From assembly GCF_000191065.1 (NCBI RefSeq), contig NZ_GL872282.1, positions 845,725 through 909,724 of the forward strand: a stretch of DNA of 64,000 bases, written 5' to 3'. The position numbers were made by a program, and so were the translations under genes. This stretch comes from Prevotella multiformis DSM 16608 (GTDB lineage: Bacteria > Bacteroidota > Bacteroidia > Bacteroidales > Bacteroidaceae). The notes beneath the pieces were generated by a model, which was not told the DNA's origin, made no database searches, and saw nothing but the letters and a program-made list of their open reading frames with translations. How positions within the stretch are numbered: the stretch's first letter is position 1; each line of letters begins with the position of its first letter. Shown here piece after piece: positions 1 to 64,000 of the stretch.

Positions 1-180
1 GCCCTGGTAAGCCATTTTCCATCCGTTCGGGGCAGCCGTGAGGATATCCTTTGTCTCGCTGATCGCCTCGGCGATGCGGTCGGGAGACGGCTTGTCGAAG
101 GCATCCTCCACCTCCGGCGTGCAGGAAGCCGTGAAGACGAGTGCCGTCAATGCAAACAGTAATCGATATGTCTTTTTCAT
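1..180 (-). CDS. DUF4302-type lipoprotein (3' part beyond window)
   Basis: This is the start of a minus-strand gene that leaves the window at base 1. The visible 60 residues begin MKKTYRLLFALTAL and reach a lipobox-like FTASC, so it should be an exported lipoprotein. After the Cys comes DAFDKPSPDRIAEAI followed by ILTAAPNGWKMAYQG, which resembles the N-terminus of DUF4302 proteins. In Bacteroidetes these usually sit in SusC/SusD operons next to a zinc metallopeptidase lipoprotein, exactly the order seen here. It starts 10 bp after the metallopeptidase stop, so it is very probably the fourth gene of that operon. The molecular role of DUF4302 is unknown; a cell-surface role in nutrient capture is inferred from context only. 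Confidence 0.75.
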   Translation of the reverse strand, partial: MKKTYRLLFALTALVFTASCTPEVEDAFDKPSPDRIAEAISETKDILTAAPNGWKMAYQG

Positions 181-190
181 AACTTAAGTC

Positions 191-1126
191 TTAATTTAAT
201 GTTTCCAGATCCAGTGTGCTTACTTCGCTTGCACGGCGCAGCACGATGGTGCGCAGCTTGTCGATGTCCACGCCCCACGCATCCTTCAGGTAGGTGCGGA
301 TGATGCTCAGCTTGGCAAGGATGGCCTTTTTGCCGCTCTCGTCGCCGTTGGCTGCCGTGACGGCCTGTGCGAGCCGTTTCTGCCACATGGCGTCGGTGTC
401 GGTCACGTAGCAGGAGAACACCTCGGCGAAGTCCTCGTTGTATTCGCTGCTGGCATAGCCCGTGACAAATCCTTCCGCTCCCGAGTTCAGGTCCTTCACG
501 TTCACCCAGTCGGCCGTGTGGTACTTGCCGGCGGAGATGCCGCGGAAGTCGGTCGAGTAGTCCTTGAGCTGGGTCAGGATGTGTGCGAACTCATGGTGCA
601 TCGTGTGGAAGTAGGCCCGGTTCAGGTCGAAGGCATCCGACGTGCCGTAAGGTGTCGTCTGCTCGATGTAGATGTGGGTGGGGTCGAGTGCGTTCACCTG
701 GAAGAGGTTGACACGGATGCCGCCCTCGGCGAATCCCAGTACGATGGAGCCGTTGCTGGTGTATTCCGCCGATCCGATGAGCTGGAACTCACGGAAGCAG
801 TGCTGCTTGAGGAAGTCGGGACCCATCAGTTCGGTATAGGCGTCGAGCCACACGTGCTTGATGATCTTTGCCAGGGCGATGGACTTCTTGATGTCCGCCG
901 GACTGACGTTGTATGACATATCGCTGTTCTGGTCGATGTAAAGGTAGTCGAACCGGATGTTGTACGGGTCGGCGAAGTTCTTCCGCAGCCATTTGTCGAA
1001 AGCCGTGCTGTCCGCCTTTGCCTCTCCTTTCTGGAAGATGGAGCGGGACGTGTCGACATCGTCGTTTGAACAGGCGGCAGCCAGGGCTACGACGACTGCC
1101 ATGAGCAGGAATTTTATTGTTTTCAT
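191..1126 (-). CDS. Putative zinc-binding metallopeptidase lipoprotein
   Basis: The 311-residue protein has a lipoprotein signal (MKTIKFLLMAV, Cys at residue 19 in ALAAACSNDD) and a clear HExxH motif at residues 178-182 (HHEFAH). A later SSEYNEDFAEVF stretch may supply a third metal ligand. This matches the family of putative zinc-binding metallopeptidases encoded beside SusD genes. It should be anchored at the outer membrane; its substrate is not known. It lies 20 bp after susD and 10 bp before the DUF4302-type gene, so all are probably one transcript. The ATG at 1126 is preceded by AGGAGG, an unusually good Shine-Dalgarno sequence for this phylum. Confidence 0.85.
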   Translation of the reverse strand: MKTIKFLLMAVVVALAAACSNDDVDTSRSIFQKGEAKADSTAFDKWLRKNFADPYNIRFDYLYIDQNSDMSYNVSPADIKKSIALAKIIKHVWLDAYTELMGPDFLKQHCFREFQLIGSAEYTSNGSIVLGFAEGGIRVNLFQVNALDPTHIYIEQTTPYGTSDAFDLNRAYFHTMHHEFAHILTQLKDYSTDFRGISAGKYHTADWVNVKDLNSGAEGFVTGYASSEYNEDFAEVFSCYVTDTDAMWQKRLAQAVTAANGDESGKKAILAKLSIIRTYLKDAWGVDIDKLRTIVLRRASEVSTLDLETLN

Positions 1127-1146
1127 ACGTATAGTCCTCCTTTTGT

Positions 1147-2709
1147 TTAATTTTCTCGTGGGTTAGGTTCCATTCCGGCCTCGATGACGTCGCCCGGCAG
1201 CTGCAGGGCACCGCGGAGGTCGCCCGTCTTGAAGTAGATGGGGTTCTCGCCGTCGAGCAGATGGGTGAAGGCGATGCCGTAGCGTTTGAGGTCCATGAAG
1301 CGCAGTCCCTGCATGCAGGTCTCCAGCCGGCGCATCTGCAGCAGGGCGTAGAGCAGGTTGGTCTGGGTCTCGTCAATCGTGAATCCCTGTGGGTGCAGTG
1401 CCTTCTTGACGCCCATCTGGTCTTTGCTTTCCATCTTCTCCGGCACCGTTTCCTGGCTGTCGAAGAACGCCTTGATGGACGCGATGGTCAGCGTCGGACG
1501 TGTCGCCGTACCGGAGGACGGGGCACAGTGTACGGACACCCATGTGTTCATGTCGGCCAGTGCCTCGGTGTATTTCTTCAGCAGGATCTCCGCCTCGGCA
1601 CGCACGAGGAGGGTCTCGTCAGCCGTGAGGACGGGGTCGACGACATGGATGTAGCCTCTCGTCTTGGCGGCATTGGTGTATTCCCATTCGTCCGCCAGCT
1701 TCGGATAGACAACCACCTGGTTGGGTCCGTAGAGGAGCTTCGTCTCATAGAGCGTGTTGTTGATCGAGCCGGTGCCCCAGGGCATCTCCGCCCAGTACAG
1801 CTCTCGGTCGACGAGGTAGTTGGCGTAGTTGTAGCGGTTGAAGGCGCCTGAGGTGGTCGCATACCCGAGGTAAGAGACCGCCGTCTGGAGCATGAAGTTG
1901 GCATTCTCGCTGGAACTGATGTAGTTGTTGTGTATTTCTCGGCGGCCGCCCGACAGGCTCTTGTAGTGCGAGACGGTGCGCATGAGCGACGCCGGCTGCG
2001 TGCCGAGTGCCTTGGTGGCATACTCCAGTGCCTTGTCCCACTTGTGGTAATAGAGGTTGAAGCGTGCGGCGAAGGCATAGGCGGCCCTCGGGTTGAAGTG
2101 ATACTTGGGCACCGTCATGTACTCGTCGCTGACATGGGGCAGTGCCGCCTCGATGTCGGCGTTGATGTTCTCGTAGAGTTCGCGCAGTGTACCCCGCTTG
2201 TCCACCGACCGGTTCGCCTCCTTGGGGTAAGGCAGTCCGAGATACTGGTCGGCTTTCGACTCGTCGTAGGCCATGCAGAAGGCATTGGCGATGCTGAAGA
2301 CCGCCCATGCCCGGCAGAGCAGCGCCTCGGCGCGTACGGCTTCGATGTTGCCGCTCTTCACCTTGCCGAGGTCTTCCAGCGCCTGGTTGGCGTTGCCGAC
2401 GGCGTAGTAGGCGTAGCCCCATACGTGCTGCGGGTCGTCGTTTCCGGTCGTGTTGACCGCCTTCCAGCGGTACACCTGGTCCTGGTCGGTCTGGTAGTAG
2501 AAGGTCTTTCCGTTGTCGGTGACGTTGTCGCTGCTCCACTCCATCATGAAGGCCGGAGAGGCTGTGGAGTAGGCGGAGGACACGAGCTGAGTCGCTTTCT
2601 CGAAGTCGTTCACCTCGGCACGGTCGTCAGGCAGACGGTCCAGGAAATCGTTGCAGGAGGAAAGACCGAGGAGGCCTGCCCCCAGAAGCAAAACACTTAT
2701 CTTTTTCAT
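1147..2709 (-). CDS. SusD/RagB family nutrient-binding lipoprotein
   Basis: This is the surface lipoprotein that caps a SusC channel and binds its ligand. I place the start at 2709 (MKKISVLLLGAGLLGLSSC), giving 520 residues, with the lipidated Cys at residue 19. The start has AGGAG just upstream; an upstream in-frame ATG at 2751 would overlap the end of susC and destroy the signal peptide. The remainder has the helical, Tyr- and Trp-rich TPR-like content of SusD, and the C-terminus has the typical LRFMDLKRYGIA stretch. The susC stop is 31 bp upstream. The ligand cannot be read from sequence, since no glycoside hydrolase or other enzyme in the visible part of the operon points to one. Confidence 0.93.
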   Translation of the reverse strand: MKKISVLLLGAGLLGLSSCNDFLDRLPDDRAEVNDFEKATQLVSSAYSTASPAFMMEWSSDNVTDNGKTFYYQTDQDQVYRWKAVNTTGNDDPQHVWGYAYYAVGNANQALEDLGKVKSGNIEAVRAEALLCRAWAVFSIANAFCMAYDESKADQYLGLPYPKEANRSVDKRGTLRELYENINADIEAALPHVSDEYMTVPKYHFNPRAAYAFAARFNLYYHKWDKALEYATKALGTQPASLMRTVSHYKSLSGGRREIHNNYISSSENANFMLQTAVSYLGYATTSGAFNRYNYANYLVDRELYWAEMPWGTGSINNTLYETKLLYGPNQVVVYPKLADEWEYTNAAKTRGYIHVVDPVLTADETLLVRAEAEILLKKYTEALADMNTWVSVHCAPSSGTATRPTLTIASIKAFFDSQETVPEKMESKDQMGVKKALHPQGFTIDETQTNLLYALLQMRRLETCMQGLRFMDLKRYGIAFTHLLDGENPIYFKTGDLRGALQLPGDVIEAGMEPNPREN

Positions 2710-2740
2710 TTTCGTTTTCTCCTTATAGTTTTTGTATGTA

Positions 2741-5700
2741 TCAGATTCCAAGCCGCAGCGTCAGGGTGAACTGGCGGGGTACAGGCAGGGCCACGCCTCC
2801 TGAATTGAAGAACTCCGGATCCTGTCCGTTGAGTTTCTTGTCAGAGTAGATCAGGAAGAGGTTGGTCGCCTGCAGCTTCAGGCTCATCGAGCTGAGTGCG
2901 ATGTGCCGGATCAGCTGTGCGGGGAAGTCATACGCCAGGGAAATCTCCTTCATGCGGATGAAGTCGCCCTTGGCGATGCGCTCTGTAGAGTAGTTGTATG
3001 CGTTGTAGGCACGGTGCAGATAGCCGTCCTGCTGGATGGAGCGGAGGTCGGCGATGGCGGGGATGGTGGTGTGGGCCTCGTCGCCGGTCTTTGTCCATCG
3101 GTTGCGGAACTCCTTGGGCATGGCGGACATATCCGAATAGCTCGTGCTGAAGAAGGGGTCGAGGCGCACTTTGTTGCCGAAGGCGTAGGTGGTGAAGATG
3201 CTCAGGTGCCAGCCCTTGTAGGAGAAGGTGTTGCCGAAGGAGCCGGTGACGGTCGGGTCGGTGGGGCCTTCATACTTCAGGTGGTCGAGGTCGTAGCTCT
3301 GGAAGTCTACGCCGCTGGTGGTGAGTTCACCGTCCTGGTTGATGACCTGCGGTATGCCGTGCTTGTTGAGTCCCTTGAATTCCCAGGAGAAGAGGGCGCG
3401 GTAGGGATAGCCCACCATGGTGAATCCCGACCCGCTGACCATCGACATGATGCGCGAGCGGCTGTCGAGGTCGGTGACGCGTGTCTTCACGTGGGAGAAG
3501 ATGAAGTCGGTTGTCCACTGGAAGTTCTTTGTCAGGATGTTCTTGCTCGAGATGGAAAGCTCCTCTCCGTGCGACTTCATGCTGGCCACGTTGGCATATT
3601 CGGTGATCGTACCCTTCGTGCCGTTCGTCGTGCGCGGCCCGATGAGGTCGTAGTTGTTGCGGGTGTACCAGTCGAAGACGACGTTCAGGCGGTTGTTGAG
3701 GAAGCCGAGGTCCATGCCGATGTTGAACTCGTGCTTCTTCTCGTAGGTCAGGTCGGGATTGGCGAAGCGGGAGATGTAGAGTCCCGTCTCCTTGTCGACG
3801 GCGAAGGGCCGCCAGATGTTCGAGCTGCGGATGATGACCTGCGAGTTGGTGACGGCCGGTTTGTCGCCCGTCAGCGAGTAGGAAGCGCGCAGCGTGGCGT
3901 GGGTCATGGCGTTCTTGAAGGTCTTCTGGAACCACGGCTCTTCATGTGCGTTCCACACGCCGGATATGTTCCACGTAGGCAGCCATCGTGCCGTGCGCGC
4001 CTTTCCGAGGCGGTTGCTGCCCTCGTAGCGTGTGGTGAAGTTGGCGGCATAGCGTCCTTTCCAGGAGTAGTTGGCCGTCCCGAAGAAGGAGACGTCGCGG
4101 TTGTACGAGTTGTAGAGGTCGTAGTACAGGTTGTTGTCCTCGATGGCATGCTTGAAGTAATGGTAATCGTAATTGGGGAGATAGCCCATGCCGTACTGCA
4201 TGCCCACACCCTCGAAGTAGCTCTGCGTGCGGACGGTGTTGTTGATTTCCATACCGCCGTAGAAGTTGACGATGTGCCGCTCGTTGAAGACATCGTTGTA
4301 ACTTGCCGTTGCACGGAAGTCCCAGCTGTTCATGCGGTACTTCGTCTCGTCGTAGAATCCGCCCTTCGGCAGCACCGAGAACTTCAGCGAGTTGGGCTGG
4401 TCGGGGTCGAGGTAGAGCCAGGGGTTGGCGTTGCGGATGGTGGCATCGTCCATGGCACGGTAGGCCATCGCCATGTTGGAGCCCTCACGGATCTGTGTGG
4501 CCTGCGAGGTGATGGAGTATTTGTAGGCCCCCAGCACGGACAGCTGCACTTTGCTGACGGGCTTGTACTTCAGTTCCGCCTGCATCTTGAGGTCGAGGAC
4601 ATCGAAGTCGATGAAGTTGTTCGCCAGCTCGTGGTGGATGTTGAACGGTGCGTAGTTGCGCACGTAGAATGTGTTGGGATCCAAGGCCCTTGAGGAGTTG
4701 ATGGCATAGGAATAGGGGTTGATGTCGAAGTTGCGGTTCACTGCCCCCGACACGACATCCACGTCCTGGTTAACCGATCCCGGTGCCCGCTGCTTGCGGT
4801 AGGCGGTGTTGCCGATGAGGTTCAGCGTCACCTTCTTGCTGATGTTGTAGTTGGCGTTGATGGAGTAGGTCAGACGGCGTACCTTGCTCTGCTCGGCCCA
4901 TCCGGGGTCGTCCATGAAGGAGAAGGAGGTGTAGTACTGCGCCTTGTCCGTACCCGACGACATGGAGATGGAGTGGTTCATCGAGATGGAATTGCTGAAC
5001 AGCTCCTTGAACCAGTTGGTGTTGCGCATTTCCGCCTCCCGGAGGTAGGCGTTGATGGCGTCGTCGTTGTGGGCGATGCCGAAGCGGCCGTTGGTGGTGT
5101 CGTAGGTGTTGAGGAGGTTGTACATCTTCCCGTAGACACCGCTGGTGGATGCACGCAGCGTGCGCGAGAAGGAGAACAGTCCGTCTGCGGCCATCTCCTT
5201 GTAGATGCCCATCTGCTCCTGGGAGTTCATGATGTTGAACTGCGAGTAGCTCGGGCGGAGCCGCATGGTGTATTCTCCGGTGTAGCTGATGCGGTTGCTG
5301 CCGGCCTTGCCCTTCTTCGTCGTGACGACGATCACGCCGCCCATGGCGCGCGCACCGTAGATGGAAGTGGCGGAACCGTCCTTGAGAATCTGGAAGCTCT
5401 CGATGTCGTCGGCGTTCAGTCCGGCGATGGCAGAGGAGATCAGCGTGGCCGCATCACCCGAGGAGAGGTTGTCGGCATCGACTTCGGTGACGTCTTCCAT
5501 GATGACTCCGTCGACCACCCACAGCGGTTTCGACGAACCGTAGATGGACGTGGCGCCGCGCACACGGATCTTCGGTGCCGTTCCGAACGTACCCGAGACG
5601 TTCTGGACGCTCACGCCGGCGGCGCGGCCTTCGAGCGACCGGCTCACGTCGGCCATGCCGTCGAGTTTCGCCTTCGAGGCGTCGATCTTCGTGGCGGCAC

Positions 5701-6049
5701 CCGAGAAGAGGCGTTTGTCCTGCTGGGTCATACCCGTCACGACGACCTCCGTGAGCTGGTGGTTGTCGTTGGTGAGGCCCACCTTCATGCCGTCCTTGGG
5801 CGTGAGGGTCTGCGTGACCATGCCGATGTAACTGACTACGATTTTCTTTCCTGCAGGCACGTCCAGCGTGAACTTTCCGTCGATGTCGGTGACGGTTCCC
5901 GCCGTGGTACCCTGTACCATGACGGATGCGCCGATGATGGGTTCGCCATCGTCCTGAGAAAATACAGTACCATTGATCTTTGTCTGACCGAACGCCGTGC
6001 CGATTGACAGGACGAGCCCAAACAAAAAGAGCGCAAATCTTTTCTCCAT
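2741..6049 (-). CDS. SusC/RagA family TonB-linked outer-membrane protein
   Basis: A TonB-dependent outer-membrane transporter of 1102 residues from the ATG at 6049. The signal peptide is MEKRFALFLFGLVLSIGTAFG. A carboxypeptidase-regulatory-like domain follows (INGTVFSQDDGEPIIGASV, roughly residues 22-100), then the plug domain (SIYGARAMGGVIVVTTKKG) and a long beta-barrel ending in RQFTLTLRLGI, with terminal aromatic/aliphatic alternation. A longer reading from 6184 is open but has no signal-like start, so it was rejected. It is the first gene of the SusC-SusD-metallopeptidase-DUF4302 operon. The untranslated leader is about 200 nt if transcription starts at the box at 6254-6261. Confidence 0.95.
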   Translation of the reverse strand: MEKRFALFLFGLVLSIGTAFGQTKINGTVFSQDDGEPIIGASVMVQGTTAGTVTDIDGKFTLDVPAGKKIVVSYIGMVTQTLTPKDGMKVGLTNDNHQLTEVVVTGMTQQDKRLFSGAATKIDASKAKLDGMADVSRSLEGRAAGVSVQNVSGTFGTAPKIRVRGATSIYGSSKPLWVVDGVIMEDVTEVDADNLSSGDAATLISSAIAGLNADDIESFQILKDGSATSIYGARAMGGVIVVTTKKGKAGSNRISYTGEYTMRLRPSYSQFNIMNSQEQMGIYKEMAADGLFSFSRTLRASTSGVYGKMYNLLNTYDTTNGRFGIAHNDDAINAYLREAEMRNTNWFKELFSNSISMNHSISMSSGTDKAQYYTSFSFMDDPGWAEQSKVRRLTYSINANYNISKKVTLNLIGNTAYRKQRAPGSVNQDVDVVSGAVNRNFDINPYSYAINSSRALDPNTFYVRNYAPFNIHHELANNFIDFDVLDLKMQAELKYKPVSKVQLSVLGAYKYSITSQATQIREGSNMAMAYRAMDDATIRNANPWLYLDPDQPNSLKFSVLPKGGFYDETKYRMNSWDFRATASYNDVFNERHIVNFYGGMEINNTVRTQSYFEGVGMQYGMGYLPNYDYHYFKHAIEDNNLYYDLYNSYNRDVSFFGTANYSWKGRYAANFTTRYEGSNRLGKARTARWLPTWNISGVWNAHEEPWFQKTFKNAMTHATLRASYSLTGDKPAVTNSQVIIRSSNIWRPFAVDKETGLYISRFANPDLTYEKKHEFNIGMDLGFLNNRLNVVFDWYTRNNYDLIGPRTTNGTKGTITEYANVASMKSHGEELSISSKNILTKNFQWTTDFIFSHVKTRVTDLDSRSRIMSMVSGSGFTMVGYPYRALFSWEFKGLNKHGIPQVINQDGELTTSGVDFQSYDLDHLKYEGPTDPTVTGSFGNTFSYKGWHLSIFTTYAFGNKVRLDPFFSTSYSDMSAMPKEFRNRWTKTGDEAHTTIPAIADLRSIQQDGYLHRAYNAYNYSTERIAKGDFIRMKEISLAYDFPAQLIRHIALSSMSLKLQATNLFLIYSDKKLNGQDPEFFNSGGVALPVPRQFTLTLRLGI

Positions 6050-6253
6050 AGATTTTTTAAAATTAACTGATTTGTTTACTAAGGCATTGTTTTCAAGGCA
6101 TCTTCCTCCTCCCTTCCTGGAGGCGCACAAGGCGGACGGCATGATGCGGCGGCAGATGCGGGTATCATGGGGGTGCGGCGGCACCTCGTCGATATTCCGG
6201 CATTGAAGCGTGATTGTTTAGGTTTCTTTATGCTTTGTTACTGCCGTTGGGTG

Positions 6254-6261
6254 CAAATGTA
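6254..6261 (-). promoter_or_regulatory. Candidate -7 box for the susC operon
   Basis: The minus strand reads TACATTTG, a match to the Bacteroidetes -7 consensus TAnnTTTG, 193 bp upstream of the susC ATG. A T-rich stretch with a TTGG lies about 20 nt farther upstream and may be the -33 element. The call rests on motif match and position only. Confidence 0.5.
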
Positions 6262-6320
6262 GCGAATATTTATAAAAGAACCAAGAAAAAAACGAAAAAA
6301 TGTTGTGGGGGGAGGAGAGG

Positions 6321-6428
6321 GATAGGCGGTGATAGGCGGCAATAAGCGGGGATAGGCGGTAATAAGCGGCAATAAGCGGGGGTAGGCGGTGATAGGCGGC
6401 AATAAGCGAGGGTAGGCGGTGATAAGCC
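6321..6428. repeat. Tandem decamer array, copy 1
   Basis: Ten successive 10-bp units run in perfect register from 6321 to 6420, with a partial eleventh. On the plus strand the units vary around GATAGGCGGT and AATAAGCGGC; on the minus strand around CGCYTATYNC. A GC-rich hairpin lies beside it, separated by a spacer containing the minus-strand motif TGGGATAA. A related array with the same flanking order is at about 26031-26150 on the other strand. It sits between feoAB and the susC promoter. Function unknown. Confidence 0.85.
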
Positions 6429-6451
6429 TTATCCCACCTTACCCACCGCAT

Positions 6452-6478
6452 CCCCTCCTTCGGAGGCCTTCGGAGGGG
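6452..6478. terminator. GC-rich hairpin downstream of feoAB
   Basis: CCCCTCC (6452-6458) pairs with GGAGGGG (6472-6478) 14 bp beyond the feoAB stop. It has no clear T tract in the minus direction, so it may be an mRNA-stabilising hairpin rather than an intrinsic terminator. Confidence 0.45.
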
Positions 6479-6492
6479 CTTGGGGAGATTCT

Positions 6493-8973
6493 TCACATCA
6501 CCCACATCCCCACCTGGAACACGGCGGCACTGACCACCCAGGCCAGCACGGTGGTGTAGCCGGCGGCGAAGAGCGCCCACCGCCAGCTGCCGGTCTCGCC
6601 CTTGATGGCGGCGATGGTGGCGATGCAGGGGAAATAGAGCAGTACGAAGAGGAGGAAGCAGAACGCCGTCAGCGTGGCGACCGGCTCTGCCTCACGGTAG
6701 CTGATGCCGTGCAGCTTGGCGACATCCTGCGTGATGAGGCGGTGCAGTTTGGTGTATTTACCCGTCTCGTCGCTGTAGCCGTTGTCGTCGGAGAAGCTGT
6801 CGTCATCGGAATAGAGCACGCCCATCGTCGAGGCCACGATTTCCTTCGCCCCTACGCCGGCCAGCAGTCCCACGTCCAGTTTCCAGTTGAATCCCTGCGG
6901 CCGGAACAGCGGCTCTACCGTCTTGCCCAGCTGTCCGATGTAGCTCTGTTCCTGCCGTGCCTGCCGGTCCATGTGCGGGTCGTCGGGCAGGGGGAAGTAG
7001 CCCAGTGCCCATACGATGATGGATGCCACGAGGATGATGCCGCCCATCTTCTTGAGGTACTGCTTGCCTTTCTCCCAGGTGTGCCGTCCGATGGCCTTCC
7101 ACGTCGGGAAGCGGTAAGGCGGCAGCTCCATCACGAACGGCGTGTCCTCGCCCTTGACGACGAAGACCGAGAAGAGACGGCTAATGACGACCGCCATCAC
7201 GATACCTATTATATATAAGGAGAGCATGGCGAGCGACCGGTACTTCATGGCGAAGAACGATCCGGTGATCATGACGTAGATCGGCAGGCGCGCCGAACAG
7301 CTCATCAGCGGCAGGATGAGCATCGTCACCAGGCGGCTGCGCCGGCTCTCGATGGTGCGTGTCGCCATCACCGCCGGCACGTTGCAGCCGAAGCCCATGA
7401 TGAGCGGTATGAACGATTTTCCGTGCAGTCCCATCTTGTGCATCAGGCGGTCCATGATGAAGGCGGCGCGCGACATGTAGCCGCTGTCCTCCATGTAGGA
7501 GATGAAGAAGTAGAGGATCAGGATCTGCGGCAGGAAGACGATGACCGCTCCCACGCCGCTGATGATGCCGTCTACGAGCATGTCCTTCACCGGTCCGTCG
7601 GGCATGTGGGTGGCGATGAAGCCGCCCAGCCGGCTGACGGCGGCGTCGATCCAGTCCATCGGGTACTGCCCGATGACGAACGTGGCGGTGAACATCACCA
7701 GCAGGATCAGGAAGAAGATGGGGAAGCCGAGGTACTTGTTCGTGAGCACCTTGTCGATGAGGTGTGTCGTCTGGTACGTGTCCTTCTTGTCGCCCGTGGA
7801 GAAGTCCGCCTCTTCCAGCGCACCGTGGATGAAGCCGTACTTGGCATCCATGATGGCCGTCTCGCTGTCGCTGCCCGTCTCCTCTTTCACGCGTGCGGCG
7901 GCGTTGTCGCGGTGCCGGAAGATCTCGGCCGAGTCGCCCAGCGGTGCGATGAGCTGCTCCACGTCCTTGTCGTGTTCGAGGAGTTTGATGGCGAGGTAGC
8001 GGGTGGAATACCGCTGGCGCAGCTCGGGGTATTTCTTCAGGTGCTCCTGCATCTCCCGGATGCCGTTCTCTATCTCGTGTCCGTGGTTGATGTGGATGTG
8101 GCGGAAGCAGGGCGACTCGTCCTCCTTGCCCTCGTAGACGGCGATGACCTGCCTGAAAAGCTCCTTCACGCCGCGTCCGCTGGTGAACACCGTCGGCACC
8201 ATCGGCGCGCCGAACAGCTCGGAGAGCTGCCGGACGTCGATGTTGTCGCCGCGCTGTTCGGTCTCGTCGAACATATTGAGTGCGCAGACCATGCGGACGT
8301 GCATGTCGATGAGCTGTGTGGTGAGGTAGAGGTTGCGCTCCAGGTTGGACGAATCGATGACGTTGATGACGACGTCCGGCGTCTTGTCTACGAGCTGCTT
8401 GCGCACATAGAGTTCCTCCGGGCTGTAGGCCGAGAGACTGTACGTGCCGGGGAGGTCGACGAGGTTGAACTGGTAGCCGTCGTATGCGGCGTGGCCCACC
8501 TTCGCGTCGACCGTCACGCCCGAGTAGTTGCCCACCCGCTCGTGTGCCCCGGAGGCGAAGTTGAAGAGCGATGTCTTGCCGCAGTTCGGGTTGCCCACGA
8601 GTGCCACGCTGATGGTACGGCTCTTGCGGTCGGCGGCATCCGACAGCTCGGCGGGGGTCAGCTCCTTGTCGCTGCCGTCTCCCGGGTCGGCAGGCAGGGC
8701 GGCGTTGCGGGCCGTACGGACCTCCGCTTTCTCCAGCCTGCGGGCCTCCTCCTCCGAGAGCACTTCGATCTGGTCGGCCTCGCTGTGGCGCAGACTGACT
8801 TCATAGCCCATGATCTTGTATTTCACGGGGTCGCGCAGGGGAGCGTTGAGCAGTACCTCGACGGTCTTGCCCTTGATGAACCCCATTTCGATGATGCGTT
8901 TCCGGAATCCGCCGTGTCCCGATACCTTCACGATGACGCCGGTCTCGCCGGTCTTTAATTCTGATAGTTTCAT
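6493..8973 (-). CDS. feoB: FeoA-FeoB fusion, ferrous iron transporter
   Basis: The inner-membrane GTP-dependent Fe(II) transporter, 826 residues, with a FeoA-like SH3 domain fused at the N-terminus (residues 1 to about 75, MKLSELKTGETG, GFRKRIIEMG). The G domain follows: G1 GNPNCGKTS at 127-135, G3 DLPG at 173-176, and a G4-type NMFD. Then come a helical guanine-dissociation-inhibitor region and the membrane domain with Gate-type segments (GFGCNVPAVMATR, LLPLMSCSARLP-like). The fusion is common in Bacteroidetes. It appears to be a single-gene unit with its own promoter box at 9153-9160. The start at 8973 is the only one that keeps the FeoA fold intact. Confidence 0.97.
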   Translation of the reverse strand: MKLSELKTGETGVIVKVSGHGGFRKRIIEMGFIKGKTVEVLLNAPLRDPVKYKIMGYEVSLRHSEADQIEVLSEEEARRLEKAEVRTARNAALPADPGDGSDKELTPAELSDAADRKSRTISVALVGNPNCGKTSLFNFASGAHERVGNYSGVTVDAKVGHAAYDGYQFNLVDLPGTYSLSAYSPEELYVRKQLVDKTPDVVINVIDSSNLERNLYLTTQLIDMHVRMVCALNMFDETEQRGDNIDVRQLSELFGAPMVPTVFTSGRGVKELFRQVIAVYEGKEDESPCFRHIHINHGHEIENGIREMQEHLKKYPELRQRYSTRYLAIKLLEHDKDVEQLIAPLGDSAEIFRHRDNAAARVKEETGSDSETAIMDAKYGFIHGALEEADFSTGDKKDTYQTTHLIDKVLTNKYLGFPIFFLILLVMFTATFVIGQYPMDWIDAAVSRLGGFIATHMPDGPVKDMLVDGIISGVGAVIVFLPQILILYFFISYMEDSGYMSRAAFIMDRLMHKMGLHGKSFIPLIMGFGCNVPAVMATRTIESRRSRLVTMLILPLMSCSARLPIYVMITGSFFAMKYRSLAMLSLYIIGIVMAVVISRLFSVFVVKGEDTPFVMELPPYRFPTWKAIGRHTWEKGKQYLKKMGGIILVASIIVWALGYFPLPDDPHMDRQARQEQSYIGQLGKTVEPLFRPQGFNWKLDVGLLAGVGAKEIVASTMGVLYSDDDSFSDDNGYSDETGKYTKLHRLITQDVAKLHGISYREAEPVATLTAFCFLLFVLLYFPCIATIAAIKGETGSWRWALFAAGYTTVLAWVVSAAVFQVGMWVM

Positions 8974-9152
8974 AAGCTCCTGATTCTGTGATCCGGCCTG
9001 CAGCGTCCCTCATCCGGAAGAATGGTTCCGCCGCCGTCTCCTCCTTTGCTTCTTGCCGCTGCTCCGGCCTTGCGGCCGCCGCATGCGGCGGTGTCTGTCC
9101 GTCCGCCGTCCTGCTCCTGTCCGCTGCGCAGGGCTTCGTCCGGCTTGACAGG

Positions 9153-9160
9153 CAAAGGTA
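9153..9160 (-). promoter_or_regulatory. Candidate -7 box for feoAB
   Basis: The minus strand reads TACCTTTG, matching TAnnTTTG, 180 bp upstream of the feoAB start. No convincing -33 element is seen at the expected distance. I saw no Fur-like palindrome that I would defend. Confidence 0.45.
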
Positions 9161-9550
9161 ATGAAAAAAATCAGAACGGCCATTCCCGACAGTCTAAATA
9201 CCTAATAATGGGGATGCCGGTTGCGGCCGGTCGTGTGCCTGCGGGCAGACTGCGTTTCAGACCGTGTGCGGAAGCCTGCCGGCCGTCCTGGCCACTTCGT
9301 TCCCTTCCATTTTATATCAGTCTGTCTCACAGAAGGTTGCAGACTGCAATCGAACAGGTGCTTACTTGCACTGCAACTAACGCCTGATTGAACCCTGGGT
9401 AAGCCTTGGTTGCAATGCAGTTGACGGCCGTTTGTCAGGTGAGTGGTTATCTGCAATAGGCCATTCTATCCAGACAGGAAAAATCAATCACGAAAGATGC
9501 CTGAGTAAGGCAAAGAAACCATATGAAAATACAGATGTTCCCTAGTCTGT

Positions 9551-9713
9551 GAGAATGATAAATGGCGTTTATCCGGAAAGCAAAGGAAATCCGTACCTCT
9601 CTGTCGCTCTTTTGTGCCGCCGGCACTGCCGTGACGGTTTTCCTCTGTTTTCTCCGTGTGCCTTGTTATGGGCGGGCTTGCTTTTTCACTCTCTGTTTCG
9701 GAAGAAACAGGTG
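9551..9713 (+). repeat. Dispersed repeat R2, copy 1
   Basis: About 160 bp of this 850-bp gene-free stretch (8974-9821) recurs at 15942-16076 with high similarity, for example ATGGCGTTTATCC, AAAGGAAATCCGT and TTTTCCTCT. Its 3' half recurs in two shorter copies at about 16841-16886 and 16953-17003 (TATCACTC, TTTCGG). It contains no convincing gene. Apart from the promoter box, this repeat and the trxA hairpin, I see nothing else in the stretch. Confidence 0.75.
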
Positions 9714-9752
9714 GAATCCTCCGGGAGACCTTCCGCCACATGGAGAAAACAG

Positions 9753-9800
9753 GGAAGCCCTGCCGGGCAATCACCGGAATGATTGTCTGACAGGGCTTCC
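9753..9800 (-). terminator. Hairpin after trxA
   Basis: GGAAGCCCTG (9753-9762) pairs perfectly with CAGGGCTTCC (9791-9800), with an inner CAATCA/TGATTG pairing. It begins 21 bp past the trxA stop. A CTGTTTTC follows on the minus strand, a weak T-rich tail. Confidence 0.55.
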
Positions 9801-9821
9801 GCTTATCCGCAATGCCGCGGC

Positions 9822-10136
9822 TTACAGCAATGCCTTGAACTTCTCGTCCAGCACATTCTTCGGAGCCGCGCCGACGAACTTGTCGACCAGCTTGCCTCCC
9901 TTGAAGAAGAGGATGGTCGGGATGTTGCGCACGCCGAAGTCGATGGCGACGTCATCGTTCTCCTCGATGTCGCACTTGCCGACGACGATCCTGCCGTCAT
10001 ACGCTTCTGCCAGTTCTGAAATGACAGGACCCAGCATCTTGCAGGGGCCGCACCAGGGCGCCCACAAATCAACTACCAACGGCAGATCGCCGTTCTTGTA
10101 AGTCTCCAGATTCTCGGATGTGATCTTTACTTCCAT
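9822..10136 (-). CDS. trxA: Thioredoxin
   Basis: A 104-residue cytoplasmic disulfide reductase with the WCGPCK active site (in LWAPWCGPCKMLGP, about residues 25-38) and the cis-Pro loop NIPTILFFKGG. The length is normal for thioredoxin and there is no signal peptide. The start at 10136 gives MEVKITSENLETYK. It lies 137 bp downstream of dnaE on the same strand. No promoter box was recognised between them, so read-through from dnaE is possible. Confidence 0.96.
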   Translation of the reverse strand: MEVKITSENLETYKNGDLPLVVDLWAPWCGPCKMLGPVISELAEAYDGRIVVGKCDIEENDDVAIDFGVRNIPTILFFKGGKLVDKFVGAAPKNVLDEKFKALL

Positions 10137-10273
10137 GTTTGTCTTCTTTTTATGATTCTGTTTATTATCGTGATGATTCTTCTTTCTTGTCTTCTATCAA
10201 AGACCGTGCCACTTTCTTTCCTCCGGCGGCTTCTTCTCACGCTGCGCCTTGCCGGCTCCAGACCGGCCTCCCG

Positions 10274-13200
10274 TCAGTTGATGTGGAACTCCATCTTCTG
10301 ATTGGCGTCGATGAAGTCGACCAGCTTGCGGTCTACGTTCACACCGCCGCCGCGGCTCTTCAGCACGACCGTCGTGTTGTCGGGCGTGCGGAGCTGGATG
10401 AAGAGCTGCGTGCTGCCCTTGTGCTGCTCCACGAAGGTCGACAGCTCCGATACCAGCGCGTCGTCCATGGCGGCCGCGTCCATGGAGACGGTAAAGCGTT
10501 TCAGCCGGTGTGCCTTCACGTCGTAAAGCTGTTCGATGCTCTGCACCTTCAGTTCGAGTACCGACGGATTGTTGCGGTAACGGGGCTGGCATCTTGCCGT
10601 GAAGTAGACGGTGTAGTTCACCTTCAGGAGGTTGTTCCACCGTGCCCAGTCGTCGCCGAAGAGCGCCAGTTCGCCCGAGCCGTTGAAGTCCTCGATGGTC
10701 ACGAACCCGAACGGCTTTCCGGTCTTCTGCGAGAACCGTTCGTTGACTGCTGTCACGATGCCGCCGAACGTCACCTCGTCCAGCGCCGAGAGGGCGGCGA
10801 GGTCGGCATCGCGCCCTATCTGCGGGCATCGGGTGTTGCACATGTTGTTCAGTATGACGCTGTATTCGTCGAGCGGGTGGGCCGACAGGTAGATGCCCAC
10901 CAGCTCGCGTTCCTTGTTCAGCTTCTCTATGGCGGGCCAGTTCTCGGTCTTCGGTGCGACAGGGTGCATTACCTCTACGGCATCCATGCCGCCGAAGAGA
11001 GAGTTCTGCTGCTCTGCCTTCTCCGCCTGGTAGAGCTGCCCGTAACGGACGATGGTGTCAAGGAACAGGCTTCCTTTCCCCGTCTCGGCAAAGTACTGTT
11101 CACGCTGCAGGCCGAAGCTGTCGAAGCCGCCGCTGTAGGCCAGGCTCTCGAAGGCCTTCCGGTTCACATTGCTGAGGTCGACGCGCTCGGCGAAGTCGTA
11201 GATGTCCTTGTAGGGGCCGTTCGCCTCCCGTTCCCGGACGATGCTCTCGGCGGCGCTGGCTCCCATCCCTTTGATGGCGGCCAGTCCGAAGCGGATCTCG
11301 CCCTTGCCGTTCACGCCGAATCCCGTCCGGCTCTCGTTGACATCCGGCCCGAGCGTGGCGATCTTCATCGCCTTGCACTCCTCCATCAGCTTCGTGATCT
11401 CGGTGATCTGGCTGAAACGGCGCGTCATCAGCGCGGCCATGTATTCGGCAGGATAATGCGCCTTCAGGTAGGCCGTCTGGTAGGCCACCCAGGAATAGCA
11501 GGTGGCGTGCGACTTGTTGAAGGCGTAGCTGGCGAACTTCTCCCAGTCGCTCCATATCTTCTCCAGGATCTGCGGGTCGTGTCCGTTCTCCTGTCCCTGC
11601 CGTATGAACTTCGGCTTCATCTGGTCTACGATGGCTTTCTTCTTCTTTCCCATCGCCTTGCGGAGCGCATCGCTCTCGCCGCGCGTGAAGTTGGCCAGCT
11701 GGCGGCTGAGGAGCATCACCTGCTCCTGGTAGACGGTGATTCCGTAGGTGTCCTTGAGGTACTTCTCCATGCAGGGGATGTCGTACTTAACCAGAGAAGG
11801 GTCGTGCTTGCGCTTGATGAAGTCGGGGATGTAGTCCATCGGCCCCGGCCGGTAGAGGGCGTTCATGGCGATGAGGTCCTCGAAGACCGTCGGGTGCAGC
11901 TCCCGGAGGTACTTCTGCATGCCGGCCGACTCGAACTGGAAGGTGCCGACGGTCTGTCCGCGCTGATAGAGCCGGTAGGTCAGCTCGTCGTCGATCGGGA
12001 TGTTGTCGAGGTCGACCACGTCGCCCGTCGTCTGCCTGATGACCTTGCAGGCCTCCTTCAGCTCGGAGAGGGTCTTCAGCCCGAGGAAGTCCATTTTGAT
12101 GAGCCCGGTCGATTCGATCACGTGTCCGTCGTACTGTGTCACAGGCACTTTCTGCTCCGGGAAGTCGGGGTCGGAGGCCGTCGACACCGGCACCCAGTCG
12201 TCGATGGGGTTGCGGCAGATGATGAAGCCGCAGGCGTGGATGCCCGTGCCGCGCACCGTTCCCTCCAGCATCTTGGCGTACTTGATGGTGTTCCGTTCCC
12301 TGGCGTCTTCGCTGACCTCGGCATCCTGCAGTCTGGGCGTGCACCTGATGGCGTTCGTCAGGTTCATCTTCATGCCGTCGGGCAGTCGGTCGGGAATCGC
12401 CTTGCAGAGGCCGTTCGCCACGTCCAGCGGCAGCCTCTCCACCCGGGCGACATCCTTGATGGAGTTCTTCGTCGCCATGGTGGAGTAGGTGATGATGTGC
12501 GCGCAGTTCTCGTGTCCGTACTTGTCCATGACCCACTGCAGCACCTTCCCGCGTCCGTCATCGTCGAAGTCGGTGTCGATATCCGGGAGGTTGACACGGT
12601 CGGGATTGAGGAAACGCTCGAACAGGAGGTCGTATTTCAGCGGGTCGATCTTCGTGATGCCCAGACAGTACGCCACGACGGATCCGGCGGCCGACCCGCG
12701 CCCCGGCCCCACCATGACCCCCAGCTTCTCGCGGGCGGCATTGATGAAGTCCTGCACGATGAGGAAGTAACCGGGGAAACCCATGGTCTTCATCACGTGC
12801 AGCTCGAAGCGGATATGGTTCTTCACCTCGTCGGACAGCGGGTCGCCGTACAGTCTCTTCGCTCCGTCGTACGCCAGCTTCGCCAGATAGTCGGCCTCGA
12901 ACTTGATGCGGTAGATCTTCTCGTAGCCGCCCAGCCGGGCGATGACCTTCTGCCCCTCCTCGGGCGGAAGCGGATGTTCGCCGTTCTCGTCGGTCGTGAA
13001 CTCCCGGTACAGGTCGTCCTCGGAGAACTTCTCCCGCCACTCTCCCTCCGTCCCGAAGTCTTCGGGGATGGGGAAGAACGGCATGATCGGGCCGTGGTCG
13101 ATGCTGTAGATCTCCACCTTGTCGAGTATCTCCAGCGTGTTCGTCAGTGCCTCGGGGATGTCGGAGAAGACCTCGTTCATCTCCTGGCGGGTCTTGAACC

Positions 13201-13993
13201 ACTCCTGCTTGGAGTAGCGCATCCGCTTCGGGTCGTCCAGGTCCTCGTTCGTCGAGATGCACAGGAGGTGGTCGTGCGCCTCGGCGGTCTCCTTGTCTTC
13301 AAAGTGGCAGTCGTTGGTGCAGATGACCTTGATGCCGTACTCCCTGGCGAAGCGCAGCAGCACCCTGTTGGCCTTCTGCTGCAGCGGGTAGGCCTCGCGG
13401 TTGGCCGCCAGCGTCGGGTCCTTCACCTCGTGCCGCTGCAGCTCCAGGTAGAAGTCGTCGCCGAAGACGCGGTGGTACCATTCGCAGGCCTCCCTCGCCC
13501 CCTCTATGTCGTCGTGGATGATCTTGCTGGGTATCTCGCCGGCGATGCAGGCCGAGCAGACGATCAGGTCCTCGTGGTACTTCTCGAGCTGTTCCCGGTC
13601 GGTGCGGGGTTTGTAATAGTAGCCGTCCACCCATGCCTTCGACACGAGCTTGATGAGGTTCTTGTAACCATGGTGGTTCTTCGCCAGCACGATGAGGTGA
13701 TAGCCCGAGTTGTCGTGCATGCCCTTGTCCTTGTCGTGCATCGAGCGGCGGGCTACGTACATCTCGCAGCCGAAAACCGGCTTGAAAGGCGCTTCGCCCT
13801 TCTCCTTCCTGCCTTTGTTGACCTTGGCGCAGTAGTCCGAGAACTCCTTGATGCCGAACATCACGCCGTGGTCCGTGATGGCCATGCCTTTCATCCCGTC
13901 GGCCACGGCCTTGTCGACCAGCCTTGTCACCTTCGACTGTCCGTCCAGGATGGAGTAGTTCGTGTGGACGTGCAGATGTACGTAATCTTCCAT
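10274..13993 (-). CDS. dnaE: DNA polymerase III subunit alpha
   Basis: The replicative polymerase, 1239 residues from the ATG at 13993 (MEDYVHLHVHTNYSILDG). The N-terminal PHP domain shows HLHVHTNYS and MAITDHGVMFG. The polymerase core shows GRGSAAGSVVAYCLGIT and the catalytic aspartates in LPDIDTDFDDDGR. YRPGPMDYIP and the tandem helix-hairpin-helix and OB-fold regions follow. An upstream open reading from 14104 has no support and overlaps the divergent promoters. The gene has its own promoter (14015-14045) diverging from psd. Core gene with GC-rich codons. Confidence 0.97.
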   Translation of the reverse strand: MEDYVHLHVHTNYSILDGQSKVTRLVDKAVADGMKGMAITDHGVMFGIKEFSDYCAKVNKGRKEKGEAPFKPVFGCEMYVARRSMHDKDKGMHDNSGYHLIVLAKNHHGYKNLIKLVSKAWVDGYYYKPRTDREQLEKYHEDLIVCSACIAGEIPSKIIHDDIEGAREACEWYHRVFGDDFYLELQRHEVKDPTLAANREAYPLQQKANRVLLRFAREYGIKVICTNDCHFEDKETAEAHDHLLCISTNEDLDDPKRMRYSKQEWFKTRQEMNEVFSDIPEALTNTLEILDKVEIYSIDHGPIMPFFPIPEDFGTEGEWREKFSEDDLYREFTTDENGEHPLPPEEGQKVIARLGGYEKIYRIKFEADYLAKLAYDGAKRLYGDPLSDEVKNHIRFELHVMKTMGFPGYFLIVQDFINAAREKLGVMVGPGRGSAAGSVVAYCLGITKIDPLKYDLLFERFLNPDRVNLPDIDTDFDDDGRGKVLQWVMDKYGHENCAHIITYSTMATKNSIKDVARVERLPLDVANGLCKAIPDRLPDGMKMNLTNAIRCTPRLQDAEVSEDARERNTIKYAKMLEGTVRGTGIHACGFIICRNPIDDWVPVSTASDPDFPEQKVPVTQYDGHVIESTGLIKMDFLGLKTLSELKEACKVIRQTTGDVVDLDNIPIDDELTYRLYQRGQTVGTFQFESAGMQKYLRELHPTVFEDLIAMNALYRPGPMDYIPDFIKRKHDPSLVKYDIPCMEKYLKDTYGITVYQEQVMLLSRQLANFTRGESDALRKAMGKKKKAIVDQMKPKFIRQGQENGHDPQILEKIWSDWEKFASYAFNKSHATCYSWVAYQTAYLKAHYPAEYMAALMTRRFSQITEITKLMEECKAMKIATLGPDVNESRTGFGVNGKGEIRFGLAAIKGMGASAAESIVREREANGPYKDIYDFAERVDLSNVNRKAFESLAYSGGFDSFGLQREQYFAETGKGSLFLDTIVRYGQLYQAEKAEQQNSLFGGMDAVEVMHPVAPKTENWPAIEKLNKERELVGIYLSAHPLDEYSVILNNMCNTRCPQIGRDADLAALSALDEVTFGGIVTAVNERFSQKTGKPFGFVTIEDFNGSGELALFGDDWARWNNLLKVNYTVYFTARCQPRYRNNPSVLELKVQSIEQLYDVKAHRLKRFTVSMDAAAMDDALVSELSTFVEQHKGSTQLFIQLRTPDNTTVVLKSRGGGVNVDRKLVDFIDANQKMEFHIN

Positions 13994-14014
13994 TGGGTTA
14001 TGCGTTTTGAGGCG

Positions 14015-14045
14015 TAAAGTTACGATGAAATACCGACATGGCAAA
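14015..14045 (-). promoter_or_regulatory. dnaE promoter
   Basis: On the minus strand TTTG (14042-14045) is followed after exactly 19 nt by TAACTTTA (14015-14022), a near match to the Bacteroidetes TTTG-N19-TAnnTTTG promoter. It lies 22 bp upstream of the dnaE ATG. Confidence 0.65.
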
Positions 14046-14061
14046 AGAATGAGAGTGAAAA

Positions 14062-14093
14062 TTTGTGCAAATGACAAAAAAGGAGTACCTTTG
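14062..14093 (+). promoter_or_regulatory. psd-pssA operon promoter
   Basis: TTTG (14062-14065), 20 nt, then TACCTTTG (14086-14093), a full match to the Bacteroidetes promoter consensus, 29 bp upstream of the psd ATG. It diverges from the dnaE promoter. Confidence 0.8.
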
Positions 14094-14122
14094 CAACAAA
14101 TCAAAAACGTCGTTCAACGACC

Positions 14123-14821
14123 ATGGGAAAAATAAAAAAGAAACTCAAAAAGATAAGAATCCATCGGGAAGGCACAAATACATTGCTTTACGGAGCAATC
14201 TGTCTTGCCCTCATTGCGCTGGTTCTCTGGTTTGCTGTTCCGTCAAAGATACCCTTCTGCATTTTTGCAGTTCTATCCGGTACCGTCTATGGCATTGTGC
14301 TCAACTTCTACCGCTGTCCTATCCGCTACTTCAACAGCGAGGAGACGGAGGGCGTCGTCGTCGCACCGGCCGACGGGCACATCGTGGTCATCGAGGAGGT
14401 GGACGAGAACGAATATTTCCACGAACGCCGGCTGATGGTCTCTATCTTCATGAGTCTCTGGAACGTCCACGCCAACTGGTTCCCCGTAGACGGCGTGGTG
14501 AAGTCGGTGAAGCATTTTGACGGCAACTACCACAAGGCGTGGCTCCCCAAGGCAAGCGAAGAGAACGAGCACGCCGACACCATCATCACCACCCCTGACG
14601 GGACCGACATCCTCTGCCGCCAGATTGCCGGGGCGGTGGCGCGCCGCATCGTGACCTACGCCAAGGAGGGCGAAGACTGCTACATCGACGAGCATCTGGG
14701 CTTCATCAAGCTGGGCAGCCGGGTAGACCTCTTCCTCCCGGTCGACTCGGAGGTCTGTGTGAAGATGGGGCAGGCGACGACGGGCGACCAGACGGTCATC
14801 GCCAGGATGAAGATCCGATAA
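14123..14821 (+). CDS. psd: Phosphatidylserine decarboxylase proenzyme
   Basis: Converts phosphatidylserine to phosphatidylethanolamine at the inner membrane. The 232-residue protein is of the short type. Two hydrophobic segments lie near the N-terminus ([18 protein letters not shown]). [16 protein letters not shown] and the cleavage site LGSR near residue 190, where the serine should become the pyruvoyl cofactor, are present. It is the first gene of an operon with pssA 21 bp downstream, so two successive steps of phosphatidylethanolamine synthesis are encoded together. The start is set by the leaderless-like ATG after the promoter at 14062-14093. Confidence 0.95.
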
Positions 14822-14842
14822 ACAACATAAAAGAAGGAAAAG

Positions 14843-15547
14843 ATGAAAAAGCACATTCCCAATTTTGTCACCTGCTGCAACCTCTTCTCCGGCTGCGTCG
14901 CCACGGCCTTTGCCTTTGCAGGCGATGCGAAGCTGGCCCTGCTGTGCATCATCATCGGAGCGGTGTTCGACTTCTTCGACGGCATGACGGCACGGCTCCT
15001 CCGGGTCTCTTCTCCCATCGGCAAGGAACTGGACTCGCTGGCCGACGACATCACCTTCGGGCTGGCTCCGTCGGCCATCCTCTTCTCGCAGCTGCAGGTC
15101 ATGGACTATCCTCAGTTCCTGGAGCCGCTGCGCTCCTGTCTGCCTTCCGTGGCTTTCGTCATGGCGGCATTCTCGGCGCTCCGCCTCGCCAAGTTCAATC
15201 TTGACGAGCGTCAGGCACTGGGCTTCATCGGGCTGCCGACTCCTGCCAACGCCCTCTTCTGGGGCTCGCTCATCGTGGGGCTCGGCGACAGACTGGAGGT
15301 CTGTCCCTGGGCGGTCCTCCTCGTCCTTGCCGGAATCTTCGTCAGCTCCTGGCTGCTGGTTGCCGAAATCCCGATGTTCGCATTGAAGTTCAAACACTGG
15401 GGATGGAAGGGCAACGAGGTGAAATACATCTTCCTTGCCACGTGCGTGCCCCTGCTGGTCGTCTTCGGCATCTCCTCGTTCGCCATCATCATCGCATGGT
15501 ATGTAATCCTGTCGGCTATCGTAAAACCTTCCTCCGTCCAGCAATAG
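14843..15547 (+). CDS. pssA: CDP-diacylglycerol-serine O-phosphatidyltransferase
   Basis: Makes phosphatidylserine from CDP-diacylglycerol and serine. The 234-residue polytopic membrane protein has the CDP-alcohol phosphatidyltransferase signature DGMTARLL, then KELDSLADD, i.e. DGx2ARx8Gx3Dx3D. It starts 21 bp after psd and ends 20 bp before the DUF4834 gene, so the three are co-transcribed. AAGGAAAAG precedes the ATG. Confidence 0.95.
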   Translation: MKKHIPNFVTCCNLFSGCVATAFAFAGDAKLALLCIIIGAVFDFFDGMTARLLRVSSPIGKELDSLADDITFGLAPSAILFSQLQVMDYPQFLEPLRSCLPSVAFVMAAFSALRLAKFNLDERQALGFIGLPTPANALFWGSLIVGLGDRLEVCPWAVLLVLAGIFVSSWLLVAEIPMFALKFKHWGWKGNEVKYIFLATCVPLLVVFGISSFAIIIAWYVILSAIVKPSSVQQ

Positions 15548-15567
15548 AGGATACAACCTGAAAGGAC

Positions 15568-15837
15568 ATGACGTTTATTGCTTTCCTGCTGAAGTTCGCT
15601 TTTTTCATCTTCATCGCCTTTCTGGCGATTCTCGTCTGGATCGCCTTCTCCTTTTACAGGCAATTGACCAGGGTGCGCCGGCAGTTTGATCCTTTCGCAC
15701 AGCAGCAGGAAAGGAAAGAGGACGCTGGAAGCACCGTCATCGACAAGCGGACGGCGGAGCAGCGGAACAGGAAGGTCATCCCCGACAGCGAGGGCGAGTA
15801 TGTCGACTTTACGGAGGTCGACGATCCCGGACGCTGA
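15568..15837 (+). CDS. DUF4834-type small membrane protein
   Basis: An 89-residue protein with one strongly hydrophobic N-terminal segment (FLLKFAFFIFIAFLAILVW). A basic linker and an acidic tail ending GEYVDFTEVDDPGR follow. The layout and the EYVDFTEV tail match DUF4834 of Bacteroidetes, which often follows pssA. Function unknown; a role at the inner membrane near phospholipid synthesis is suggested only by position. Confidence 0.75.
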   Translation: MTFIAFLLKFAFFIFIAFLAILVWIAFSFYRQLTRVRRQFDPFAQQQERKEDAGSTVIDKRTAEQRNRKVIPDSEGEYVDFTEVDDPGR

Positions 15838-15941
15838 AACGGCGGAGGATTATTAAAAACAAAGCAATGGTCCTCACGGAGGCACCGTCTGTGCGTGGAG
15901 CAGCGGAGAGTATCTGAGAGTTTTATCAGCGTATTTGCTGG

Positions 15942-16076
15942 TGAGGATCGTGAATGGCGTTTATCCCGAAAATAAAGGAAATCCGTGCATTGCCTCTCTG
16001 TCGTTCTTTTGTGTCGTCGGCATCTCCGTGATGTTTTTCCTCTATTTTCTTCGCTTCTCTGTATGCCTTATTATGT
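15942..16076 (+). repeat. Dispersed repeat R2, copy 2
   Basis: This copy matches 9551-9690 along its length (ATGGCGTTTATCCCG, AAAGGAAATCCGTGC, TTTTTCCTCTATTTTCT). It breaks off at 16076, where the TIR element starts. An open reading frame across it (from 15935) continues into the TIR element and is not credible as a gene. Confidence 0.7.
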
Positions 16077-16679
16077 GTTCTTCCGTTCAATGCGTGGATG
16101 CTTTTCGTATTGCTTCAACGGAAGAACCAAAGTTATTCATTAAACAAAGACATTGTCAAGACTGTCAACCGTCTGTTCTGTTATCATCCTCCGATACAAA
16201 AGCCTTTTCGTTTTCATACGTTGAAAAGACAGATAAGGTTTTGAAAAGTCATTACATGATTCCAAATGAATCATCTGTAAATATGGAAGACACGTACAAA
16301 AAGAAGGTCTGCAACCGGCAGTCAATCAATTGGTTATTCAGTCGTTTGTAAGAGGTGCTTGATTGGACTTCAAAAGGGCGTTGGTAACACCTCAAGAGAG
16401 CACCTGTTGGAAGTCAATCAGGCACCTTTCAGGAGCCAGAAGAGCATGTCTCAGCTTGGGTTGCATGAAAACAGTTTACAAACACCGATAATATGGCAAT
16501 AAGTTGTTTGTAGAAGACGGAAAGACATACTGATGGATAAACATCGTGTCTATTTACTTTTTCTGAATTTTATCCTGTAGTTTATCCCCCTTTGTAAGAC
16601 CATCTGATTTTGCATGGTCATACCCTGTAAGTGTATAAGCCTTTATCCTGTTTCCAATCTATCCATTTAACGGAAGAAC
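16077..16679 (+). mobile_element. TIR-bounded non-coding element, copy A
   Basis: This 603-bp stretch is similar over its whole length to the reverse complement of 54706-55273. Shared blocks include TTTGTAAGA, TTCAAAAGGGCGTT, AAGAGCATGT, AAGTTGTTTGTAGAAGA and CATTTAACGGAAGAAC. The left end reads GTTCTTCCGTTCAATG; the right end, reverse-complemented, reads GTTCTTCCGTTAAATG, so it has terminal inverted repeats of about 16 bp with one mismatch. No transposase or intact ORF is inside, so it behaves like a MITE. A short TTATG lies on both flanks but is too weak to call a target duplication. Confidence 0.7.
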
Positions 16680-16840
16680 ATTGTTATGCAGTGAGGTCTG
16701 TCTCGTGTATTGATGGCTTTGATGGAATATCACATAGAGGCATGGAGCTGTTGGAGAAGTAAAAAGTTAAGAGAGTGAAAAGGTAAACATGGTTCTGTCT
16801 TTCTGCCGTCTTCCCCTCTGCTCTCCGCTTCTCCGTGCTC

Positions 16841-17003
16841 ATTATGTAGCAGACTTACTTTATCACTCCATATTTCGGGAGAACCCTTTTTGATGGATGC
16901 AATATAGTGGACAAACCTCAAACCTCAAATCTCAAACCTCAAATCTCAAACCTCATTATGTAGCAGGCTTACTTTATCACTCCCTGTTTCGGAAAAACCT
17001 TTT
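16841..17003 (+). repeat. R2 3'-half copies around a heptamer tract
   Basis: Two partial R2 copies (about 16841-16886 and 16953-17003, each with CATTATGTAGCAG, CTTACTTTATCACTCC and TTTCGG) flank six 7-bp units of AACCTCA/AATCTCA at 16914-16955. The whole 15838-17157 gap holds only repeats: R2, the TIR element, this cluster and the ferredoxin terminator. Confidence 0.7.
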
Positions 17004-17099
17004 TTATAGAAGATACCTTGAGATCCGGCAGACAGGAACAGGGGCGGAATCTGTCTGCCTGGAAGCGGGATTCTCTGCCTGCTCTCCGTCCGTCGACAC

Positions 17100-17126
17100 A
17101 AAAAAAGGCGGGTCTCACGACTCGCC
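17100..17126 (-). terminator. Rho-independent terminator of the ferredoxin gene
   Basis: On the minus strand GGCGAGTC, loop GTGA, GACCCGCC (one mismatch), then seven T residues, starting 32 bp past the ferredoxin stop. Confidence 0.8.
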
Positions 17127-17157
17127 CTGTGAATTTAATCAGTAACAGGTCTGCACC

Positions 17158-17325
17158 TTATGGGAGGCTGATCGCCTCGTTGGGGCAGACAGATGCGCAA
17201 GTGCCACACTCTGTGCACGCGTCTGCATCAATCTTGTAGATGTCGCCCTCGGAGATGGCTCCTACCGGACATTCATCGATACATGTACCGCAAGCGATAC
17301 AGTCATTACCAATTACGTAAGCCAT
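17158..17325 (-). CDS. 2[4Fe-4S] ferredoxin
   Basis: A 55-residue bacterial-type ferredoxin. Two complete cluster motifs are visible: CIACGTCIDECPVG (residues 9-22) and CTECGTCASVCPNE (37-50), each CxxCxxCxxxCP, so it should bind two [4Fe-4S] clusters. It starts MAYVIGND, the usual N-terminus of clostridial-type ferredoxins. It is a soluble electron carrier, typically partnering pyruvate:ferredoxin oxidoreductase or hydrogenases; no partner is nearby. It is monocistronic, with its own promoter box (17397-17404) and terminator. Confidence 0.95.
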   Translation of the reverse strand: MAYVIGNDCIACGTCIDECPVGAISEGDIYKIDADACTECGTCASVCPNEAISLP

Positions 17326-17396
17326 AATGTTCTTGTTTTATGATGTGAATAATGTTTTTGTATTACAAACAGGCTTGATACCTAACTTTGATGGTG

Positions 17397-17404
17397 CAAA
17401 GATA
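17397..17404 (-). promoter_or_regulatory. Candidate -7 box of the ferredoxin gene
   Basis: The minus strand reads TATCTTTG (TAnnTTTG) 72 bp upstream of the ATG. No strong -33 element was recognised. Confidence 0.55.
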
Positions 17405-17568
17405 GAAAGAATTTCCGTAATACCTAAATATTGTGAGCGGAATTGTAAATATTTAGACGGCATAAAAATAGAAAATCCCGGCTCTGCCGCCCCTCCCTTC
17501 CTTTTGTCTCAGGCGTTCCCGGCAGGGGCTGCCCGCCGGAGAACCGCCCGTGTGCGGCCGCTCTTCTC

Positions 17569-18216
17569 TCACCTCACAAGCACATACAGCAGCGACATGT
17601 ACAGCTGGACACCGATGACGTAGGCCGGAACCAGATGGGCGGCGACCACAAGGCCGCTCACCAGGACACGGTGCATGGCGGCTACGCTGTCTACCGTGCC
17701 GCTCGCCACGCCGTACGACAGCGACATGATGACAAGGACGGACGACAGCGAGGGGATGAGGCTGGAGGAGAAGGCGCTGGGGAAGAGATGTCCCGTCACG
17801 CTCAGGAGGATGGCATGGGGAACGGCCGTGAGCAGCAGCATGATGACGGCATAGACCAGCAGCTCCAGCAGCGCTAGGCGCAGTCCCACCCGCTCCCGGT
17901 AGTGGAGGGCCGTGCGTCCGCCGTCCGCCGTCTTCCCGTGTGCCAGCTCCTTCATCCGTGTGCGGAAGGCCGCATAGAGGCGGCTGCTGACGCACGCCCC
18001 CGCCGCCATCGCCGCCATGATCAGTGCCACCAGCAGCGGCGACAGCTGGTTGTCGGAGAAGCATCCGAAGAACCAGCGGATGCCCTCGCTGCTGAGCAGG
18101 GAGCGGATGGGCAGCTCGGGGAAAGCGGCCGTCAGCACCCACGAGAGCAGGATCAGTGCCAGCTGGGCGGTGAGCAGCACGAGGACGAGCCAGCCTAACT
18201 TACTCTTCATCCGCAT
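17569..18216 (-). CDS. Polytopic inner-membrane protein
   Basis: About 215 residues from MRMKSKLGWLVLV. Five to six hydrophobic segments are visible, including LVLVLLTAQLALILLSWVL, LVALIMAAMAAGACV and the C-terminal VIGVQLYMSLLYVLV. The block IRSLLSSEGIRWFF faintly recalls AbgT-type transporters, but the protein is much shorter than that family, so I do not assign a function. Its start overlaps the stop of the upstream response-regulator gene, which indicates translational coupling and a role tied to the sensor/regulator pair. GTG- or ATG-start alternatives within 6 bp (18210) are possible. Confidence 0.7.
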   Translation of the reverse strand: MRMKSKLGWLVLVLLTAQLALILLSWVLTAAFPELPIRSLLSSEGIRWFFGCFSDNQLSPLLVALIMAAMAAGACVSSRLYAAFRTRMKELAHGKTADGGRTALHYRERVGLRLALLELLVYAVIMLLLTAVPHAILLSVTGHLFPSAFSSSLIPSLSSVLVIMSLSYGVASGTVDSVAAMHRVLVSGLVVAAHLVPAYVIGVQLYMSLLYVLVR

Positions 18217-18925
18217 GGAGGTTGTCGATGTCGATGATGCGCAGCTCCAGTGCCCGTACGACGAGGCGGGTCGCATTGACGCTCATGCCGTTGTTGCCGT
18301 CGGGGAAGAGTTTCTGCACGAGTTCGTTCTGCCGTTTCTCCAGGCTCTTCACGCCGAAGGGCATCCCGCGCAGGTTGGTGATCTGCTCCTTGGTGTAGCC
18401 GAGGGCAAGATGGCGGAGGAAGCGCTCGTCGTACTCGTCGATCTCGTAGCCTACCATCGCCTCCTGGTGCATGAGCATGCTGCTGACGCTCTGCTTGAAC
18501 CTGCCCACGATCTTCTCGAGGATGGGCTGGTTGAACACCATGCGCTTGCCCGACATGACGCTGGCCACGTCGCCCCGCGTCAGGAGCTCGCCGCTCTTGA
18601 GGCAGATGCCGTCGGCGCCGGCGTCGAGCACGTCGACCCACAGTTTCTCGTTCAGTATCTCGCCCGTGAAGATGAGCACCTTCACGTTGGGATAGGTCTG
18701 CTTGGTCTGCCGGCAGATTTCCACGCCGACCGTCGTCGAACCGCCCAGGCCGAGGTCGAGCAGTACGAGGTCGGGCAGCTGCCGCTTGATGAGTTTCCAG
18801 TAGGCCGGTTCACTCTCGGCCGTCCCGATGATCTCGGCTTCCGGGATTTCGTTTCTGAAGATGCCTTCCGTCCCTTTCAGTTCCAGAGGGACATCCTCGA
18901 CGATGATGACTCTAAAATTCTCCAT
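18200..18925 (-). CDS. Response regulator (DUF5932-like output)
   Basis: A 241-residue cytoplasmic regulator. The receiver domain has the acidic pair (VIIVEDV), the phospho-acceptor Asp in LVLLDLGLGG (about residue 57), the Thr in VLIFTGE and Lys in GICLKSG. The C-terminal part (YDERFLRHLALGYTKEQI, GVKSLEKRQNELVQKLF) has the look of a LuxR-like helix-turn-helix, matching the DUF5932 output found in Prevotella. It overlaps the sensor gene by 14 bp upstream and the membrane-protein gene downstream, so the three are tightly coupled. Its target genes cannot be told from sequence. Confidence 0.85.
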   Translation of the reverse strand: MENFRVIIVEDVPLELKGTEGIFRNEIPEAEIIGTAESEPAYWKLIKRQLPDLVLLDLGLGGSTTVGVEICRQTKQTYPNVKVLIFTGEILNEKLWVDVLDAGADGICLKSGELLTRGDVASVMSGKRMVFNQPILEKIVGRFKQSVSSMLMHQEAMVGYEIDEYDERFLRHLALGYTKEQITNLRGMPFGVKSLEKRQNELVQKLFPDGNNGMSVNATRLVVRALELRIIDIDNLHADEE

Positions 18926-21900
18926 ACGTATCTTTCGTTTTTGTTTCTTGACTGGATTGCGAGAGGACGACCTTCACGCTCGTGCCGTCGGGCGTGGCCG
19001 TGGCCGATATGCCGCATCCCCGCCGGTTGGTCGCCTCGCCGTTGTCGCGGACGATCTGGCGGCAGATGAATGACATCAGATGGTCGGCGGAGGGCTGGAA
19101 CAGCTGCCGGCACGCCTCGTCCGACAGGTGGAGTGCGGACATCAGGACGTGCAGGGTGACATAGCCCGGCTGCCCCTCCCCGGCGCTGACCGTGAGGGGA
19201 CGGCTGTGGTTGCTCTGGTACAGGATATCGAAGAGGTAGGCGATGAGGACCGGGTCGCCGCTGACGGGCGGCACCGCAGGGACGGGAGCCGTCAGCTTCG
19301 CCGTGCTTACGAGTGCGGCGAGGTCCAGGGGACGTGCGATGAGCTTCACGCCTTCGACCTGGTGCATCGCCTGCTGGCTCAGGATCAGGTAGAGCTCCTT
19401 GTAGTAGACGGCCAGCTCGTCGATGCTGTCGAGCTGGTTTCCCGGCTGGTCCACGAGCTGCCGGATGCGCGAGGGATAGTACATCGTCTCGTGCTTGAGC
19501 GTCGACAGGCAGTTGTCGAGAATGCTGTTGCTGATGTGCAGGCGTTCGTTCTCGTATTCCGTACACCGCACCTCGTCCTCCAGCATCTCTATGTCGGCCT
19601 GGCTCTTCTGGTCCTCCTCGACCGATGCGAGGAGGGCGTCTCTGATCTGCGTGACGATGGCAAGCAGGCGCGGCGGGAACCGGTCGCTCGCCGCGCGTTC
19701 CACCTCCCGGAGCTTCTCCTGCACGTCCATGTCGCTGAGGAGGATGGTGTTGATGCTCTTCACCCGTTCCAGGCAGAACTGATAGGACAGTCGGCGGCGG
19801 TAGTACATCACATAGTAGACCGGGAAGATGGACAGCAGGAAGAGGATGAGCAGGGCGACGGCGACGTTCTTGTTCGTCTCCGACTTCATCATCATCCGGC
19901 AGTACTCGCCCAGCGACCTGTCGGCGTAGCGCTCCTTGAAAAGGTGGGTATAGACGGAGTTGTTGTACCGGTAGAGGTCCCACTCGTGCAGGGCCAGTGC
20001 CGCCACCGCGCTCTCGTTGCGGATGTCGAGGATGACGGCGTAGTCCATCGGTATGCCTTCCTGTATCCACCTGATCTCCGCCGGGACATTGGGGAGGCTG
20101 CCTGTGCGCAGCATCAGGTCCTTCCCCTTGGGGCGCAGGCGGCGGTAGAGCTGGTTGATGTAGTACCGGCAGGTATCGGCATAGGCGAGGGTCTGGCTGT
20201 AGGAGCCGTTGATGTTGGAGAAGTAAGCCGAATCGGCATAGATGCCGGCAAGGGTGCTGTAGTCGTGGCGCGCCAGTGCCGCCGCCTTGTCGATGGCTCT
20301 GACGGGACGGGCGGAGGCGGCCGTCAGGCCGCAGACGGCGGACAGGAGGAGCACCGCCATGCGGCTGATGCCCTTCGGCAGGCGGAAGAAGAAGCGGCTC
20401 CCTCGGCCTTCCCGGCTCTCTACGCCGATCCGGCAGACGGAAAAGATCTGGCTGATCTTGCGGTATTTGTTGATGATGCCGTTGCAGTTCATCAGTCCGA
20501 AGCCGTGCGACGTGCAGTCGCCCTGGTCGCGGATGGGCTTGTAGTCGAAGATGTGTGCCTGCTGTGTCTCGCTGAGTCCGCAGCCGGTATCGGCGACGGA
20601 GATTTCCACATAGCCCTCTTCCTCGGCCGCACGGATGGTCACCCGGCCCCCTCGTCCGGTGAACTTGCGGGCATTGTCGGCGAGGGTGTTGACCATGAAG
20701 AGCGTCAGCACACGGTCGGCCTTGACGACGGCGCCGGTGTCTTCTACCCGGAGGTCTATGCCTTTCATCTGGAAACCCATGCGCCCTTTCTTCACGATGT
20801 CGAACACCTGCTGTACGGGGAAGCTCTCGATGTGCAGTGACAGGCGTCCCTGCCGGAGCTGTATCCACTGGGTGAGGACCGTGTTCAGTTCGTTGATCTT
20901 GTCGGTCAGTTCGCAGATATAGGTGTAGCGTTCCGCTTTCAGCGTTTCGCTCTCACCGCCTTTCTTCAGCCTTCCGATCTCGTGGAGCATCCGGTCGATG
21001 AGGGGGATGACGCTGTTGACAAGCGACACCTTCGCCCGCTGCTCGAGGTTCTTGCGCCGGTTGTCGACGAGGTGGAGCCGGCAGAGGTCGAGCTGTTCGG
21101 CGATTTCGCCGTACTTTTCCGTCATCGCCGCCCTGTGCTGCCCGTTCTGTCTGCGCCACTGTTCGAGCGGGAGCAGGAGGTCGTCCAGCGAACTGCGCCG
21201 GTCGCTGCGCCGCCGAAGATAGTGGAAGAGGACAAGCAGGGCGAGGACGATGAGGATGGACAGTCCTACGGCGGCGATGATGAGGTTGAGCTGCTGGGAG
21301 GTGCGGTCCAGCTGCTCGGCGCGCGACGCAAGGTAACGGTCCTGGCGGGTCTCGTCCTGCAGGTCGAGGTAGATGTTGCGGTTGTAGTCGCTCTGCTGCT
21401 TGTTGTTGATGGCGGAGTACGTCACGCTGAGCTGCTCGCGGATGGAGGCGACGAGGTCGGGGGCCTGGCGGATGGCGGGGTTGTCGTTCAGTGCCTTCTG
21501 CAGGCAGATGATGGCGGAGCGGTAGTCCTTGATCTGCCAGTAGCAGGAGGCCAGCGTACGGTAGGAGCCGGCGGTCTGGTAGACGTCGCCGTACTTCCGG
21601 AAGATGTTGAGCGACCGCTGCACCAGGTTGCCTGCCAGCAGGCTGTCGGGCATGTTGTCGAGGTTGAGGAACTGGAACGACGGCAGGTTGTCGCGCATCA
21701 GCGTCCTGCGGCTGCGGTCGTTGACGAGGTGCTCGCTGAGTGCCTGCAGCGAGTTGGCCTCCCAGTAGGGATAGCCGTGCTGGCGGGCGAGCATGTAGCA
21801 GCGCATGAGGTAGTCGAACTCGCGCTGGCTGACGGCTTCCTGTGTCCCGGTGGTGAAGATGCCGCCTGCGCCGATGTTGTAGTAGTAGTCCAGCAGCTGC

Positions 21901-22487
21901 GCCATGTCGGTCTGTATCTCGCCGTCGGGATTGATCTGCCGGATGGCCTTGACGGAAGGCTGTTCCAGTCCCACATAATAATAATAGGTGGAGGTGACGA
22001 TGGCGAACTCTGTCCGCGCATACACCATGCGGCGCCGCTGGCGGGCGGAGAGCAGGCTCTCGTCCTCCTCGATGCGGTGGAGCCGCTTCTGTGCCTTCTC
22101 GTAGTAGTCGTAGAACTCCTTGTTGAGCGACTCGCGCTGGCAGAGACGCATGAGCTGGATGTCCGCCACCAGAAGCTCCACCTGGTTGTCGGTGATCTGG
22201 AGTACGGAGTCGAGCTTGGCAAAGGCTTCCGTGAAGCGCATCTTCATCAGGTCGGCGAACGCCAGGTTGTTCAGGGCCTCTGCCCGTCCGGCATCGTACC
22301 GCTTCGCCAGCCTGTACGCCCGCCGGGCATACAGGTCGACCGAGTCGAGGCTGCGGTAATGGAAGGCGTAGGCCTTGTCGTTGCAGGCATCCACCTCCTG
22401 CTGGTGGGGGATGCTGCATGCCGTCAGCAGCAGGCACAGGCCTGCCGCCCATCCTGCTGCCGTTCTGTATAGCCTTCTTTTCTTCAT
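18912..22487 (-). CDS. Large sensor protein, DUF5112/DUF5113-type histidine-kinase-like
   Basis: This 1191-residue protein seems to be two kinase-like modules in one chain. Residues 1-19 are a lipoprotein-like signal (AAGLCLLLTAC). TPR-like helices follow, then a transmembrane segment (LNLIIAAVGLSILIVLALLVLF, about 405-425), a DHp-like helix (LVNSVIPLIDRMLHEI) and an HATPase domain (NTLADNARKFTG, VADTGCGLS, HGFGLMNCNGII). After that come a second membrane segment (MAVLLLSAVCGLTA), another sensory region, a third segment (VAVALLILFLLSIFPVYYVMY), a helix with LKHETMYYPSRI as candidate phospho-His site, and a poorly conserved ATP-binding end. It matches the DUF5112-DUF5113 architecture known from Prevotella. 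It is the first gene of the operon. Confidence 0.8.
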   Translation of the reverse strand: MKKRRLYRTAAGWAAGLCLLLTACSIPHQQEVDACNDKAYAFHYRSLDSVDLYARRAYRLAKRYDAGRAEALNNLAFADLMKMRFTEAFAKLDSVLQITDNQVELLVADIQLMRLCQRESLNKEFYDYYEKAQKRLHRIEEDESLLSARQRRRMVYARTEFAIVTSTYYYYVGLEQPSVKAIRQINPDGEIQTDMAQLLDYYYNIGAGGIFTTGTQEAVSQREFDYLMRCYMLARQHGYPYWEANSLQALSEHLVNDRSRRTLMRDNLPSFQFLNLDNMPDSLLAGNLVQRSLNIFRKYGDVYQTAGSYRTLASCYWQIKDYRSAIICLQKALNDNPAIRQAPDLVASIREQLSVTYSAINNKQQSDYNRNIYLDLQDETRQDRYLASRAEQLDRTSQQLNLIIAAVGLSILIVLALLVLFHYLRRRSDRRSSLDDLLLPLEQWRRQNGQHRAAMTEKYGEIAEQLDLCRLHLVDNRRKNLEQRAKVSLVNSVIPLIDRMLHEIGRLKKGGESETLKAERYTYICELTDKINELNTVLTQWIQLRQGRLSLHIESFPVQQVFDIVKKGRMGFQMKGIDLRVEDTGAVVKADRVLTLFMVNTLADNARKFTGRGGRVTIRAAEEEGYVEISVADTGCGLSETQQAHIFDYKPIRDQGDCTSHGFGLMNCNGIINKYRKISQIFSVCRIGVESREGRGSRFFFRLPKGISRMAVLLLSAVCGLTAASARPVRAIDKAAALARHDYSTLAGIYADSAYFSNINGSYSQTLAYADTCRYYINQLYRRLRPKGKDLMLRTGSLPNVPAEIRWIQEGIPMDYAVILDIRNESAVAALALHEWDLYRYNNSVYTHLFKERYADRSLGEYCRMMMKSETNKNVAVALLILFLLSIFPVYYVMYYRRRLSYQFCLERVKSINTILLSDMDVQEKLREVERAASDRFPPRLLAIVTQIRDALLASVEEDQKSQADIEMLEDEVRCTEYENERLHISNSILDNCLSTLKHETMYYPSRIRQLVDQPGNQLDSIDELAVYYKELYLILSQQAMHQVEGVKLIARPLDLAALVSTAKLTAPVPAVPPVSGDPVLIAYLFDILYQSNHSRPLTVSAGEGQPGYVTLHVLMSALHLSDEACRQLFQPSADHLMSFICRQIVRDNGEATNRRGCGISATATPDGTSVKVVLSQSSQETKTKDTYGEF

Positions 22488-22531
22488 CTGTCTTGTTTCG
22501 CCTTGCTGACTTTCTTCTGTGAAATTGAAGG

Positions 22532-22539
22532 CAAATATA
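22532..22539 (-). promoter_or_regulatory. Candidate -7 box of the sensor operon
   Basis: The minus strand reads TATATTTG 45 bp upstream of the sensor ATG at 22487. The -33 element at the exact spacing is weak. The 480-bp gap 22488-22970 holds this box, the tkt promoter and nothing else I can identify. Confidence 0.55.
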
Positions 22540-22910
22540 CAAAACTTTTCCCAAACGGCGGACTGCCGGCGGGAGAATCTTCCTGTGCCCGCCCTCTCCG
22601 GCTCTGTGGACCGGTACAGGTCTGTGTCTGGCCGGAATCCTTAGGGGCAGGTGGATAATGATGTCGCACAGGATTTCACGGCATCGCTGAATCCTTGCGG
22701 GCAGGAGGATGCGGGATGTGTCCTGGACTTTGCCGCACCGCCGGTCAGACATGAACATCGTGAACATTCCGTGAATATCCGTATGTTCAGAAGGAATCTT
22801 CCGTGTTTCCCGGATGCCGTCCGGACGGGTAGGGGAGACGGACCGGTTCCGCCGGAAAGCGGCCTTTTGGGGGATGCGGAACGATTTTATGAAAAATGTA
22901 ACCTGATTAT

Positions 22911-22941
22911 TTTGAGTTCTCCTTATTTATCTTTATATTTG
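22911..22941 (+). promoter_or_regulatory. tkt promoter
   Basis: TTTG (22911-22914), 19 nt, TATATTTG (22934-22941), a perfect Bacteroidetes-type promoter 29 bp before the tkt ATG. Confidence 0.8.
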
Positions 22942-22970
22942 CATTATAATAAATTAAATCCAATCTATAT

Positions 22971-24986
22971 ATGAATGACAAGAAGCTGATGAACCGCGCG
23001 GCAGACAACATCAGAATCCTCGCAGTGTCAATGGTTGAGAAAGCCAGATCAGGTCATCCGGGAGGTGCCATGGGCGGTGCAGACTTTATCAATGTCCTTT
23101 TCTCTGAATTCCTCGTCTACGATCCGGACCGGCCGGAATGGGCAGGACGCGACCGTTTCTATCTCGATCCGGGACACATGTCGCCGATGCTCTATGCGGC
23201 GCTGACGCTCCAGAGAAAATTCACTGTCGACGACATCAGGCAGTTCCGCCAGTGGGGATCGGTCACGCCAGGCCACCCGGAACGCGATCTGGCACACGGC
23301 ATAGAAAACTCGTCGGGGCCGCTTGGACAGGGACATGCCTATGCGGCAGGAGCCGCCGTGGCGGAGAAGTTCCTCGAGGCACGCCTCGGGCATACCATGA
23401 TGCAGCACAAGATATACGCCTACATCTCCGACGGCGGCGTCCAGGAAGGCGTCAGCGCAGAAGTCGGAAGACTGGCAGGCGCATTGGGCCTGGACAACCT
23501 CATCATGTTCTATGATTCCAATGACATCCAGCTCTCTACCGAATGCGGTGCCGTCATGGCGGAAGATACGGCCATGAAATACCGGGCATGGGGATGGAAC
23601 GTCATGAAGATTGACGGCAACGACCCCGATGCCATCCGGGAGGCACTCGCCGCTGCCAACAGGGAAGAGAACCGCCCCACCCTCATCATCGGTGACACCG
23701 TCATGGCCAAAGGCGCACGCCAGGCCGACGGCAGCAGCTACGAACACAGCATAAAGACACACGGCGCACCGCTCGGAGGCGATGCCTATATAAATACGGT
23801 GAGAAACCTCGGCGGCGACCCTGACGACCCGTTCAGAATCTTCCCCGAAGTACAGCAGCTCTACGACGACCGTGCTGCCGAACTCCGGAAAATCGTGGCG
23901 GAACGCCATGCCGCGGAGGCCGGCTGGGAAAAGGAGAATCCGGAGAAAGCGGCACAGATGCGGCAGTGGTTCTCGGGCAAGGCGCCGGAGATCGACTGGA
24001 GCGGTCTTGTGCAGAAGCGTGACATCCCGACACGCAACGGATCGGCAGCCTGCCTCGGCCTGCTGGCAGAACAGGTGCCGAACATGATCGTGTCGTCTGC
24101 CGACCTCAGCAACTCCGACAAGACCGACGGCTTCCTCAAGCACACGCATTCCTTCGTCCGCGGCGACTTCAGCGGCGCCTTCTTCCAGGCCGGTGTGAGC
24201 GAACTGGCCATGGCATGTATGTGCATCGGCATGATGCTCCATGGCGGTGTCGTCACGGCAATGGGTACTTTCTTCGTCTTCTCCGACTACATGAAGCCGG
24301 CCATCCGCATGGCGGCCCTCATGCAGGTGCCCGTGAAGTTCGTGTGGAGCCACGATGCGTTCCGTGTCGGCGAGGACGGCCCTACCCACGAACCTGTCGA
24401 ACAGGAGGCGCAGATCCGCCTGATGGAGAAGCTGCAGAACCATGCCGGACAGGATTCCGTCCGTGTGCTCCGCCCTGCCGACAGCGATGCGGCGACCGTC
24501 TGCTGGCAGATGGCCATGGAGAATACTGACACGCCGACGGCCCTCATCTTCTCCCGGCAGAACGTGAAGAGCCTGCCGGAAGGAACCGACTACCAGCTGA
24601 CCCGCAGGGGGGCATACATCGTGAAAGGCTCTGACGAACCGTTCGATGTGATTCTCCTCGCCAGCGGATCAGAAGTGGCCACCTGTCTCGACGGAGCGGA
24701 GCTTCTGCGCAGGGACGGACTGAAAGTGCGGGTCGTCAGTGCTCCGTCGGAAGGGCTCTTCCGCCGGCAGAGCAAGGAGTATCAGGAGCAGGTACTTCCG
24801 GAGGATGCAAGGATCTTCGGTCTCACGGCCGGCCTCCCCGTGACGCTCGAGGGAATGGTCGGTGCACACGGCATGGTGTATGGTCTCAACAGCTTCGGCT
24901 TCTCCGCTCCTTACAAGGTGCTGGATGAGAAACTGGGCTTCACCGCCGAGAATGTATACAGACAAGTGAAAGAATTTTTAGCATAG
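22971..24986 (+). CDS. tkt: Transketolase
   Basis: A 671-residue cytoplasmic, thiamine-diphosphate-dependent enzyme that moves two-carbon units in the non-oxidative pentose phosphate pathway. Visible hallmarks are SGHPGGAMGGAD near residue 25, the H-bearing SSGPLGQGHAYA, the Mg-TPP site SDGGVQEGVSAE and, in the pyrimidine domain, VWSHDAFRVGEDGPTHEPVEQ. Length is normal. It is followed 65 bp later by rpiB, which supplies a transketolase substrate through ribose-5-phosphate, so the pair forms a small pathway operon. Confidence 0.97.
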   Translation: MNDKKLMNRAADNIRILAVSMVEKARSGHPGGAMGGADFINVLFSEFLVYDPDRPEWAGRDRFYLDPGHMSPMLYAALTLQRKFTVDDIRQFRQWGSVTPGHPERDLAHGIENSSGPLGQGHAYAAGAAVAEKFLEARLGHTMMQHKIYAYISDGGVQEGVSAEVGRLAGALGLDNLIMFYDSNDIQLSTECGAVMAEDTAMKYRAWGWNVMKIDGNDPDAIREALAAANREENRPTLIIGDTVMAKGARQADGSSYEHSIKTHGAPLGGDAYINTVRNLGGDPDDPFRIFPEVQQLYDDRAAELRKIVAERHAAEAGWEKENPEKAAQMRQWFSGKAPEIDWSGLVQKRDIPTRNGSAACLGLLAEQVPNMIVSSADLSNSDKTDGFLKHTHSFVRGDFSGAFFQAGVSELAMACMCIGMMLHGGVVTAMGTFFVFSDYMKPAIRMAALMQVPVKFVWSHDAFRVGEDGPTHEPVEQEAQIRLMEKLQNHAGQDSVRVLRPADSDAATVCWQMAMENTDTPTALIFSRQNVKSLPEGTDYQLTRRGAYIVKGSDEPFDVILLASGSEVATCLDGAELLRRDGLKVRVVSAPSEGLFRRQSKEYQEQVLPEDARIFGLTAGLPVTLEGMVGAHGMVYGLNSFGFSAPYKVLDEKLGFTAENVYRQVKEFLA

Positions 24987-25051
24987 ACGTTTAACCTGGG
25001 CCTTTCGTCCGCCGGAGGCGGACGGAAGGACTCATAAAACCTAAACAGCTT

Positions 25052-25498
25052 ATGGAAATTAAGACAGTAGGAGTTGCCTGCGACCACGCAGGCTATCCGT
25101 TGAAGCAGTTCGTCATCCAGTATCTGGAAGAACACAAGTACCCATATAAAGACTTCGGTTGCAACAGCGACCTGAGCTGTGACTATCCCGACTACGCCCA
25201 TCCGCTGGCTGAGGCTGTCGAGAAGGGTGAGGTCTATCCGGGCATCGCCATCTGCGGAAGCGGCGAGGGAATGGCGATGACACTCAACAAGCATCAGGGG
25301 GTGCGCGCCGGACTGGCATGGAACAAGGATGTTGCCGAACTGATACGCCAGCACAACGATGCCAATGTCCTGGTACTCCCGGGCCGGTTCATCGACAACA
25401 AGACCGCCGGAAAAATTCTCGATGAGTTCTTCAAGGCTGGATTCGAGGGCGGCAGACACGAACGGCGTGTCAAGAAGATTGCCATGCAGCAAGGATAG
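25052..25498 (+). CDS. rpiB: Ribose 5-phosphate isomerase B
   Basis: Interconverts ribulose-5-phosphate and ribose-5-phosphate. The 148-residue protein shows the RpiB/LacAB fold landmarks: VACDHAGYPLK near the N-terminus with substrate-binding Asp-His, DYPDYAHPLAEAV, the ICGSGEGMAMTLNKHQGVRA loop and RHNDANVL-like QHNDANVLVLPGR. It follows tkt on the same strand. Confidence 0.96.
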   Translation: MEIKTVGVACDHAGYPLKQFVIQYLEEHKYPYKDFGCNSDLSCDYPDYAHPLAEAVEKGEVYPGIAICGSGEGMAMTLNKHQGVRAGLAWNKDVAELIRQHNDANVLVLPGRFIDNKTAGKILDEFFKAGFEGGRHERRVKKIAMQQG

Positions 25499-25539
25499 AA
25501 AGCTGACCGGCAGGCGGACTCAGGCAGAGGGCGGAGGCT

Positions 25540-25765
25540 GCCCTCTGCCCTTTGGGTGAGGCTGAGCAGCCGGTCAAATGGCTGGTCCAGCCGGCAGAGG
25601 CAGAAGTTTGTCCTCTGCCCTTTGAGTGAGGCCGAAGCGGCCGGTCAAATGTCTCTGATCCGGCTGACGGCGACTGCGAGTTCTTCCTCTGCCCTTTGGG
25701 TGAGGCCGAAGCGGCCGGTCAAATGTCTGATTCGGCTGGCGGCGACTGCGAGTTCTTCCTGTGTA
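25540..25765 (+). repeat. Tandem repeat of about 70-75 bp, 3 to 4 units
   Basis: Units carrying CCTCTGCCCTTTG, GTGAGGC and GCCGGTCAAATG recur at about 25541, 25610 and 25685, with a degenerate fourth at about 25753. They start 40 bp after rpiB. No gene is seen. A 3'-untranslated or regulatory RNA role is possible but unsupported. Confidence 0.75.
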
Positions 25766-26030
25766 CTTTTAACGGCGTCAGAATGCGAACTGACGGCCAG
25801 ACGACTTTTAGTCTGTAAGTTAAGACTCTCTGAAGGCAAACAGTCCATTTCTTTACTTGCAAGCGAGTTTAGGAATGGGCTTTTCCTGTGGTGATTCCTC
25901 TGTAAAGCTCCTTGGTATAGCTTCCCTCCCCAAAAAACTCTGCCAAAAGGAAATCCCTCCCAGTCCCAAAAAGGAAACTCCCCTCCCCGAAGGAGGCAAC
26001 TGCCTGACGGAAGTAACTTGGGATAATGCC

Positions 26031-26150
26031 AACTGCCGTTTATCCACGCTTATTCCCGCTTATCCACGCCCATTCCCGCCTATTATCGCCCATTCCCGCC
26101 CATTCCCGCATCTCCTTACCCGTTCTCGCCTATATCTCCCTTATCCTCCC
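26031..26150 (+). repeat. Tandem decamer array, copy 2
   Basis: From 26041 ten-bp units run in register (TATCCACGCT, TATTCCCGCT, TATCCACGCC, CATTCCCGCC and so on), then decay into a CTTCATTCTCT-type tract up to about 26270. Upstream lie a CCCCTCC/GAAGGAGG stretch (25983-25996) and TGGGATAA (26019-26026), the same order as at 6321-6478 on the other strand. The 1-kb gap 25499-26514 holds this, the 70-bp repeats and the tRNA promoter. Confidence 0.8.
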
Positions 26151-26436
26151 CGTTCCCTCCTTACTGCTTCTTCCTCTTCATTCCCTCTTCATTCTCTCTT
26201 CATTCTCTCTTCATTCTCGTCTATTCCCGCCTATCCCTGCTTTTCCTCACCCATTCCCAACCTACCGCTTCTTCCCACTCGTTTCCTCCTTACGGCTTAT
26301 GCTTGTCAAGAGGTTGTAGATTTTAAAGTCTCTTTGCGAGAGAGTTTACTCTTCAATCAACAGAATGGGACAGGCTGACATTCTTCATGACAAAATGGTT
26401 AAAAAGTGTTTTAATCCTCAAAACGCCTGTCTCAAA

Positions 26437-26468
26437 TTTCACATTCTCGAGAATTATTCCTACCTTTG
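26437..26468 (+). promoter_or_regulatory. tRNA-Ser promoter
   Basis: TACCTTTG (26461-26468), preceded at 20 nt by TTTC, 46 bp before the tRNA. Motif match only. Confidence 0.6.
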
Positions 26469-26514
26469 CACCGCTTTTCACAAGGAAGCAGGAACGCTTT
26501 ACGGTTCCTTTTAT

Positions 26515-26599
26515 GGAGAGATGGTAGAGTGGTCGATTACAACGGTCTTGAAAACCGTCGTACCGAGAGGTACCGGGGGTTCGAATCCCTCTCTCTCCG
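26515..26599 (+). tRNA. tRNA-Ser (UGA)
   Basis: Acceptor GGAGAGA pairs with TCTCTCC (26592-26598). The anticodon loop CTTGAAA sits in an ACGGT/ACCGT stem with anticodon TGA. A long variable arm (TACCGAGAGGTA) identifies a class II tRNA, and the T-arm reads GGGGGTTCGAATCCCTC. CCA is not encoded. Its 3' end is the attachment site of element 1, whose insertion rebuilds the complete tRNA sequence. Confidence 0.96.
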
Positions 26600-26600
26600 C
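26588..26600 (+). other. attL of element 1
   Basis: The last 13 bp of the tRNA region, CCTCTCTCTCCGC, recur exactly at 44180-44192, next to an integrase gene. This is the expected core duplication of a tRNA-targeting integrative element. Confidence 0.8.
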
Positions 26601-26604
26601 AAAC

Positions 26605-26642
26605 AAGGGTGTAAATCAACGGGTTACGTGATTTACACCCTT
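26605..26642 (+). terminator. Hairpin at the left end of element 1
   Basis: AAGGGTGTAAATCA (26605-26618) pairs perfectly with TGATTTACACCCTT (26629-26642). It can end tRNA-Ser transcription and insulate the element. The ATTTACACCC arm also occurs beside the integrase at about 44049-44060, so it may instead be an integrase arm site. Confidence 0.6.
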
Positions 26643-26744
26643 TATTACACCCGAATTTTCTATTACCTAAGAAAACTTATAGCATTTCCTTTATTACAAT
26701 ATCCGTTTGTTTTTGTGAAAGTAATAATTATCACATATACAATT

Positions 26745-27356
26745 ATGATTTACGGATATATCAGAGTTAGCAGCGATAAGCAAACAGTAGAGAATCAACG
26801 CTTCGAGATTAGCAACTTTTGTAAACATCAAAATCTTTCAATTGACGATTGGATAGAGGAAACTATCAGTGGTACAAAGAACTATAGCAAACGGGAACTC
26901 GGCAGATTACTCAAAAAGGTAGGAAAGGACGATATTATTATTTGTAGCGAGCTATCACGTCTTGGCAGGAATCTCTTTATGATTATGGAAATACTGAACA
27001 TCTGCATGACTAAGGAATGCAGAGTCTGGACTATCAAAGACAACTATCGCCTTGGGGATGATATTCAGAGCAAAGTTCTCGCTTTTGCATTCGGACTATC
27101 GGCAGAGATTGAGCGTAACCTTATCAGCCAACGCACAAAAGAAGCGTTGGCGAGAAAGAAAGCTGAGGGTATTGTACTTGGTCGTCCTAAAGGTCGCAAA
27201 AGCTCCCCCGACAAATACAAACTTTCTGGTAAGGAAGTTCTCATATCAGAGTTGTTGAAGAATGGTACATCCCTTCGAAAAATAGCGAAGATTTGCAAGG
27301 TTGATAGGAATACCCTTGCACGGTTTATTAGACTCAAAAGATTGGTAGAAAACTAA
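26745..27356 (+). CDS. Serine recombinase, Hin/Mpi DNA-invertase family
   Basis: A 203-residue site-specific recombinase from the ATG at 26745. The catalytic serine lies in IYGYIRVSSDKQTVENQ (residue 9 or 10). The arginine-containing helices ICSELSRLGRNLFMI and AEIERNLISQRTKEAL follow, then a C-terminal helix-turn-helix DNA-binding part (LLKNGTSLRKIAKICKVDRN). Small serine recombinases of this size are typically invertases. Its stop TAA is immediately followed by the 22-bp inverted repeat, and the silent specificity cassette begins in an overlapping ATGA, so it lies just outside the proposed invertible segment and its own expression should not change with inversion. Most likely it drives that inversion; this is inference from position. 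Confidence 0.85.
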   Translation: MIYGYIRVSSDKQTVENQRFEISNFCKHQNLSIDDWIEETISGTKNYSKRELGRLLKKVGKDDIIICSELSRLGRNLFMIMEILNICMTKECRVWTIKDNYRLGDDIQSKVLAFAFGLSAEIERNLISQRTKEALARKKAEGIVLGRPKGRKSSPDKYKLSGKEVLISELLKNGTSLRKIAKICKVDRNTLARFIRLKRLVEN

Positions 27357-28216
27357 TGAGCGATTTTGTGCGGCAACAAGATACCATTTGTGACTTTTCA
27401 ACATCGGATAGTTGGGTCGTGCTTTCACCGATTGAGCAAAGCATTAAAAAGAAGATAGAAGCAATAGGCACACCATTGAAAGATTGGGATATCCAAATCA
27501 ACTATGGCATAAAGACAGGCTGTAACGAGGCTTTTATAATATCGACAGAGAAAAGGAAAGAAATCCTTGATAACTGTCAAACTGAGGACGAACGCAAAAG
27601 AACGGCTGAACTTATTCGACCTATTCTGCGAGGCAGGGATATAAAGAGATATGGATATGTTGACAATGAATTATTCCTAATCAATACTCACAATGGCATA
27701 AAGGGCAAACTCCTACGTATTAATATCAATGACTATCCTGCTGTAAAGGCACATTTAGACCAATATTGGGATAAAATATCTGTTCGTTCGGATAAAGGAG
27801 ATACACCATATAATCTCCGTAACTGCGCTTATTTGGACTTATTTTTTCAGCCACATATATGCTGGAAAGCTGTAGGGCGTAATCTTTCATTTGCAAAAGT
27901 TGATAGCGGAATATTTTTAACAGCCCCAGCAAGTTTCATCTCGGCAGGAGAATACAATGATTATTTGTTGGCATTACTATGTTCAGATGTTAGTAAATAT
28001 TTTATTTTTAAGAACAGTGATACAACAGGCGCTGGCGATATTATGCTTAATATCCAATCGCTCATTAAATTTCCAATACCTATAGATTTTGACATGAAAT
28101 ATATATCTAAAATCCTCAACATGCCTAATAAAGAGGAAATGGTAAATTTGTATGTTAAACAGTTGTATGGATTTAGTTATGACGAATGGGAATATATAAC
28201 AACATATCGGATTTGA
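27356..28216 (+). CDS. Silent target-recognition cassette for the Eco57I-like methyltransferase
   Basis: The 286-residue reading frame has no methyltransferase or nuclease domain. It aligns with the C-terminal third of the facing gene at 28240-31626: SDFVRQQ, DSWVVLSPIEQSIKKKIEA, TGCNEAFII and ELIRPILRGRDIKRYGY are shared. After that the two diverge completely. No promoter is seen; translation could at most be coupled to the recombinase. The reading is a donor cassette: inversion across the 22-bp repeats would join it in frame to the methyltransferase body and place its own stop (TGA at 28214) at the new 3' end. Calling it a stand-alone protein would be misleading. Confidence 0.85.
   Translation: MSDFVRQQDTICDFSTSDSWVVLSPIEQSIKKKIEAIGTPLKDWDIQINYGIKTGCNEAFIISTEKRKEILDNCQTEDERKRTAELIRPILRGRDIKRYGYVDNELFLINTHNGIKGKLLRININDYPAVKAHLDQYWDKISVRSDKGDTPYNLRNCAYLDLFFQPHICWKAVGRNLSFAKVDSGIFLTAPASFISAGEYNDYLLALLCSDVSKYFIFKNSDTTGAGDIMLNIQSLIKFPIPIDFDMKYISKILNMPNKEEMVNLYVKQLYGFSYDEWEYITTYRI
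27357..27378 (+). repeat. Inverted repeat IR1, copy at the silent cassette
   Basis: Twenty-two bp beginning TGAGCGATTTTG and ending GCGGCAACA, identical to the reverse complement of 29162-29183. Sequence similarity drops immediately on both sides, as expected of a recombination site. Confidence 0.85.
27598..27642 (+). repeat. Inverted repeat IR2, copy in the silent cassette
   Basis: Forty-five bp (AAGAACGGCTGAAC at the start, GGCAGGGATAT at the end), identical to the reverse complement of 28898-28942, with 11 more matching bases after one mismatch. It encodes RTAELIRPILRGRD in both cassettes. The flanking coding sequence on the 5' side is only moderately similar, so this perfect block suggests recent exchange or selection as a recombination site. 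Confidence 0.85.
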
Positions 28217-28227
28217 TAACACGCTAC

Positions 28228-28257
28228 GAACAGGGAGAATTAGAAAGCTCCCTGTTC
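28228..28257. terminator. Shared bidirectional terminator between the two cassettes
   Basis: GAACAGGGAG (28228-28237) and CTCCCTGTTC (28248-28257) form a perfect 10-bp stem with a 10-nt loop at the centre of the invertible segment. One arm also encodes the last residues of the active methyltransferase (EQGAF, stop at 28240). A TATAAAATT follows on the plus side. It would serve either cassette orientation. Confidence 0.7.
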
Positions 28258-31200
28258 TATAAAATTAAGCTCGTCTGCATTCAAATTATACCATGAACAA
28301 ACTGCACGATTAATTTTTTCTTCTAATTCAGAATTGCATTTATTTATATTGTATTCCACAGCTTTAATGATATAATCTATTTCATTCTGTGGTAATTTGG
28401 GAATTGGGAAGTTCTTAACATATTGTGCAAGCATTCTAAACTGTCTTTCTTGTAACTGTGAAACATATAGTTTTGTAAGGAAGCGTCCCATCTTGGAATT
28501 AATAACACCAAGAATAAAGCGCACATCTTCCGTATTACTACTAATGATGTATGCAGTATTTAATACTATTTTGTTGCTATTATCATAGGAAAAACATGGG
28601 AATAGATAGCCTTCTTTTTCATTATCTGTTTGTATTTCCATATATACAATCTTTGGCTTAGAAAAATCCTCCCAATAACTGATACTATCCTGTGTCTCAA
28701 ACCATTTATTATGGGTTTTCTTACGGGCTTTCACTTTCTCACCATTTACAATATGCGTTTTACCTGTTTGCTCCAACCTTTCAATACCGAAAGAAAGTAA
28801 GTATTGTTTAACTGCTGGGTACTCATCAATACTGTAATGGCGTGAGGGGAAAGTGGCAATAAGCCATAGTTCAGCCCACTCATACCCATATCTCTTAATA
28901 TCCCTGCCTCGCAGAATAGGTCGAATAAGTTCAGCCGTTCTTGTCCGCTCGTCATCAGTTTGGCAATTTGCCAATATCTCATCACGCTTTTCGGTATTGA
29001 TAATAAAGGCCTCATTGCAACCTGTCAGCACACCACGATAGATGTTTATATTCCAATCTCTCAATGGCGTACCAACAGCTTCTATTTTCTTTTTGATGCT
29101 TTGTTCAATAGGTGAAAGAACCACCCAACTGTCAGACGAGCCAAAGTCGCAAACGGAGTTCTGTTGCCGCACAAAATCGCTCAAATTCTTTACACTATCT
29201 TTATTCTGCTTATTGGTAATGGCGCAGGTTGTTTTATGCTGGTTATTAGACCTTGAGATAAGTAAGATATTTGTGTCAACAGTAGCACTCTCAAAGATCT
29301 TCACTCCAGCAAAGTCTATAAGCAGTAATGGGTTTGTCTTATTTGCAAAGAAGTCTCTTGTCTTCTCTCCATATCCTGCACGCATCCATTTGTTGGACGT
29401 AATATAGCATAAGTGCCCATCTTTCTTCAATAGCTGCCATCCACGTTCATAGAACAGACAATAGATATCACCTGTACGTGCAAAGGTGAAATATCCACAC
29501 CCTTCATACAGTTTCGCTAATTCTCCACCATTATTTTGAAGTTGTATGTATGGCGGATTGCCAATGACGATATCAAAACCATCAGCTACTCCGAACATCC
29601 ATTCTGGGTCAAAGAATGAGCTTGTATCATTCTGGTCGTATGGATTCCATTCTGCAAGTTGTTTGGCATCATCAGATGCAAAGTTATTCTCATCAGATAA
29701 AAGTTCTATTAGTTCTTCGCGTAAGGCTAAATCCTTCTCTCTTAAGCGGTGTTTTGTAGAAGTCGACTTAGCAGAAAAATGTAGATGACGTATCTGATGT
29801 AATTCTTTCTTTATTGACTCTATCTCCTCACTTTTAAAGAGGTTTAACTGACGATCTTCCTTCTTCTTTGCAATAAGTGAGTTTGCTGAAACAAAATTAG
29901 TTTCAAGGTTAGGCAATGTTGGGATGCCGAAGTTTGGTTTAGAGGCATCTTTCTCACAATTACATATTAAGGAAATGAAGAAGCGCAGTTTTGTTATCTG
30001 TGCTGCAATACTCTGTATATCACAGCCGTATAGGCAGTTCTCTATAACAGACAGTTTGAGTTCATAAATATCTTCATTAGGTGATATTCGTTCAAGGATG
30101 TCAATTATTCTGTTTAACAGTCCCATAGGAAAAGCACCAGAGCCACAAGCAGGGTCAAGTATCTTGACAGCCTTTAGTTTGTCAGCAATCTTTAGATATT
30201 CATTACTCTTTGCTTTGTCAAAAGTGAAATCATAAGAAAAAAGTGAACGAACAAAGTCATTGTTTCCCAAATAGGCAATGAGACTTTCATCAACCATATA
30301 ATTGACAATCTCACGTGGTGTATAGAATGAGCCACTTTGGTTGCGTGCCGTCTCTTTTGTTTCTGGGTTATAGGCACCCAACAAGTTTTCGAAGACTTTA
30401 CCTAAGAGTTCAGGGTCAAGTGCTACCTGCTGTTCCTCAGGTGAGTTCTCCTCAATAGTAAAGTTATATCGGCTCAGAATGGAGAGCAATCCTTTCTCTG
30501 GTTCAAAGAAAAGAATGTTCGGAACTACAGCACGATGCTTGTATCGACCATCCGCAAAACGAGCATCATTACGACTGAACCCATCAAAATTATAGCATTG
30601 TTCAACACCATCAATATAGCGTGTCTTATCTAAACACTCAAAGAGGCCTCCATTCAAGAACGGAACTTCAGAGAAGAGGTTGACAATTTCCTGTTCGCTG
30701 ATAGAGAACATTTCAGCGTATCTATATAGTGTCTTGACATCTCGTTTAGTTGAAGTGGCAAATTTACGTGTATTGCCATTCTCGTCCTCAATGGCACAAT
30801 TCAAGGTAGCAAAGAAAAGATTCTGGAGAATAGCATTATAATAGTTACCGACAGTCGTGCTATATGGGTCGAACTCTTTCAGTATTGTTGAAAGATATTC
30901 AATATCAAAGATTCGGTTTGGCACCAATTCTTTCTGTTTGATAAACCATACGAACATAATACGGGTTATCATACGTATAACCTTCTTTTCTACATCGTCC
31001 CTATCATCATCTTCCGTAGTTATATTATTAGGGAAGGTTACCTGAGTAGAGTCGTCTATAGCCCACTGATACCACTCAAACAAGTCTTTGTAGAATTGTT
31101 TGGTGAGTGTCTCAACAGAAAAGGCCTCGGTGATGTCAGTTAAAGCTTGTTTACTTTCTTTCAACTTTCCAAACTGCTTTATAGCTGTGTGGCATCCACG

Positions 31201-31626
31201 TCCTTCTCCAAGCAAATAGGTATAACGTTTTGTATCAGTAGATATTTTTTCATATTCTCCCTGTTTGTTGAAGCCCCAAGTCTCGCTTACATAGGAGAAA
31301 CGTAGTATGCTTTCATTCTTGCGATAGCAGAACATAAAAGCACCTGCATGATTGGTGCGCCAGTCCGTGGTGAGCATATCACGAATGCCACGCCGATTAC
31401 GCTCTATATCTACATTGTCTGAGAGTTCTACTTCGTAAATGGCAATAGTCAAGCCATCTGACAATTTTATATAACCCAAGTTTAATGCTTCTTTAGCCAA
31501 ATGACTGCTTACATGAACCTTTCCTGGACTATTATGAAAAGTAACCTTGTTCAGGAATATGTCATGAAGCAGTTGCTGCCATGATTCACGGTTATATTTT
31601 GATTCAATAATCTCTTTGTAATTCAT
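28240..31626 (-). CDS. Eco57I-like restriction-modification methyltransferase, active specificity allele
   Basis: This 1128-residue protein combines an N-terminal region of uncertain fold (SDGLTIAIYEVELSD and RGIRDML could be nuclease-like), a helical linker and an N6-adenine methyltransferase core. Motif I (LDPACGSGAFPMG) is at about 490-500 and motif IV (GNPPYIQLQ) at about 689. The C-terminal target-recognition part begins near residue 815. The methyltransferase class is that of Eco57I-type and PglX-like enzymes. It follows the helicase gene by 15 bp, so the two are one transcript. Its last about 310 codons form one arm of the invertible segment, so target specificity is predicted to vary. 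Methylation and cleavage have not been shown; the N-terminal nuclease reading is weak. Confidence 0.85.
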   Translation of the reverse strand: MNYKEIIESKYNRESWQQLLHDIFLNKVTFHNSPGKVHVSSHLAKEALNLGYIKLSDGLTIAIYEVELSDNVDIERNRRGIRDMLTTDWRTNHAGAFMFCYRKNESILRFSYVSETWGFNKQGEYEKISTDTKRYTYLLGEGRGCHTAIKQFGKLKESKQALTDITEAFSVETLTKQFYKDLFEWYQWAIDDSTQVTFPNNITTEDDDRDDVEKKVIRMITRIMFVWFIKQKELVPNRIFDIEYLSTILKEFDPYSTTVGNYYNAILQNLFFATLNCAIEDENGNTRKFATSTKRDVKTLYRYAEMFSISEQEIVNLFSEVPFLNGGLFECLDKTRYIDGVEQCYNFDGFSRNDARFADGRYKHRAVVPNILFFEPEKGLLSILSRYNFTIEENSPEEQQVALDPELLGKVFENLLGAYNPETKETARNQSGSFYTPREIVNYMVDESLIAYLGNNDFVRSLFSYDFTFDKAKSNEYLKIADKLKAVKILDPACGSGAFPMGLLNRIIDILERISPNEDIYELKLSVIENCLYGCDIQSIAAQITKLRFFISLICNCEKDASKPNFGIPTLPNLETNFVSANSLIAKKKEDRQLNLFKSEEIESIKKELHQIRHLHFSAKSTSTKHRLREKDLALREELIELLSDENNFASDDAKQLAEWNPYDQNDTSSFFDPEWMFGVADGFDIVIGNPPYIQLQNNGGELAKLYEGCGYFTFARTGDIYCLFYERGWQLLKKDGHLCYITSNKWMRAGYGEKTRDFFANKTNPLLLIDFAGVKIFESATVDTNILLISRSNNQHKTTCAITNKQNKDSVKNLSDFVRQQNSVCDFGSSDSWVVLSPIEQSIKKKIEAVGTPLRDWNINIYRGVLTGCNEAFIINTEKRDEILANCQTDDERTRTAELIRPILRGRDIKRYGYEWAELWLIATFPSRHYSIDEYPAVKQYLLSFGIERLEQTGKTHIVNGEKVKARKKTHNKWFETQDSISYWEDFSKPKIVYMEIQTDNEKEGYLFPCFSYDNSNKIVLNTAYIISSNTEDVRFILGVINSKMGRFLTKLYVSQLQERQFRMLAQYVKNFPIPKLPQNEIDYIIKAVEYNINKCNSELEEKINRAVCSWYNLNADELNFIEQGAF
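28898..28942 (-). repeat. Inverted repeat IR2, copy in the active gene
   Basis: Reverse complement of 27598-27642 over 45 bp without mismatch. It encodes residues about 895-909 of the methyltransferase. Confidence 0.85.
29162..29183 (-). repeat. Inverted repeat IR1, copy in the active gene
   Basis: Reverse complement of 27357-27378 over 22 bp. It encodes LSDFVRQQ at about residues 815-822, right at the start of the specificity part. Confidence 0.85.
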
Positions 31627-31641
31627 TGTTCGATATTTGAT

Positions 31642-34600
31642 TTATTGGAAACTTTCGGAAAGTATAATTTCTGCGTCTGTTTCTTGTTGATTCAACATTG
31701 TTTCTTCTGCAATATAATAAGGGGCATACTTTTGCGCCATTGTGATGATTTCGCTGAAAGCCTCATCATGTGTCATTCGAGCTTTACCGCCAGTACGTCG
31801 AAGGTTTTTCTGGATACGTTGTAAACGCTTGGCAATATAGGTGATAACACCACGCTCCACCAATGTTTTTAGATGTGCAACTTTGATGTAAAGGTCATTG
31901 TCTCCAATCTCATTCATAAAATTGTTCAACAGATTGATAGCCGTACTAACCTGCGCACCCAAATTATAGAGATCTTTCTGCGAGGTTTCTTGTATACGGA
32001 TTTCCTCGTCTTGAATAGTACGGAACTTTGTCAAGACTTTCTCCACATGCTTGTGATGGTTGCTTATACGAGTAACAGGTTTCTCATCCTTAGTTGCTTT
32101 GAAGTAATTAAGTGCATCAAGAACGGAAATTTCTTGAGCATTTTCCGACACAAGGAAGAACACTTTTCGGAAGTTTGTCTTTAAGAATACCAGTGTGTCT
32201 TCAGATAGCGTAACACCATTAATAGTTTTAGACTCTCGCCCTGTTCGACTGCGTAAGGAAATCTTAGCAATACGGTTGTATTCCTGTCGGTTCGTCTTAA
32301 AGAGAGTACGAAGCTCCTCATAGAAAGGTAGTTCCTTGTTAATATCTTTCTTTTGCTCGTTCACTCCTTCTTCAAACAATTTACTTAGGTTACGGTCTAT
32401 AATTTCTTCTTGAGAATAAATTTGATTATCCTCACCAAATGTACTATGAAATGATTGGATTTTGCTTAATGCAATCTGGTTCAGATTAATTTGTTTATTA
32501 CCTTCCCTTGAAGGGTAGAAAACATAGTTATAGATATGCTTTGAGGCAGAACCAATACGATTAACACGACCAATACGCTGCATCAGCCTTGTCGAATTCC
32601 ACGGCGTATCATAATTCACAATCACATTAGAACGATGTAAGTTGACACCTTCTGCCAGTACGTCTGTCGTCAGGATGATATTATACTCGTTGAGTTTCTG
32701 CTTGTAGTTAGCATCAAAGTTCTCACGTATTGTCTTAAATTGTTTATTGCGATTCTGTGCAGAGATTACCAATACGTCCTTACGATTGATTCTACGTTTT
32801 AGATAGTCAACAGTATCAACTGACTCAGAGAACACAACTAACTTTTTCTCTGGGTTTCGATCACTTCTGAAAAGTTCATGTTTTAGTAACTCATTAAACT
32901 TGGCAAACTTAGAATCATCTTCATCAGAAATATCTTTCCAATCAGCTAACATTTGTTCAAGGATAGCTTGATCATTATGTAGCATATCTATAAACTCTGG
33001 ACGGAAATCAGCAGCATGAAAGATTGCGTTCTTAGGATTGTTAGAAGCTTTAGCGTTAAGTTTCTCTTCGATTTCTTCTTCGGATAATCCAGACTCCAAT
33101 AGCAGATTGATGTCAAGGTCTGGTGCAATATAGACCTTGTCATTATCAAACATGTCAATCATATTCTGATTGGCTTGATGGAAATTCTCTATAGAAACTT
33201 GAAATGCATAGAAACTACTTTCCAAACGCTTTACAAGTCCATTCTTTCGAATTCCTGCAAGGCTACGGCTTATCAACTCTGCATTGTCATAAAGACCATT
33301 TGCGACTTCTGGTTTTAAGTATGCAATAGCTTGATAACGTGCATAGGTAAGCTGCTTATCAAGAATCTGTATAGCCTGTTCAAAGAGATTGGCTAAATGC
33401 TCATTTAGCTCATACTGGTTCTCAATTGGATGTTCAACTTTAGGAAATCCATTCACATCCTTGTTGTATCGGGGTATACTTTCTATATCTGTTCGGGTAC
33501 GACGCACAGTTAATGGTTTAATGATACGGTCTCTTACCTTCTCTGCTAATCGTTTAAAATCCTCAATACTTGTATTGTTATTTTTTCGTAGTCTCTTGAA
33601 TTCTTTTATCAATGGAGAAAAGAATGCAGTAAGGTTGCTAACTCCATCAATGGTACAATGACGAGGGTCTTGGAAAAGTAATATCTCCGTATAGATATCA
33701 GCTGGAGAATTGTTCATAGGAGTTGCGGAAATAAGCATGACCTTCTTTTTGTAACCAGGAATATTACCTGCTTCTAAGCGTGGCATCTTGCAAATTTCTT
33801 GAAGTTGCTCAAAAGCTGATGTGGTATGACTACGGAATTTATGAGCCTCATCTACAAGTATGAGATCATATTCTTCTGCATTCCAATAATTATAATCCTC
33901 TTCATCAAGAACCTTGCTTAAGCTACCGTTTGTAATGAACTTGGCGTATTTGTCTATACCAAAATCTTTGAAAGTAGACTTCCAGTTCTGTTCTACTGCT
34001 GGAGGGTATACTACAAGAATCTTGGTGTGCTCATAACCATTCTCTATAAGGAATTTCTTTGCAATCATAGTTGCAACAATGGTCTTACCCAAGCCAACCA
34101 CATCCGAGAGAAAGAATCCATCATAGCGAATAAGCTTTTGATAGCCTTCTATGACGGCATCCATCTGATAATCATATTTCGTATAGCCCTCTGGCATATC
34201 AAAGGGATCAGCACTGTCGGTCTCAAGTACACGGTCAGCATAATACTCCATTAGCATCTTAATGTAAAGATCATAAGGAGGAACATCGCCTTTAAGATAG
34301 GTCCTGTCAATGGCTGCTTTTATATCTTCAGAAGTTATTTCACAACCTTCAGCTTCGTTCCATAACTGCTCGAATTCATCTTTTGCAAATTTCACATCAT
34401 CATATCGGTCCAACTTTACATTGAACTCATATTGCTTGTCCTGTGTTATTCCTAATCCATTCCCTGATAAATTACTTGAGCCTGTAATGGCCATACTTTG
34501 AGAGTACTGATTAAAATTATCGGGATATAGCACATATATCTTTGCATGAATCTTTTTGGAAGGATGAGCGCGTAATTCAAGTTTTTTGTCAAGAAGGTCT

Positions 34601-34962
34601 TGTACCATTAGATACATTCCATCTTCTATATCCTTACGATAGTTGGAAGTTTCTATGTCAGTTCTTATCTTTCTGAGATACTCTTCTTTAACCTCTTCTT
34701 CTGCTCCAAAAAATAGTTTTCCTTGCTGTGCCGCTTTAGCGATATATTTGTCTACATCTATGCCTATCAGTACTCTCACCTTTCCAATATTATCAAGGAA
34801 AGGGCGTAAGGAGAAGTAGCCAGATGCACGAAGAAAGCCTACAACAGCATCAAGGTTTCTGATTTGAGGGTTATGCTGCAATACCCCCTCAAACTCTTTT
34901 ATTAATGTATTTCCATCCTTATTGGTAAAGATGTGGGAATTGGGCTGCTGAATTGTATTCAT
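31642..34962 (-). CDS. PLD-SF2 (SNF2-type) helicase of the restriction-modification-like locus
   Basis: The 1106-residue protein has a phospholipase-D-like half at the N-terminus (HAKIY at 139-143 with ITGSSNLSG, an HxK-type motif) and a full superfamily 2 helicase. Walker A is DVVGLGKT (287-294), motif II DEAH (371-374), motif III SATPMNN and motif VI QRIGRVNRIG. Such PLD-helicases accompany DNA methyltransferases in several defence loci. It may supply translocation and nuclease activity against DNA that lacks the methylation set by the adjacent gene. Co-transcribed with the methyltransferase (15 bp). Only one HxK motif is evident, so nuclease activity would need dimerisation, as in other single-motif PLD enzymes. 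Confidence 0.88.
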   Translation of the reverse strand: MNTIQQPNSHIFTNKDGNTLIKEFEGVLQHNPQIRNLDAVVGFLRASGYFSLRPFLDNIGKVRVLIGIDVDKYIAKAAQQGKLFFGAEEEVKEEYLRKIRTDIETSNYRKDIEDGMYLMVQDLLDKKLELRAHPSKKIHAKIYVLYPDNFNQYSQSMAITGSSNLSGNGLGITQDKQYEFNVKLDRYDDVKFAKDEFEQLWNEAEGCEITSEDIKAAIDRTYLKGDVPPYDLYIKMLMEYYADRVLETDSADPFDMPEGYTKYDYQMDAVIEGYQKLIRYDGFFLSDVVGLGKTIVATMIAKKFLIENGYEHTKILVVYPPAVEQNWKSTFKDFGIDKYAKFITNGSLSKVLDEEDYNYWNAEEYDLILVDEAHKFRSHTTSAFEQLQEICKMPRLEAGNIPGYKKKVMLISATPMNNSPADIYTEILLFQDPRHCTIDGVSNLTAFFSPLIKEFKRLRKNNNTSIEDFKRLAEKVRDRIIKPLTVRRTRTDIESIPRYNKDVNGFPKVEHPIENQYELNEHLANLFEQAIQILDKQLTYARYQAIAYLKPEVANGLYDNAELISRSLAGIRKNGLVKRLESSFYAFQVSIENFHQANQNMIDMFDNDKVYIAPDLDINLLLESGLSEEEIEEKLNAKASNNPKNAIFHAADFRPEFIDMLHNDQAILEQMLADWKDISDEDDSKFAKFNELLKHELFRSDRNPEKKLVVFSESVDTVDYLKRRINRKDVLVISAQNRNKQFKTIRENFDANYKQKLNEYNIILTTDVLAEGVNLHRSNVIVNYDTPWNSTRLMQRIGRVNRIGSASKHIYNYVFYPSREGNKQINLNQIALSKIQSFHSTFGEDNQIYSQEEIIDRNLSKLFEEGVNEQKKDINKELPFYEELRTLFKTNRQEYNRIAKISLRSRTGRESKTINGVTLSEDTLVFLKTNFRKVFFLVSENAQEISVLDALNYFKATKDEKPVTRISNHHKHVEKVLTKFRTIQDEEIRIQETSQKDLYNLGAQVSTAINLLNNFMNEIGDNDLYIKVAHLKTLVERGVITYIAKRLQRIQKNLRRTGGKARMTHDEAFSEIITMAQKYAPYYIAEETMLNQQETDAEIILSESFQ

Positions 34963-35053
34963 ATATTCTTATTCGTATATAGATTATTCATGTTTACTTC
35001 TATAGTTTTAGAAATTGCACTGAGAATATCTATATTGTTGTTTTCATAAACTC

Positions 35054-35257
35054 CTATTTCACTAATTCTTTGGGGGACACGCCGAGCAGGTCTGCTACCT
35101 TGAAGATGGTAGCAAGATTAGGCTGCTTGCGGTTACAAACGTAGGCGTTGGTGATGCTGAAACTCATACCCAACTCTTTGGCGAGCCATGTTTGGGTGAT
35201 ACCTCGCTTCTTCAAATGTTCCTTAATGAGGTTGCTATGTTCTTTCTTCTGTCCCAT
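35054..35257 (-). CDS. XRE-family transcriptional regulator
   Basis: A 67-residue helix-turn-helix protein (GITQTWLAKELGMSFS, then NRKQPNLATIFKVADLLGV). It lies 91 bp upstream of the helicase on the same strand. The size and place recall controller proteins of restriction-modification systems, which delay restriction until methylation is complete. Control of the helicase-methyltransferase pair is inferred. A -7 box (TATCTTTG, minus strand, 35287-35294) lies 29 bp upstream of the ATG. Confidence 0.85.
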   Translation of the reverse strand: MGQKKEHSNLIKEHLKKRGITQTWLAKELGMSFSITNAYVCNRKQPNLATIFKVADLLGVSPKELVK

Positions 35258-35286
35258 TAGATGATTGTATATCTCAATATTAGTTA

Positions 35287-35294
35287 CAAAGATA
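35287..35294 (-). promoter_or_regulatory. Candidate -7 box of the XRE gene
   Basis: The minus strand reads TATCTTTG, matching TAnnTTTG, 29 bp upstream of the start codon. Probably the promoter of the regulator and perhaps of the helicase-methyltransferase unit too. Confidence 0.55.
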
Positions 35295-35516
35295 TGAACT
35301 TATAATGAATAAAACGAAGAAAAATAGAGCTTTAATGCAATTCAAATGATTTTTTCTTGTGTGAAGACCCAAAAGTAATTTATTAAGTAGTTAATGATGA
35401 TTGGAAATGAATATGCCTTTGTCCGAAACCATCCACTTTTTGAGTATGTATTGAGCGTTTTTGATAGTTGTTGATTTCCTTACATTTTCCTATACTTCCC
35501 GCTATATCCCAGCCTC

Positions 35517-35547
35517 TTGGAATAACATCAAAAGCCCTCTACTTTTG
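35517..35547 (+). promoter_or_regulatory. Promoter of the replication gene cluster
   Basis: TTGG (35517-35520), 19 nt, TACTTTTG (35540-35547), 66 bp before the DUF3853 gene. The 356-bp gap 35258-35613 otherwise holds only the XRE promoter. Confidence 0.6.
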
Positions 35548-35613
35548 TACTGTCAGAGCTGACTGAATGCCCTATGCGCAAGGGCGAGTTATTCATTTCA
35601 AAACAATTGAATT

Positions 35614-35922
35614 ATGACGATAAATGAATTACGAGACAAGCCTGTTTGGCAGATGACTGGTGAAGAATTGCTTTTCCTTGCACAACACGGTAATATATCC
35701 ACGAGCAGGGAATTAACAAAGGCTTCTTCCTCCAAAGAAGAAAAACGATATGTGTATGGATTGGCTGGTATAGCATGTCTTTTCGGATGCAGCTTGCCCA
35801 CAGCCAACCGTATCAAACAGAGTGGCAAAATCAATCGTGCCATTACACAAATCGGTCGTAAGATTATTGTTGATGCAGACCTTGCACTCGAACTGGCAGG
35901 ACGAAAGACAGGAGGACGATGA
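35614..35922 (+). CDS. DUF3853 family protein, excisionase-like
   Basis: A 102-residue protein (TINELRDKPVWQMTGEELLF) with a C-terminal winged-helix look (CLFGCSLPTANRIKQSG, IIVDADLALELAG) typical of DUF3853. This family is common in Bacteroides integrative elements just upstream of the replication ATPase. It probably binds DNA as an excision or replication accessory factor. It overlaps the next gene by 4 bp (ATGA). Confidence 0.8.
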   Translation: MTINELRDKPVWQMTGEELLFLAQHGNISTSRELTKASSSKEEKRYVYGLAGIACLFGCSLPTANRIKQSGKINRAITQIGRKIIVDADLALELAGRKTGGR

Positions 35923-36971
35923 TGAATACAACTGATTATGAAAACATTTGGCGAAAGTCGCTCATTCATGTAACGGACGAGTTCTCGCTTCCGCCCGTTG
36001 TGCTGCAAGCAGGCGAAGCCATCATCGGCACGTTGGGCAATTTCAGTGTATCGACAGGCAAGGCGAAAGCTAAGAAGACTTTCAATGTGAGTGCTATCGT
36101 TGCAGCAGCCCTTGTCAATGGGCAAGTTCTGGAGTATCGGGCGTCATTTCCCGAGAGCAAGCGCACTATCCTCTACTTTGACACTGAGCAAAGCCCTTAT
36201 CATTGCCAACTCGTGATGCAACGCATTCTGCGATTGGCAGGATTGCCGACTGATAGAGAGCCAGAACATTTGAAGTTTAGCCATCTCAGAGCCATTGCCG
36301 ATCCCAACGAGCGTAGAGAAATCATCCGTTACGCCATTTACAATACTCCTAACGTGGGCTTGGTAGTCATTGATGGCATTCGTGATTTGATGCTCGACAT
36401 CAACAATTCAACGGAGGCAACCAAGTTAGTGGGCGACCTAATGCAATGGACGAGCGAGCAAAACATCCACATACAGACCGTGCTTCACCTCAATAAGGGC
36501 GACGACAACGCACGGGGACATATTGGGACGGAACTCAACAACAAGGCAGAAACAGTTCTTCAAATCACGAGGGATAACACTATGCCTGAACGCAGTATTG
36601 TTGTGCCCTCCATCATCCGCTCCAAACCCTTTGAAAAATTTGCCTTTCGGCTCAAGGAAGTTGAAGACGATATTTGCATACCCCAAATAGATCTCTCATA
36701 TTCGGACAATGAGCGAAAATCACATCGCTTCTCCTATCAAGAGTTAAGCGATAACGAACATCGAAAGGCGTTGGAATCAGTTTTCTCTACAAGCGAAATT
36801 TTGCCATATAGTAAACTTATCGTAGCTCTTAAAGAGGCTTATGCAGAAGTTGTGGGACAATCCTACGGACAAACAAAGCTCAAGGAGCTTTTGCAATTCT
36901 TGCTCAACAAAGGCATAGTGGTTAAGGAGGAACGAGGAAAATATCGGCTCAACCATAATTCTCTACAATAA
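35919..36971 (+). CDS. RepA-like AAA ATPase
   Basis: A 350-residue RecA-fold ATPase of the RepA/AAA_25 type. The nucleotide loop is GNFSVSTGKAKAKKT, Walker B is GLVVIDGIRD, and TVLHLNKGDDNARGHIG is typical of this family. It probably acts as a replicative helicase for the excised circular form. Translation is coupled to the DUF3853 gene. The C-terminus (KLKELLQFLLNKGIVVKEERGKY) looks like a winged helix. Confidence 0.8.
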   Translation: MMNTTDYENIWRKSLIHVTDEFSLPPVVLQAGEAIIGTLGNFSVSTGKAKAKKTFNVSAIVAAALVNGQVLEYRASFPESKRTILYFDTEQSPYHCQLVMQRILRLAGLPTDREPEHLKFSHLRAIADPNERREIIRYAIYNTPNVGLVVIDGIRDLMLDINNSTEATKLVGDLMQWTSEQNIHIQTVLHLNKGDDNARGHIGTELNNKAETVLQITRDNTMPERSIVVPSIIRSKPFEKFAFRLKEVEDDICIPQIDLSYSDNERKSHRFSYQELSDNEHRKALESVFSTSEILPYSKLIVALKEAYAEVVGQSYGQTKLKELLQFLLNKGIVVKEERGKYRLNHNSLQ

Positions 36972-37095
36972 AACCTTTGGTCGGTTGGACACAGGCTATA
37001 TATACCTGAACTAATTCGACCAAGGAGAAACAAACTTGGTCGGACGTAAAGGGGTGCCTATAGTGTACGACTGTCCGACTAATCCTAAAACCTTC
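36972..37095. other. Inverted-repeat cluster, candidate replication origin
   Basis: Between the ATPase and primase genes TTTGGTCGG, CGACCAAGG, TTGGTCGGAC and GTCCGAC recur in both orientations within about 110 bp. The first two form an inverted repeat of about 9 bp, with an AT-rich TATATATAC between. Such clusters next to rep genes can be origins, but no homologous origin was recognised. Confidence 0.4.
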
Positions 37096-37153
37096 AGCCT
37101 CCAAAAGAAAAAGGCTGAGAGTTATTCATTTCAAACATCAATACAAAATTACA

Positions 37154-38044
37154 ATGGAAATACAAAATATAAAGCAAATCTCTATCACAGATTATTTGCA
37201 GCAACAGGGTTATTCACCTGCACGAGTACAAGGAATTCATTTTTGGTACTGCTCCCCACTTCGTAACGAAAATACTCCATCATTCAAAGTAAATACAGAG
37301 CGCAACCAATGGTATGACTTCGGGACAGGAGAACATGGCGACATCATCGACCTTGTGTGTGCCTTACAGCATTGCACCATTAGCAAAGCCATCGAACTTT
37401 TGGGAGATATAAAACAAGTAGCGCATAGAGATTTTTCTTTTGGCGGTGAAAGAAAAACCTCTAAGCACAAATTAGAAATCATATCTGTGCAATCACTTAC
37501 CAATCCTTATTTGTTACGTTACATCGCAGAGCGAGGAATATCTCTCAGCATCGCTAATAGATTATGTTCTGAAATTCGATACAATAATACCAATCGAACA
37601 TACTATGCCATTGGATTTTCAAACGATGCTGGCGGATGGGAAATTCGTAGTCCTTATTTCAAAGGCTGCATTGCTCCAAAAGCGATTACAACTATTAGTA
37701 AAGGCACAGACGTTTTACAAATCTTTGAAGGGTTTATGGATTTCCTTTCGTGGCAAACGCTAAATCTTTCTTCAACCTGCGACACCATAGTTCTTAATTC
37801 TCTGGCTCTTTTGCCACGCATTCAAGAGAAGATAAAAGGCTACAAGCAAGTTGAGAGTTTTCTAGACAATGATGAAGCAGGACGAAAATTGTTTGAATTT
37901 TTGAAACAGTTTTACCCATCTGTCATAGATGGATCTGTTCGCTATCAAACTCACAAAGATCTCAACGAATGGCTTGTTTCTCAATCCAAAGTGCAAGAAA
38001 GTCAACCTTCGTTACCGACCACGAAGCGTGGTATCAGAAGATAG
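37154..38044 (+). CDS. CHC2 zinc-finger/Toprim primase
   Basis: A 296-residue DnaG-type primase of mobile elements. The N-terminal zinc-binding region is degenerate (FWYCSPLRNENTPSFKV, WYDFGTGEHGDIIDLV) and a Toprim core follows (LQIFEGFMDFLSW, FLDNDEAGRKL). With the RepA-like ATPase it would prime replication of the mobilised or circular DNA. The start at 37154 (MEIQNIKQISITDYL) follows a leader with TTATTCATTTCAAA, a short sequence also found before the DUF3853 gene. Confidence 0.85.
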   Translation: MEIQNIKQISITDYLQQQGYSPARVQGIHFWYCSPLRNENTPSFKVNTERNQWYDFGTGEHGDIIDLVCALQHCTISKAIELLGDIKQVAHRDFSFGGERKTSKHKLEIISVQSLTNPYLLRYIAERGISLSIANRLCSEIRYNNTNRTYYAIGFSNDAGGWEIRSPYFKGCIAPKAITTISKGTDVLQIFEGFMDFLSWQTLNLSSTCDTIVLNSLALLPRIQEKIKGYKQVESFLDNDEAGRKLFEFLKQFYPSVIDGSVRYQTHKDLNEWLVSQSKVQESQPSLPTTKRGIRR

Positions 38045-38053
38045 TGTTTATCA

Positions 38054-38099
38054 GGGAAGCAAGTTTGTGTTTTGAGTATCTCAAAACCTACTTGCTCCC
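38054..38099. other. Long imperfect palindrome, candidate oriT
   Basis: GGGAAGCAAGT (38054-38064) pairs with ACTTGCTCCC (38090-38099), and an inner perfect TTTTGAG/CTCAAAA surrounds TAT. It sits 48 bp upstream of the mobilization genes, the usual place for oriT in Bacteroides mobilizable elements. The nick site is not determined. Confidence 0.55.
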
Positions 38100-38146
38100 A
38101 CCATTGGGAGGTAAAAATCCCGTTGGTCTCATCAAAAAATAAAAAT

Positions 38147-38494
38147 ATGGAACAGAAGAATAAAGGTGGGCGACCCACCAAGACATTATCAGAGAAGCGG
38201 AAATATCAAGTGCTTCTTCGGCTTAATACGATGGAGTACTATACTTTGTTGGGCAAAGCGAGAGAAGCCTCCATCACTCATACCGAGTTTCTGCGTCGGC
38301 TCATTGCAAAAGCAGAAGTTAAGGCACACATCAAACCCGAAGAGATGCAACTCATTCGCACGGTGTCAGGCATGGCAAACAATCTTAATCAGATTGCCCA
38401 TCGACTCAATGCTTTCGGAATCTCTGCACTCAATGAAGATTTGAATGCTCTGAAACAACTTATTCACGAACTTATGAAACGCTTGAAACCATGA
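38147..38494 (+). CDS. Mobilization accessory protein (MobC/relaxosome type)
   Basis: 115 residues from the ATG at 38147 (MEQKNKGGRPTKTLSEKRK). The ribbon-helix-helix-like N-terminus (YQVLLRLNTMEYYTLLGKA) and the C-terminal IRTVSGMANNLNQIAHRLN match PF05713-type mobilization proteins, which bind oriT and help the relaxase nick. It overlaps the relaxase by 4 bp. An upstream in-frame ATG at 38072 lies inside the palindrome and was rejected. Confidence 0.85.
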   Translation: MEQKNKGGRPTKTLSEKRKYQVLLRLNTMEYYTLLGKAREASITHTEFLRRLIAKAEVKAHIKPEEMQLIRTVSGMANNLNQIAHRLNAFGISALNEDLNALKQLIHELMKRLKP

Positions 38495-39417
38495 TTGCCA
38501 AGATTATTAAAGGAACAAACTTCAGTGGAGTTGTCAGTTATATGCTTAGCAAGCGTGAAGATAAAGTCAAAGTCTTACAAGCCAATGGCGTGCGCAGTTC
38601 TTTTCCATATGACATTGCATACGACTTCAACTTGCAAGCCTCTATGCGTCCAAGTGTACAGAAAACAGTTTGCCATACCATACTCTCATTCTCGACACAT
38701 GATTCAGAACGACTAACAGATGCAACAATGGCGAAGATTGCCAACGAATATCTTCATAAAATGGGCTATGGCGACACACAGAGCCTTATCGTAAGGCACA
38801 GTGACCGCCAGCATCCTCACCTGCACATTTGTATCAATCGCATTGGTAACAATGGCAAAACCATCAGCGACCACAACGAAAAGTATCGTTCAACTAAGAT
38901 TTGTAGAGAACTGACTGAGCGTTATGGTCTATCCATTGGCGAAGGAAAGCAAGAGGTAAACCGCTCGCGATTAAGAGGTGAAGATAAATTGCAGTATGAG
39001 ATATTCGATGCTATTAAGTCTATATTACCTCAATCTCAGACTTGGAAAGATTTTGTTGCAGAATTAGAGCAACAAGATATTACCACTCGTTTCAAGACGA
39101 AAGGTAATACCGATGTTGTTCAGGGGATCATCTTTGAAAAAGACGGATGCAGTTTCAGTGGCTCAAAGATAGACCGAACGTGCTCTTTCTCTCGCCTCAA
39201 AGTGGAGATAGAACAAAATTCTCACAAACAAGAGCAAATTCATCTACAAAACGATCCTATGGTACATTCTGTAGATGAAAGCAATTTTATTACCGACCTA
39301 TCCGAAGCAATTAGTGAAGTGTTTTCTATGCCAACACCAAGTAATGGCGTAGATGTTGATGAGCTCCGCTTCCAAAAGAAACTTCGCAATAGAGCTAATC
39401 GCAAACGTAGAATTTAA
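38491..39417 (+). CDS. Relaxase
   Basis: A 308-residue relaxase/mobilization nuclease. It has the 3-His metal motif HPHLHICINRIG (about residues 107-118) and an N-terminal TNFSGVVSYML. It would nick oriT and lead the strand through a type IV channel supplied by another element. Translation is coupled to the accessory gene. The C-terminal part is basic and probably non-conserved. Confidence 0.9.
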   Translation: MIAKIIKGTNFSGVVSYMLSKREDKVKVLQANGVRSSFPYDIAYDFNLQASMRPSVQKTVCHTILSFSTHDSERLTDATMAKIANEYLHKMGYGDTQSLIVRHSDRQHPHLHICINRIGNNGKTISDHNEKYRSTKICRELTERYGLSIGEGKQEVNRSRLRGEDKLQYEIFDAIKSILPQSQTWKDFVAELEQQDITTRFKTKGNTDVVQGIIFEKDGCSFSGSKIDRTCSFSRLKVEIEQNSHKQEQIHLQNDPMVHSVDESNFITDLSEAISEVFSMPTPSNGVDVDELRFQKKLRNRANRKRRI

Positions 39418-39438
39418 TCACAGCAAATTTATATCAGT

Positions 39439-40101
39439 ATGAATAACGAAATAACACCTGTTCTCGATATTCTCGAAGAACTCAAACAAGATTGCAAAGT
39501 CATCAGTAAGGCACAAGCAGAACTGCGTACTACTATTGCAGAAAAACTGTCCAGTCCAAGAGCAGATAGTATTAAAAGGCAAGAAGCCATACAAATCCAT
39601 CTCTCGAAAGAAACTCAAACCAAAATCAAAGAACATCAACTTTTTGTTTTGGAGGCACTATCAGAGTCGAATAAGAAACTCGATCCAAAGTTTGAAACGC
39701 TGCATGAACTCATCAGCAAGCAACAAAAGCCTGTAGAATTTAAGAACTACTCGCTCTTTGCAAGCGTACAATTAGCCGAGCGTATTCTACTTGGATTGGT
39801 TTGCGGATTGGTCGTGGTTAGCTGTTGGTTCTTCGGTATGGGAGCCAACAAGCTGCAAACAGCCTCTGATTTCGACCTACGTTATCGTTATCTACGTATG
39901 CAGGGCAAAGCCACAACTTTGGACTTCGCTCATCTTGACAGCATATTTTTAACGCATCGCAATCCCAAAGCTATTCACCTATTGAAGGAGAAGGTCACTG
40001 ATTATGAGCAAGCCTTGCAACGGCAAGCTGAATTGTTATTACAACAAGATAGGATTAAGCAAGAACAAAGAAGGCTAAGATTTAAACTAAGAATTCGATA
40101 G
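39439..40101 (+). CDS. Mobilization-module membrane protein
   Basis: 220 residues. The N-terminal half is a long charged helical stretch, then one transmembrane segment (ILLGLVCGLVVVSCWFFGMG, about 115-135), then a coiled-coil-like C-terminus (YEQALQRQAELLLQQDRI). It is not a recognised enzyme. Third genes of this size and topology follow MobA in many Bacteroides mobilizable elements, where a link to the coupling protein has been proposed. Confidence 0.6.
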   Translation: MNNEITPVLDILEELKQDCKVISKAQAELRTTIAEKLSSPRADSIKRQEAIQIHLSKETQTKIKEHQLFVLEALSESNKKLDPKFETLHELISKQQKPVEFKNYSLFASVQLAERILLGLVCGLVVVSCWFFGMGANKLQTASDFDLRYRYLRMQGKATTLDFAHLDSIFLTHRNPKAIHLLKEKVTDYEQALQRQAELLLQQDRIKQEQRRLRFKLRIR

Positions 40102-40141
40102 GCATAAAAGATACGGTAATGTAGAACGTTTACTGTATCTC

Positions 40142-41431
40142 TTATCTTTTGTATGGCTTATATTTGCTTAAATTCCAATGTTTCCATAAAAATGCATATG
40201 GGCACAGTGCTTTTTCAGAAATCTTTAGCCATGGAGAAGTCTTGCATAAATCATTCGGAGTTGATAAAGGAGAATTGCAACACCAGTCATACATGTCACA
40301 ACTGACTTTACCTTTACTCAGTAATGTATCTATTTGATAAATTGCTTTAAAATACTCAACATCCATGCCATTTTCTGTTTGTTCTTCACCTATTGGTATT
40401 TTAAAATAGCACCCACGAATATTATTACTCATAAGAGGCGTACCAATTTTTTTAATACAATAACCAAAACAATCATTGGTAAATAGCTGATTATGGCGTG
40501 CCATTTTTAATAAGAAATACATGTCATATTTACGCCAGTCTATTACAAATTTCATAACGAGATCTATCCACTGATAATATGGTGTATTAATCTCATCTAT
40601 GGTCAAATAATTTTTGAGGCATTGCACTACCGTGTTTTGTAATGTGATAAATGCATCAATCAAAATCGTTTCTTCGCCCGTAACTTTTGCAGTCTTGTTC
40701 TCATAAAAGTAGTCGTAGACAGCCTCAGGAGAAGCAAAAGATAATTCTTTCTTCCGAATGCTATCCATTACTCTTACGAAACAAATTCCAGGGTTAGAAG
40801 ACATTAAACTCATATCGCATAGAGCTAAAATCTTTAGTTTGTCTTTTACAAATTCCTCATCATAAAACGATGCAACTTTTTCTGCAGCCATATAAGGGTA
40901 TTCGGGAGATTTCTTATATCCATTGGGAGAGCACAACCGCTCTAATAAGTATGCCATACTTTCAGAAATAGCACCTGCGCCAAAGGTGACAATATCATTG
41001 TCCGAAAATTCTAACATAACAGAAGGTATAGTCTGTAGATCCTCATTTTTCTCAAGGTTATCTTCTAATATATTTATCCCATTTATACTAATCGTGGCTT
41101 TGTTCGCAACATCTCCTTCTGTTAGTTTAATTAGATCATTATTTAATTTAACATTATCATTGCTATGTAAAAGAGTCATAGGGATTTGGAAATCTCCCTG
41201 TGGCATCTTGTATATCTCATTGATCATTTTATGCATATATTCGCTATAGGCATATATTCGGCTCAATCCATAATATGAGGAAATGTCTTGTAGAAAATGA
41301 ATGTACTCATGAAATAAAACCGTTGCATCCTCTATAGGCATTTGATTGATAATCATATCCTCACTTTCTGTATCAATATGCATTTCAAAAAATGCAGGTA
41401 CATAGTAGCCTAATAATTTATGTCTTTTCAT
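40142..41431 (-). CDS. HExxH-containing protein of unknown function
   Basis: A 429-residue soluble protein with HEYIH at 41-45 (TVLFHEYIHFLQDIS), a zinc-metallopeptidase signature, and no signal peptide. The rest is unrecognised. It is transcribed against the mobilization genes and is AT-rich, so it is probably cargo. A defence or toxin role is possible, but nothing in the sequence shows it. Only the first motif of a peptidase can be seen; the third metal ligand is not evident. Confidence 0.55.
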   Translation of the reverse strand: MKRHKLLGYYVPAFFEMHIDTESEDMIINQMPIEDATVLFHEYIHFLQDISSYYGLSRIYAYSEYMHKMINEIYKMPQGDFQIPMTLLHSNDNVKLNNDLIKLTEGDVANKATISINGINILEDNLEKNEDLQTIPSVMLEFSDNDIVTFGAGAISESMAYLLERLCSPNGYKKSPEYPYMAAEKVASFYDEEFVKDKLKILALCDMSLMSSNPGICFVRVMDSIRKKELSFASPEAVYDYFYENKTAKVTGEETILIDAFITLQNTVVQCLKNYLTIDEINTPYYQWIDLVMKFVIDWRKYDMYFLLKMARHNQLFTNDCFGYCIKKIGTPLMSNNIRGCYFKIPIGEEQTENGMDVEYFKAIYQIDTLLSKGKVSCDMYDWCCNSPLSTPNDLCKTSPWLKISEKALCPYAFLWKHWNLSKYKPYKR

Positions 41432-41449
41432 AATAAGGTTTCTTTGCTG

Positions 41450-42718
41450 TTATTGTATACACTTTGATAGTTCTTCTTCCACTTCCTCCACCGTAGGCAG
41501 AGCCGATTTTAGATTATCGGGGATTGCCTTTGAGAGTTGATAGTCGCTCACACTTATAGGCTGGTCGTAGCCAGAGAGAGCGTATTGCGCCACAACCTTG
41601 TCGCCACCATTGCAGAGGAGTAAGCCGATAGTCTTGTTGTCGTGTTCGTCACGGAGAGTTTCGTCCACAACATTGATGTAGAAGTTAAGTTGGCCCATAT
41701 ATTCGGGCTTAAATGGTGTGGTTTTAAGTTCGATAACTACGTATGCGTGTAGTTGGATATTATAGAGGATAAGGTCAGCATAGAAATCAGAATCGCCCAC
41801 TTCAAAATGCTTCTGCTGTGCTACAAACGCAAAGCCGCTGCCCATTTCCAAAAGATATTTGGTGATATGAGAAACCAATTGTCGTTCAATGTCTCGTTCT
41901 GCCATTTTATCCGTTTGCCCCATCATGTCAAAGATATAAGGGTCTTTCATCAAATAGTTCGCGAGGTCGCTTTGCGGTTTGGGTAATCGTACAGAGAAGT
42001 TGCTCACTTTCGTTGCCGTAATCTGCCGAGCGAAAAGATTGGTTTCAATCTGCATTTGCAGAACATTACTACTCCAACCATTGGCAACCGCCTGCGTGAT
42101 ATACCAATAACGTTCACCCAAAGGCAGCTTGCTATTAAGCAATATAACATGGCTCGCCCAGTTAGTGCGAACTACGGCAGACTGCTTAAAAATGTCTTCT
42201 ATCAGATTTATGTCGTGTTGGTAGATGACAGACACTGTTTCTGAAATCTCTCCTAATTGTGCAAGAGGTTCTTGCGTAATTATATTTCCCTGATTATCTG
42301 TAGCTTGAATTTGCGCAAGAGGTTCTTGCGTAAATTGATTGAGTTCGTTTGTAAGTTGTAATACATTATCTACCGAAGGACTATTAAGCTGTTTTTCAAC
42401 CTTACCCATTTCTAATAGAATCTCCATAGGATAAGCTTTGGCGAATTGGCACATATAGATAAGGTTACGAGTGGAATAGCCTTTCTTATCAGGATATTTA
42501 GAACGTATCGCCTTAGAAAGATTATCTATTACTTTGCTTCCCCAACCCTCTTTTTTTTGGAGGTAGAGAATAAAATGCCCTACTTTCCAATAGTGGAAAA
42601 GCATATCTGCATTTGCAGAGGCTATCATGCGTACTTGCGTATGCTCAAGGTCAGAACCGATGGCTCGAACAACGAGAGATAAATATTGTTTCTCTGCTTT
42701 ATTTATTTCCTGGCTCAT
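41450..42718 (-). CDS. DUF1016 (YhcG-type) PD-ExK nuclease
   Basis: 422 residues. The N-terminal DUF1016 helical domain (LFHYWKVGHFILYLQ, GYSTRNLIYMCQFAKAYP) precedes a C-terminal PD-(D/E)xK-type core (GDSDFYADLILYN, VVIELKTTPFKPEYMGQL). Members are nucleases that often travel with restriction-modification loci and defence islands. The linker contains a duplicated peptide TQEPLAQ in an 18-residue period, encoded by two palindromic DNA units (42261-42333). It may be co-transcribed with the HExxH gene 18 bp downstream. Confidence 0.88.
   Translation of the reverse strand: MSQEINKAEKQYLSLVVRAIGSDLEHTQVRMIASANADMLFHYWKVGHFILYLQKKEGWGSKVIDNLSKAIRSKYPDKKGYSTRNLIYMCQFAKAYPMEILLEMGKVEKQLNSPSVDNVLQLTNELNQFTQEPLAQIQATDNQGNIITQEPLAQLGEISETVSVIYQHDINLIEDIFKQSAVVRTNWASHVILLNSKLPLGERYWYITQAVANGWSSNVLQMQIETNLFARQITATKVSNFSVRLPKPQSDLANYLMKDPYIFDMMGQTDKMAERDIERQLVSHITKYLLEMGSGFAFVAQQKHFEVGDSDFYADLILYNIQLHAYVVIELKTTPFKPEYMGQLNFYINVVDETLRDEHDNKTIGLLLCNGGDKVVAQYALSGYDQPISVSDYQLSKAIPDNLKSALPTVEEVEEELSKCIQ
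42261..42333. repeat. In-frame duplicated palindrome inside the DUF1016 gene
   Basis: GCAAGAGGTTCTTGCGTAA occurs at 42261-42279 and 42315-42333, 54 bp (18 codons) apart. Each is nearly self-complementary around AGGT and encodes TQEPLA. Confidence 0.75.
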
Positions 42719-42730
42719 ATTGTTTCGGTG

Positions 42731-44020
42731 TTATAATTGATTGAATTTACTCATGGCATTTGCCTTGATGTCGTCTGCAATATCTATGTAAGGTTTCATA
42801 GCCTTATAATCGCTATGTCCAGTCCATTTCATCACAACTTGAGGTGGAATACCCAATGCAAGCGCATTACAGATGAACGTTCTACGACCAGCGTGTGTTC
42901 CAAGTAAGGCATATTTAGGTGTAACTTCATCAATGCGTTCATTACCTCTATAATAAGTTTGACGTACAGGCTCGTCAATGCCTACCAGTTCTGCTAATTC
43001 TTTAAGATAATCGTTCATTTTCTGGTTAGTAATAACAGGCAACACCTTGTCATCTTCAAATGCCACATCCTTGTATTTATCAAGAATTGCTTTACTATGG
43101 TTGTTCAACTCGATAATCAGGCTATCAGAAGTCTTAACTGTTGTCACCTCAATGTGGTCGCCCTTTATATCACTTCTACGAAGATTAAACACATCGGAGT
43201 AGCGCAAGCCCGTGAAACATTGGAAGAGAAATACATCACGCACCCGATCTAAAGCTTGCTTGGCTGCTGGTATTTCAAACTCTCGGAGTTTGTTCAGTTC
43301 CTCCCATGTGAGGAAGATGATTTTCTTCTGTGTGCTTTTGAGTTTAGGTTTATAACTATCGTAAGCATTGTTCTGATGCAGACCTTTCTTGAAAGCCCAA
43401 CGTAAAAACCATTTTAAGAAACTGAGTTGCTTGCCAATAGTAGAATTGCGCATTTCCTTTACATCACGGAGATAGGTAACATAATCGTTTAGACCTTTTT
43501 CATCAAAGAAATCAAATGTAAGTTCATCTCGAAAGTTCATCAGATGATTTTTCACCGCAGCAAACTTCTCGTAGGTGGAATCCGTCCAATCATTTTGCCG
43601 TCCACAATCTCGCACAAATTCATCAAACACTTTGTAAAAAGTGTTAGGCATTGATTTTCTCGGTTTGACTTCTTCCTCAATAGGTTTGTGCAGCGCATTG
43701 AATGCTTCTTTGATTTGTTCAGGGGTTGGCATTATTTCTTCTACTTCAAACTTCTTGAAGATTTCCTGCACCTCTGTATAATAGCTCAATAGTGAAGCAT
43801 TGATTTCAGAAGCTGATTGTTTCAGTTTGTTTGTACAACCATTTCTTACACGCTGCTTATCAGAATCCCATTTCGCAGCATCAATACGATAACCTGTTGT
43901 AAATTCAATTCGTTTGGAAGCAAAATTGACACGCATACGGATAGGCACATTCTCTACAATGAGAACTCCGTCCTTTTTCCTGCTTTCCAACGTGAAAATA
44001 ATATTCCGTTTGATGTTCAT
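42731..44020 (-). CDS. Tyrosine integrase of element 1
   Basis: 429 residues from the ATG at 44020 (MNIKRNIIFTLESRKKDG). The N-terminal arm-binding domain, SAM-like core-binding domain (FYKVFDEFVRDCG) and catalytic domain are all present. The catalytic residues are Arg in CFTGLRYSDVFNL, the HAGRRTFICNAL box, GHSDYKAMKPYIDI and Tyr within KPYIDI. It lies 160 bp from attR and reads away from it. It catalyses integration into the tRNA-Ser 3' end. Confidence 0.93.
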   Translation of the reverse strand: MNIKRNIIFTLESRKKDGVLIVENVPIRMRVNFASKRIEFTTGYRIDAAKWDSDKQRVRNGCTNKLKQSASEINASLLSYYTEVQEIFKKFEVEEIMPTPEQIKEAFNALHKPIEEEVKPRKSMPNTFYKVFDEFVRDCGRQNDWTDSTYEKFAAVKNHLMNFRDELTFDFFDEKGLNDYVTYLRDVKEMRNSTIGKQLSFLKWFLRWAFKKGLHQNNAYDSYKPKLKSTQKKIIFLTWEELNKLREFEIPAAKQALDRVRDVFLFQCFTGLRYSDVFNLRRSDIKGDHIEVTTVKTSDSLIIELNNHSKAILDKYKDVAFEDDKVLPVITNQKMNDYLKELAELVGIDEPVRQTYYRGNERIDEVTPKYALLGTHAGRRTFICNALALGIPPQVVMKWTGHSDYKAMKPYIDIADDIKANAMSKFNQL

Positions 44021-44179
44021 ACTTTTGGGTATTTTGATTTCTGCACCCAAATTTACACCCAAAAATTAATTCTACCAAAGATTTTCCATGAAATCTTATT
44101 TTATTAACATTCTACTTAAAGGACTATTATACAACAGATTGAGCGTTTATGATACTATTTGAAGGTTCAAGAGAAAGAG

Positions 44180-44192
44180 CCTCTCTCTCCGC
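44180..44192 (+). other. attR of element 1
   Basis: CCTCTCTCTCCGC, identical to the 3' end of tRNA-Ser at 26588-26600. It lies 160 bp from the integrase start. Confidence 0.8.
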
Positions 44193-44250
44193 TAATAGGC
44201 TTCAAAAGGGCTTCACAAGGGTTGTCAATTTAGCCTTCAAAAATTAGCTA

Positions 44251-44280
44251 ATCGTTGTAAAATCAAGGTTTTACAACGAT
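44251..44280 (+). terminator. Strong intrinsic terminator at the element junction
   Basis: ATCGTTGTAAAA (44251-44262), a 6-nt loop, TTTTACAACGAT (44269-44280), then TTTTC. A perfect 12-bp stem. It may have terminated tRNA-Ser before element 1 inserted. Confidence 0.8.
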
Positions 44281-44350
44281 TTTTCTTTGTATAAACCTCT
44301 ATCGCCTGACGGCATAACCCTATGTTTTGACAGTCATTATTCGGTCAAAT

Positions 44351-44491
44351 TCTGCTACATAAACTGCTACACAAAAATTGTAGCAATAAAAAATGTAGCA
44401 GTGACGGGATTCTGAATACCATATTGACGGCATCAATTCTTTCTGTTTCAGTATGTTATATATTAACTTTGCAGCCGAGTGCTACACAAAA
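44351..44491. repeat. GCTACA repeats upstream of integrase 2, candidate arm sites
   Basis: CTGCTACATAA, CTGCTACACAAAA, TTGTAGCAA, ATGTAGCAGTG and GTGCTACACAAAAG occur in both orientations between 44351 and 44491. Repeats of this kind next to an integrase gene often bind its N-terminal domain. A matching set was not found at the other end of element 2. Confidence 0.5.
44464..44471 (+). promoter_or_regulatory. Candidate -7 box of integrase 2
   Basis: TAACTTTG, 32 bp before the ATG. The -33 position carries only TTTC-like sequence. The following GC makes it look like a CTnDOT TTTGC core too. Confidence 0.45.
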
Positions 44492-44503
44492 GAATGATGC
44501 ATT

Positions 44504-45727
44504 ATGAGAACAAATTTCAAGGTATCCTTCTACCTACGCTCAAACTATGAGAACAAAGAAGGAAAGTCGCCTGTAATGCTCCGGGTATTCCTTAACGGAG
44601 AGATGGCTAATTTTGGATCTACGAAAATCTTCGTGGACAAGACTGTATGGAACAATGCCACAAGCAGGCTCAAAGGTCGGACGGCAGAAGCCTTATCCGC
44701 TAATGCCGCATTGGACTCCATTTCCACAATGCTGAATAACATTTACCACAAATTCGAGGATGATAAATCCTTGTCATTGGATAAAATCCGCTCATTCTTT
44801 GTCGGGAAAGACAGGGAGTACACGACCTTTCTCCCTATATTCGACAAGTTCAACGAAGATGTCAGACAGCGTGTCGGACATACCATCAGCAAGGACAGCC
44901 TGCAAAAGTACAGCGTTTTAAGAAGGCATTTCGCAGAATTCCTTATCTATAAGTATGGGAAGAAAGATATTGGACTGGCAGAGTTCACGCCATCCGTAGT
45001 ACAGGATTTTGAGTTATATCTGAGTACGGCGGCTGGGTGTGCCTATAACACATCAGTCAAGAAATTGAAGGCACTGAAAACCGTGACCATCTATGCGCAA
45101 AAGCGTGGCTATCTTCTTCACGACCCATTCCTCAATCATCGTTTCCACTTGGAGCCGGTAAACCGTGGCTTCCTTACGGACGAGGAAATTATGAAGATAG
45201 CCAACAAGGATCTTGCTATTCAACGCTTGGAGTTAGTAAGGGATGTTTTCATCTTCTCTTGCTTTACAGGTCTGGCATATATAGACGTGTCCAACCTTAC
45301 GCCGGACAACATCGTTACGCTTGACGACAAGCAATGGATTATGACCAAACGACAGAAGACAAGCGTGGAAACCAATGTGCTGCTTCTTGACATTCCTAAG
45401 CGTATCATCACCAAATATGGGCATAAGACCTATCGGGACGGTAAACTCCTTCCGGTACTTACAAACCAGAAGATTAACGCTTATCTCAAGGAAATTGCCG
45501 ACCTTTGCGGTATCAAGAAGAGGCTGACCTTCCACCTTGCACGCCACACATTTGCCACAATGTCGCTGAGTAAGGGCGTTCCGATGGAAAGTGTGTCGAA
45601 GATGCTGGGGCACACCAACATAAAGACTACACAAATCTATGCTCGCATCACCAACAAGAAGATAGAGCATGATATGGAAGAACTGGCTGGAAAACTCAGT
45701 AAGTTCAATACAGCCATGGGCATATAA
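44504..45727 (+). CDS. Tyrosine integrase of element 2
   Basis: 407 residues. The N-terminal arm domain (FKVSFYLRSNYENKEGKSPVM) is typical of Bacteroides conjugative transposon integrases. The core-binding domain and catalytic domain follow, with Arg in CFTGLAYIDVSNL replaced at the usual place (CFTGL-A), then HLARHTFATMSLSKG, LGHTNIKTTQIYARI with the Tyr nucleophile in TQIYARI. The residue that is usually Arg after CFTGL is Ala, as in IntDOT-type recombinases, which lack the first conserved Arg. It is not obviously paired with any remaining right att site. Confidence 0.9.
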   Translation: MRTNFKVSFYLRSNYENKEGKSPVMLRVFLNGEMANFGSTKIFVDKTVWNNATSRLKGRTAEALSANAALDSISTMLNNIYHKFEDDKSLSLDKIRSFFVGKDREYTTFLPIFDKFNEDVRQRVGHTISKDSLQKYSVLRRHFAEFLIYKYGKKDIGLAEFTPSVVQDFELYLSTAAGCAYNTSVKKLKALKTVTIYAQKRGYLLHDPFLNHRFHLEPVNRGFLTDEEIMKIANKDLAIQRLELVRDVFIFSCFTGLAYIDVSNLTPDNIVTLDDKQWIMTKRQKTSVETNVLLLDIPKRIITKYGHKTYRDGKLLPVLTNQKINAYLKEIADLCGIKKRLTFHLARHTFATMSLSKGVPMESVSKMLGHTNIKTTQIYARITNKKIEHDMEELAGKLSKFNTAMGI

Positions 45728-45762
45728 TATATTAATGTATAACCCTAAAATAATAGACGATT

Positions 45763-46227
45763 ATGGAAACAAAGAAAGAACTATCTTACTTCCGATTGAA
45801 ATTAGAGAATTATCTCAGTGAGCATTTCCCCGAAATGCTGGGTGATAAACCATTCATAACGGCAAGAGCCGGTGAAGCCCTTACTACCTACTGTGATGCA
45901 GTAGCGCAAGGCTTCTCGCATCCCGAAGCTGAGAGTATGGCAAGCGAAGTGTTGTATAGAGGACTGCATTTCTCAAAGTACGACACGCTTGTATCTGTCT
46001 TGGAGAATGAGTTTGAGAAAGAACTGCCCTCCCCACTCCCCGAAAGACTATCCCCGATACTCCTGAAGAACAAGGCTGTGCAAAGCGTTTTCGACAAGTA
46101 TGAACTCACGGAAGATTTTGGCGCAAGTCCTGAGTATGAGAAACTCTACACCGAACTGACAGGAACAATCGTTCTGCTCATTGAGGTCAATGGTCTGCCA
46201 ACGATAGGCGGTGAGAACATGACTTGA
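45763..46227 (+). CDS. DUF1896 family protein
   Basis: 154 residues beginning METKKELSYFRLKLENYL. The family is confined to Bacteroidetes conjugative elements and has no known activity. It lies 35 bp after the integrase on the same strand, a common arrangement in such elements. No domain or membrane segment is seen. Confidence 0.8.
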   Translation: METKKELSYFRLKLENYLSEHFPEMLGDKPFITARAGEALTTYCDAVAQGFSHPEAESMASEVLYRGLHFSKYDTLVSVLENEFEKELPSPLPERLSPILLKNKAVQSVFDKYELTEDFGASPEYEKLYTELTGTIVLLIEVNGLPTIGGENMT

Positions 46228-46367
46228 TGCAGCACCATCGGGAGCTTTTGTAGTATCAAGAGCCAAGATAAACGCTCCGCTCCACACGCCAAGAGTTTGT
46301 ACCAACACTTGTCTTTGTGTAGCCTGCGCATCTTGTTATTGCTCTTGAACTATTCAAAGCTCCGATT

Positions 46368-46715
46368 ATGAATACAATCATCATGAATCAAGATGTCCAC
46401 ACACCTGCCTTCATCAAGGCAGACGCATCGAACAAAAGCAATAACATCAAGCAGCAGCCGATTTCTTTCAAGCAAGTCCGCCGTTTCAGTTGGACACGCT
46501 TCATCGAACTGGTCATCCTGCTTTCCATCGTTATCGGTGTCGTTTGGCTTATCTCAAAGATAGTAACGCCACAGGTCGTTACCGCCGTGTCAGTCATTGC
46601 AGGCTTTCTGATACTGCGCTTTATTGTCAGAGTCATTCTCCAAGTTACCTTTACGCTGCTGAGCTTTCTCTTCTGGCTGGCGATACTCTGTGCCATCCTG
46701 CTTTGCGTGCTTTGA
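46368..46715 (+). CDS. Small membrane protein of the conjugative element
   Basis: 115 residues (alternative start at 46383, MNQDVHTPAF). The C-terminal two thirds consist of three close hydrophobic segments (FIELVILLSIVIGVVWLI, VVTAVSVIAGFLILRFIV, LLSFLFWLAILCAILL). No family recognised. Confidence 0.6.
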   Translation: MNTIIMNQDVHTPAFIKADASNKSNNIKQQPISFKQVRRFSWTRFIELVILLSIVIGVVWLISKIVTPQVVTAVSVIAGFLILRFIVRVILQVTFTLLSFLFWLAILCAILLCVL

Positions 46716-46762
46716 GAAGCACGACGATGTAATCTGTAAACACTTTCATTTATCGTTCATCA

Positions 46763-46797
46763 GGTGGTTATCTCGCATTTTGAGATAGCCACCTTTT
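46763..46797 (+). terminator. Intrinsic terminator after the membrane protein
   Basis: GGTGGTTATCTC and GAGATAGCCACC form a 12-bp stem (one wobble) followed by TTTTCTG. The rest of the gap 46716-47076 holds only weak readings that I do not accept as genes. Confidence 0.7.
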
Positions 46798-47076
46798 CTG
46801 TTTTCCACTATGGGCGTTGCACTTTCGCTTCCTTTCCAATGCTCCACGATATGCGAAATGAAGAAGACGGATGCTGTTCCCTTTTTATCCGCAAAGGTAG
46901 TACGGGGCTTGTGGCTTTCAAAAGGTCAGTGCCGCTGGGTTTGTCTGGAAAATCTCCACACCTATGGGTAGTATTTTCCGCCAAAACCTTGTGCAAGCCT
47001 CGCCCCGCTACCTCTATTTTGCTACAAAAAGGAATCAGCATACTCCGATCTTTGGACGCATAAAAAAAATGTCGCT

Positions 47077-47508
47077 ATGGATAAGCAGAAAGTAAATACA
47101 ACATCTTCGATGAAAAGAAAAGGATATAGCTCCTCCTCTCATTACCGCATTAACTCTGTGGTTGGAAAAAGTGAGCAAGTGTTGGCAATTAAGTTTGTAC
47201 AATGGGACGTACCCTCTTTGGAGAGCCTTTGTAATAGCAAAGTATATCTCCTACGTGTGAAACTCTATTGTGGCGAGCGTATGAGCCGTGAGGAAAAGAA
47301 TTGGCTATGTGAAGCGGTGAACTCAAACACCTATTTCCGCACAGCCGTTCCCCTGCAAGGCTATCGCTTTGACTTCTTTGACGTGCTGAAGAAATATCTT
47401 GTCAAGCAGTATGGACAATGGACAGAGTATTACGCACCCGACAGAACAAGCCTAAGAGCCTACCTATATGGACGCATCAATCAAATAGTAGAAATTCCCA
47501 AGTATTAA
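47077..47508 (+). CDS. Hypothetical protein of the PcfK/PcfJ cluster
   Basis: 143 residues, soluble, basic and aromatic (FVQWDVPSLESLCNSKVYLL, RFDFFDVLKKYLVKQYGQW). No motif recognised. It lies 22 bp before pcfK. Genes of this size often precede pcfK in Bacteroidetes conjugative elements. Confidence 0.65.
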   Translation: MDKQKVNTTSSMKRKGYSSSSHYRINSVVGKSEQVLAIKFVQWDVPSLESLCNSKVYLLRVKLYCGERMSREEKNWLCEAVNSNTYFRTAVPLQGYRFDFFDVLKKYLVKQYGQWTEYYAPDRTSLRAYLYGRINQIVEIPKY

Positions 47509-47530
47509 CAACATCAAAACATATACGACA

Positions 47531-47950
47531 ATGAAAGGAACAGAACATTTCACACGGACAATAGCCGAGTATCTCAATCAGCGTGCTATGACAGACCCCT
47601 TGTTTGCCCCTAACTTGATGAAGCCGAACAAGAATATCGAGGAGTGCATCACCTACATTCTTAATGAAGTGCAGAAAAGCGGTTGTAATGGCTTTGATGA
47701 TGATGAAATCTTCTCTATGGCTGTTCACTACTACGATGAGGACGATATAGAAGTAGGTAAGGCTATTTCTTGCCAAGTTGCCGTTAATCACATTGTAGAA
47801 CTCACGGAGGAAGAAAAAGCCGAAGCAAGGCAGGAAGCCATTAAGCAATATCAGCGGGAGGAACTTGCCAAGATACAGAGCCGTAACGCACGAGTGAAAA
47901 AGACTGAGAACGCGACAACCCAAGTACAACCATCACTATTCGATTTTTAA
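47531..47950 (+). CDS. PcfK-like protein
   Basis: 139 residues (MKGTEHFTRTIAEYLNQRAM, NKNIEECITYILNEV, ending QPSLFDF). This is the PcfK-like family that accompanies PcfJ in conjugative elements. The precise role is unknown. It is 4 bp from pcfJ, so translation is probably coupled. Confidence 0.85.
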   Translation: MKGTEHFTRTIAEYLNQRAMTDPLFAPNLMKPNKNIEECITYILNEVQKSGCNGFDDDEIFSMAVHYYDEDDIEVGKAISCQVAVNHIVELTEEEKAEARQEAIKQYQREELAKIQSRNARVKKTENATTQVQPSLFDF

Positions 47951-47954
47951 GCCT

Positions 47955-48860
47955 ATGAAACCGAGAAACAAATTTGAAAAGGCGGTTTTGGAACAAAGCA
48001 AGTATCTTCGTCCGATAACCAAGACACAAAGCAAGTGGGCATTCCGTGAGTGCATAGACCACTTAGCCTACCGCTTGCCAAAAGGTCGCACCACTTGTAT
48101 GGATTGTGGGCATAGTTGGGTAATGAACAAACATAGAGAAGCTTGCACTTGCCCTCATTGCAGGGCAAAGTTGCAGGTCAAGGGAACCTACGAACGCAAG
48201 TTGCAGCAGAAGCAGTATTTCACTATACTTACCACTTGCGGAGAGTTTCAAGTATTGCGTATGTTCCTACTTATTGTGGGTATGGAGAAAGGTTACAAAG
48301 CACAGACTTCCATAATAGAGATTGGGCAATATTGGTGGAATATGCAGGGACGAAAAGCTGTGGTTGCCATACAGAGGGTATTGGGACACTATGTTGATAC
48401 CTTTTCCTATTATAGTCCTATGGCGATACGCAACGATAATGAAGCCTATCAGCATATTGCCTACTCACCGATATTTCCGAAGTTCAAGGTTACAGACATA
48501 CTTCGTAGAAATGGTTTTAAGGATAATTTCTATGGCATCGTGCCTACCCAGCTTATTCCTGCATTGCTTACAGACAGCCGAGTGGAAACATTGCTAAAGG
48601 CAGGTAGCACAGACCATTTACGTTACTTTCTTGGCAACAGGAGGACTTTTGAGGAACTATGGCAGTCCTACAAGATTGCAGTTCGTAACGGCTATGATAT
48701 TACAGATATTTCCCTTTGGAGTGATTATGTAGATACACTTAGAAGATTAGGTAAGGATATTCATAATCCAAAATATTTATGCCCAACAGACCTTAAAACA
48801 AGGCAATACAAAGAGCCACGCAAACTTAAAATTTGCATGGCTTATTTTCTCTACCTTTAA
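47955..48860 (+). CDS. PcfJ-like protein, C-terminally truncated
   Basis: 301 residues. Zinc-finger-like CMDCGHSW and CTCPHC near residues 53-74 and the following QYFTILTTCGEFQVLRMF are typical of PcfJ. Full-length relatives are about 400 residues or more; here the frame ends abruptly (LKICMAYFLYL) just before an AT-rich, oppositely oriented cargo gene. The 3' end has probably been replaced by insertion of that gene. Confidence 0.75.
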   Translation: MKPRNKFEKAVLEQSKYLRPITKTQSKWAFRECIDHLAYRLPKGRTTCMDCGHSWVMNKHREACTCPHCRAKLQVKGTYERKLQQKQYFTILTTCGEFQVLRMFLLIVGMEKGYKAQTSIIEIGQYWWNMQGRKAVVAIQRVLGHYVDTFSYYSPMAIRNDNEAYQHIAYSPIFPKFKVTDILRRNGFKDNFYGIVPTQLIPALLTDSRVETLLKAGSTDHLRYFLGNRRTFEELWQSYKIAVRNGYDITDISLWSDYVDTLRRLGKDIHNPKYLCPTDLKTRQYKEPRKLKICMAYFLYL

Positions 48861-48874
48861 ATCAGCAGGCTTCG

Positions 48875-49606
48875 TTAATTTTGAATTTCATTTTTTGGGA
48901 AAAAATCTTTTTCTAACATTTTCTCATCAATCATTCTTATTAATTTTTTCACTTTGTCTTTTATATCATTGATTGGTAATTTTAAAAGATTTATTTTTTT
49001 CTTCTCATCTAATTTGAATTGAGGGTATTTCTCTTTAAATTCTTTATCAGGCTTCCCGTCTGAATGGACAAATATATGCCTAATCAGTAAGTATGGCAAA
49101 GCTTCTTTTATAATGTTTTCAGGAATTTCCAACCCCAATTTATTGTTAATTTTCTTAATTAAATCCAAGGTACTTTTTTCATTTTCTAATTGTTGGAATA
49201 TACGCTCTGTCACAACTTTTCTAAGTGTATCATGGTTAGGTGCGGATAGTATGAAATTAGCATCAAGGTTAATCTTGTTATTTTCTCCTATAAGGCGTCG
49301 AGTTGGTGCTCCATTTTTTGCGGCATGAAAAAGAACATACCTCAAGTATTCAGTTACTTCTTCGTACTGTTCCTTTATAAATGAAACTAACAAGGTTTTT
49401 CTTAAATGATAAATTGTTATTTTACGGCAATGTGGGGTGTTAGCATATGAGGATAATACGGGACTATCTTCTTTTGTTACACCTTTAAAAATAGCATCAT
49501 CTCCTGCAAGAAGCTCCTTATTTTTCAACAAAATGTTAATCATTTCATTGTCAGCCATGAAGTATTGTAATCTATTACAAAACCTCGAATACCCTTTACT
49601 TTTCAT
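48875..49606 (-). CDS. HEPN-like protein, candidate cargo
   Basis: 243 residues, very AT-rich. It contains RHIFVH at 176-181, the Rx4H motif of HEPN RNases and related toxins, in a helical context (NIIKEALPYLLIRHIFVHSDGKPDKEF). The N-terminal part is helical and unrecognised. It lies directly beyond the truncated pcfJ. HEPN proteins commonly serve in abortive infection or toxin-antitoxin systems; no antitoxin partner is evident beside it. The assignment rests on one short motif. Confidence 0.5.
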   Translation of the reverse strand: MKSKGYSRFCNRLQYFMADNEMINILLKNKELLAGDDAIFKGVTKEDSPVLSSYANTPHCRKITIYHLRKTLLVSFIKEQYEEVTEYLRYVLFHAAKNGAPTRRLIGENNKINLDANFILSAPNHDTLRKVVTERIFQQLENEKSTLDLIKKINNKLGLEIPENIIKEALPYLLIRHIFVHSDGKPDKEFKEKYPQFKLDEKKKINLLKLPINDIKDKVKKLIRMIDEKMLEKDFFPKNEIQN

Positions 49607-49771
49607 TCTTATTAGTTTTGGTCAATAATGTGTTTAGATATATAATAACACCGCAAATATACGCAAATATTGTGAAACTAACAAAATATTCGATGGTTTT
49701 CTATTTACTATATTTCAATTATATGCGGATAACCATATCTAAATCTACAGAAGAGGTTTGACGGTTTATTC

Positions 49772-49901
49772 AAAAAAGGTCTACCTTTTCGCCGAAAAAG
49801 GTAGACCTTTTTAATTGAAAAGGTAAACCCTTTTGGCGGAAAAGGTAGACGGTTTTCTGATAATAGGTAGACAATTTTATTGAAATAGGTAAACCTTTTA
49901 A
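49772..49901. repeat. Iteron-like AGGTAGAC/AGGTAAAC array
   Basis: Five direct copies of A(A/T)AGGTA(G/A)AC followed by T-rich sequence start at about 49795, 49818, 49840, 49862 and 49885, a period of 22-23 bp. An inverted copy (AAAGGTCTACCTTTT) lies at 49773-49788. The period of two helical turns suggests a protein array binding one DNA face. It sits just upstream of the HU-gene promoter. Confidence 0.8.
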
Positions 49902-49942
49902 AAGAAAAGGGTTGAGAAATATCAAAAAAGTATGTGTTTTCC

Positions 49943-49973
49943 TTGGAGACAGTCGATAATTTTCTTACCTTTG
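49943..49973 (+). promoter_or_regulatory. Promoter of the HU-like gene
   Basis: TTGG (49943-49946), 19 nt, TACCTTTG (49966-49973), 75 bp upstream of the gene. The leader contains AGGAGG at 49996-50002 and a GGCTTAACAATCGGGGG stretch. Confidence 0.7.
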
Positions 49974-50048
49974 TGATATAAATCTATTAACAAGTTGAGG
50001 AGGATAAAGCCCCAGCCTCCAAAGGCTTAACAATCGGGGGCAACACTA

Positions 50049-50516
50049 ATGACTATGGCGAACAGACCCATTGCTTATACGCTAAAGGAGCGTAAAGGAA
50101 CAGTTGGAAACTTGAAAGGGAAAATCGTTCTTCAGGCACATCCTACAGGACGAAAGAGAGTTGATCATCGTAGTTTCTGTGATGAAGTGGCACACGCTAC
50201 AACGTTCACAGGTGCAGAAGTCGAGGCTGTTCTCAGACTTGCAGCCGAGATAGCAAAAAAGCACGTTGAGAACGGAGACATTGTAGACTTCGGAGACATC
50301 GGGACACTTACACCTTCTTTCCAGAGTAAACTGGTAGAGAAAGGAAAAGCGGAGTTCAACCCAAAGGTTCATATTACGAAACCTGTGGTACACCTCACTC
50401 CCTCAAAGAAGTATTTTACACTTACTGGCGTGAGCTACGAACGTGTTGCTGCACCTGACAAGAAGTCTGGTGAGAAACAGCCTAATCCAGGACCTCAGCC
50501 ACAACCGCATCCATAA
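50049..50516 (+). CDS. HU-like DNA-binding protein
   Basis: 155 residues (alternative ATG at 50055). It has an HU/IHF-type fold of the Bacteroidetes subfamily: HPTGRKRVDHRSFCDEVAHA, then an alpha/beta core with GDIVDFGDIGTLTPSFQSK. The tail is Pro/Gln-rich (NPGPQPQPHP). It binds DNA, probably non-specifically, and may shape element DNA or bind the iteron-like array upstream. Monocistronic, ending in a strong terminator. Confidence 0.88.
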   Translation: MTMANRPIAYTLKERKGTVGNLKGKIVLQAHPTGRKRVDHRSFCDEVAHATTFTGAEVEAVLRLAAEIAKKHVENGDIVDFGDIGTLTPSFQSKLVEKGKAEFNPKVHITKPVVHLTPSKKYFTLTGVSYERVAAPDKKSGEKQPNPGPQPQPHP

Positions 50517-50545
50517 AATAAGATGTATGTGTGATTGCTAACTAT

Positions 50546-50587
50546 AAAATTGATGCGTGGAGACGATGTACTCCACGCATCAATTTT
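50546..50587. terminator. Bidirectional terminator
   Basis: AAAATTGATGCGTGGAG (50546-50562) and its exact reverse complement (50571-50587) form a 17-bp perfect stem with A and T runs on both sides. It serves the HU-like gene (plus) and the DJ-1-like gene (minus). Confidence 0.88.
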
Positions 50588-50604
50588 ATTTAGTAGTATG
50601 ACTA

Positions 50605-51207
50605 CTATTTTACAAATCCATTCTTATAAAAGTCATACCAAGCTGCAATCTTTTCCGAGGTATTGGCTTTCAGAAGTAAGAGCATTTCACGAGTGGACTC
50701 CAAGTGACCAGTAATATTTGCTGTAACGATGTTTTTATCACTTACAGCCTGTGCGTTCACATATCCTGTTTCGTTCGTGTATCTTTCACCACCCCATTGT
50801 TTAAGTTGGTCGAGACCATTACCCGTATGTTTTACGTTGTTCAAGAAGCCATGAGCACACAGAAACGATGCTCCGTTGCATATCGCTCCTACTATTTTAC
50901 CCTTATCCAATGCTTCTTGTACCAATGGCGCAACAAGTTCTGCTTCAGGTGAATCCCATCGATTGCCACCGATAAGGACTAAGGCTGCATAGTCTTTGGG
51001 CATATTCTCAAAAGAATAATCAGGTAACGTTTTGAATCCACCAATGGAACAGACTGCATCTAATGTCGGAGCAACTGTATGCACTCTGTACTTGATTTCA
51101 CTACCTGGTATTACGCCAACATGAAGGGCTGTAGAGAGAAAAGCACCTTCCCAATCTGTGTACTCATTCAATAAGACGAAGAGTACCTTTTTTGTTTCTT
51201 TATTCAT
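50605..51207 (-). CDS. DJ-1/PfpI family protein
   Basis: 200 residues with the glutamine-amidotransferase-like fold. The nucleophile elbow is GAICNGASFL (Cys at about 110) and an acidic residue is near YAALVLIGGNRW. Members are deglycases, chaperones or hydratases; no substrate can be inferred. No link to conjugation, so it is probably cargo. Confidence 0.85.
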   Translation of the reverse strand: MNKETKKVLFVLLNEYTDWEGAFLSTALHVGVIPGSEIKYRVHTVAPTLDAVCSIGGFKTLPDYSFENMPKDYAALVLIGGNRWDSPEAELVAPLVQEALDKGKIVGAICNGASFLCAHGFLNNVKHTGNGLDQLKQWGGERYTNETGYVNAQAVSDKNIVTANITGHLESTREMLLLLKANTSEKIAAWYDFYKNGFVK

Positions 51208-51295
51208 TGCTTATCCTATTTAATCGTAATACAAAGTTACAATTTTTCAGCAAAATAGAAACAACATCATAGGAATAATTCTTGGTTTAATATAG

Positions 51296-51805
51296 TCAGA
51301 TGATAAAGAACAACGCAAACTCAACCTTTCGGCATTTGACTAACCCATTCAAAACTTTACCCTTATATCGGCAAAACGAAACATACTCCCAATAGAAGTT
51401 TCTATCTCCAGCCTCTATCTTTCGCAGTAGCTTACTCTTTGGGTGCTTACCATATCCAAGCAATCGCCCTACACCCACATTGTAGGCAAGCAAGGTCAGC
51501 AGCAGGGCATCCTTACCATACCCTTTGAAGTGTTCAAAGCATTTCCAAAGGTCGGCACGGAGCAGGGAGTCTGCCTGCCGTTCCGTCATATCCGCTGTGA
51601 AACGCTCTCCTGGTTGCAGCTGATGCCCATATCCAACATACGGATAATTCTTCCAGCCGTGCATACCCTCAAAGTATTTCACTACGACAACTGCACGCTC
51701 AAAAGGTGGCAAGTCTGCCAGCCGCACCCTGCGCTGGGCAAGGGTCGGCTGACAGAACAGGCAGAATACACAAAGTAAAATGAAAGCATTTATCGTTCGC
51801 ATCAA
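51296..51805 (-). CDS. Lysozyme of the conjugative element (GH24-like)
   Basis: 169 residues with a signal peptide (MMRTINAFILLCVFCLFC). The lysozyme fold is shown by the Glu in VVKYFEGMHGWKNYPYVGYG (FEG near residue 50), ADSLLRADLWKCF and AYNVGVGRLLGYG. It would open a local gap in peptidoglycan for assembly of the transfer apparatus. The C-terminus (EFALFFII) looks slightly altered. It follows traQ by 8 bp on the minus strand. Confidence 0.88.
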   Translation of the reverse strand: MMRTINAFILLCVFCLFCQPTLAQRRVRLADLPPFERAVVVVKYFEGMHGWKNYPYVGYGHQLQPGERFTADMTERQADSLLRADLWKCFEHFKGYGKDALLLTLLAYNVGVGRLLGYGKHPKSKLLRKIEAGDRNFYWEYVSFCRYKGKVLNGLVKCRKVEFALFFII

Positions 51806-51813
51806 TTATGGTC

Positions 51814-52272
51814 TTAGTGGCGAGAAGATGCAGGCTTATCCTTGCCCTGTTCTCTCTCGTTGTTGAAACTAAAGGTCAACTGCTGCACCTTTCCGAAACT
51901 ATCCTCCACGTATACATCAATCGTCTGGCGGTCAGATGACAGAGAAGTGTAATATAGACGGAACACATCCTTCGTCAGCGGATAGCGGTCGTTCGGTTTG
52001 AAAACAGTGCCGTTATCATTTCTTAGCAAGCCCTTACCGTCAGACTGGAAGTAGCGTATCGTATAGCGAGTGTCGGCAAACTCACCGCCCCGCTTCAGCG
52101 TGCAGCGTATCTCAGCCGTCTGCCCCCTTATAATGTCCTTCTGAACCGGCATTGTTTCCACCGTAAACGGATAAGACTGCTGAACATCCAAATCCCTATC
52201 ACAAGCAGATAGGCAAAACACGGCAAGGGTCAGCACACCCATTACCCATATCGTATTCAATATCTTCTTCAT
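51814..52272 (-). CDS. traQ: TraQ-like conjugal transfer protein (DUF3872)
   Basis: 152 residues, lipoprotein signal ending LSACDRDLDVQQSYPF, then a beta-rich domain (EIRCTLKRGGEF, YTIRYFQSDGKGLL). DUF3872 is the TraQ family of CTnDOT-like elements, with an unknown role in the outer-membrane part of the apparatus. Located between traO (12 bp) and lysozyme (8 bp). Confidence 0.85.
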   Translation of the reverse strand: MKKILNTIWVMGVLTLAVFCLSACDRDLDVQQSYPFTVETMPVQKDIIRGQTAEIRCTLKRGGEFADTRYTIRYFQSDGKGLLRNDNGTVFKPNDRYPLTKDVFRLYYTSLSSDRQTIDVYVEDSFGKVQQLTFSFNNEREQGKDKPASSRH

Positions 52273-52284
52273 CTTTTCTTCTAC

Positions 52285-52869
52285 TTAAAAGTTAAACCTT
52301 AGTCCTGCTGAAACAGCCGGACGGAAACGATGCACGTCCGTTCCAAAGAGGAAACGTCCCTGCGCCTTTACAAGAAAGAGAACCCTGTCCGTGAGGAACA
52401 CTTCCACCGAGCCATGCACGGCACCGCCATAGACAAGGCGAGAGCGGTCGAGCAGTGTTGCCCCATCGGGCAGCAACTTCTTGTCCTCGTTCAGTTGCTC
52501 ATAGCCACCCAAAGCGGATATGCCGCCATAAAGATGCACATTCTTTCCTCTATCAGAAAGAACAGGGTGCATATAGCCCACCTGCAAGAGTGCATCCTTG
52601 AGTTTTACGTTATAACTTCTGTACGGCATATTCTGCTGTTCATACTCTGCCATAACAAAGGTATAGTTCTCACGACCCAGATAGCGGGTGAGTGATGCTC
52701 CTATACCGAAATTGTCAGCTGCATGGAACTTTTCTCCCTTAATAAGCGGAACACTCCCTACGACCTCTATTCCCCTTTGCTTGGGTATCAGTCGCTGTGC
52801 CTGCGATGGCAAACTGAAAGTCATGGCCACCGCAATGCATACTGTCAGAATGATATTGTTCTTTTTCAT
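52285..52869 (-). CDS. traO: TraO-like conjugal transfer protein
   Basis: 194 residues from the ATG at 52869, which overlaps the traN stop (TAATG). Signal peptide with MKKNNIILTVCIAVAMTFS and a small outer-membrane-barrel-like C-terminus (FRPAVSAGLRFNF). TraO is a probable outer-membrane component of the CTnDOT-type apparatus. An upstream GTG/ATG at 52875 would only add two residues. Confidence 0.85.
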   Translation of the reverse strand: MKKNNIILTVCIAVAMTFSLPSQAQRLIPKQRGIEVVGSVPLIKGEKFHAADNFGIGASLTRYLGRENYTFVMAEYEQQNMPYRSYNVKLKDALLQVGYMHPVLSDRGKNVHLYGGISALGGYEQLNEDKKLLPDGATLLDRSRLVYGGAVHGSVEVFLTDRVLFLVKAQGRFLFGTDVHRFRPAVSAGLRFNF

Positions 52870-53819
52870 TACCATTTCAGTTTGAGGTTATCAATCTTCT
52901 TTGCCAGTTGCAGGTCTTCTGCCGTCACATAAAAAGTCAGCATACGACTGCCATTTCTCTCATAGAGCGTCACTTCAAGCTGCTTGTCTTCTGCAAGAGA
53001 AAACTGCTCGAGCGCAAACACAGCGTGTTCACTACCCATGCCACGCACCTGCATCACCTGATGATAGGCACGAAGTGGCTGAAGCACCTGCTCTTGTATG
53101 GCGGTGCGCTTTGCCCCCTTCTTATCCACCACTTTGAATGTGATAAAATCCACTGAGTACGGCATATTTGTGCCGTTTTCCATACGAGTGTGGAAATACA
53201 GCAAGCCATTGTGGGCATACAAGCCACGAAGCAGGAACTTCATGCCAAACTGCTGTGCACCGATGTGCTTGATGCAGCGTCTGTCATTCTGATAGATAGT
53301 CTGCATCATCAGTTTTACTAATACAGGCGACTCGTTACCGAGTTCCTTAAAGTAAATATCAGAGCGATTGCTTGGCAGCCTGCCTTCTGTTGTAGAGAGA
53401 AAGTCCTTCATCTCGATGCTTAACTTTTCCGGTTCATCGGCATATTTTACATTAAAAGCGTAAAATGAGCCGTCCTCACAGATAACACTCATGTTAGTCT
53501 CTGTCTCAAAGTCCTTCACCGAAGCCTTTACACGTAGTACGTTCTCTGCATCCTCCGCCTTCCCTGCGATAATGTTCTGTGAACCCAAGTCTACATAACG
53601 AATGGCAGAAGGGAAGATAAGATGCACGGTCTTGTCAAAGGTTACGTCCAAGCCGTATGGCAGGACGACACGCCCGTTAGGAATGGAACGGCTCATACCT
53701 TGAAAAAGCTCTCCCGAAGTAAGCGGACGGCTTGGTGTCAGACCATCATTGTTTTCCTGTGCTGTGGCTGTTGCTCCCACCAAGGTAAGCATAGCCATTG
53801 ATAAAATAATTTTCTTCAT
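52869..53819 (-). CDS. traN: TraN-like conjugal transfer protein (VirB9-like)
   Basis: 316 residues, signal peptide (MKKIILSMAMLTLVGATATA), then a VirB9/TraN-type beta domain (VTFDKTVHLIFPSAIRYVDLG, MSVICEDGSFYAFNVKYAD) and a C-terminal domain (YDLDVTFDK-like, FLLRGLYAHNGLLYFHTRME). DUF4138 family. It should form the outer-membrane core of the channel with TraM and TraO. Complete by length. Confidence 0.9.
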   Translation of the reverse strand: MKKIILSMAMLTLVGATATAQENNDGLTPSRPLTSGELFQGMSRSIPNGRVVLPYGLDVTFDKTVHLIFPSAIRYVDLGSQNIIAGKAEDAENVLRVKASVKDFETETNMSVICEDGSFYAFNVKYADEPEKLSIEMKDFLSTTEGRLPSNRSDIYFKELGNESPVLVKLMMQTIYQNDRRCIKHIGAQQFGMKFLLRGLYAHNGLLYFHTRMENGTNMPYSVDFITFKVVDKKGAKRTAIQEQVLQPLRAYHQVMQVRGMGSEHAVFALEQFSLAEDKQLEVTLYERNGSRMLTFYVTAEDLQLAKKIDNLKLKW

Positions 53820-53867
53820 TGTTCCTTTTTGATTTGATGTTATTTTTACTTATCATTTTCGATTGTT

Positions 53868-54705
53868 TTATTTGGACTGAACCAAGAAAAGGCGGTAGCC
53901 ACCCTTGAGCGTTACCTTGATAGTACGCAGTTTCTTCTGAAGCAGCTGACTTGCACCCTGCATCACCCCACGGGCAGCCTCTGAGATAATCTGGTCTTTG
54001 GCAGAGGAAGCGAAGGTAAAGGATGTTCCCATTGAACCGCCGATGTTCGCCCCGACTTCCTTAAGCGCATTGATGTCCTCCGAACCTGGTATATACACTC
54101 CCTCCTGTCCGTCTGTGTCGTATGCCGAGAGTTTGACGGCTATGATATGTCCGTCCACCTCAATGCTTTTGACAAGCAGGTGCATACGGTTACCTTCTAT
54201 CTTGGCGACGGCTATGAGTCGGCTTTGACGTGAAATGTGCAGCCCCTCTACCTTGGCACTTTCAAGCAGACGGAGTACGACATTGTCACCCTCCTTAAGA
54301 ACAGTAGTCCTGTCCACTACTACTTTGAGCGTATTGCACAGCAAAGAAGGAGAACTGCCGGTAAGCGAATGAAAGCCCATATTACGAGCCTTCTTGCCGT
54401 ATTCCTCCATAAAGTACACATCGCTCATAGGCTGATTAAGTGAAGATACTAACTGCCTACGCTCCGGCAGCACCTCCATTGCAGGCTTTTCATTCTGCAT
54501 GGTCTTGCCCTTAGCGGCTTCAGAGCCACCTGCAGCCCCTTCTGTCTTCTCTTTTTCAGCAGTCAGACCGTTATTGAGGGTAGGTGGAGTTGATGCTTTG
54601 GAAAGATACTTCGCTGCCATCTGATAGCTCTTTTCCATCAAGGCAAGCTGTCGTTTCTCTTCATTGTCCTCCCTGCTGTCTTTGACAGAGAGTTCATTTT
54701 TAAGG
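53868..54705 (-). pseudogene. traM: TraM, 5'-truncated
   Basis: The C-terminal domain of TraM (VirB10-like) is intact: HLLVKSIEVDGHIIAVKLSAYD, IPGSEDINALKEVGANIGGSMG and SQLLQKKLRTIKVTLKGGYRLFL. The N-terminal membrane segment and linker of the family (usual length about 430-450 residues) are missing. The open frame enters the TIR element B at 54706 and soon meets a stop. The first in-frame ATG is at 54638. The gene was cut by the event that placed element B here. Confidence 0.8.
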
Positions 54706-55273
54706 GTTCTTCCGTTAAATGCATAGGTTGGAAACAGAATAAAATCTTATATCCTTATACGATATGACTATCCGAAGTTAGGCGGTCTCACAAAAAGGGA
54801 TAAAGCACAAGATAAAAATGCAGAAAAGACAAGTTAACACCACGTCTTTCATCTTCTACAAACAACTTATCCCCATACCAACCAACGTTTATAAACTCTT
54901 TTTATGCAGTTCAAAGCTAACACATGCTCTTTTGGTTTCATAAAGACGCCTGTTTGTCGAGCAATAGATGCTCTTTTGAAGTCTAAATAACGCCCTTTTG
55001 AAATCCAAACAAGCACCTTTTCTTACAAGGCTTTATAACTAATTGATTTACCGTTGTTTGCAAACTCGCTCTTTACACAAATTTTGCCTTTATTGATAGA
55101 TGTTTTATCCGAAATAATGTCATTCTTAATCCATTGTTTGCCATCAAAGTTTTCTGTGTTAGAGGGTGATAATAAAGTAGGTAGTTGACAGTCTTGTCTA
55201 TGCCTTTTTTAATAAATCTTCGGTTCTTCTGTTAAAGCTATACGAAAAGTATCCACGCATTTAACGAAAGAAT
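54706..55273 (-). mobile_element. TIR-bounded non-coding element, copy B
   Basis: The reverse complement matches copy A (16077-16679) from end to end. The ends are GTTCTTCCGTTAAATGCAT (54706) and, on the other strand, ATTCTTTCGTTAAATGCGTG. No ORF of note. It separates the traM fragment from the GHKL gene and thus sits at the deletion breakpoint in the tra operon. Confidence 0.7.
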
Positions 55274-55367
55274 CTTTTTACTATTTGTAATGATATACTG
55301 GAGAAATATGTTCTATTAAGTTATTATGAAAAGGTTAGCATGTAATAATAAAAGGTTGTCTCTTTTG

Positions 55368-55398
55368 TTTGAAATATAAAATTATAAATGTAACTTTG
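55368..55398 (+). promoter_or_regulatory. Promoter of the GHKL gene
   Basis: TTTG (55368-55371), 19 nt, TAACTTTG (55391-55398), a perfect Bacteroidetes promoter 67 bp before the ATG. Confidence 0.75.
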
Positions 55399-55465
55399 CG
55401 CAGTTATAAGCAAAAGGAGAAATGAAGTAATATCTTTTTTAGATATAAATAAACTCATAATCATC

Positions 55466-57310
55466 ATGGAAGTAAATATAAAACAGGCTTTGAAAGTTTT
55501 CTTTTCTAAATCATCATTTGAGATGATTTATTTTGAGGCATTTGCCAATGCTCTTGATGCGGGTGCAACTGATTTTTATATTGATATAAAACAAGGGAAT
55601 GAGCTAAAGGAGTTATCCTTAGTTCTAACAGATAATGGTATAGGTTTCACAGATGAACGTTTTCGAAAATTTGGAAAGCTCTTTGATGTTGAAGAAGAGC
55701 CAAGTCATAAGGGACTAGGACGCCTAGTCTATTTGTGCTATTTTGGTAAGGTACATGTTGAGAGCTGTTTTAACAATTCTGTCACAAGAGTTTTTGATTT
55801 TGATGAATCCTTCAGCGGAACAAGTCAAACTATACATACGGGTAATGAAGACAATGGCACGGTATTGACTATGACGGAGTTCTTAGGAACAAAACTTGGA
55901 AGAAATGATTATATAAAGCCATCTTATATAAAGAATGCACTATTGGAAAATTTCTATATGAAGTTCTATAAAGCGAAGTTGGCAGGTAAACAACTCAATA
56001 TCTTTATTCGCTTATTTGTTGATGGGCAAATCGTTTCAGAAGAAACAATTACCACTGATAGTATGCCTTCTTTCTCTGTTAAGGAATTAACTACACAAAT
56101 GGATCTTTTTAATAGTATAGACCTTTATTACTATGTCAGAGAAGTAGAAATAAAAGAGACAAAGGTTATAACAGCATTAGCTATTGATGACCGTAGTCAT
56201 AGAGTAGAAATAATTGCAGATGAAAATCTACCTAAAGGTTATGAAATGATATTTTTGCTCATTTCTGAATCATTTCAAGGAAATATAGATGGAACTCGTC
56301 AGAATCTTACCATCTCAGACAATGAATTGACTATAATAAAGACTATTTTTAGGAATGGAATATCAGAAGTCATAAAAGAGCAGTTCCCTCAAATAAATAA
56401 GAATAATGAGAAAAGAGTTACTTATTTAAAACAAACCTTTCCACATCTTTGCGGTTATTTTGATAATAATGACATAGGATATTCTTCGCAAACTGATATT
56501 CTGAAAAAAGCTCAAGATAAGTTCTTCAGAGATCAGAAAGAAATTCTTGGTGCCAAGGAGTTAAATGACGAACAATTTAACAAATCATTAGACCTTTCTG
56601 CACGTGCTTTAACTGAATATATTTTATTCAGACAGAATGTAATCAAAAGAATGAAAGGATTAGATAAAAATAATAAAGAAGAGGAACTGCATAATCTTAT
56701 AGCACCTAAATACGCAGAATTTCATGGACAAGATGTTGTTACAGATATGTATAGAAATAACGTCTGGGTCCTTGATGATAAATTTATGAGTTATAGCACA
56801 GTACTTAGTGAAGCAGAAATGTCACGAGTAATAGATGTCCTTACTGAAGGGGAAGTTAGAGATAAAGATAATGATCGTCCAGATATAACGCTCTTCTTTT
56901 CGGGAAATCCAAACGAATCAGACAAGAAAGTAGATGTTGTTGTTGTTGAATTAAAACGTTTAGGCTTAAGTGCTGAACAAAATTCTATTGTTGAATTTCA
57001 ATTGGATACTCGAACGCGCAGACTAGCTGAATATTATGGTAATCGTATACAGAGAATGTGGTTTTATGGTATTGTTGATTTCGATGATCAATATGAAATG
57101 CATCTAAGGGATAATTATTTCAAGCCTTTATTTTCAAATGGGAAAATATATTTTCGTTCAAAACAAGTGTCTTTAAATTTAACAAGTTCAGAAAGTGTTA
57201 TTCAAAATGCTTACATACTTGATTTTTCTGCTATGGTTGAAGACGCAAATTCGAGGAATTCGACATTCTTAAAAATACTCCAACATAGTTTCGAAAAACG
57301 AAAACAATAA
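55466..57310 (+). CDS. GHKL ATPase with C-terminal PD-ExK-like motif, candidate defence protein
   Basis: 614 residues. The N-terminal GHKL (Hsp90/MutL-like) ATPase has motif I EAFANALDAGA (Asn 28), motif II DNGIGF (56-61) and the lid HKGLGRL (81-87). A long helical middle follows. Near the C-terminus PDITLFF (Asp 473) and VVVVELKR (Glu 495, Lys 497) form a PD-(D/E)xK-like site, so a nuclease is likely. It has its own promoter and is very AT-rich. It lies between element B and the broken traG, on the opposite strand to the tra genes. Proteins that pair a GHKL ATPase with a nuclease-like end include candidate antiphage factors. No activity is shown. Confidence 0.8.
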   Translation: MEVNIKQALKVFFSKSSFEMIYFEAFANALDAGATDFYIDIKQGNELKELSLVLTDNGIGFTDERFRKFGKLFDVEEEPSHKGLGRLVYLCYFGKVHVESCFNNSVTRVFDFDESFSGTSQTIHTGNEDNGTVLTMTEFLGTKLGRNDYIKPSYIKNALLENFYMKFYKAKLAGKQLNIFIRLFVDGQIVSEETITTDSMPSFSVKELTTQMDLFNSIDLYYYVREVEIKETKVITALAIDDRSHRVEIIADENLPKGYEMIFLLISESFQGNIDGTRQNLTISDNELTIIKTIFRNGISEVIKEQFPQINKNNEKRVTYLKQTFPHLCGYFDNNDIGYSSQTDILKKAQDKFFRDQKEILGAKELNDEQFNKSLDLSARALTEYILFRQNVIKRMKGLDKNNKEEELHNLIAPKYAEFHGQDVVTDMYRNNVWVLDDKFMSYSTVLSEAEMSRVIDVLTEGEVRDKDNDRPDITLFFSGNPNESDKKVDVVVVELKRLGLSAEQNSIVEFQLDTRTRRLAEYYGNRIQRMWFYGIVDFDDQYEMHLRDNYFKPLFSNGKIYFRSKQVSLNLTSSESVIQNAYILDFSAMVEDANSRNSTFLKILQHSFEKRKQ

Positions 57311-57408
57311 GTGAAGTTTGTGCGTTTCGAGGTTAGGTACATTATCACCTCAATTATAACTACAAATCTAGGCTGTTCCACACTGAAATCATCATAATGT
57401 CAGCATTC

Positions 57409-57492
57409 CTACGCTACGGAGAGCAGTAGAAACTTCGACTCTAAAGAGGTTGTCTTGTTTTTTCGGTTAAAAACCTCAACAGCACGTCTCAT
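57409..57492 (-). pseudogene. traG: TraG 5' remnant
   Basis: The start codon overlaps the traF stop (ATGA). The first 27 codons (MRRAVEVFNRKNKTT, then LESKFLLLSVA) resemble the TraG N-terminus. The frame then stops, and the remaining about 800 residues of the VirB4-like ATPase are absent. Confidence 0.65.
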
Positions 57493-57824
57493 TTCTTCGC
57501 TTTCTTTGGTTGAAGGTTACGGATAAGGTGGCAGACCGTACGGCGGTTCACAAGGTAGCGTGGGTGCATACGCACTGCTCCTTTTTTCATCAGCCCGTAT
57601 TGCCCGTACTTTCTGTTCATGGTGAACGTTTGCCATACCACAAGGCTGGCACCCACTACGCCTATGACAAGACAGGCTATCTGACTGATGCCACAGAGAT
57701 AGAGCACGACAACGAGAATGAAGACAGCCAGCAGCCCTCCTGCAAAGAGGAAGAGGTACTGTGCCTTCAAGCCCTTGAACTCCACCGTCCGACCTACGCC
57801 CTTGTTGATTTCAAATGATGCCAT
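57489..57824 (-). CDS. traF: TraF-like conjugal transfer protein (DUF4133)
   Basis: 111 residues with two transmembrane segments (AQYLFLFAGGLLAVFILVV, LVIGVVGASLVVWQTFTM) and KYGQYGLMKKGAVRMHP. DUF4133 is the TraF family (VirB3-like). Complete. It follows traE by 4 bp and overlaps the traG start. Confidence 0.9.
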   Translation of the reverse strand: MASFEINKGVGRTVEFKGLKAQYLFLFAGGLLAVFILVVVLYLCGISQIACLVIGVVGASLVVWQTFTMNRKYGQYGLMKKGAVRMHPRYLVNRRTVCHLIRNLQPKKAKK

Positions 57825-57828
57825 CGCC

Positions 57829-58131
57829 TTACAGGAAGAAGCTTCTCAGGATAGTGGCAGCCACGATGAGGAAGATACACGCACCGAACCAAGAGGCTGC
57901 GGTCTTGCTCGTATCGGGGTCGCCACTTGAGAACTTGTTGTACACTTTTATTCCTCCTATCAGACCTACCACAGCACCGATAGCATAGATAAGCTTCGTT
58001 CCGGGATCAAAATAGCTTGTTACCATTTTTGTGGCTTCATTGATACCCGCCATGCCGTTGCCATGTGCGTATGCTCCTATGGCGGTAGCCGTCAGCAGGA
58101 ACAGCATTGTGATTTTCTTTTTGTTGTTCAT
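57829..58131 (-). CDS. traE: TraE-like conjugal transfer protein (DUF4134)
   Basis: 100 residues, signal-like N-terminus (ITMLFLLTATAIGAYA) and two hydrophobic segments (LIYAIGAVVGLIGGI, ASWFGACIFLIVAATIL). DUF4134, the VirB2/pilin-like component of the CTnDOT apparatus. Complete, intact and conserved in sequence. Confidence 0.9.
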   Translation of the reverse strand: MNNKKKITMLFLLTATAIGAYAHGNGMAGINEATKMVTSYFDPGTKLIYAIGAVVGLIGGIKVYNKFSSGDPDTSKTAASWFGACIFLIVAATILRSFFL

Positions 58132-58187
58132 TGTTTTTTTTATTTTAAGTTGTTAAATGAATTGTTTTCTTTTGGGTAGAGGTGAAA

Positions 58188-58251
58188 AGGGGTGGCTCGG
58201 TTTTATCGTATGACAGATATAGTTTGATTGTTTTACTTTTGAGCCACCCCT
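58188..58251. terminator. Long-loop inverted repeat upstream of traE
   Basis: AGGGGTGGCTC (58188-58198) pairs perfectly with GAGCCACCCCT (58241-58251) around a 42-nt AT-rich loop. It could be a terminator for the fragment at 58286 or a transfer-operon attenuator. Confidence 0.45.
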
Positions 58252-58285
58252 CGAACACTGTACAATATGAACAAAAACAATAGTT

Positions 58286-58520
58286 TTACAAATAGTATGA
58301 CAGTGAACGCGCGGCTTCTTCCGAAACATCGCTGTTGCTGCTCAATATGCTATAGTCTGTTTCTGAATTAGGAGAAGCCCCTATATAGCCTTGCTGTAAT
58401 TCCGCTTCTTCCGCCTTGCGAATGGCAGCAAGTAGCTTTTGATGGTCTTGCTCCTGTTTGAGCGTTGCCTCCTTAATGTAGTCCATGAGCTGTGTGCCTC
58501 GTATCGCCTGCAGTGTTTCG
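58286..58520 (-). pseudogene. 3' remnant of a tra-operon gene
   Basis: About 78 C-terminal residues on the minus strand (LYHETLQAIRGTQLMDYI, then IRKAEEAELQQGYIG, ending AARSLSYYL). The family is not recognised; it is in the operon position upstream of traE. Its 5' side changes at about 58520 into the oppositely oriented mobC remnant, so a deletion joined the two. A helical TrbJ-like C-terminus is one possibility, held weakly. Confidence 0.45.
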
Positions 58521-59850
58521 TGATAGAGAAAGGCTTTGCCATGTATATCTACGATTACAAGTTTCCCGACCTTTCCGAGATTGCCTATAATCACCTGCTC
58601 CAGCATTTGGACGCTTACAAGGTAAAACCACAGTTCTATGTGATTAACTTTGACGACCCTCGCAAGTCGCACCGTTGCAATCCCATCAATCCAGCCTTTA
58701 TGACGGATATATCGGATGCCTATGAGAGTGCCTATACGATTATGCTCAATCTGAACCGTTCATGGATTCAGAAGCAGGGAGATTTCTTTGTGGAGTCGCC
58801 GATTATCTTGCTGGCAGCCATCATCTGGTTTTTGAAAATCTATGAGAACGGGAAGTATTGCACTTTTCCGCACGCCATAGAGTTTCTGAACCGCCCCTAT
58901 GCACAGATATTCCCTATACTCACTTCCTACGATGAGCTTGCCAACTACCTTTCTCCTTTATGGACGCTTGGGAGGGCGGAGCACAGGATCAGTTGCAGGG
59001 GCAGATAGCCAGTGCCAAGATACCGCTTTCCCGTATGATCTCGCCAGCTCTTTATTGGGTGATGACGGGTGATGATTTCTCGCTCGACATCAATAACCCT
59101 AATGAGCCGAAAGTCCTTGTTGTTGGTAATAATCCCGACCGTCAGAATATCTACTCGGCTGCTCTCGGTCTGTATAACAGTCGTATTGTGAAACTCATCA
59201 ACAAGAAGAAGCAACTCAAATCATCAGTAATCATCGACGAGCTGCCTACCATTTACTTTCGTGGACTTGATAATCTTATCGCTACTGCCCGAAGTAATAA
59301 AGTGGCAGTCTGCTTAGGCTTTCAGGACTTTTCACAGCTCACCCGTGACTATGGAGACAAAGAAAGCAAGGTGATTCAAAATACGGTGGGCAATGTTTTC
59401 TCTGGTCAAGTAGTAGGCGAAACTGCCAAGACATTGAGTGAGCGCTTTGGTAAGGTCTTGCAACAACGGCAGTCTATGACCATCAACCGCAATGACAAGT
59501 CTACGTCTATCTCCACACAGATGGACAGCCTTATCCCTGCAAGCAAAATCAGTAATCTTACACAGGGAATGTTTGCCGGTGCTGTGTCGGACAATTTCAA
59601 CGAGCGCATCGACCAAAAGATATTCCACGCAGAAATAGTCGTGAATAGTGCTAAGGTATCGGCAGAAATGAAAGCCTACCAGCCCATACCTGTAATAGTA
59701 GACTTTACAAATGAAGTTGGATCTGATAATCTCAAAGAGACTATCGAAGCCAACTATAAACGCATCAAACAAGAGATTCTATCACTTGTGGAATTGGAGG
59801 AGGAACGCATCAAGGCCGACCCGACTCTTGCCCACTTAAACAAGGAGTAG
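58521..59850 (+). pseudogene. mobC: MobC (VirD4-like coupling protein), truncated and frameshifted
   Basis: The DNA encodes the middle and C-terminal parts of the coupling ATPase: MYIYDYKFPDLSEIAYNHLL, SWIQKQGDFFVESPIIL, then after a one-base loss near 58957-58959 the other frame gives MDAWEGGAQDQLQGQIASAK, VIIDELPTIYFRGLDN (Walker B) and VAVCLGFQDFSQLTRDYGD. The N-terminal membrane region and Walker A are missing because the sequence starts at a rearrangement junction. It would normally bring the relaxosome to the channel; here it cannot work. The first frame ends at 59008; the second runs 58960-59850. Confidence 0.85.
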
Positions 59851-59891
59851 ACCATTTACCAACCGATGTCTCCGAGCATCTGTTTCTTGCA

Positions 59892-59915
59892 AAGGTATCC
59901 GAGAATAGATACCTT
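59892..59915 (+). terminator. Hairpin after mobC
   Basis: AAGGTATC/GATACCTT with an 8-nt loop, followed by ACCATTAG. A second short hairpin (ATATTC/GAATAT) lies 25 bp further on. Weak as terminators. Confidence 0.35.
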
Positions 59916-59987
59916 ACCATTAGGAGGCTAAAGATTAATATTCGAGAGAATATCTATCGGATTGTATATGTGCGTCAATTTTTTAAT

Positions 59988-60029
59988 CATCGGGAGGGCG
60001 CGGCACCTGTTGCGTGTCGTGCCCCGATG
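59988..60029. repeat. CATCGGG hairpin 1
   Basis: CATCGGG (59988) pairs with CCCGATG (60023-60029), with a GGCGCGGCAC/GTCGTGCC inner stem. It lies just past the small-protein stop. Confidence 0.6.
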
Positions 60030-60040
60030 AAAAGATAGCG

Positions 60041-60241
60041 TTAATCGTCCCACAGCGAGGACGAGGAACTGCCGCTGTTGCCCTCGTTGTCCTCGTCGTC
60101 GTCGAAGAAGCTGTTACCCTTCGACAGGGCCGGTCCCGTAGCGGGGTCTTCACTGATGCCCACGCTGATGGAGCCGGCGAGTATAGAGTTTTCTAATGTG
60201 ATGGGGACCACTTTGATTTCCGGTTTGATGTAATTGTTCAT
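60041..60241 (-). CDS. Small acidic protein of unknown function
   Basis: 66 residues (MNNYIKPEIKVVPITLENS, then an acidic DDDEDNE and Ser-rich tail ending SLWDD). No signal peptide and no motif. Short proteins beginning MNNYIKPEI are frequent beside surface-protein genes in Prevotella. It lies 126 bp after the large surface-protein gene and between two CATCGGG hairpins. Confidence 0.6.
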   Translation of the reverse strand: MNNYIKPEIKVVPITLENSILAGSISVGISEDPATGPALSKGNSFFDDDEDNEGNSGSSSSSLWDD

Positions 60242-60270
60242 TTTTTATTAATTAACTGTTTGTTTTAAAT

Positions 60271-60352
60271 CATCGGGGGGAGCGCACCACCCGTTTCCAT
60301 GGGATTCGGAACGTGATGAATCACGCTCCAGCGGCGTGCCGCACCCCCGATG
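60271..60352. repeat. CATCGGG hairpin 2
   Basis: CATCGGGGG (60271) pairs with CCCCCGATG (60344-60352), with an AGCG-type inner stem and a longer loop. It lies between the large-protein stop and the small-protein start. It resembles hairpin 1 at both ends. Confidence 0.6.
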
Positions 60353-60366
60353 AGAGAGACATCTTT

Positions 60367-63300
60367 TTATTTCACAACAACCTTGCGGCCGCCGACGATG
60401 TAGACGCCTGCGGGCAGCCGGTGGCGTGCGTCATCGAGGCGATCGGCCACGCGGCGGCCTTGCAGGTCATACACCGGACCGTTCTTTCCGTCGGTCGCCT
60501 CGTTCGTCGTGCTGCCGATGCCGGTGGTCTCGCCGTCGAGGACGACAGAGAGCTGCTTGGCACCTGACGCCTGCGGTGGACAGATGATGTAGGCACGGTA
60601 GGCAGGAATGGTGGCGGCGGAATTGGTCGTCGTTACCTTGTGGAACTTGCCGTCGTCCTGCAGAATGTAGGCGTTGTTGGCGGCAGCGGTGGCGTTGCTC
60701 ACGCCGGCTACCGTACCCGTGAATTTGTAACCTGCGGCGGGGATCGTCATCTTGTCGGCCTTGTAGGCTTTCACCTCGATGTTTCTGCCGCCGAGCTGTG
60801 GCATACCGTTAGCCGTGATGTAATACGGCGTGTATGCCGTGAGCTTGTCGTCCACTTCCTTGAAATGGACTTCGTTTTTGTTGCCGCCCGAGAGGGTGTA
60901 GGCCTTGAACCCCTGAGCATACAAGTCGTAAGGCAGACACAGCGTGGCATTCTGCGTGCCATTGAAGTTGCGCTCGTAGGTAACGGTGGCGGCAGTGAAG
61001 TCGAGCCCGATGGGCAACGGCTGTCCGTCGGTGAGGCGGAAGTCGTCGCACGCCCAGCCGTTCTTTGCCGCGTCGTAGTACACGTAGTTCGCCTTGCTCT
61101 TGTCGGCTGCGTTGTAGAAGTCGGGCATTTCACCCAACTGCTGTGCCCAGTAGCACTTGTCGGTGCGGTCGGCCTGCAACTTCTTTGTCACCTCGCCGCT
61201 CTTGAGCTGCTCGGCGGTTATCTTCGTGCCTTGTGCCTTGCCGCAGGTGTTGAGGTAGTAGCAGTTGTTGAGGGTTGTGGTTGCGCCGTAGTAAGCGTCA
61301 CCTACAAAGGTTCTTGAAAATGTATCCCCATTGCCGCTGCCAAGATATAGGCAGTTGTTCAGAGTGCAGGTGCCTTCCTGACTTCCTACGAATCCCGCCA
61401 TTTTATCCTTTCCTATATCCGTCGTGGCAGTGATATTACCCTTTACAACGCAGTCATCGATGGTAACATTGGCACCGGGTTTTACAAAGTAAATCATGCC
61501 CGCCGCGTCGCATGCGCTAATTAGAATACTGCTCGTGATGTTCACATTGCTGACACAGTTAGTGAGGGTGATGGTGCCATAGGCACTCATAAGCAATCCA
61601 GACAAAAACTTTTCGTTTGAGGTTATCTGCCCTTCGGTGCGCAGGTTTTTGATGGTGGCGCCTTCCACAACGCTGAAGGGAGCTATGTACCCGTTTGAAC
61701 CGCTATCCCAGTTGAGCTTCAGCGTATATCCCTGCCCGTCGAACGTGCCGCCGTACTCTTTCGAATCATTTCCCACCATGTTGATTTCCGAGCCGAGGTC
61801 GACGTTGCGCATGAGCTTGGCGTCGATCTTGTTCTGTCCGCTGTTTACAATGTCGCAGAACGCCTTCCAGTTCTCCTTTGATGCGATTTCGTAGCAGTCC
61901 TTTTCGGCGAGGTTGATGCGCACCTGCTTGTCGGATGTTACGGTGGTTGAGCCGTTGAAGCCGTCCTCAAAGGCGATTCCGGAGTAATAATGGTGCTCGT
62001 TGTAGTCGCTGCCAAGGAGGTCCTTTGGTGTAAAGGTGGGCATGGAGCCGTAGATGGCCTTGTTGCGCGTGGCGTAGCGCGTGGCGCGCACCTGGCTGTT
62101 GAAGGTGAAATCCACCTTATAGACCCGCTTCGCGCCGTCGTCAGTGAGCAGGGGCTCGTCGTTCGTGCCGAGCATTTGTCCCCAGACGGTGTTGTTTCTG
62201 CCGTTCTGCAACTTATAAGCTACTTCGCCGCTCCGCAGCTGCTCCTCGGTTACTTTCGTGCCCTGCTTGTATTCACTACCGCAGGCGTTGAGGTAGTAGC
62301 AGTTGTTGATGGTGGCGTTGGGGGCGATGGTGTAGCTATATTCGTTGCTGCCGTTGTTCGTGCCAGCGTAGAGGCAGGTGTTCAGGGTGCAGGTGCCATA
62401 CTGGTAACATACAAATCCGCCCATGCCTGTCCTGCCTGCACCGGTGGCGTTGATTGCGCCCTTGACGAGGCAGTCGGTGATGGTGACTTGGGTGTTGGTG
62501 TATATATAGGAAATCAAGCCTCCAGCCCCGCATCTGTCGCTGGTATAGCTGCTCGTGATGTTCACCGCGCTGACGCAGTTCGAGATGGTGTTGTTATCGC
62601 CGGATGCCTCGTCAATCAGCCCTGCCAGAAAGTGACCGCTCGATTTGATAGTCCCTGCGGTGCGCAGGTTCTTGATGGTTGCGCCGTCCACCCTGCGGAA
62701 GGGGGCGATGTCGCTTTCGCCGGTGTTCCAGTTGAGCGTGAGCGTATGGTTCTGTCCGTCGAACGTGCCGGCATACTTATGGTCATATCTGCCTATCATC
62801 GCGATATCTCCACCGAGATTGATGTCGGCTTCGAGCTTGGCGTTGAGATTAGTCATGCCCTTTTCATTGACGAGTTTGCAGAACAGCTTCCACTCGTTGG
62901 CGTCCTTGATGAGTATCGTGCCGTCCTGGTCACGGCGCATCACGATGATGGTATGCGAGAGGGAGGCCGCCTCGTAGAAATTGGTCTCTTTCTGCGTGAA
63001 GGTGATAGTCGCCTCGCCTGCCGTGCCGCCGAACTTGAGATAAGGCATATCGTAGCGGAGGACGGCGTTGTTGCTGCTGGTAACGCTGAAGGACTCATCG
63101 TTATAATCAAAATTCTCGCCGCTCTTTGTTTTGCTATTATTGAGATAGTCGCGTAAGTTGTGAGGGGTGTTACTGAAAAGCACATCGGGCAGGCCTACTG
63201 AGGTAAAGGTTACTCCGTCGCGCTTCGTGGTGACCGTCGTGCTGCACTGCGCTTTGGCACAGTTCTCACTGGCACTGCAAGTGGCGGTGAAGACTACCGT

Positions 63301-64000
63301 TCCGGGGCGCTTGAACTTTAGGAATCCGCCCGAGGTGACAGTCGCAATATCATTATTGTCCACCTTGAACTCGGCATTAACGTTGTGAGTATCATAGTTG
63401 AGGACGGGCTTAAAAAAACTTGATGGTATCGATGTGTAGTACATATCGTACCTGTCCCGCTCGAACCTCACCTTGGGTGCCCTGACGTAACCTACAATGA
63501 TGTCGCGCACCTTGAACTGGTCCCACTTGGAATTGTTGTGGCTCCACATATAGACAATTTTTTCTGGAGCATCATAATTGTAGACAACGATGTTGTTGTC
63601 GTCGTCATTGAGTTGATTTTGATTGCCTCCGCTTATATGCGAATTCGAGATGGCATTCCTCTCGAAGTAATATTTATAGCCCGGTGTAACGCTGCTGATG
63701 CGCTTGATACCTTCAGGATCGCTATAGCGCTTTCCACCCTCCGTGTCGCGCAGGATGACCCAGCGGATAGCATAGCCTTCGTCAACCTCTATTTGGATGC
63801 GGGTTCCCTTTTGCAGCTCAAAGATGGCATCGCTGCCCGTTCCACCGGAGGTCTTGCAATGGCTAAACCAGACTTTCACAGGTCCCTTTCGGAGTGTTGT
63901 TACTGTCTGGTGCTTGCCTAATTCGCGTGAGCGGAATATCTCATAGCCCTCACGATTATAATTTGTCGCCACTGCCGGCAGGGCCAGCATGAGGGCGAAC
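60367..64000 (-). CDS. Large surface protein with Big2-like and GLUG-like repeats (5' end outside window)
   Basis: At least 1,210 residues; the first bases in the window already read FALMLALPAVAT, the end of a signal peptide, so the start lies beyond 64000. A bacterial Ig-like region (FKVDNNDIATVTSGGFLKFK) precedes two long related modules (about residues 366-640 and 703-950). Each module has AGTFDGQ or GGTFDGQ, ATIKNLR, CVSxVNITSS and NNCYYLN, a GLUG-like beta-helix. The C-terminus GPVYDLQGRRV, then LPAGVYIVGGRKVVVK, is the Por-type sorting tail for type IX secretion. It is probably a surface adhesin or substrate-binding protein; no enzyme motif is seen. Confidence 0.85.
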   Translation of the reverse strand, partial: FALMLALPAVATNYNREGYEIFRSRELGKHQTVTTLRKGPVKVWFSHCKTSGGTGSDAIFELQKGTRIQIEVDEGYAIRWVILRDTEGGKRYSDPEGIKRISSVTPGYKYYFERNAISNSHISGGNQNQLNDDDNNIVVYNYDAPEKIVYMWSHNNSKWDQFKVRDIIVGYVRAPKVRFERDRYDMYYTSIPSSFFKPVLNYDTHNVNAEFKVDNNDIATVTSGGFLKFKRPGTVVFTATCSASENCAKAQCSTTVTTKRDGVTFTSVGLPDVLFSNTPHNLRDYLNNSKTKSGENFDYNDESFSVTSSNNAVLRYDMPYLKFGGTAGEATITFTQKETNFYEAASLSHTIIVMRRDQDGTILIKDANEWKLFCKLVNEKGMTNLNAKLEADINLGGDIAMIGRYDHKYAGTFDGQNHTLTLNWNTGESDIAPFRRVDGATIKNLRTAGTIKSSGHFLAGLIDEASGDNNTISNCVSAVNITSSYTSDRCGAGGLISYIYTNTQVTITDCLVKGAINATGAGRTGMGGFVCYQYGTCTLNTCLYAGTNNGSNEYSYTIAPNATINNCYYLNACGSEYKQGTKVTEEQLRSGEVAYKLQNGRNNTVWGQMLGTNDEPLLTDDGAKRVYKVDFTFNSQVRATRYATRNKAIYGSMPTFTPKDLLGSDYNEHHYYSGIAFEDGFNGSTTVTSDKQVRINLAEKDCYEIASKENWKAFCDIVNSGQNKIDAKLMRNVDLGSEINMVGNDSKEYGGTFDGQGYTLKLNWDSGSNGYIAPFSVVEGATIKNLRTEGQITSNEKFLSGLLMSAYGTITLTNCVSNVNITSSILISACDAAGMIYFVKPGANVTIDDCVVKGNITATTDIGKDKMAGFVGSQEGTCTLNNCLYLGSGNGDTFSRTFVGDAYYGATTTLNNCYYLNTCGKAQGTKITAEQLKSGEVTKKLQADRTDKCYWAQQLGEMPDFYNAADKSKANYVYYDAAKNGWACDDFRLTDGQPLPIGLDFTAATVTYERNFNGTQNATLCLPYDLYAQGFKAYTLSGGNKNEVHFKEVDDKLTAYTPYYITANGMPQLGGRNIEVKAYKADKMTIPAAGYKFTGTVAGVSNATAAANNAYILQDDGKFHKVTTTNSAATIPAYRAYIICPPQASGAKQLSVVLDGETTGIGSTTNEATDGKNGPVYDLQGRRVADRLDDARHRLPAGVYIVGGRKVVVK

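What the first reader, a model, noticed from the sequence alone, without database searches (positions are those of the whole stretch)
26745..31626. Invertible target-recognition cassettes predicted to switch an Eco57I-like restriction-modification enzyme
A silent promoterless cassette (27356-28216) faces the 3' end of an Eco57I-like methyltransferase gene (28240-31626). Both share the opening block of the C-terminal specificity part and then diverge. Perfect 22-bp inverted repeats bound the 1.8-kb pair, and a Hin/Mpi-type serine recombinase gene lies directly outside one repeat. The two cassettes end at a shared terminator in the middle. This is the layout of a DNA-inversion switch. Type I hsdS inversion and PglX inversion are known. 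I know of no described case of a serine recombinase doing this for an Eco57I-like enzyme paired with a PLD-helicase, but I could not search. The basis is direct sequence for the repeats and open frames, and inference for switching.
Basis: partly seen in the sequence, partly recalled or inferred. Interest (0 to 1): 0.95.

Follow-up and report, generated by a model that had tools for sequence, protein, structure and literature searches.

The report
Recombinase-shuffled DNA methyltransferase target specificity
A likely Prevotella-group bacterium carries a DNA-methylating enzyme gene facing a spare copy of its target-recognising end, and near-identical public relatives carry the two halves of that end in all four pairings; the neighbouring recombinase is predicted to shuffle the halves by flipping DNA between repeated sites, which would let one strain keep changing which DNA words it marks and likely restricts.

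Summary
The layout is real: exact 22-bp inverted repeats (27357-27378 / 29162-29183) bound a 1.8-kb pair of target-recognition cassettes, with an Mpi-family serine recombinase just outside. It is more than the two-state flip first proposed. Three site types recur in the cassettes of relatives, mirrored >1>2>3...<3<2<1 in 18 of 28 mapped loci, with codons fixed beyond the protein's need; they divide the recognition end into a leading block and two half-TRDs. Among 56 full-length proteins (window included) with >=97% identical catalytic part and only the window's half-TRDs, all 8 pure block/TRD1/TRD2 combinations occur (7 of 8 at >=99%, 27 proteins), joined exactly at site 3. The reciprocal of the window also exists. 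Contigs of relatives often end at these sites. A gene pair of this shape in P. intermedia 17F has three published motifs (GGNYAG, CCNYAG, GGYGAB), two unexplained; they read as {GG,CC} x {NYAG,YGAB}. I conclude a serine-recombinase shufflon recombining two half-specificities of a type IIG-like Eco57I methyltransferase paired with a PLD-SNF2 helicase. Inversion in live cells and the motif of each half are inferred. Specificity shufflons are known for Type I hsdS; nine searches of an open-licence library showed none of this kind.

The parts
26515..26600 (+). tRNA-Ser(tga) beside the module
   Evidence: ARAGORN
26745..27356 (+). Mpi-family serine recombinase, predicted invertase of the module
   Evidence: NF009949 347.1 bits, cut-off 272; Resolvase PF00239
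27356..28216 (+). stored target-recognition cassette (286 aa); its ATG overlaps the recombinase stop
   Evidence: TaqI_C 28 bits, cut-off 26.5
27357..27378 (+). site 1, left copy (exact inverted repeat)
27598..27642 (+). site 2, stored copy (45 bp exact inverted stretch)
27653..27829 (+). stored TRD1 half (YNLRNCA class)
   Evidence: boundaries
27830..28213 (+). stored TRD2 half, including its site 3
   Evidence: boundaries
27835..27856 (+). site 3, stored copy, diverged (8 of 22 mismatches to the word used)
28228..28257 (.). hairpin between the converging cassettes, no T-run
28243..28677 (-). active TRD2 half, including its site 3
   Evidence: boundaries
28651..28672 (-). site 3, active copy (1 of 22 mismatches)
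28678..28887 (-). active TRD1 half (ETQDSIS class)
   Evidence: boundaries
28898..28942 (-). site 2, active copy
29162..29183 (-). site 1, right copy
28240..31626 (-). Eco57I-like adenine methyltransferase, type IIG-like; DPACGSG at aa 491, NPPY at aa 690
   Evidence: Pfam; PADLOC REase_MTase_IIG 440 bits; motifs
31642..34962 (-). PLD-SNF2 helicase, likely the restriction partner (HKD-like motif at aa 139)
   Evidence: Helicase_C and SNF2 above cut-off, PLDc_2 25.4 bits below its cut-off 27; motif

Best explanation
The window holds an Eco57I-like methyltransferase gene and an inverted second copy of its target-recognition end, each made of a leading block, a half-TRD 1 and a half-TRD 2 separated at recurrent DNA sites (the third is diverged in the stored copy), and the adjacent Mpi-family serine recombinase is predicted to invert the DNA between matching sites so that the halves are reshuffled onto the one expressed methyltransferase. 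Inversion at site 1 would swap the whole end, at site 2 both half-TRDs, at site 3 half-TRD 2 alone. Two cassettes would thus give eight arrangements and four TRD1 x TRD2 pairs, and relatives with spare TRD2 pieces more. Shown from sequence: the parts, the sites, their codon-level conservation, the recombinant and reciprocal relatives, the contig ends at sites. Inferred: that this recombinase does it, that it goes on within one population, that each half reads part of a six-base motif, and that the PLD-SNF2 helicase cuts unmarked DNA, making this a defence of changing specificity.
For: Sites: exact inverted matches recur at three positions (aa ~815, ~900, ~974-990); 18 of 28 mapped loci show the full mirrored set, against 11 site-like words in 738,262 upstream bases. 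Codons: the site 1 Ser is AGC in 47/49 (18% expected), the first site 2 Arg CGA in 66/69 (14%), the site 3 Glu GAG in 37/37 (40%). In four relatives with no stored cassette downstream (L096, L103, L108, L110) the words are absent. Shuffling: 271 of 294 proteins could be split; full-length ones with >=97% catalytic identity number 14 act/act, 15 sil/act, 23 act/sil, 4 sil/sil for TRD1/TRD2. These 56 include all 8 pure block/TRD1/TRD2 combinations (26 proteins; 30 have mixed or third-allele blocks); at >=99% 7 of 8 (27 proteins, 4 mixed). In all 45 full-length TRD1/TRD2 recombinants the change falls at the same two residues of site 3, where the window's two DNAs share only GGA; L033 shows the join at DNA level. 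Reciprocal: P0261 (full, sil/sil) and P0002 (cassette, act/act) list the same longest contig, 9733 bp; P0259 and P0012 61,811 bp. Association: of 33 loci with >=3 kb beyond the catalytic part 26 have an inverted cassette, 26 an Mpi-like recombinase, 24 both. Contig ends: 36 of 80 contigs end in the last 328 codons, 2 begin in the first 328 (p=5e-9); in G178 the MTase contig ends at site 1 and the recombinase-cassette contig at site 3. Methylome: P. intermedia 17F (PMC5608340).
Against: No reads or single-culture mixture were examined; the combinations come from different strains and metagenomes, so switching within a strain is inferred. The window's stored site 3 is diverged, though relatives with the same stored sequence are recombined there. 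L076 has neither cassette nor recombinase within about 8.9 kb, and L088 has no recombinase there, yet both keep good site words; L094 keeps site 2 without a cassette in 3.4 kb. So sites are not lost whenever the machinery is missing. P. vespertina (L033) has shuffled half-TRDs but its recombinase lies about 13 kb from the methyltransferase gene. Mixed leading blocks are common (30 of 56) and need ordinary recombination, third alleles or unseen sites. The Rikenella motifs quoted in PMC5608340 (CCGACY, CCRGAG, SCCAAB) form no obvious 2x2 set, and that draft gene is broken in TRD1. Codon p-values treat related loci as independent. Structure models were weak (pLDDT 67.5; 72.6).
Confidence: 0.86

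Rival explanations
1. The recombinase makes only a two-state flip at site 1; the finer mosaics at sites 2 and 3 come from RecA-dependent recombination between strains.
For: Site 2 lies in a conserved stretch with 45 bp identity that RecA could use; leading blocks are often mixed at other places (30 of 56); the stored site 3 is diverged.
Against: In 45 of 45 full-length recombinants the join between half-TRDs that are 18-23% identical falls at the same spot of site 3, with 3 bp of shared DNA there; site 3 codons are constrained like those of site 1; some loci have extra site-3 words beside TRD2-like pieces.
Confidence: 0.08
2. The second copy is a fixed, decaying duplicate and the diversity is ordinary horizontal exchange; the neighbouring recombinase merely belongs to the mobile island.
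For: The module sits beside tRNA-Ser in a probable island with mobilisation-like genes and a tyrosine-integrase-like ORF; L076 and L088 keep sites without a recombinase nearby.
Against: 24 of 33 loci in several genera keep cassette and Mpi-like recombinase together, reciprocal arrangements exist and contigs end at the sites.
Confidence: 0.03
3. The stored cassette is also translated and works in trans as a separate specificity protein.
For: Its ATG overlaps the recombinase stop codon (sequence) and the frame is open.
Against: The comparable small gene of P. intermedia 17F gave no methylation alone and added none to the large gene in E. coli (PMC5608340 passage).
Confidence: 0.06

Closest known systems
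Type I R-M hsdS shufflons (B. fragilis NCTC 9343 and 638R; S. pneumoniae hsdS inversions)
   Same: Inverted specificity cassettes with several repeat sets recombine target-recognition domains; the B. fragilis locus is described with eight possible polypeptides (PMC3090145 passages). S. pneumoniae seen in abstracts only.
   Different: Separate HsdS subunit and, in B. fragilis, tyrosine integrases; here one chain with methyltransferase and TRDs, a PLD-SNF2 helicase neighbour and an Mpi-family serine recombinase.
Pin17FIII / Pin17FORF9595 of Prevotella intermedia 17F
   Same: Convergent full gene and short second copy with an upstream SNF2/RAD54 helicase; three m6A motifs listed for the pair (PMC5608340). 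Likely the same system; its sequence was not compared here.
   Different: The main text has no 'recombinase', and the inversion passages found concern the Type I hsdS locus; two motifs were left unexplained.
PglX of BREX/Pgl (inversion of pglX recalled, not read here)
   Same: Related adenine methyltransferase; invertible C-terminal part (recalled).
   Different: Far below the PglX cut-off (89.2 of 500 bits); the partner gene here is a PLD-SNF2 helicase.
Mpi global DNA invertase of B. fragilis (recalled)
   Same: The recombinase belongs to that family.
   Different: Mpi is known for flipping promoters (recalled); here the sites lie inside coding sequence.
CamA, M.BseCI, MmeI and other gamma-class or type IIG/IIL enzymes
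   Same: Kinship by profile and fold.
   Different: Fixed single specificities as far as I recall.

Membership tests
Mpi-family serine DNA invertase | NCBIfam NF009949 score above the curated cut-off | tested here: met
   347.1 bits against 272
Mpi-family serine DNA invertase | inverts DNA between short inverted sites | not testable with these tools
   needs reads or an assay; sites and reciprocal arrangements are indirect
Shufflon (multi-site inversion cassette array) | several inverted sites, stored alternative C-terminal end, adjacent recombinase | tested here: met
   in the window the stored site 3 is diverged
Shufflon (multi-site inversion cassette array) | several recombinant forms of one gene in nature | tested here: met
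   all 8 pure combinations among 56 proteins at >=97%, 7 of 8 among 27 at >=99% catalytic identity
Type IIG R-M enzyme | gamma-class adenine MTase with TRD in one chain | tested here: met
   by family models
Type IIG R-M enzyme | nuclease in the same chain | tested here: inconclusive
   no Pfam nuclease family in aa 1-400; a PLD-like domain sits in the helicase instead
Type I R-M (hsdS shufflon) | HsdR, HsdM and separate HsdS genes | tested here: not met
   neighbouring ORFs are helicase, fused MTase-TRD and recombinase
BREX/Pgl PglX | PglX model above cut-off | tested here: not met
   NF033452 89.2 of 500 bits
DISARM | DrmD above cut-off | tested here: not met
   NF038317 152.2 of 610 bits

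The most novel reading that the evidence does not exclude
A combinatorial epigenetic shufflon: a single serine recombinase uses three sites hidden in the coding sequence of a one-chain methyltransferase to pair two half-TRDs independently, so that two cassettes yield four restriction-modification specificities and arrays with spare half-cassettes many more; it is spread over Bacteroidales and beyond, and explains the unassigned multi-motif methylation of P. intermedia 17F.
Probability: 0.78. Interest if true: 0.86.

Novelty: new variant of a known kind. Interest (0 to 1): 0.82.

Why it matters
It would extend specificity-switching by DNA inversion from Type I hsdS to a one-chain Eco57I-like methyltransferase, with a serine recombinase and sites kept inside coding sequence. 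It predicts recombination of half-motifs, a directly testable code: knowing which TRD1 reads which bases would let methylomes of many oral and gut Bacteroidales be read from sequence. It offers a concrete reason for an unexplained multi-motif methylome and for assemblies that end inside this gene, and it means a clonal culture may be a mixture of defence and epigenetic states.

Tried and rejected
Fold of the TRD end alone: pLDDT 72.6, no PDB match with E <= 0.001; not used. Full-length model pLDDT 67.5: best matches BrxX/PglX, CamA, BseCI, MmeI, used only for kinship. A classical terminator: not found. Phage origin: no match at E <= 1e-50 in 50,697 phage records; nine plasmid records match at 30-64% identity. 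A second copy of the tRNA-Ser end as attachment repeat: none in the window. A relaxed common word for all three sites in the own genome gave three hits, none in the window, so the word was wrongly spaced or too strict and I make no genome-wide claim. L111 was tested as a cassette-free control but dropped because its contig ends inside the gene. A crude HKD pattern in the helicases: 38 of 63, missing the 99%-identical L033, so the count is unreliable. Searches were script errors, repeated. Fitting the Rikenella motifs to 2x2 failed. Paper searches (open-licence PMC only, long lists capped: 20 of 21, 20 of 123, 12 of 246 and 15 of 1,777 shown) listed none that I recognised from title and abstract as this system. 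Passages were seen in PMC5903667, PMC13076061, PMC3090145 and PMC11868660, and passages plus part 1 of 5 of section 12 in PMC5608340.
Full report
What is there. The recombinase (26745-27356) scores 347.1 bits with the Mpi family model, cut-off 272. The stored cassette (27356-28216) and the methyltransferase's 3' end both carry a TaqI_C specificity domain; the methyltransferase has Eco57I and N6_Mtase domains and DPACGSG and NPPY motifs. The next gene is a PLD-SNF2 helicase (the PLDc_2 hit is just below its cut-off). The 22-bp inverted repeat is exact and each arm occurs once in the window. The two copies are 78% alike over 303 nt; beyond that the halves are 18-23% identical as proteins.

Three sites, not one. 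One search also found a 45-bp exact inverted stretch inside the cassettes. I fetched 80 relatives of the methyltransferase from named genomes (the best 80 of 435) and looked for exact inverted matches between each gene's 3' end and the DNA downstream. Three positions recur: site 1 (aa about 815), site 2 (about 900) and site 3 (about 974-990), where the protein reads roughly SDFVQQ, ELIRPILRGRDI and YWEDFSKPKI. Of 28 loci mapped by DNA words (window plus 27 chosen of 80), 18 show the full mirrored set >1>2>3 ... <3<2<1. Ten do not: the window (stored site 3 below threshold), L033 and L034 (one site 2 missing), L041 (one site 2 missing), L043 (site 1 and 3 of the gene missing), L091 and L105 (site 1 missing), L098 (one site 1 missing), L076 and L088 (no full stored copy). 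L041, L044, L060, L070 and L098 have extra site-3 words, as spare TRD2 pieces would give. At these thresholds 11 words occur in 738,262 upstream bases.

DNA constraint beyond protein. Against each locus's own catalytic-domain codon usage, the site 1 Ser is AGC in 47 of 49 copies (18% expected), the first Arg of site 2 CGA in 66 of 69 (14%; the next Arg 19 of 71 against 13%), and the site 3 Glu GAG in 37 of 37 (40%). The copies are those that fitted my peptide patterns (49, 71 and 43 from 37, 47 and 34 loci), and p-values overstate independence. Four relatives with no stored cassette found downstream (L096, L103, L108, L110; L103 has a partial recombinase match) do not keep the words. Against this, L076 (no cassette or recombinase found), L088 (no recombinase found) and L094 (site 2; only 3.4 kb downstream) do keep them; recent loss or a distant recombinase would explain that but was not tested.

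Shuffled relatives. Searches with the active TRD end and with the full enzyme listed the best 120 each of 7975 and 7892 hits, so these lists lean towards the active halves; a third, with the stored-type TRD2 of a natural full-length relative, listed all 77. Of 294 proteins 271 could be split at the sites; 23 were dropped. Full-length proteins with a catalytic part >=97% identical to the window number, for TRD1/TRD2, act/act 14, sil/act 15, act/sil 23 and sil/sil 4; a further 59 carry at least one other half. In these 56, counting a leading block as A (no stored-type residue) or S (at most one active-type residue) over 18 informative positions, the pure forms are A-act-act 3, A-act-sil 4, A-sil-act 4, A-sil-sil 1, S-act-act 2, S-act-sil 6, S-sil-act 5, S-sil-sil 1, and 30 have mixed or third-allele blocks. 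At >=99% identity there are 27: seven of the eight pure forms and 4 mixed; the eighth is there as stored cassettes (P0008, P0009). The window's own protein is one of these. In all 65 full-length proteins with these halves, YW/YL goes with TRD1 and EDFSKPKI/DLFFQPHI with TRD2; 45 of them are recombinants. In the window's DNAs (TTATTGGGAGG and TTATTTGGACT) the switch can only lie in GGA, and L033 shows such a join in its DNA; for the others it is read from the peptide. P0261 (full, S-sil-sil) and P0002 (cassette, A-act-act) list the same longest contig, 9733 bp, which would be the exact reciprocal of the window; P0259 and P0012 share 61,811 bp. That these are the same contigs is inferred from equal length.

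How general. Of 33 loci with at least 3 kb beyond the catalytic part, 26 have an inverted cassette, 26 a recombinase relative, 24 both. Those with both include Prevotella, Segatella, Bacteroides, Alloprevotella, Porphyromonas and Rikenella and, outside the phylum, the strain Parasutterella muris NM82_D38 (L100) and MAGs L085, L091, L098 and L105. In the 51 segments of loci and window that could be split, TRD1 falls into three classes (24, 21, 6) and TRD2 into 24 clusters at 50% identity; 7 of 9 recurrent TRD2 clusters occur with more than one TRD1 class and 8 of 9 in both active and stored position.

Signs of mixture. 36 of the 80 contigs end in the last 328 codons of the gene, 4 earlier in it, and only 2 begin in the first 328, a loss that should cost a similar score (p=5e-9); seven end in site 1, three in site 2, and three (L040, L059, L084) have a site-3 word in their last 60 bases. 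Others end between the sites. In G178, whose contig equals in length that of L049 (Hoylesella loescheii DSM 19665), the methyltransferase contig ends at site 1 and the recombinase-cassette contig at site 3. Long exact repeats can also end contigs, so this supports but does not prove mixed populations.

Function. PMC5608340 (passages and part 1 of section 12) describes in P. intermedia 17F a gene pair of this shape, Pin17FIII (22231-25584) and the convergent ORF9595 (25608-26525 c), with an upstream SNF2/RAD54 helicase. Three m6A motifs are listed for the pair: GGNYAG, CCNYAG and GGYGAB. The cloned large gene made only GGYGAB; the small gene made nothing and added nothing. The three are three of four members of {GG,CC} x {NYAG,YGAB}, which two independently shuffled half-TRDs would give. 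That reading is mine; I did not have the 17F sequence. The paper also quotes three motifs for Rikenella microfusus, the species of L069; these form no clean 2x2 set, and the draft gene there is broken in TRD1.

Limits. No reads, inversion assay or methylome of this strain were available. P. vespertina has shuffled half-TRDs but its recombinase lies about 13 kb from the methyltransferase gene on the same contig, so linkage is not absolute. Structure prediction added little. The novelty statement rests on nine paper searches of an open-licence library, with capped lists.

Noticed in passing
G000 contig C2:485539-486141 (L115:8489-9142): A second Mpi-family recombinase in the same genome whose first ~140 residues are nearly identical to the window's but whose C-terminal end is different, as if the recombinase had exchanged its DNA-binding part.
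   Followed up: partly
window 26515-44062: The module lies in a probable mobile island: tRNA-Ser at one end, ORFs that look like relaxase, primase and HTH genes, a YhcG-type nuclease (41450-42718, Pfam) and an integrase-like ORF (42731-44062); apart from YhcG these names are from reading the ORFs, not from a search.
   Followed up: partly
L033 and L122 (Prevotella vespertina): The recombinase keeps the sequence next to it that the window has, while the R-M genes lie about 13 kb away with shuffled cassettes, as after a larger rearrangement.
   Followed up: partly
L041, L044, L060, L070, L098: Extra site-3 words, in places beside TRD2-like pieces, which would enlarge the repertoire.
   Followed up: no
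MTase aa 815-900 (window 28888-29184): The leading block is mixed in 30 of 56 close relatives, with change points away from the three sites.
   Followed up: no
L069:8001-11133 (Rikenella microfusus DSM 15922): The active methyltransferase gene is interrupted early in TRD1 in this assembly although motifs are published for the strain.
   Followed up: no
L076, L088: Methyltransferase genes that keep the site words although no recombinase (and in L076 no cassette) was found within about 8.9 kb.
   Followed up: no
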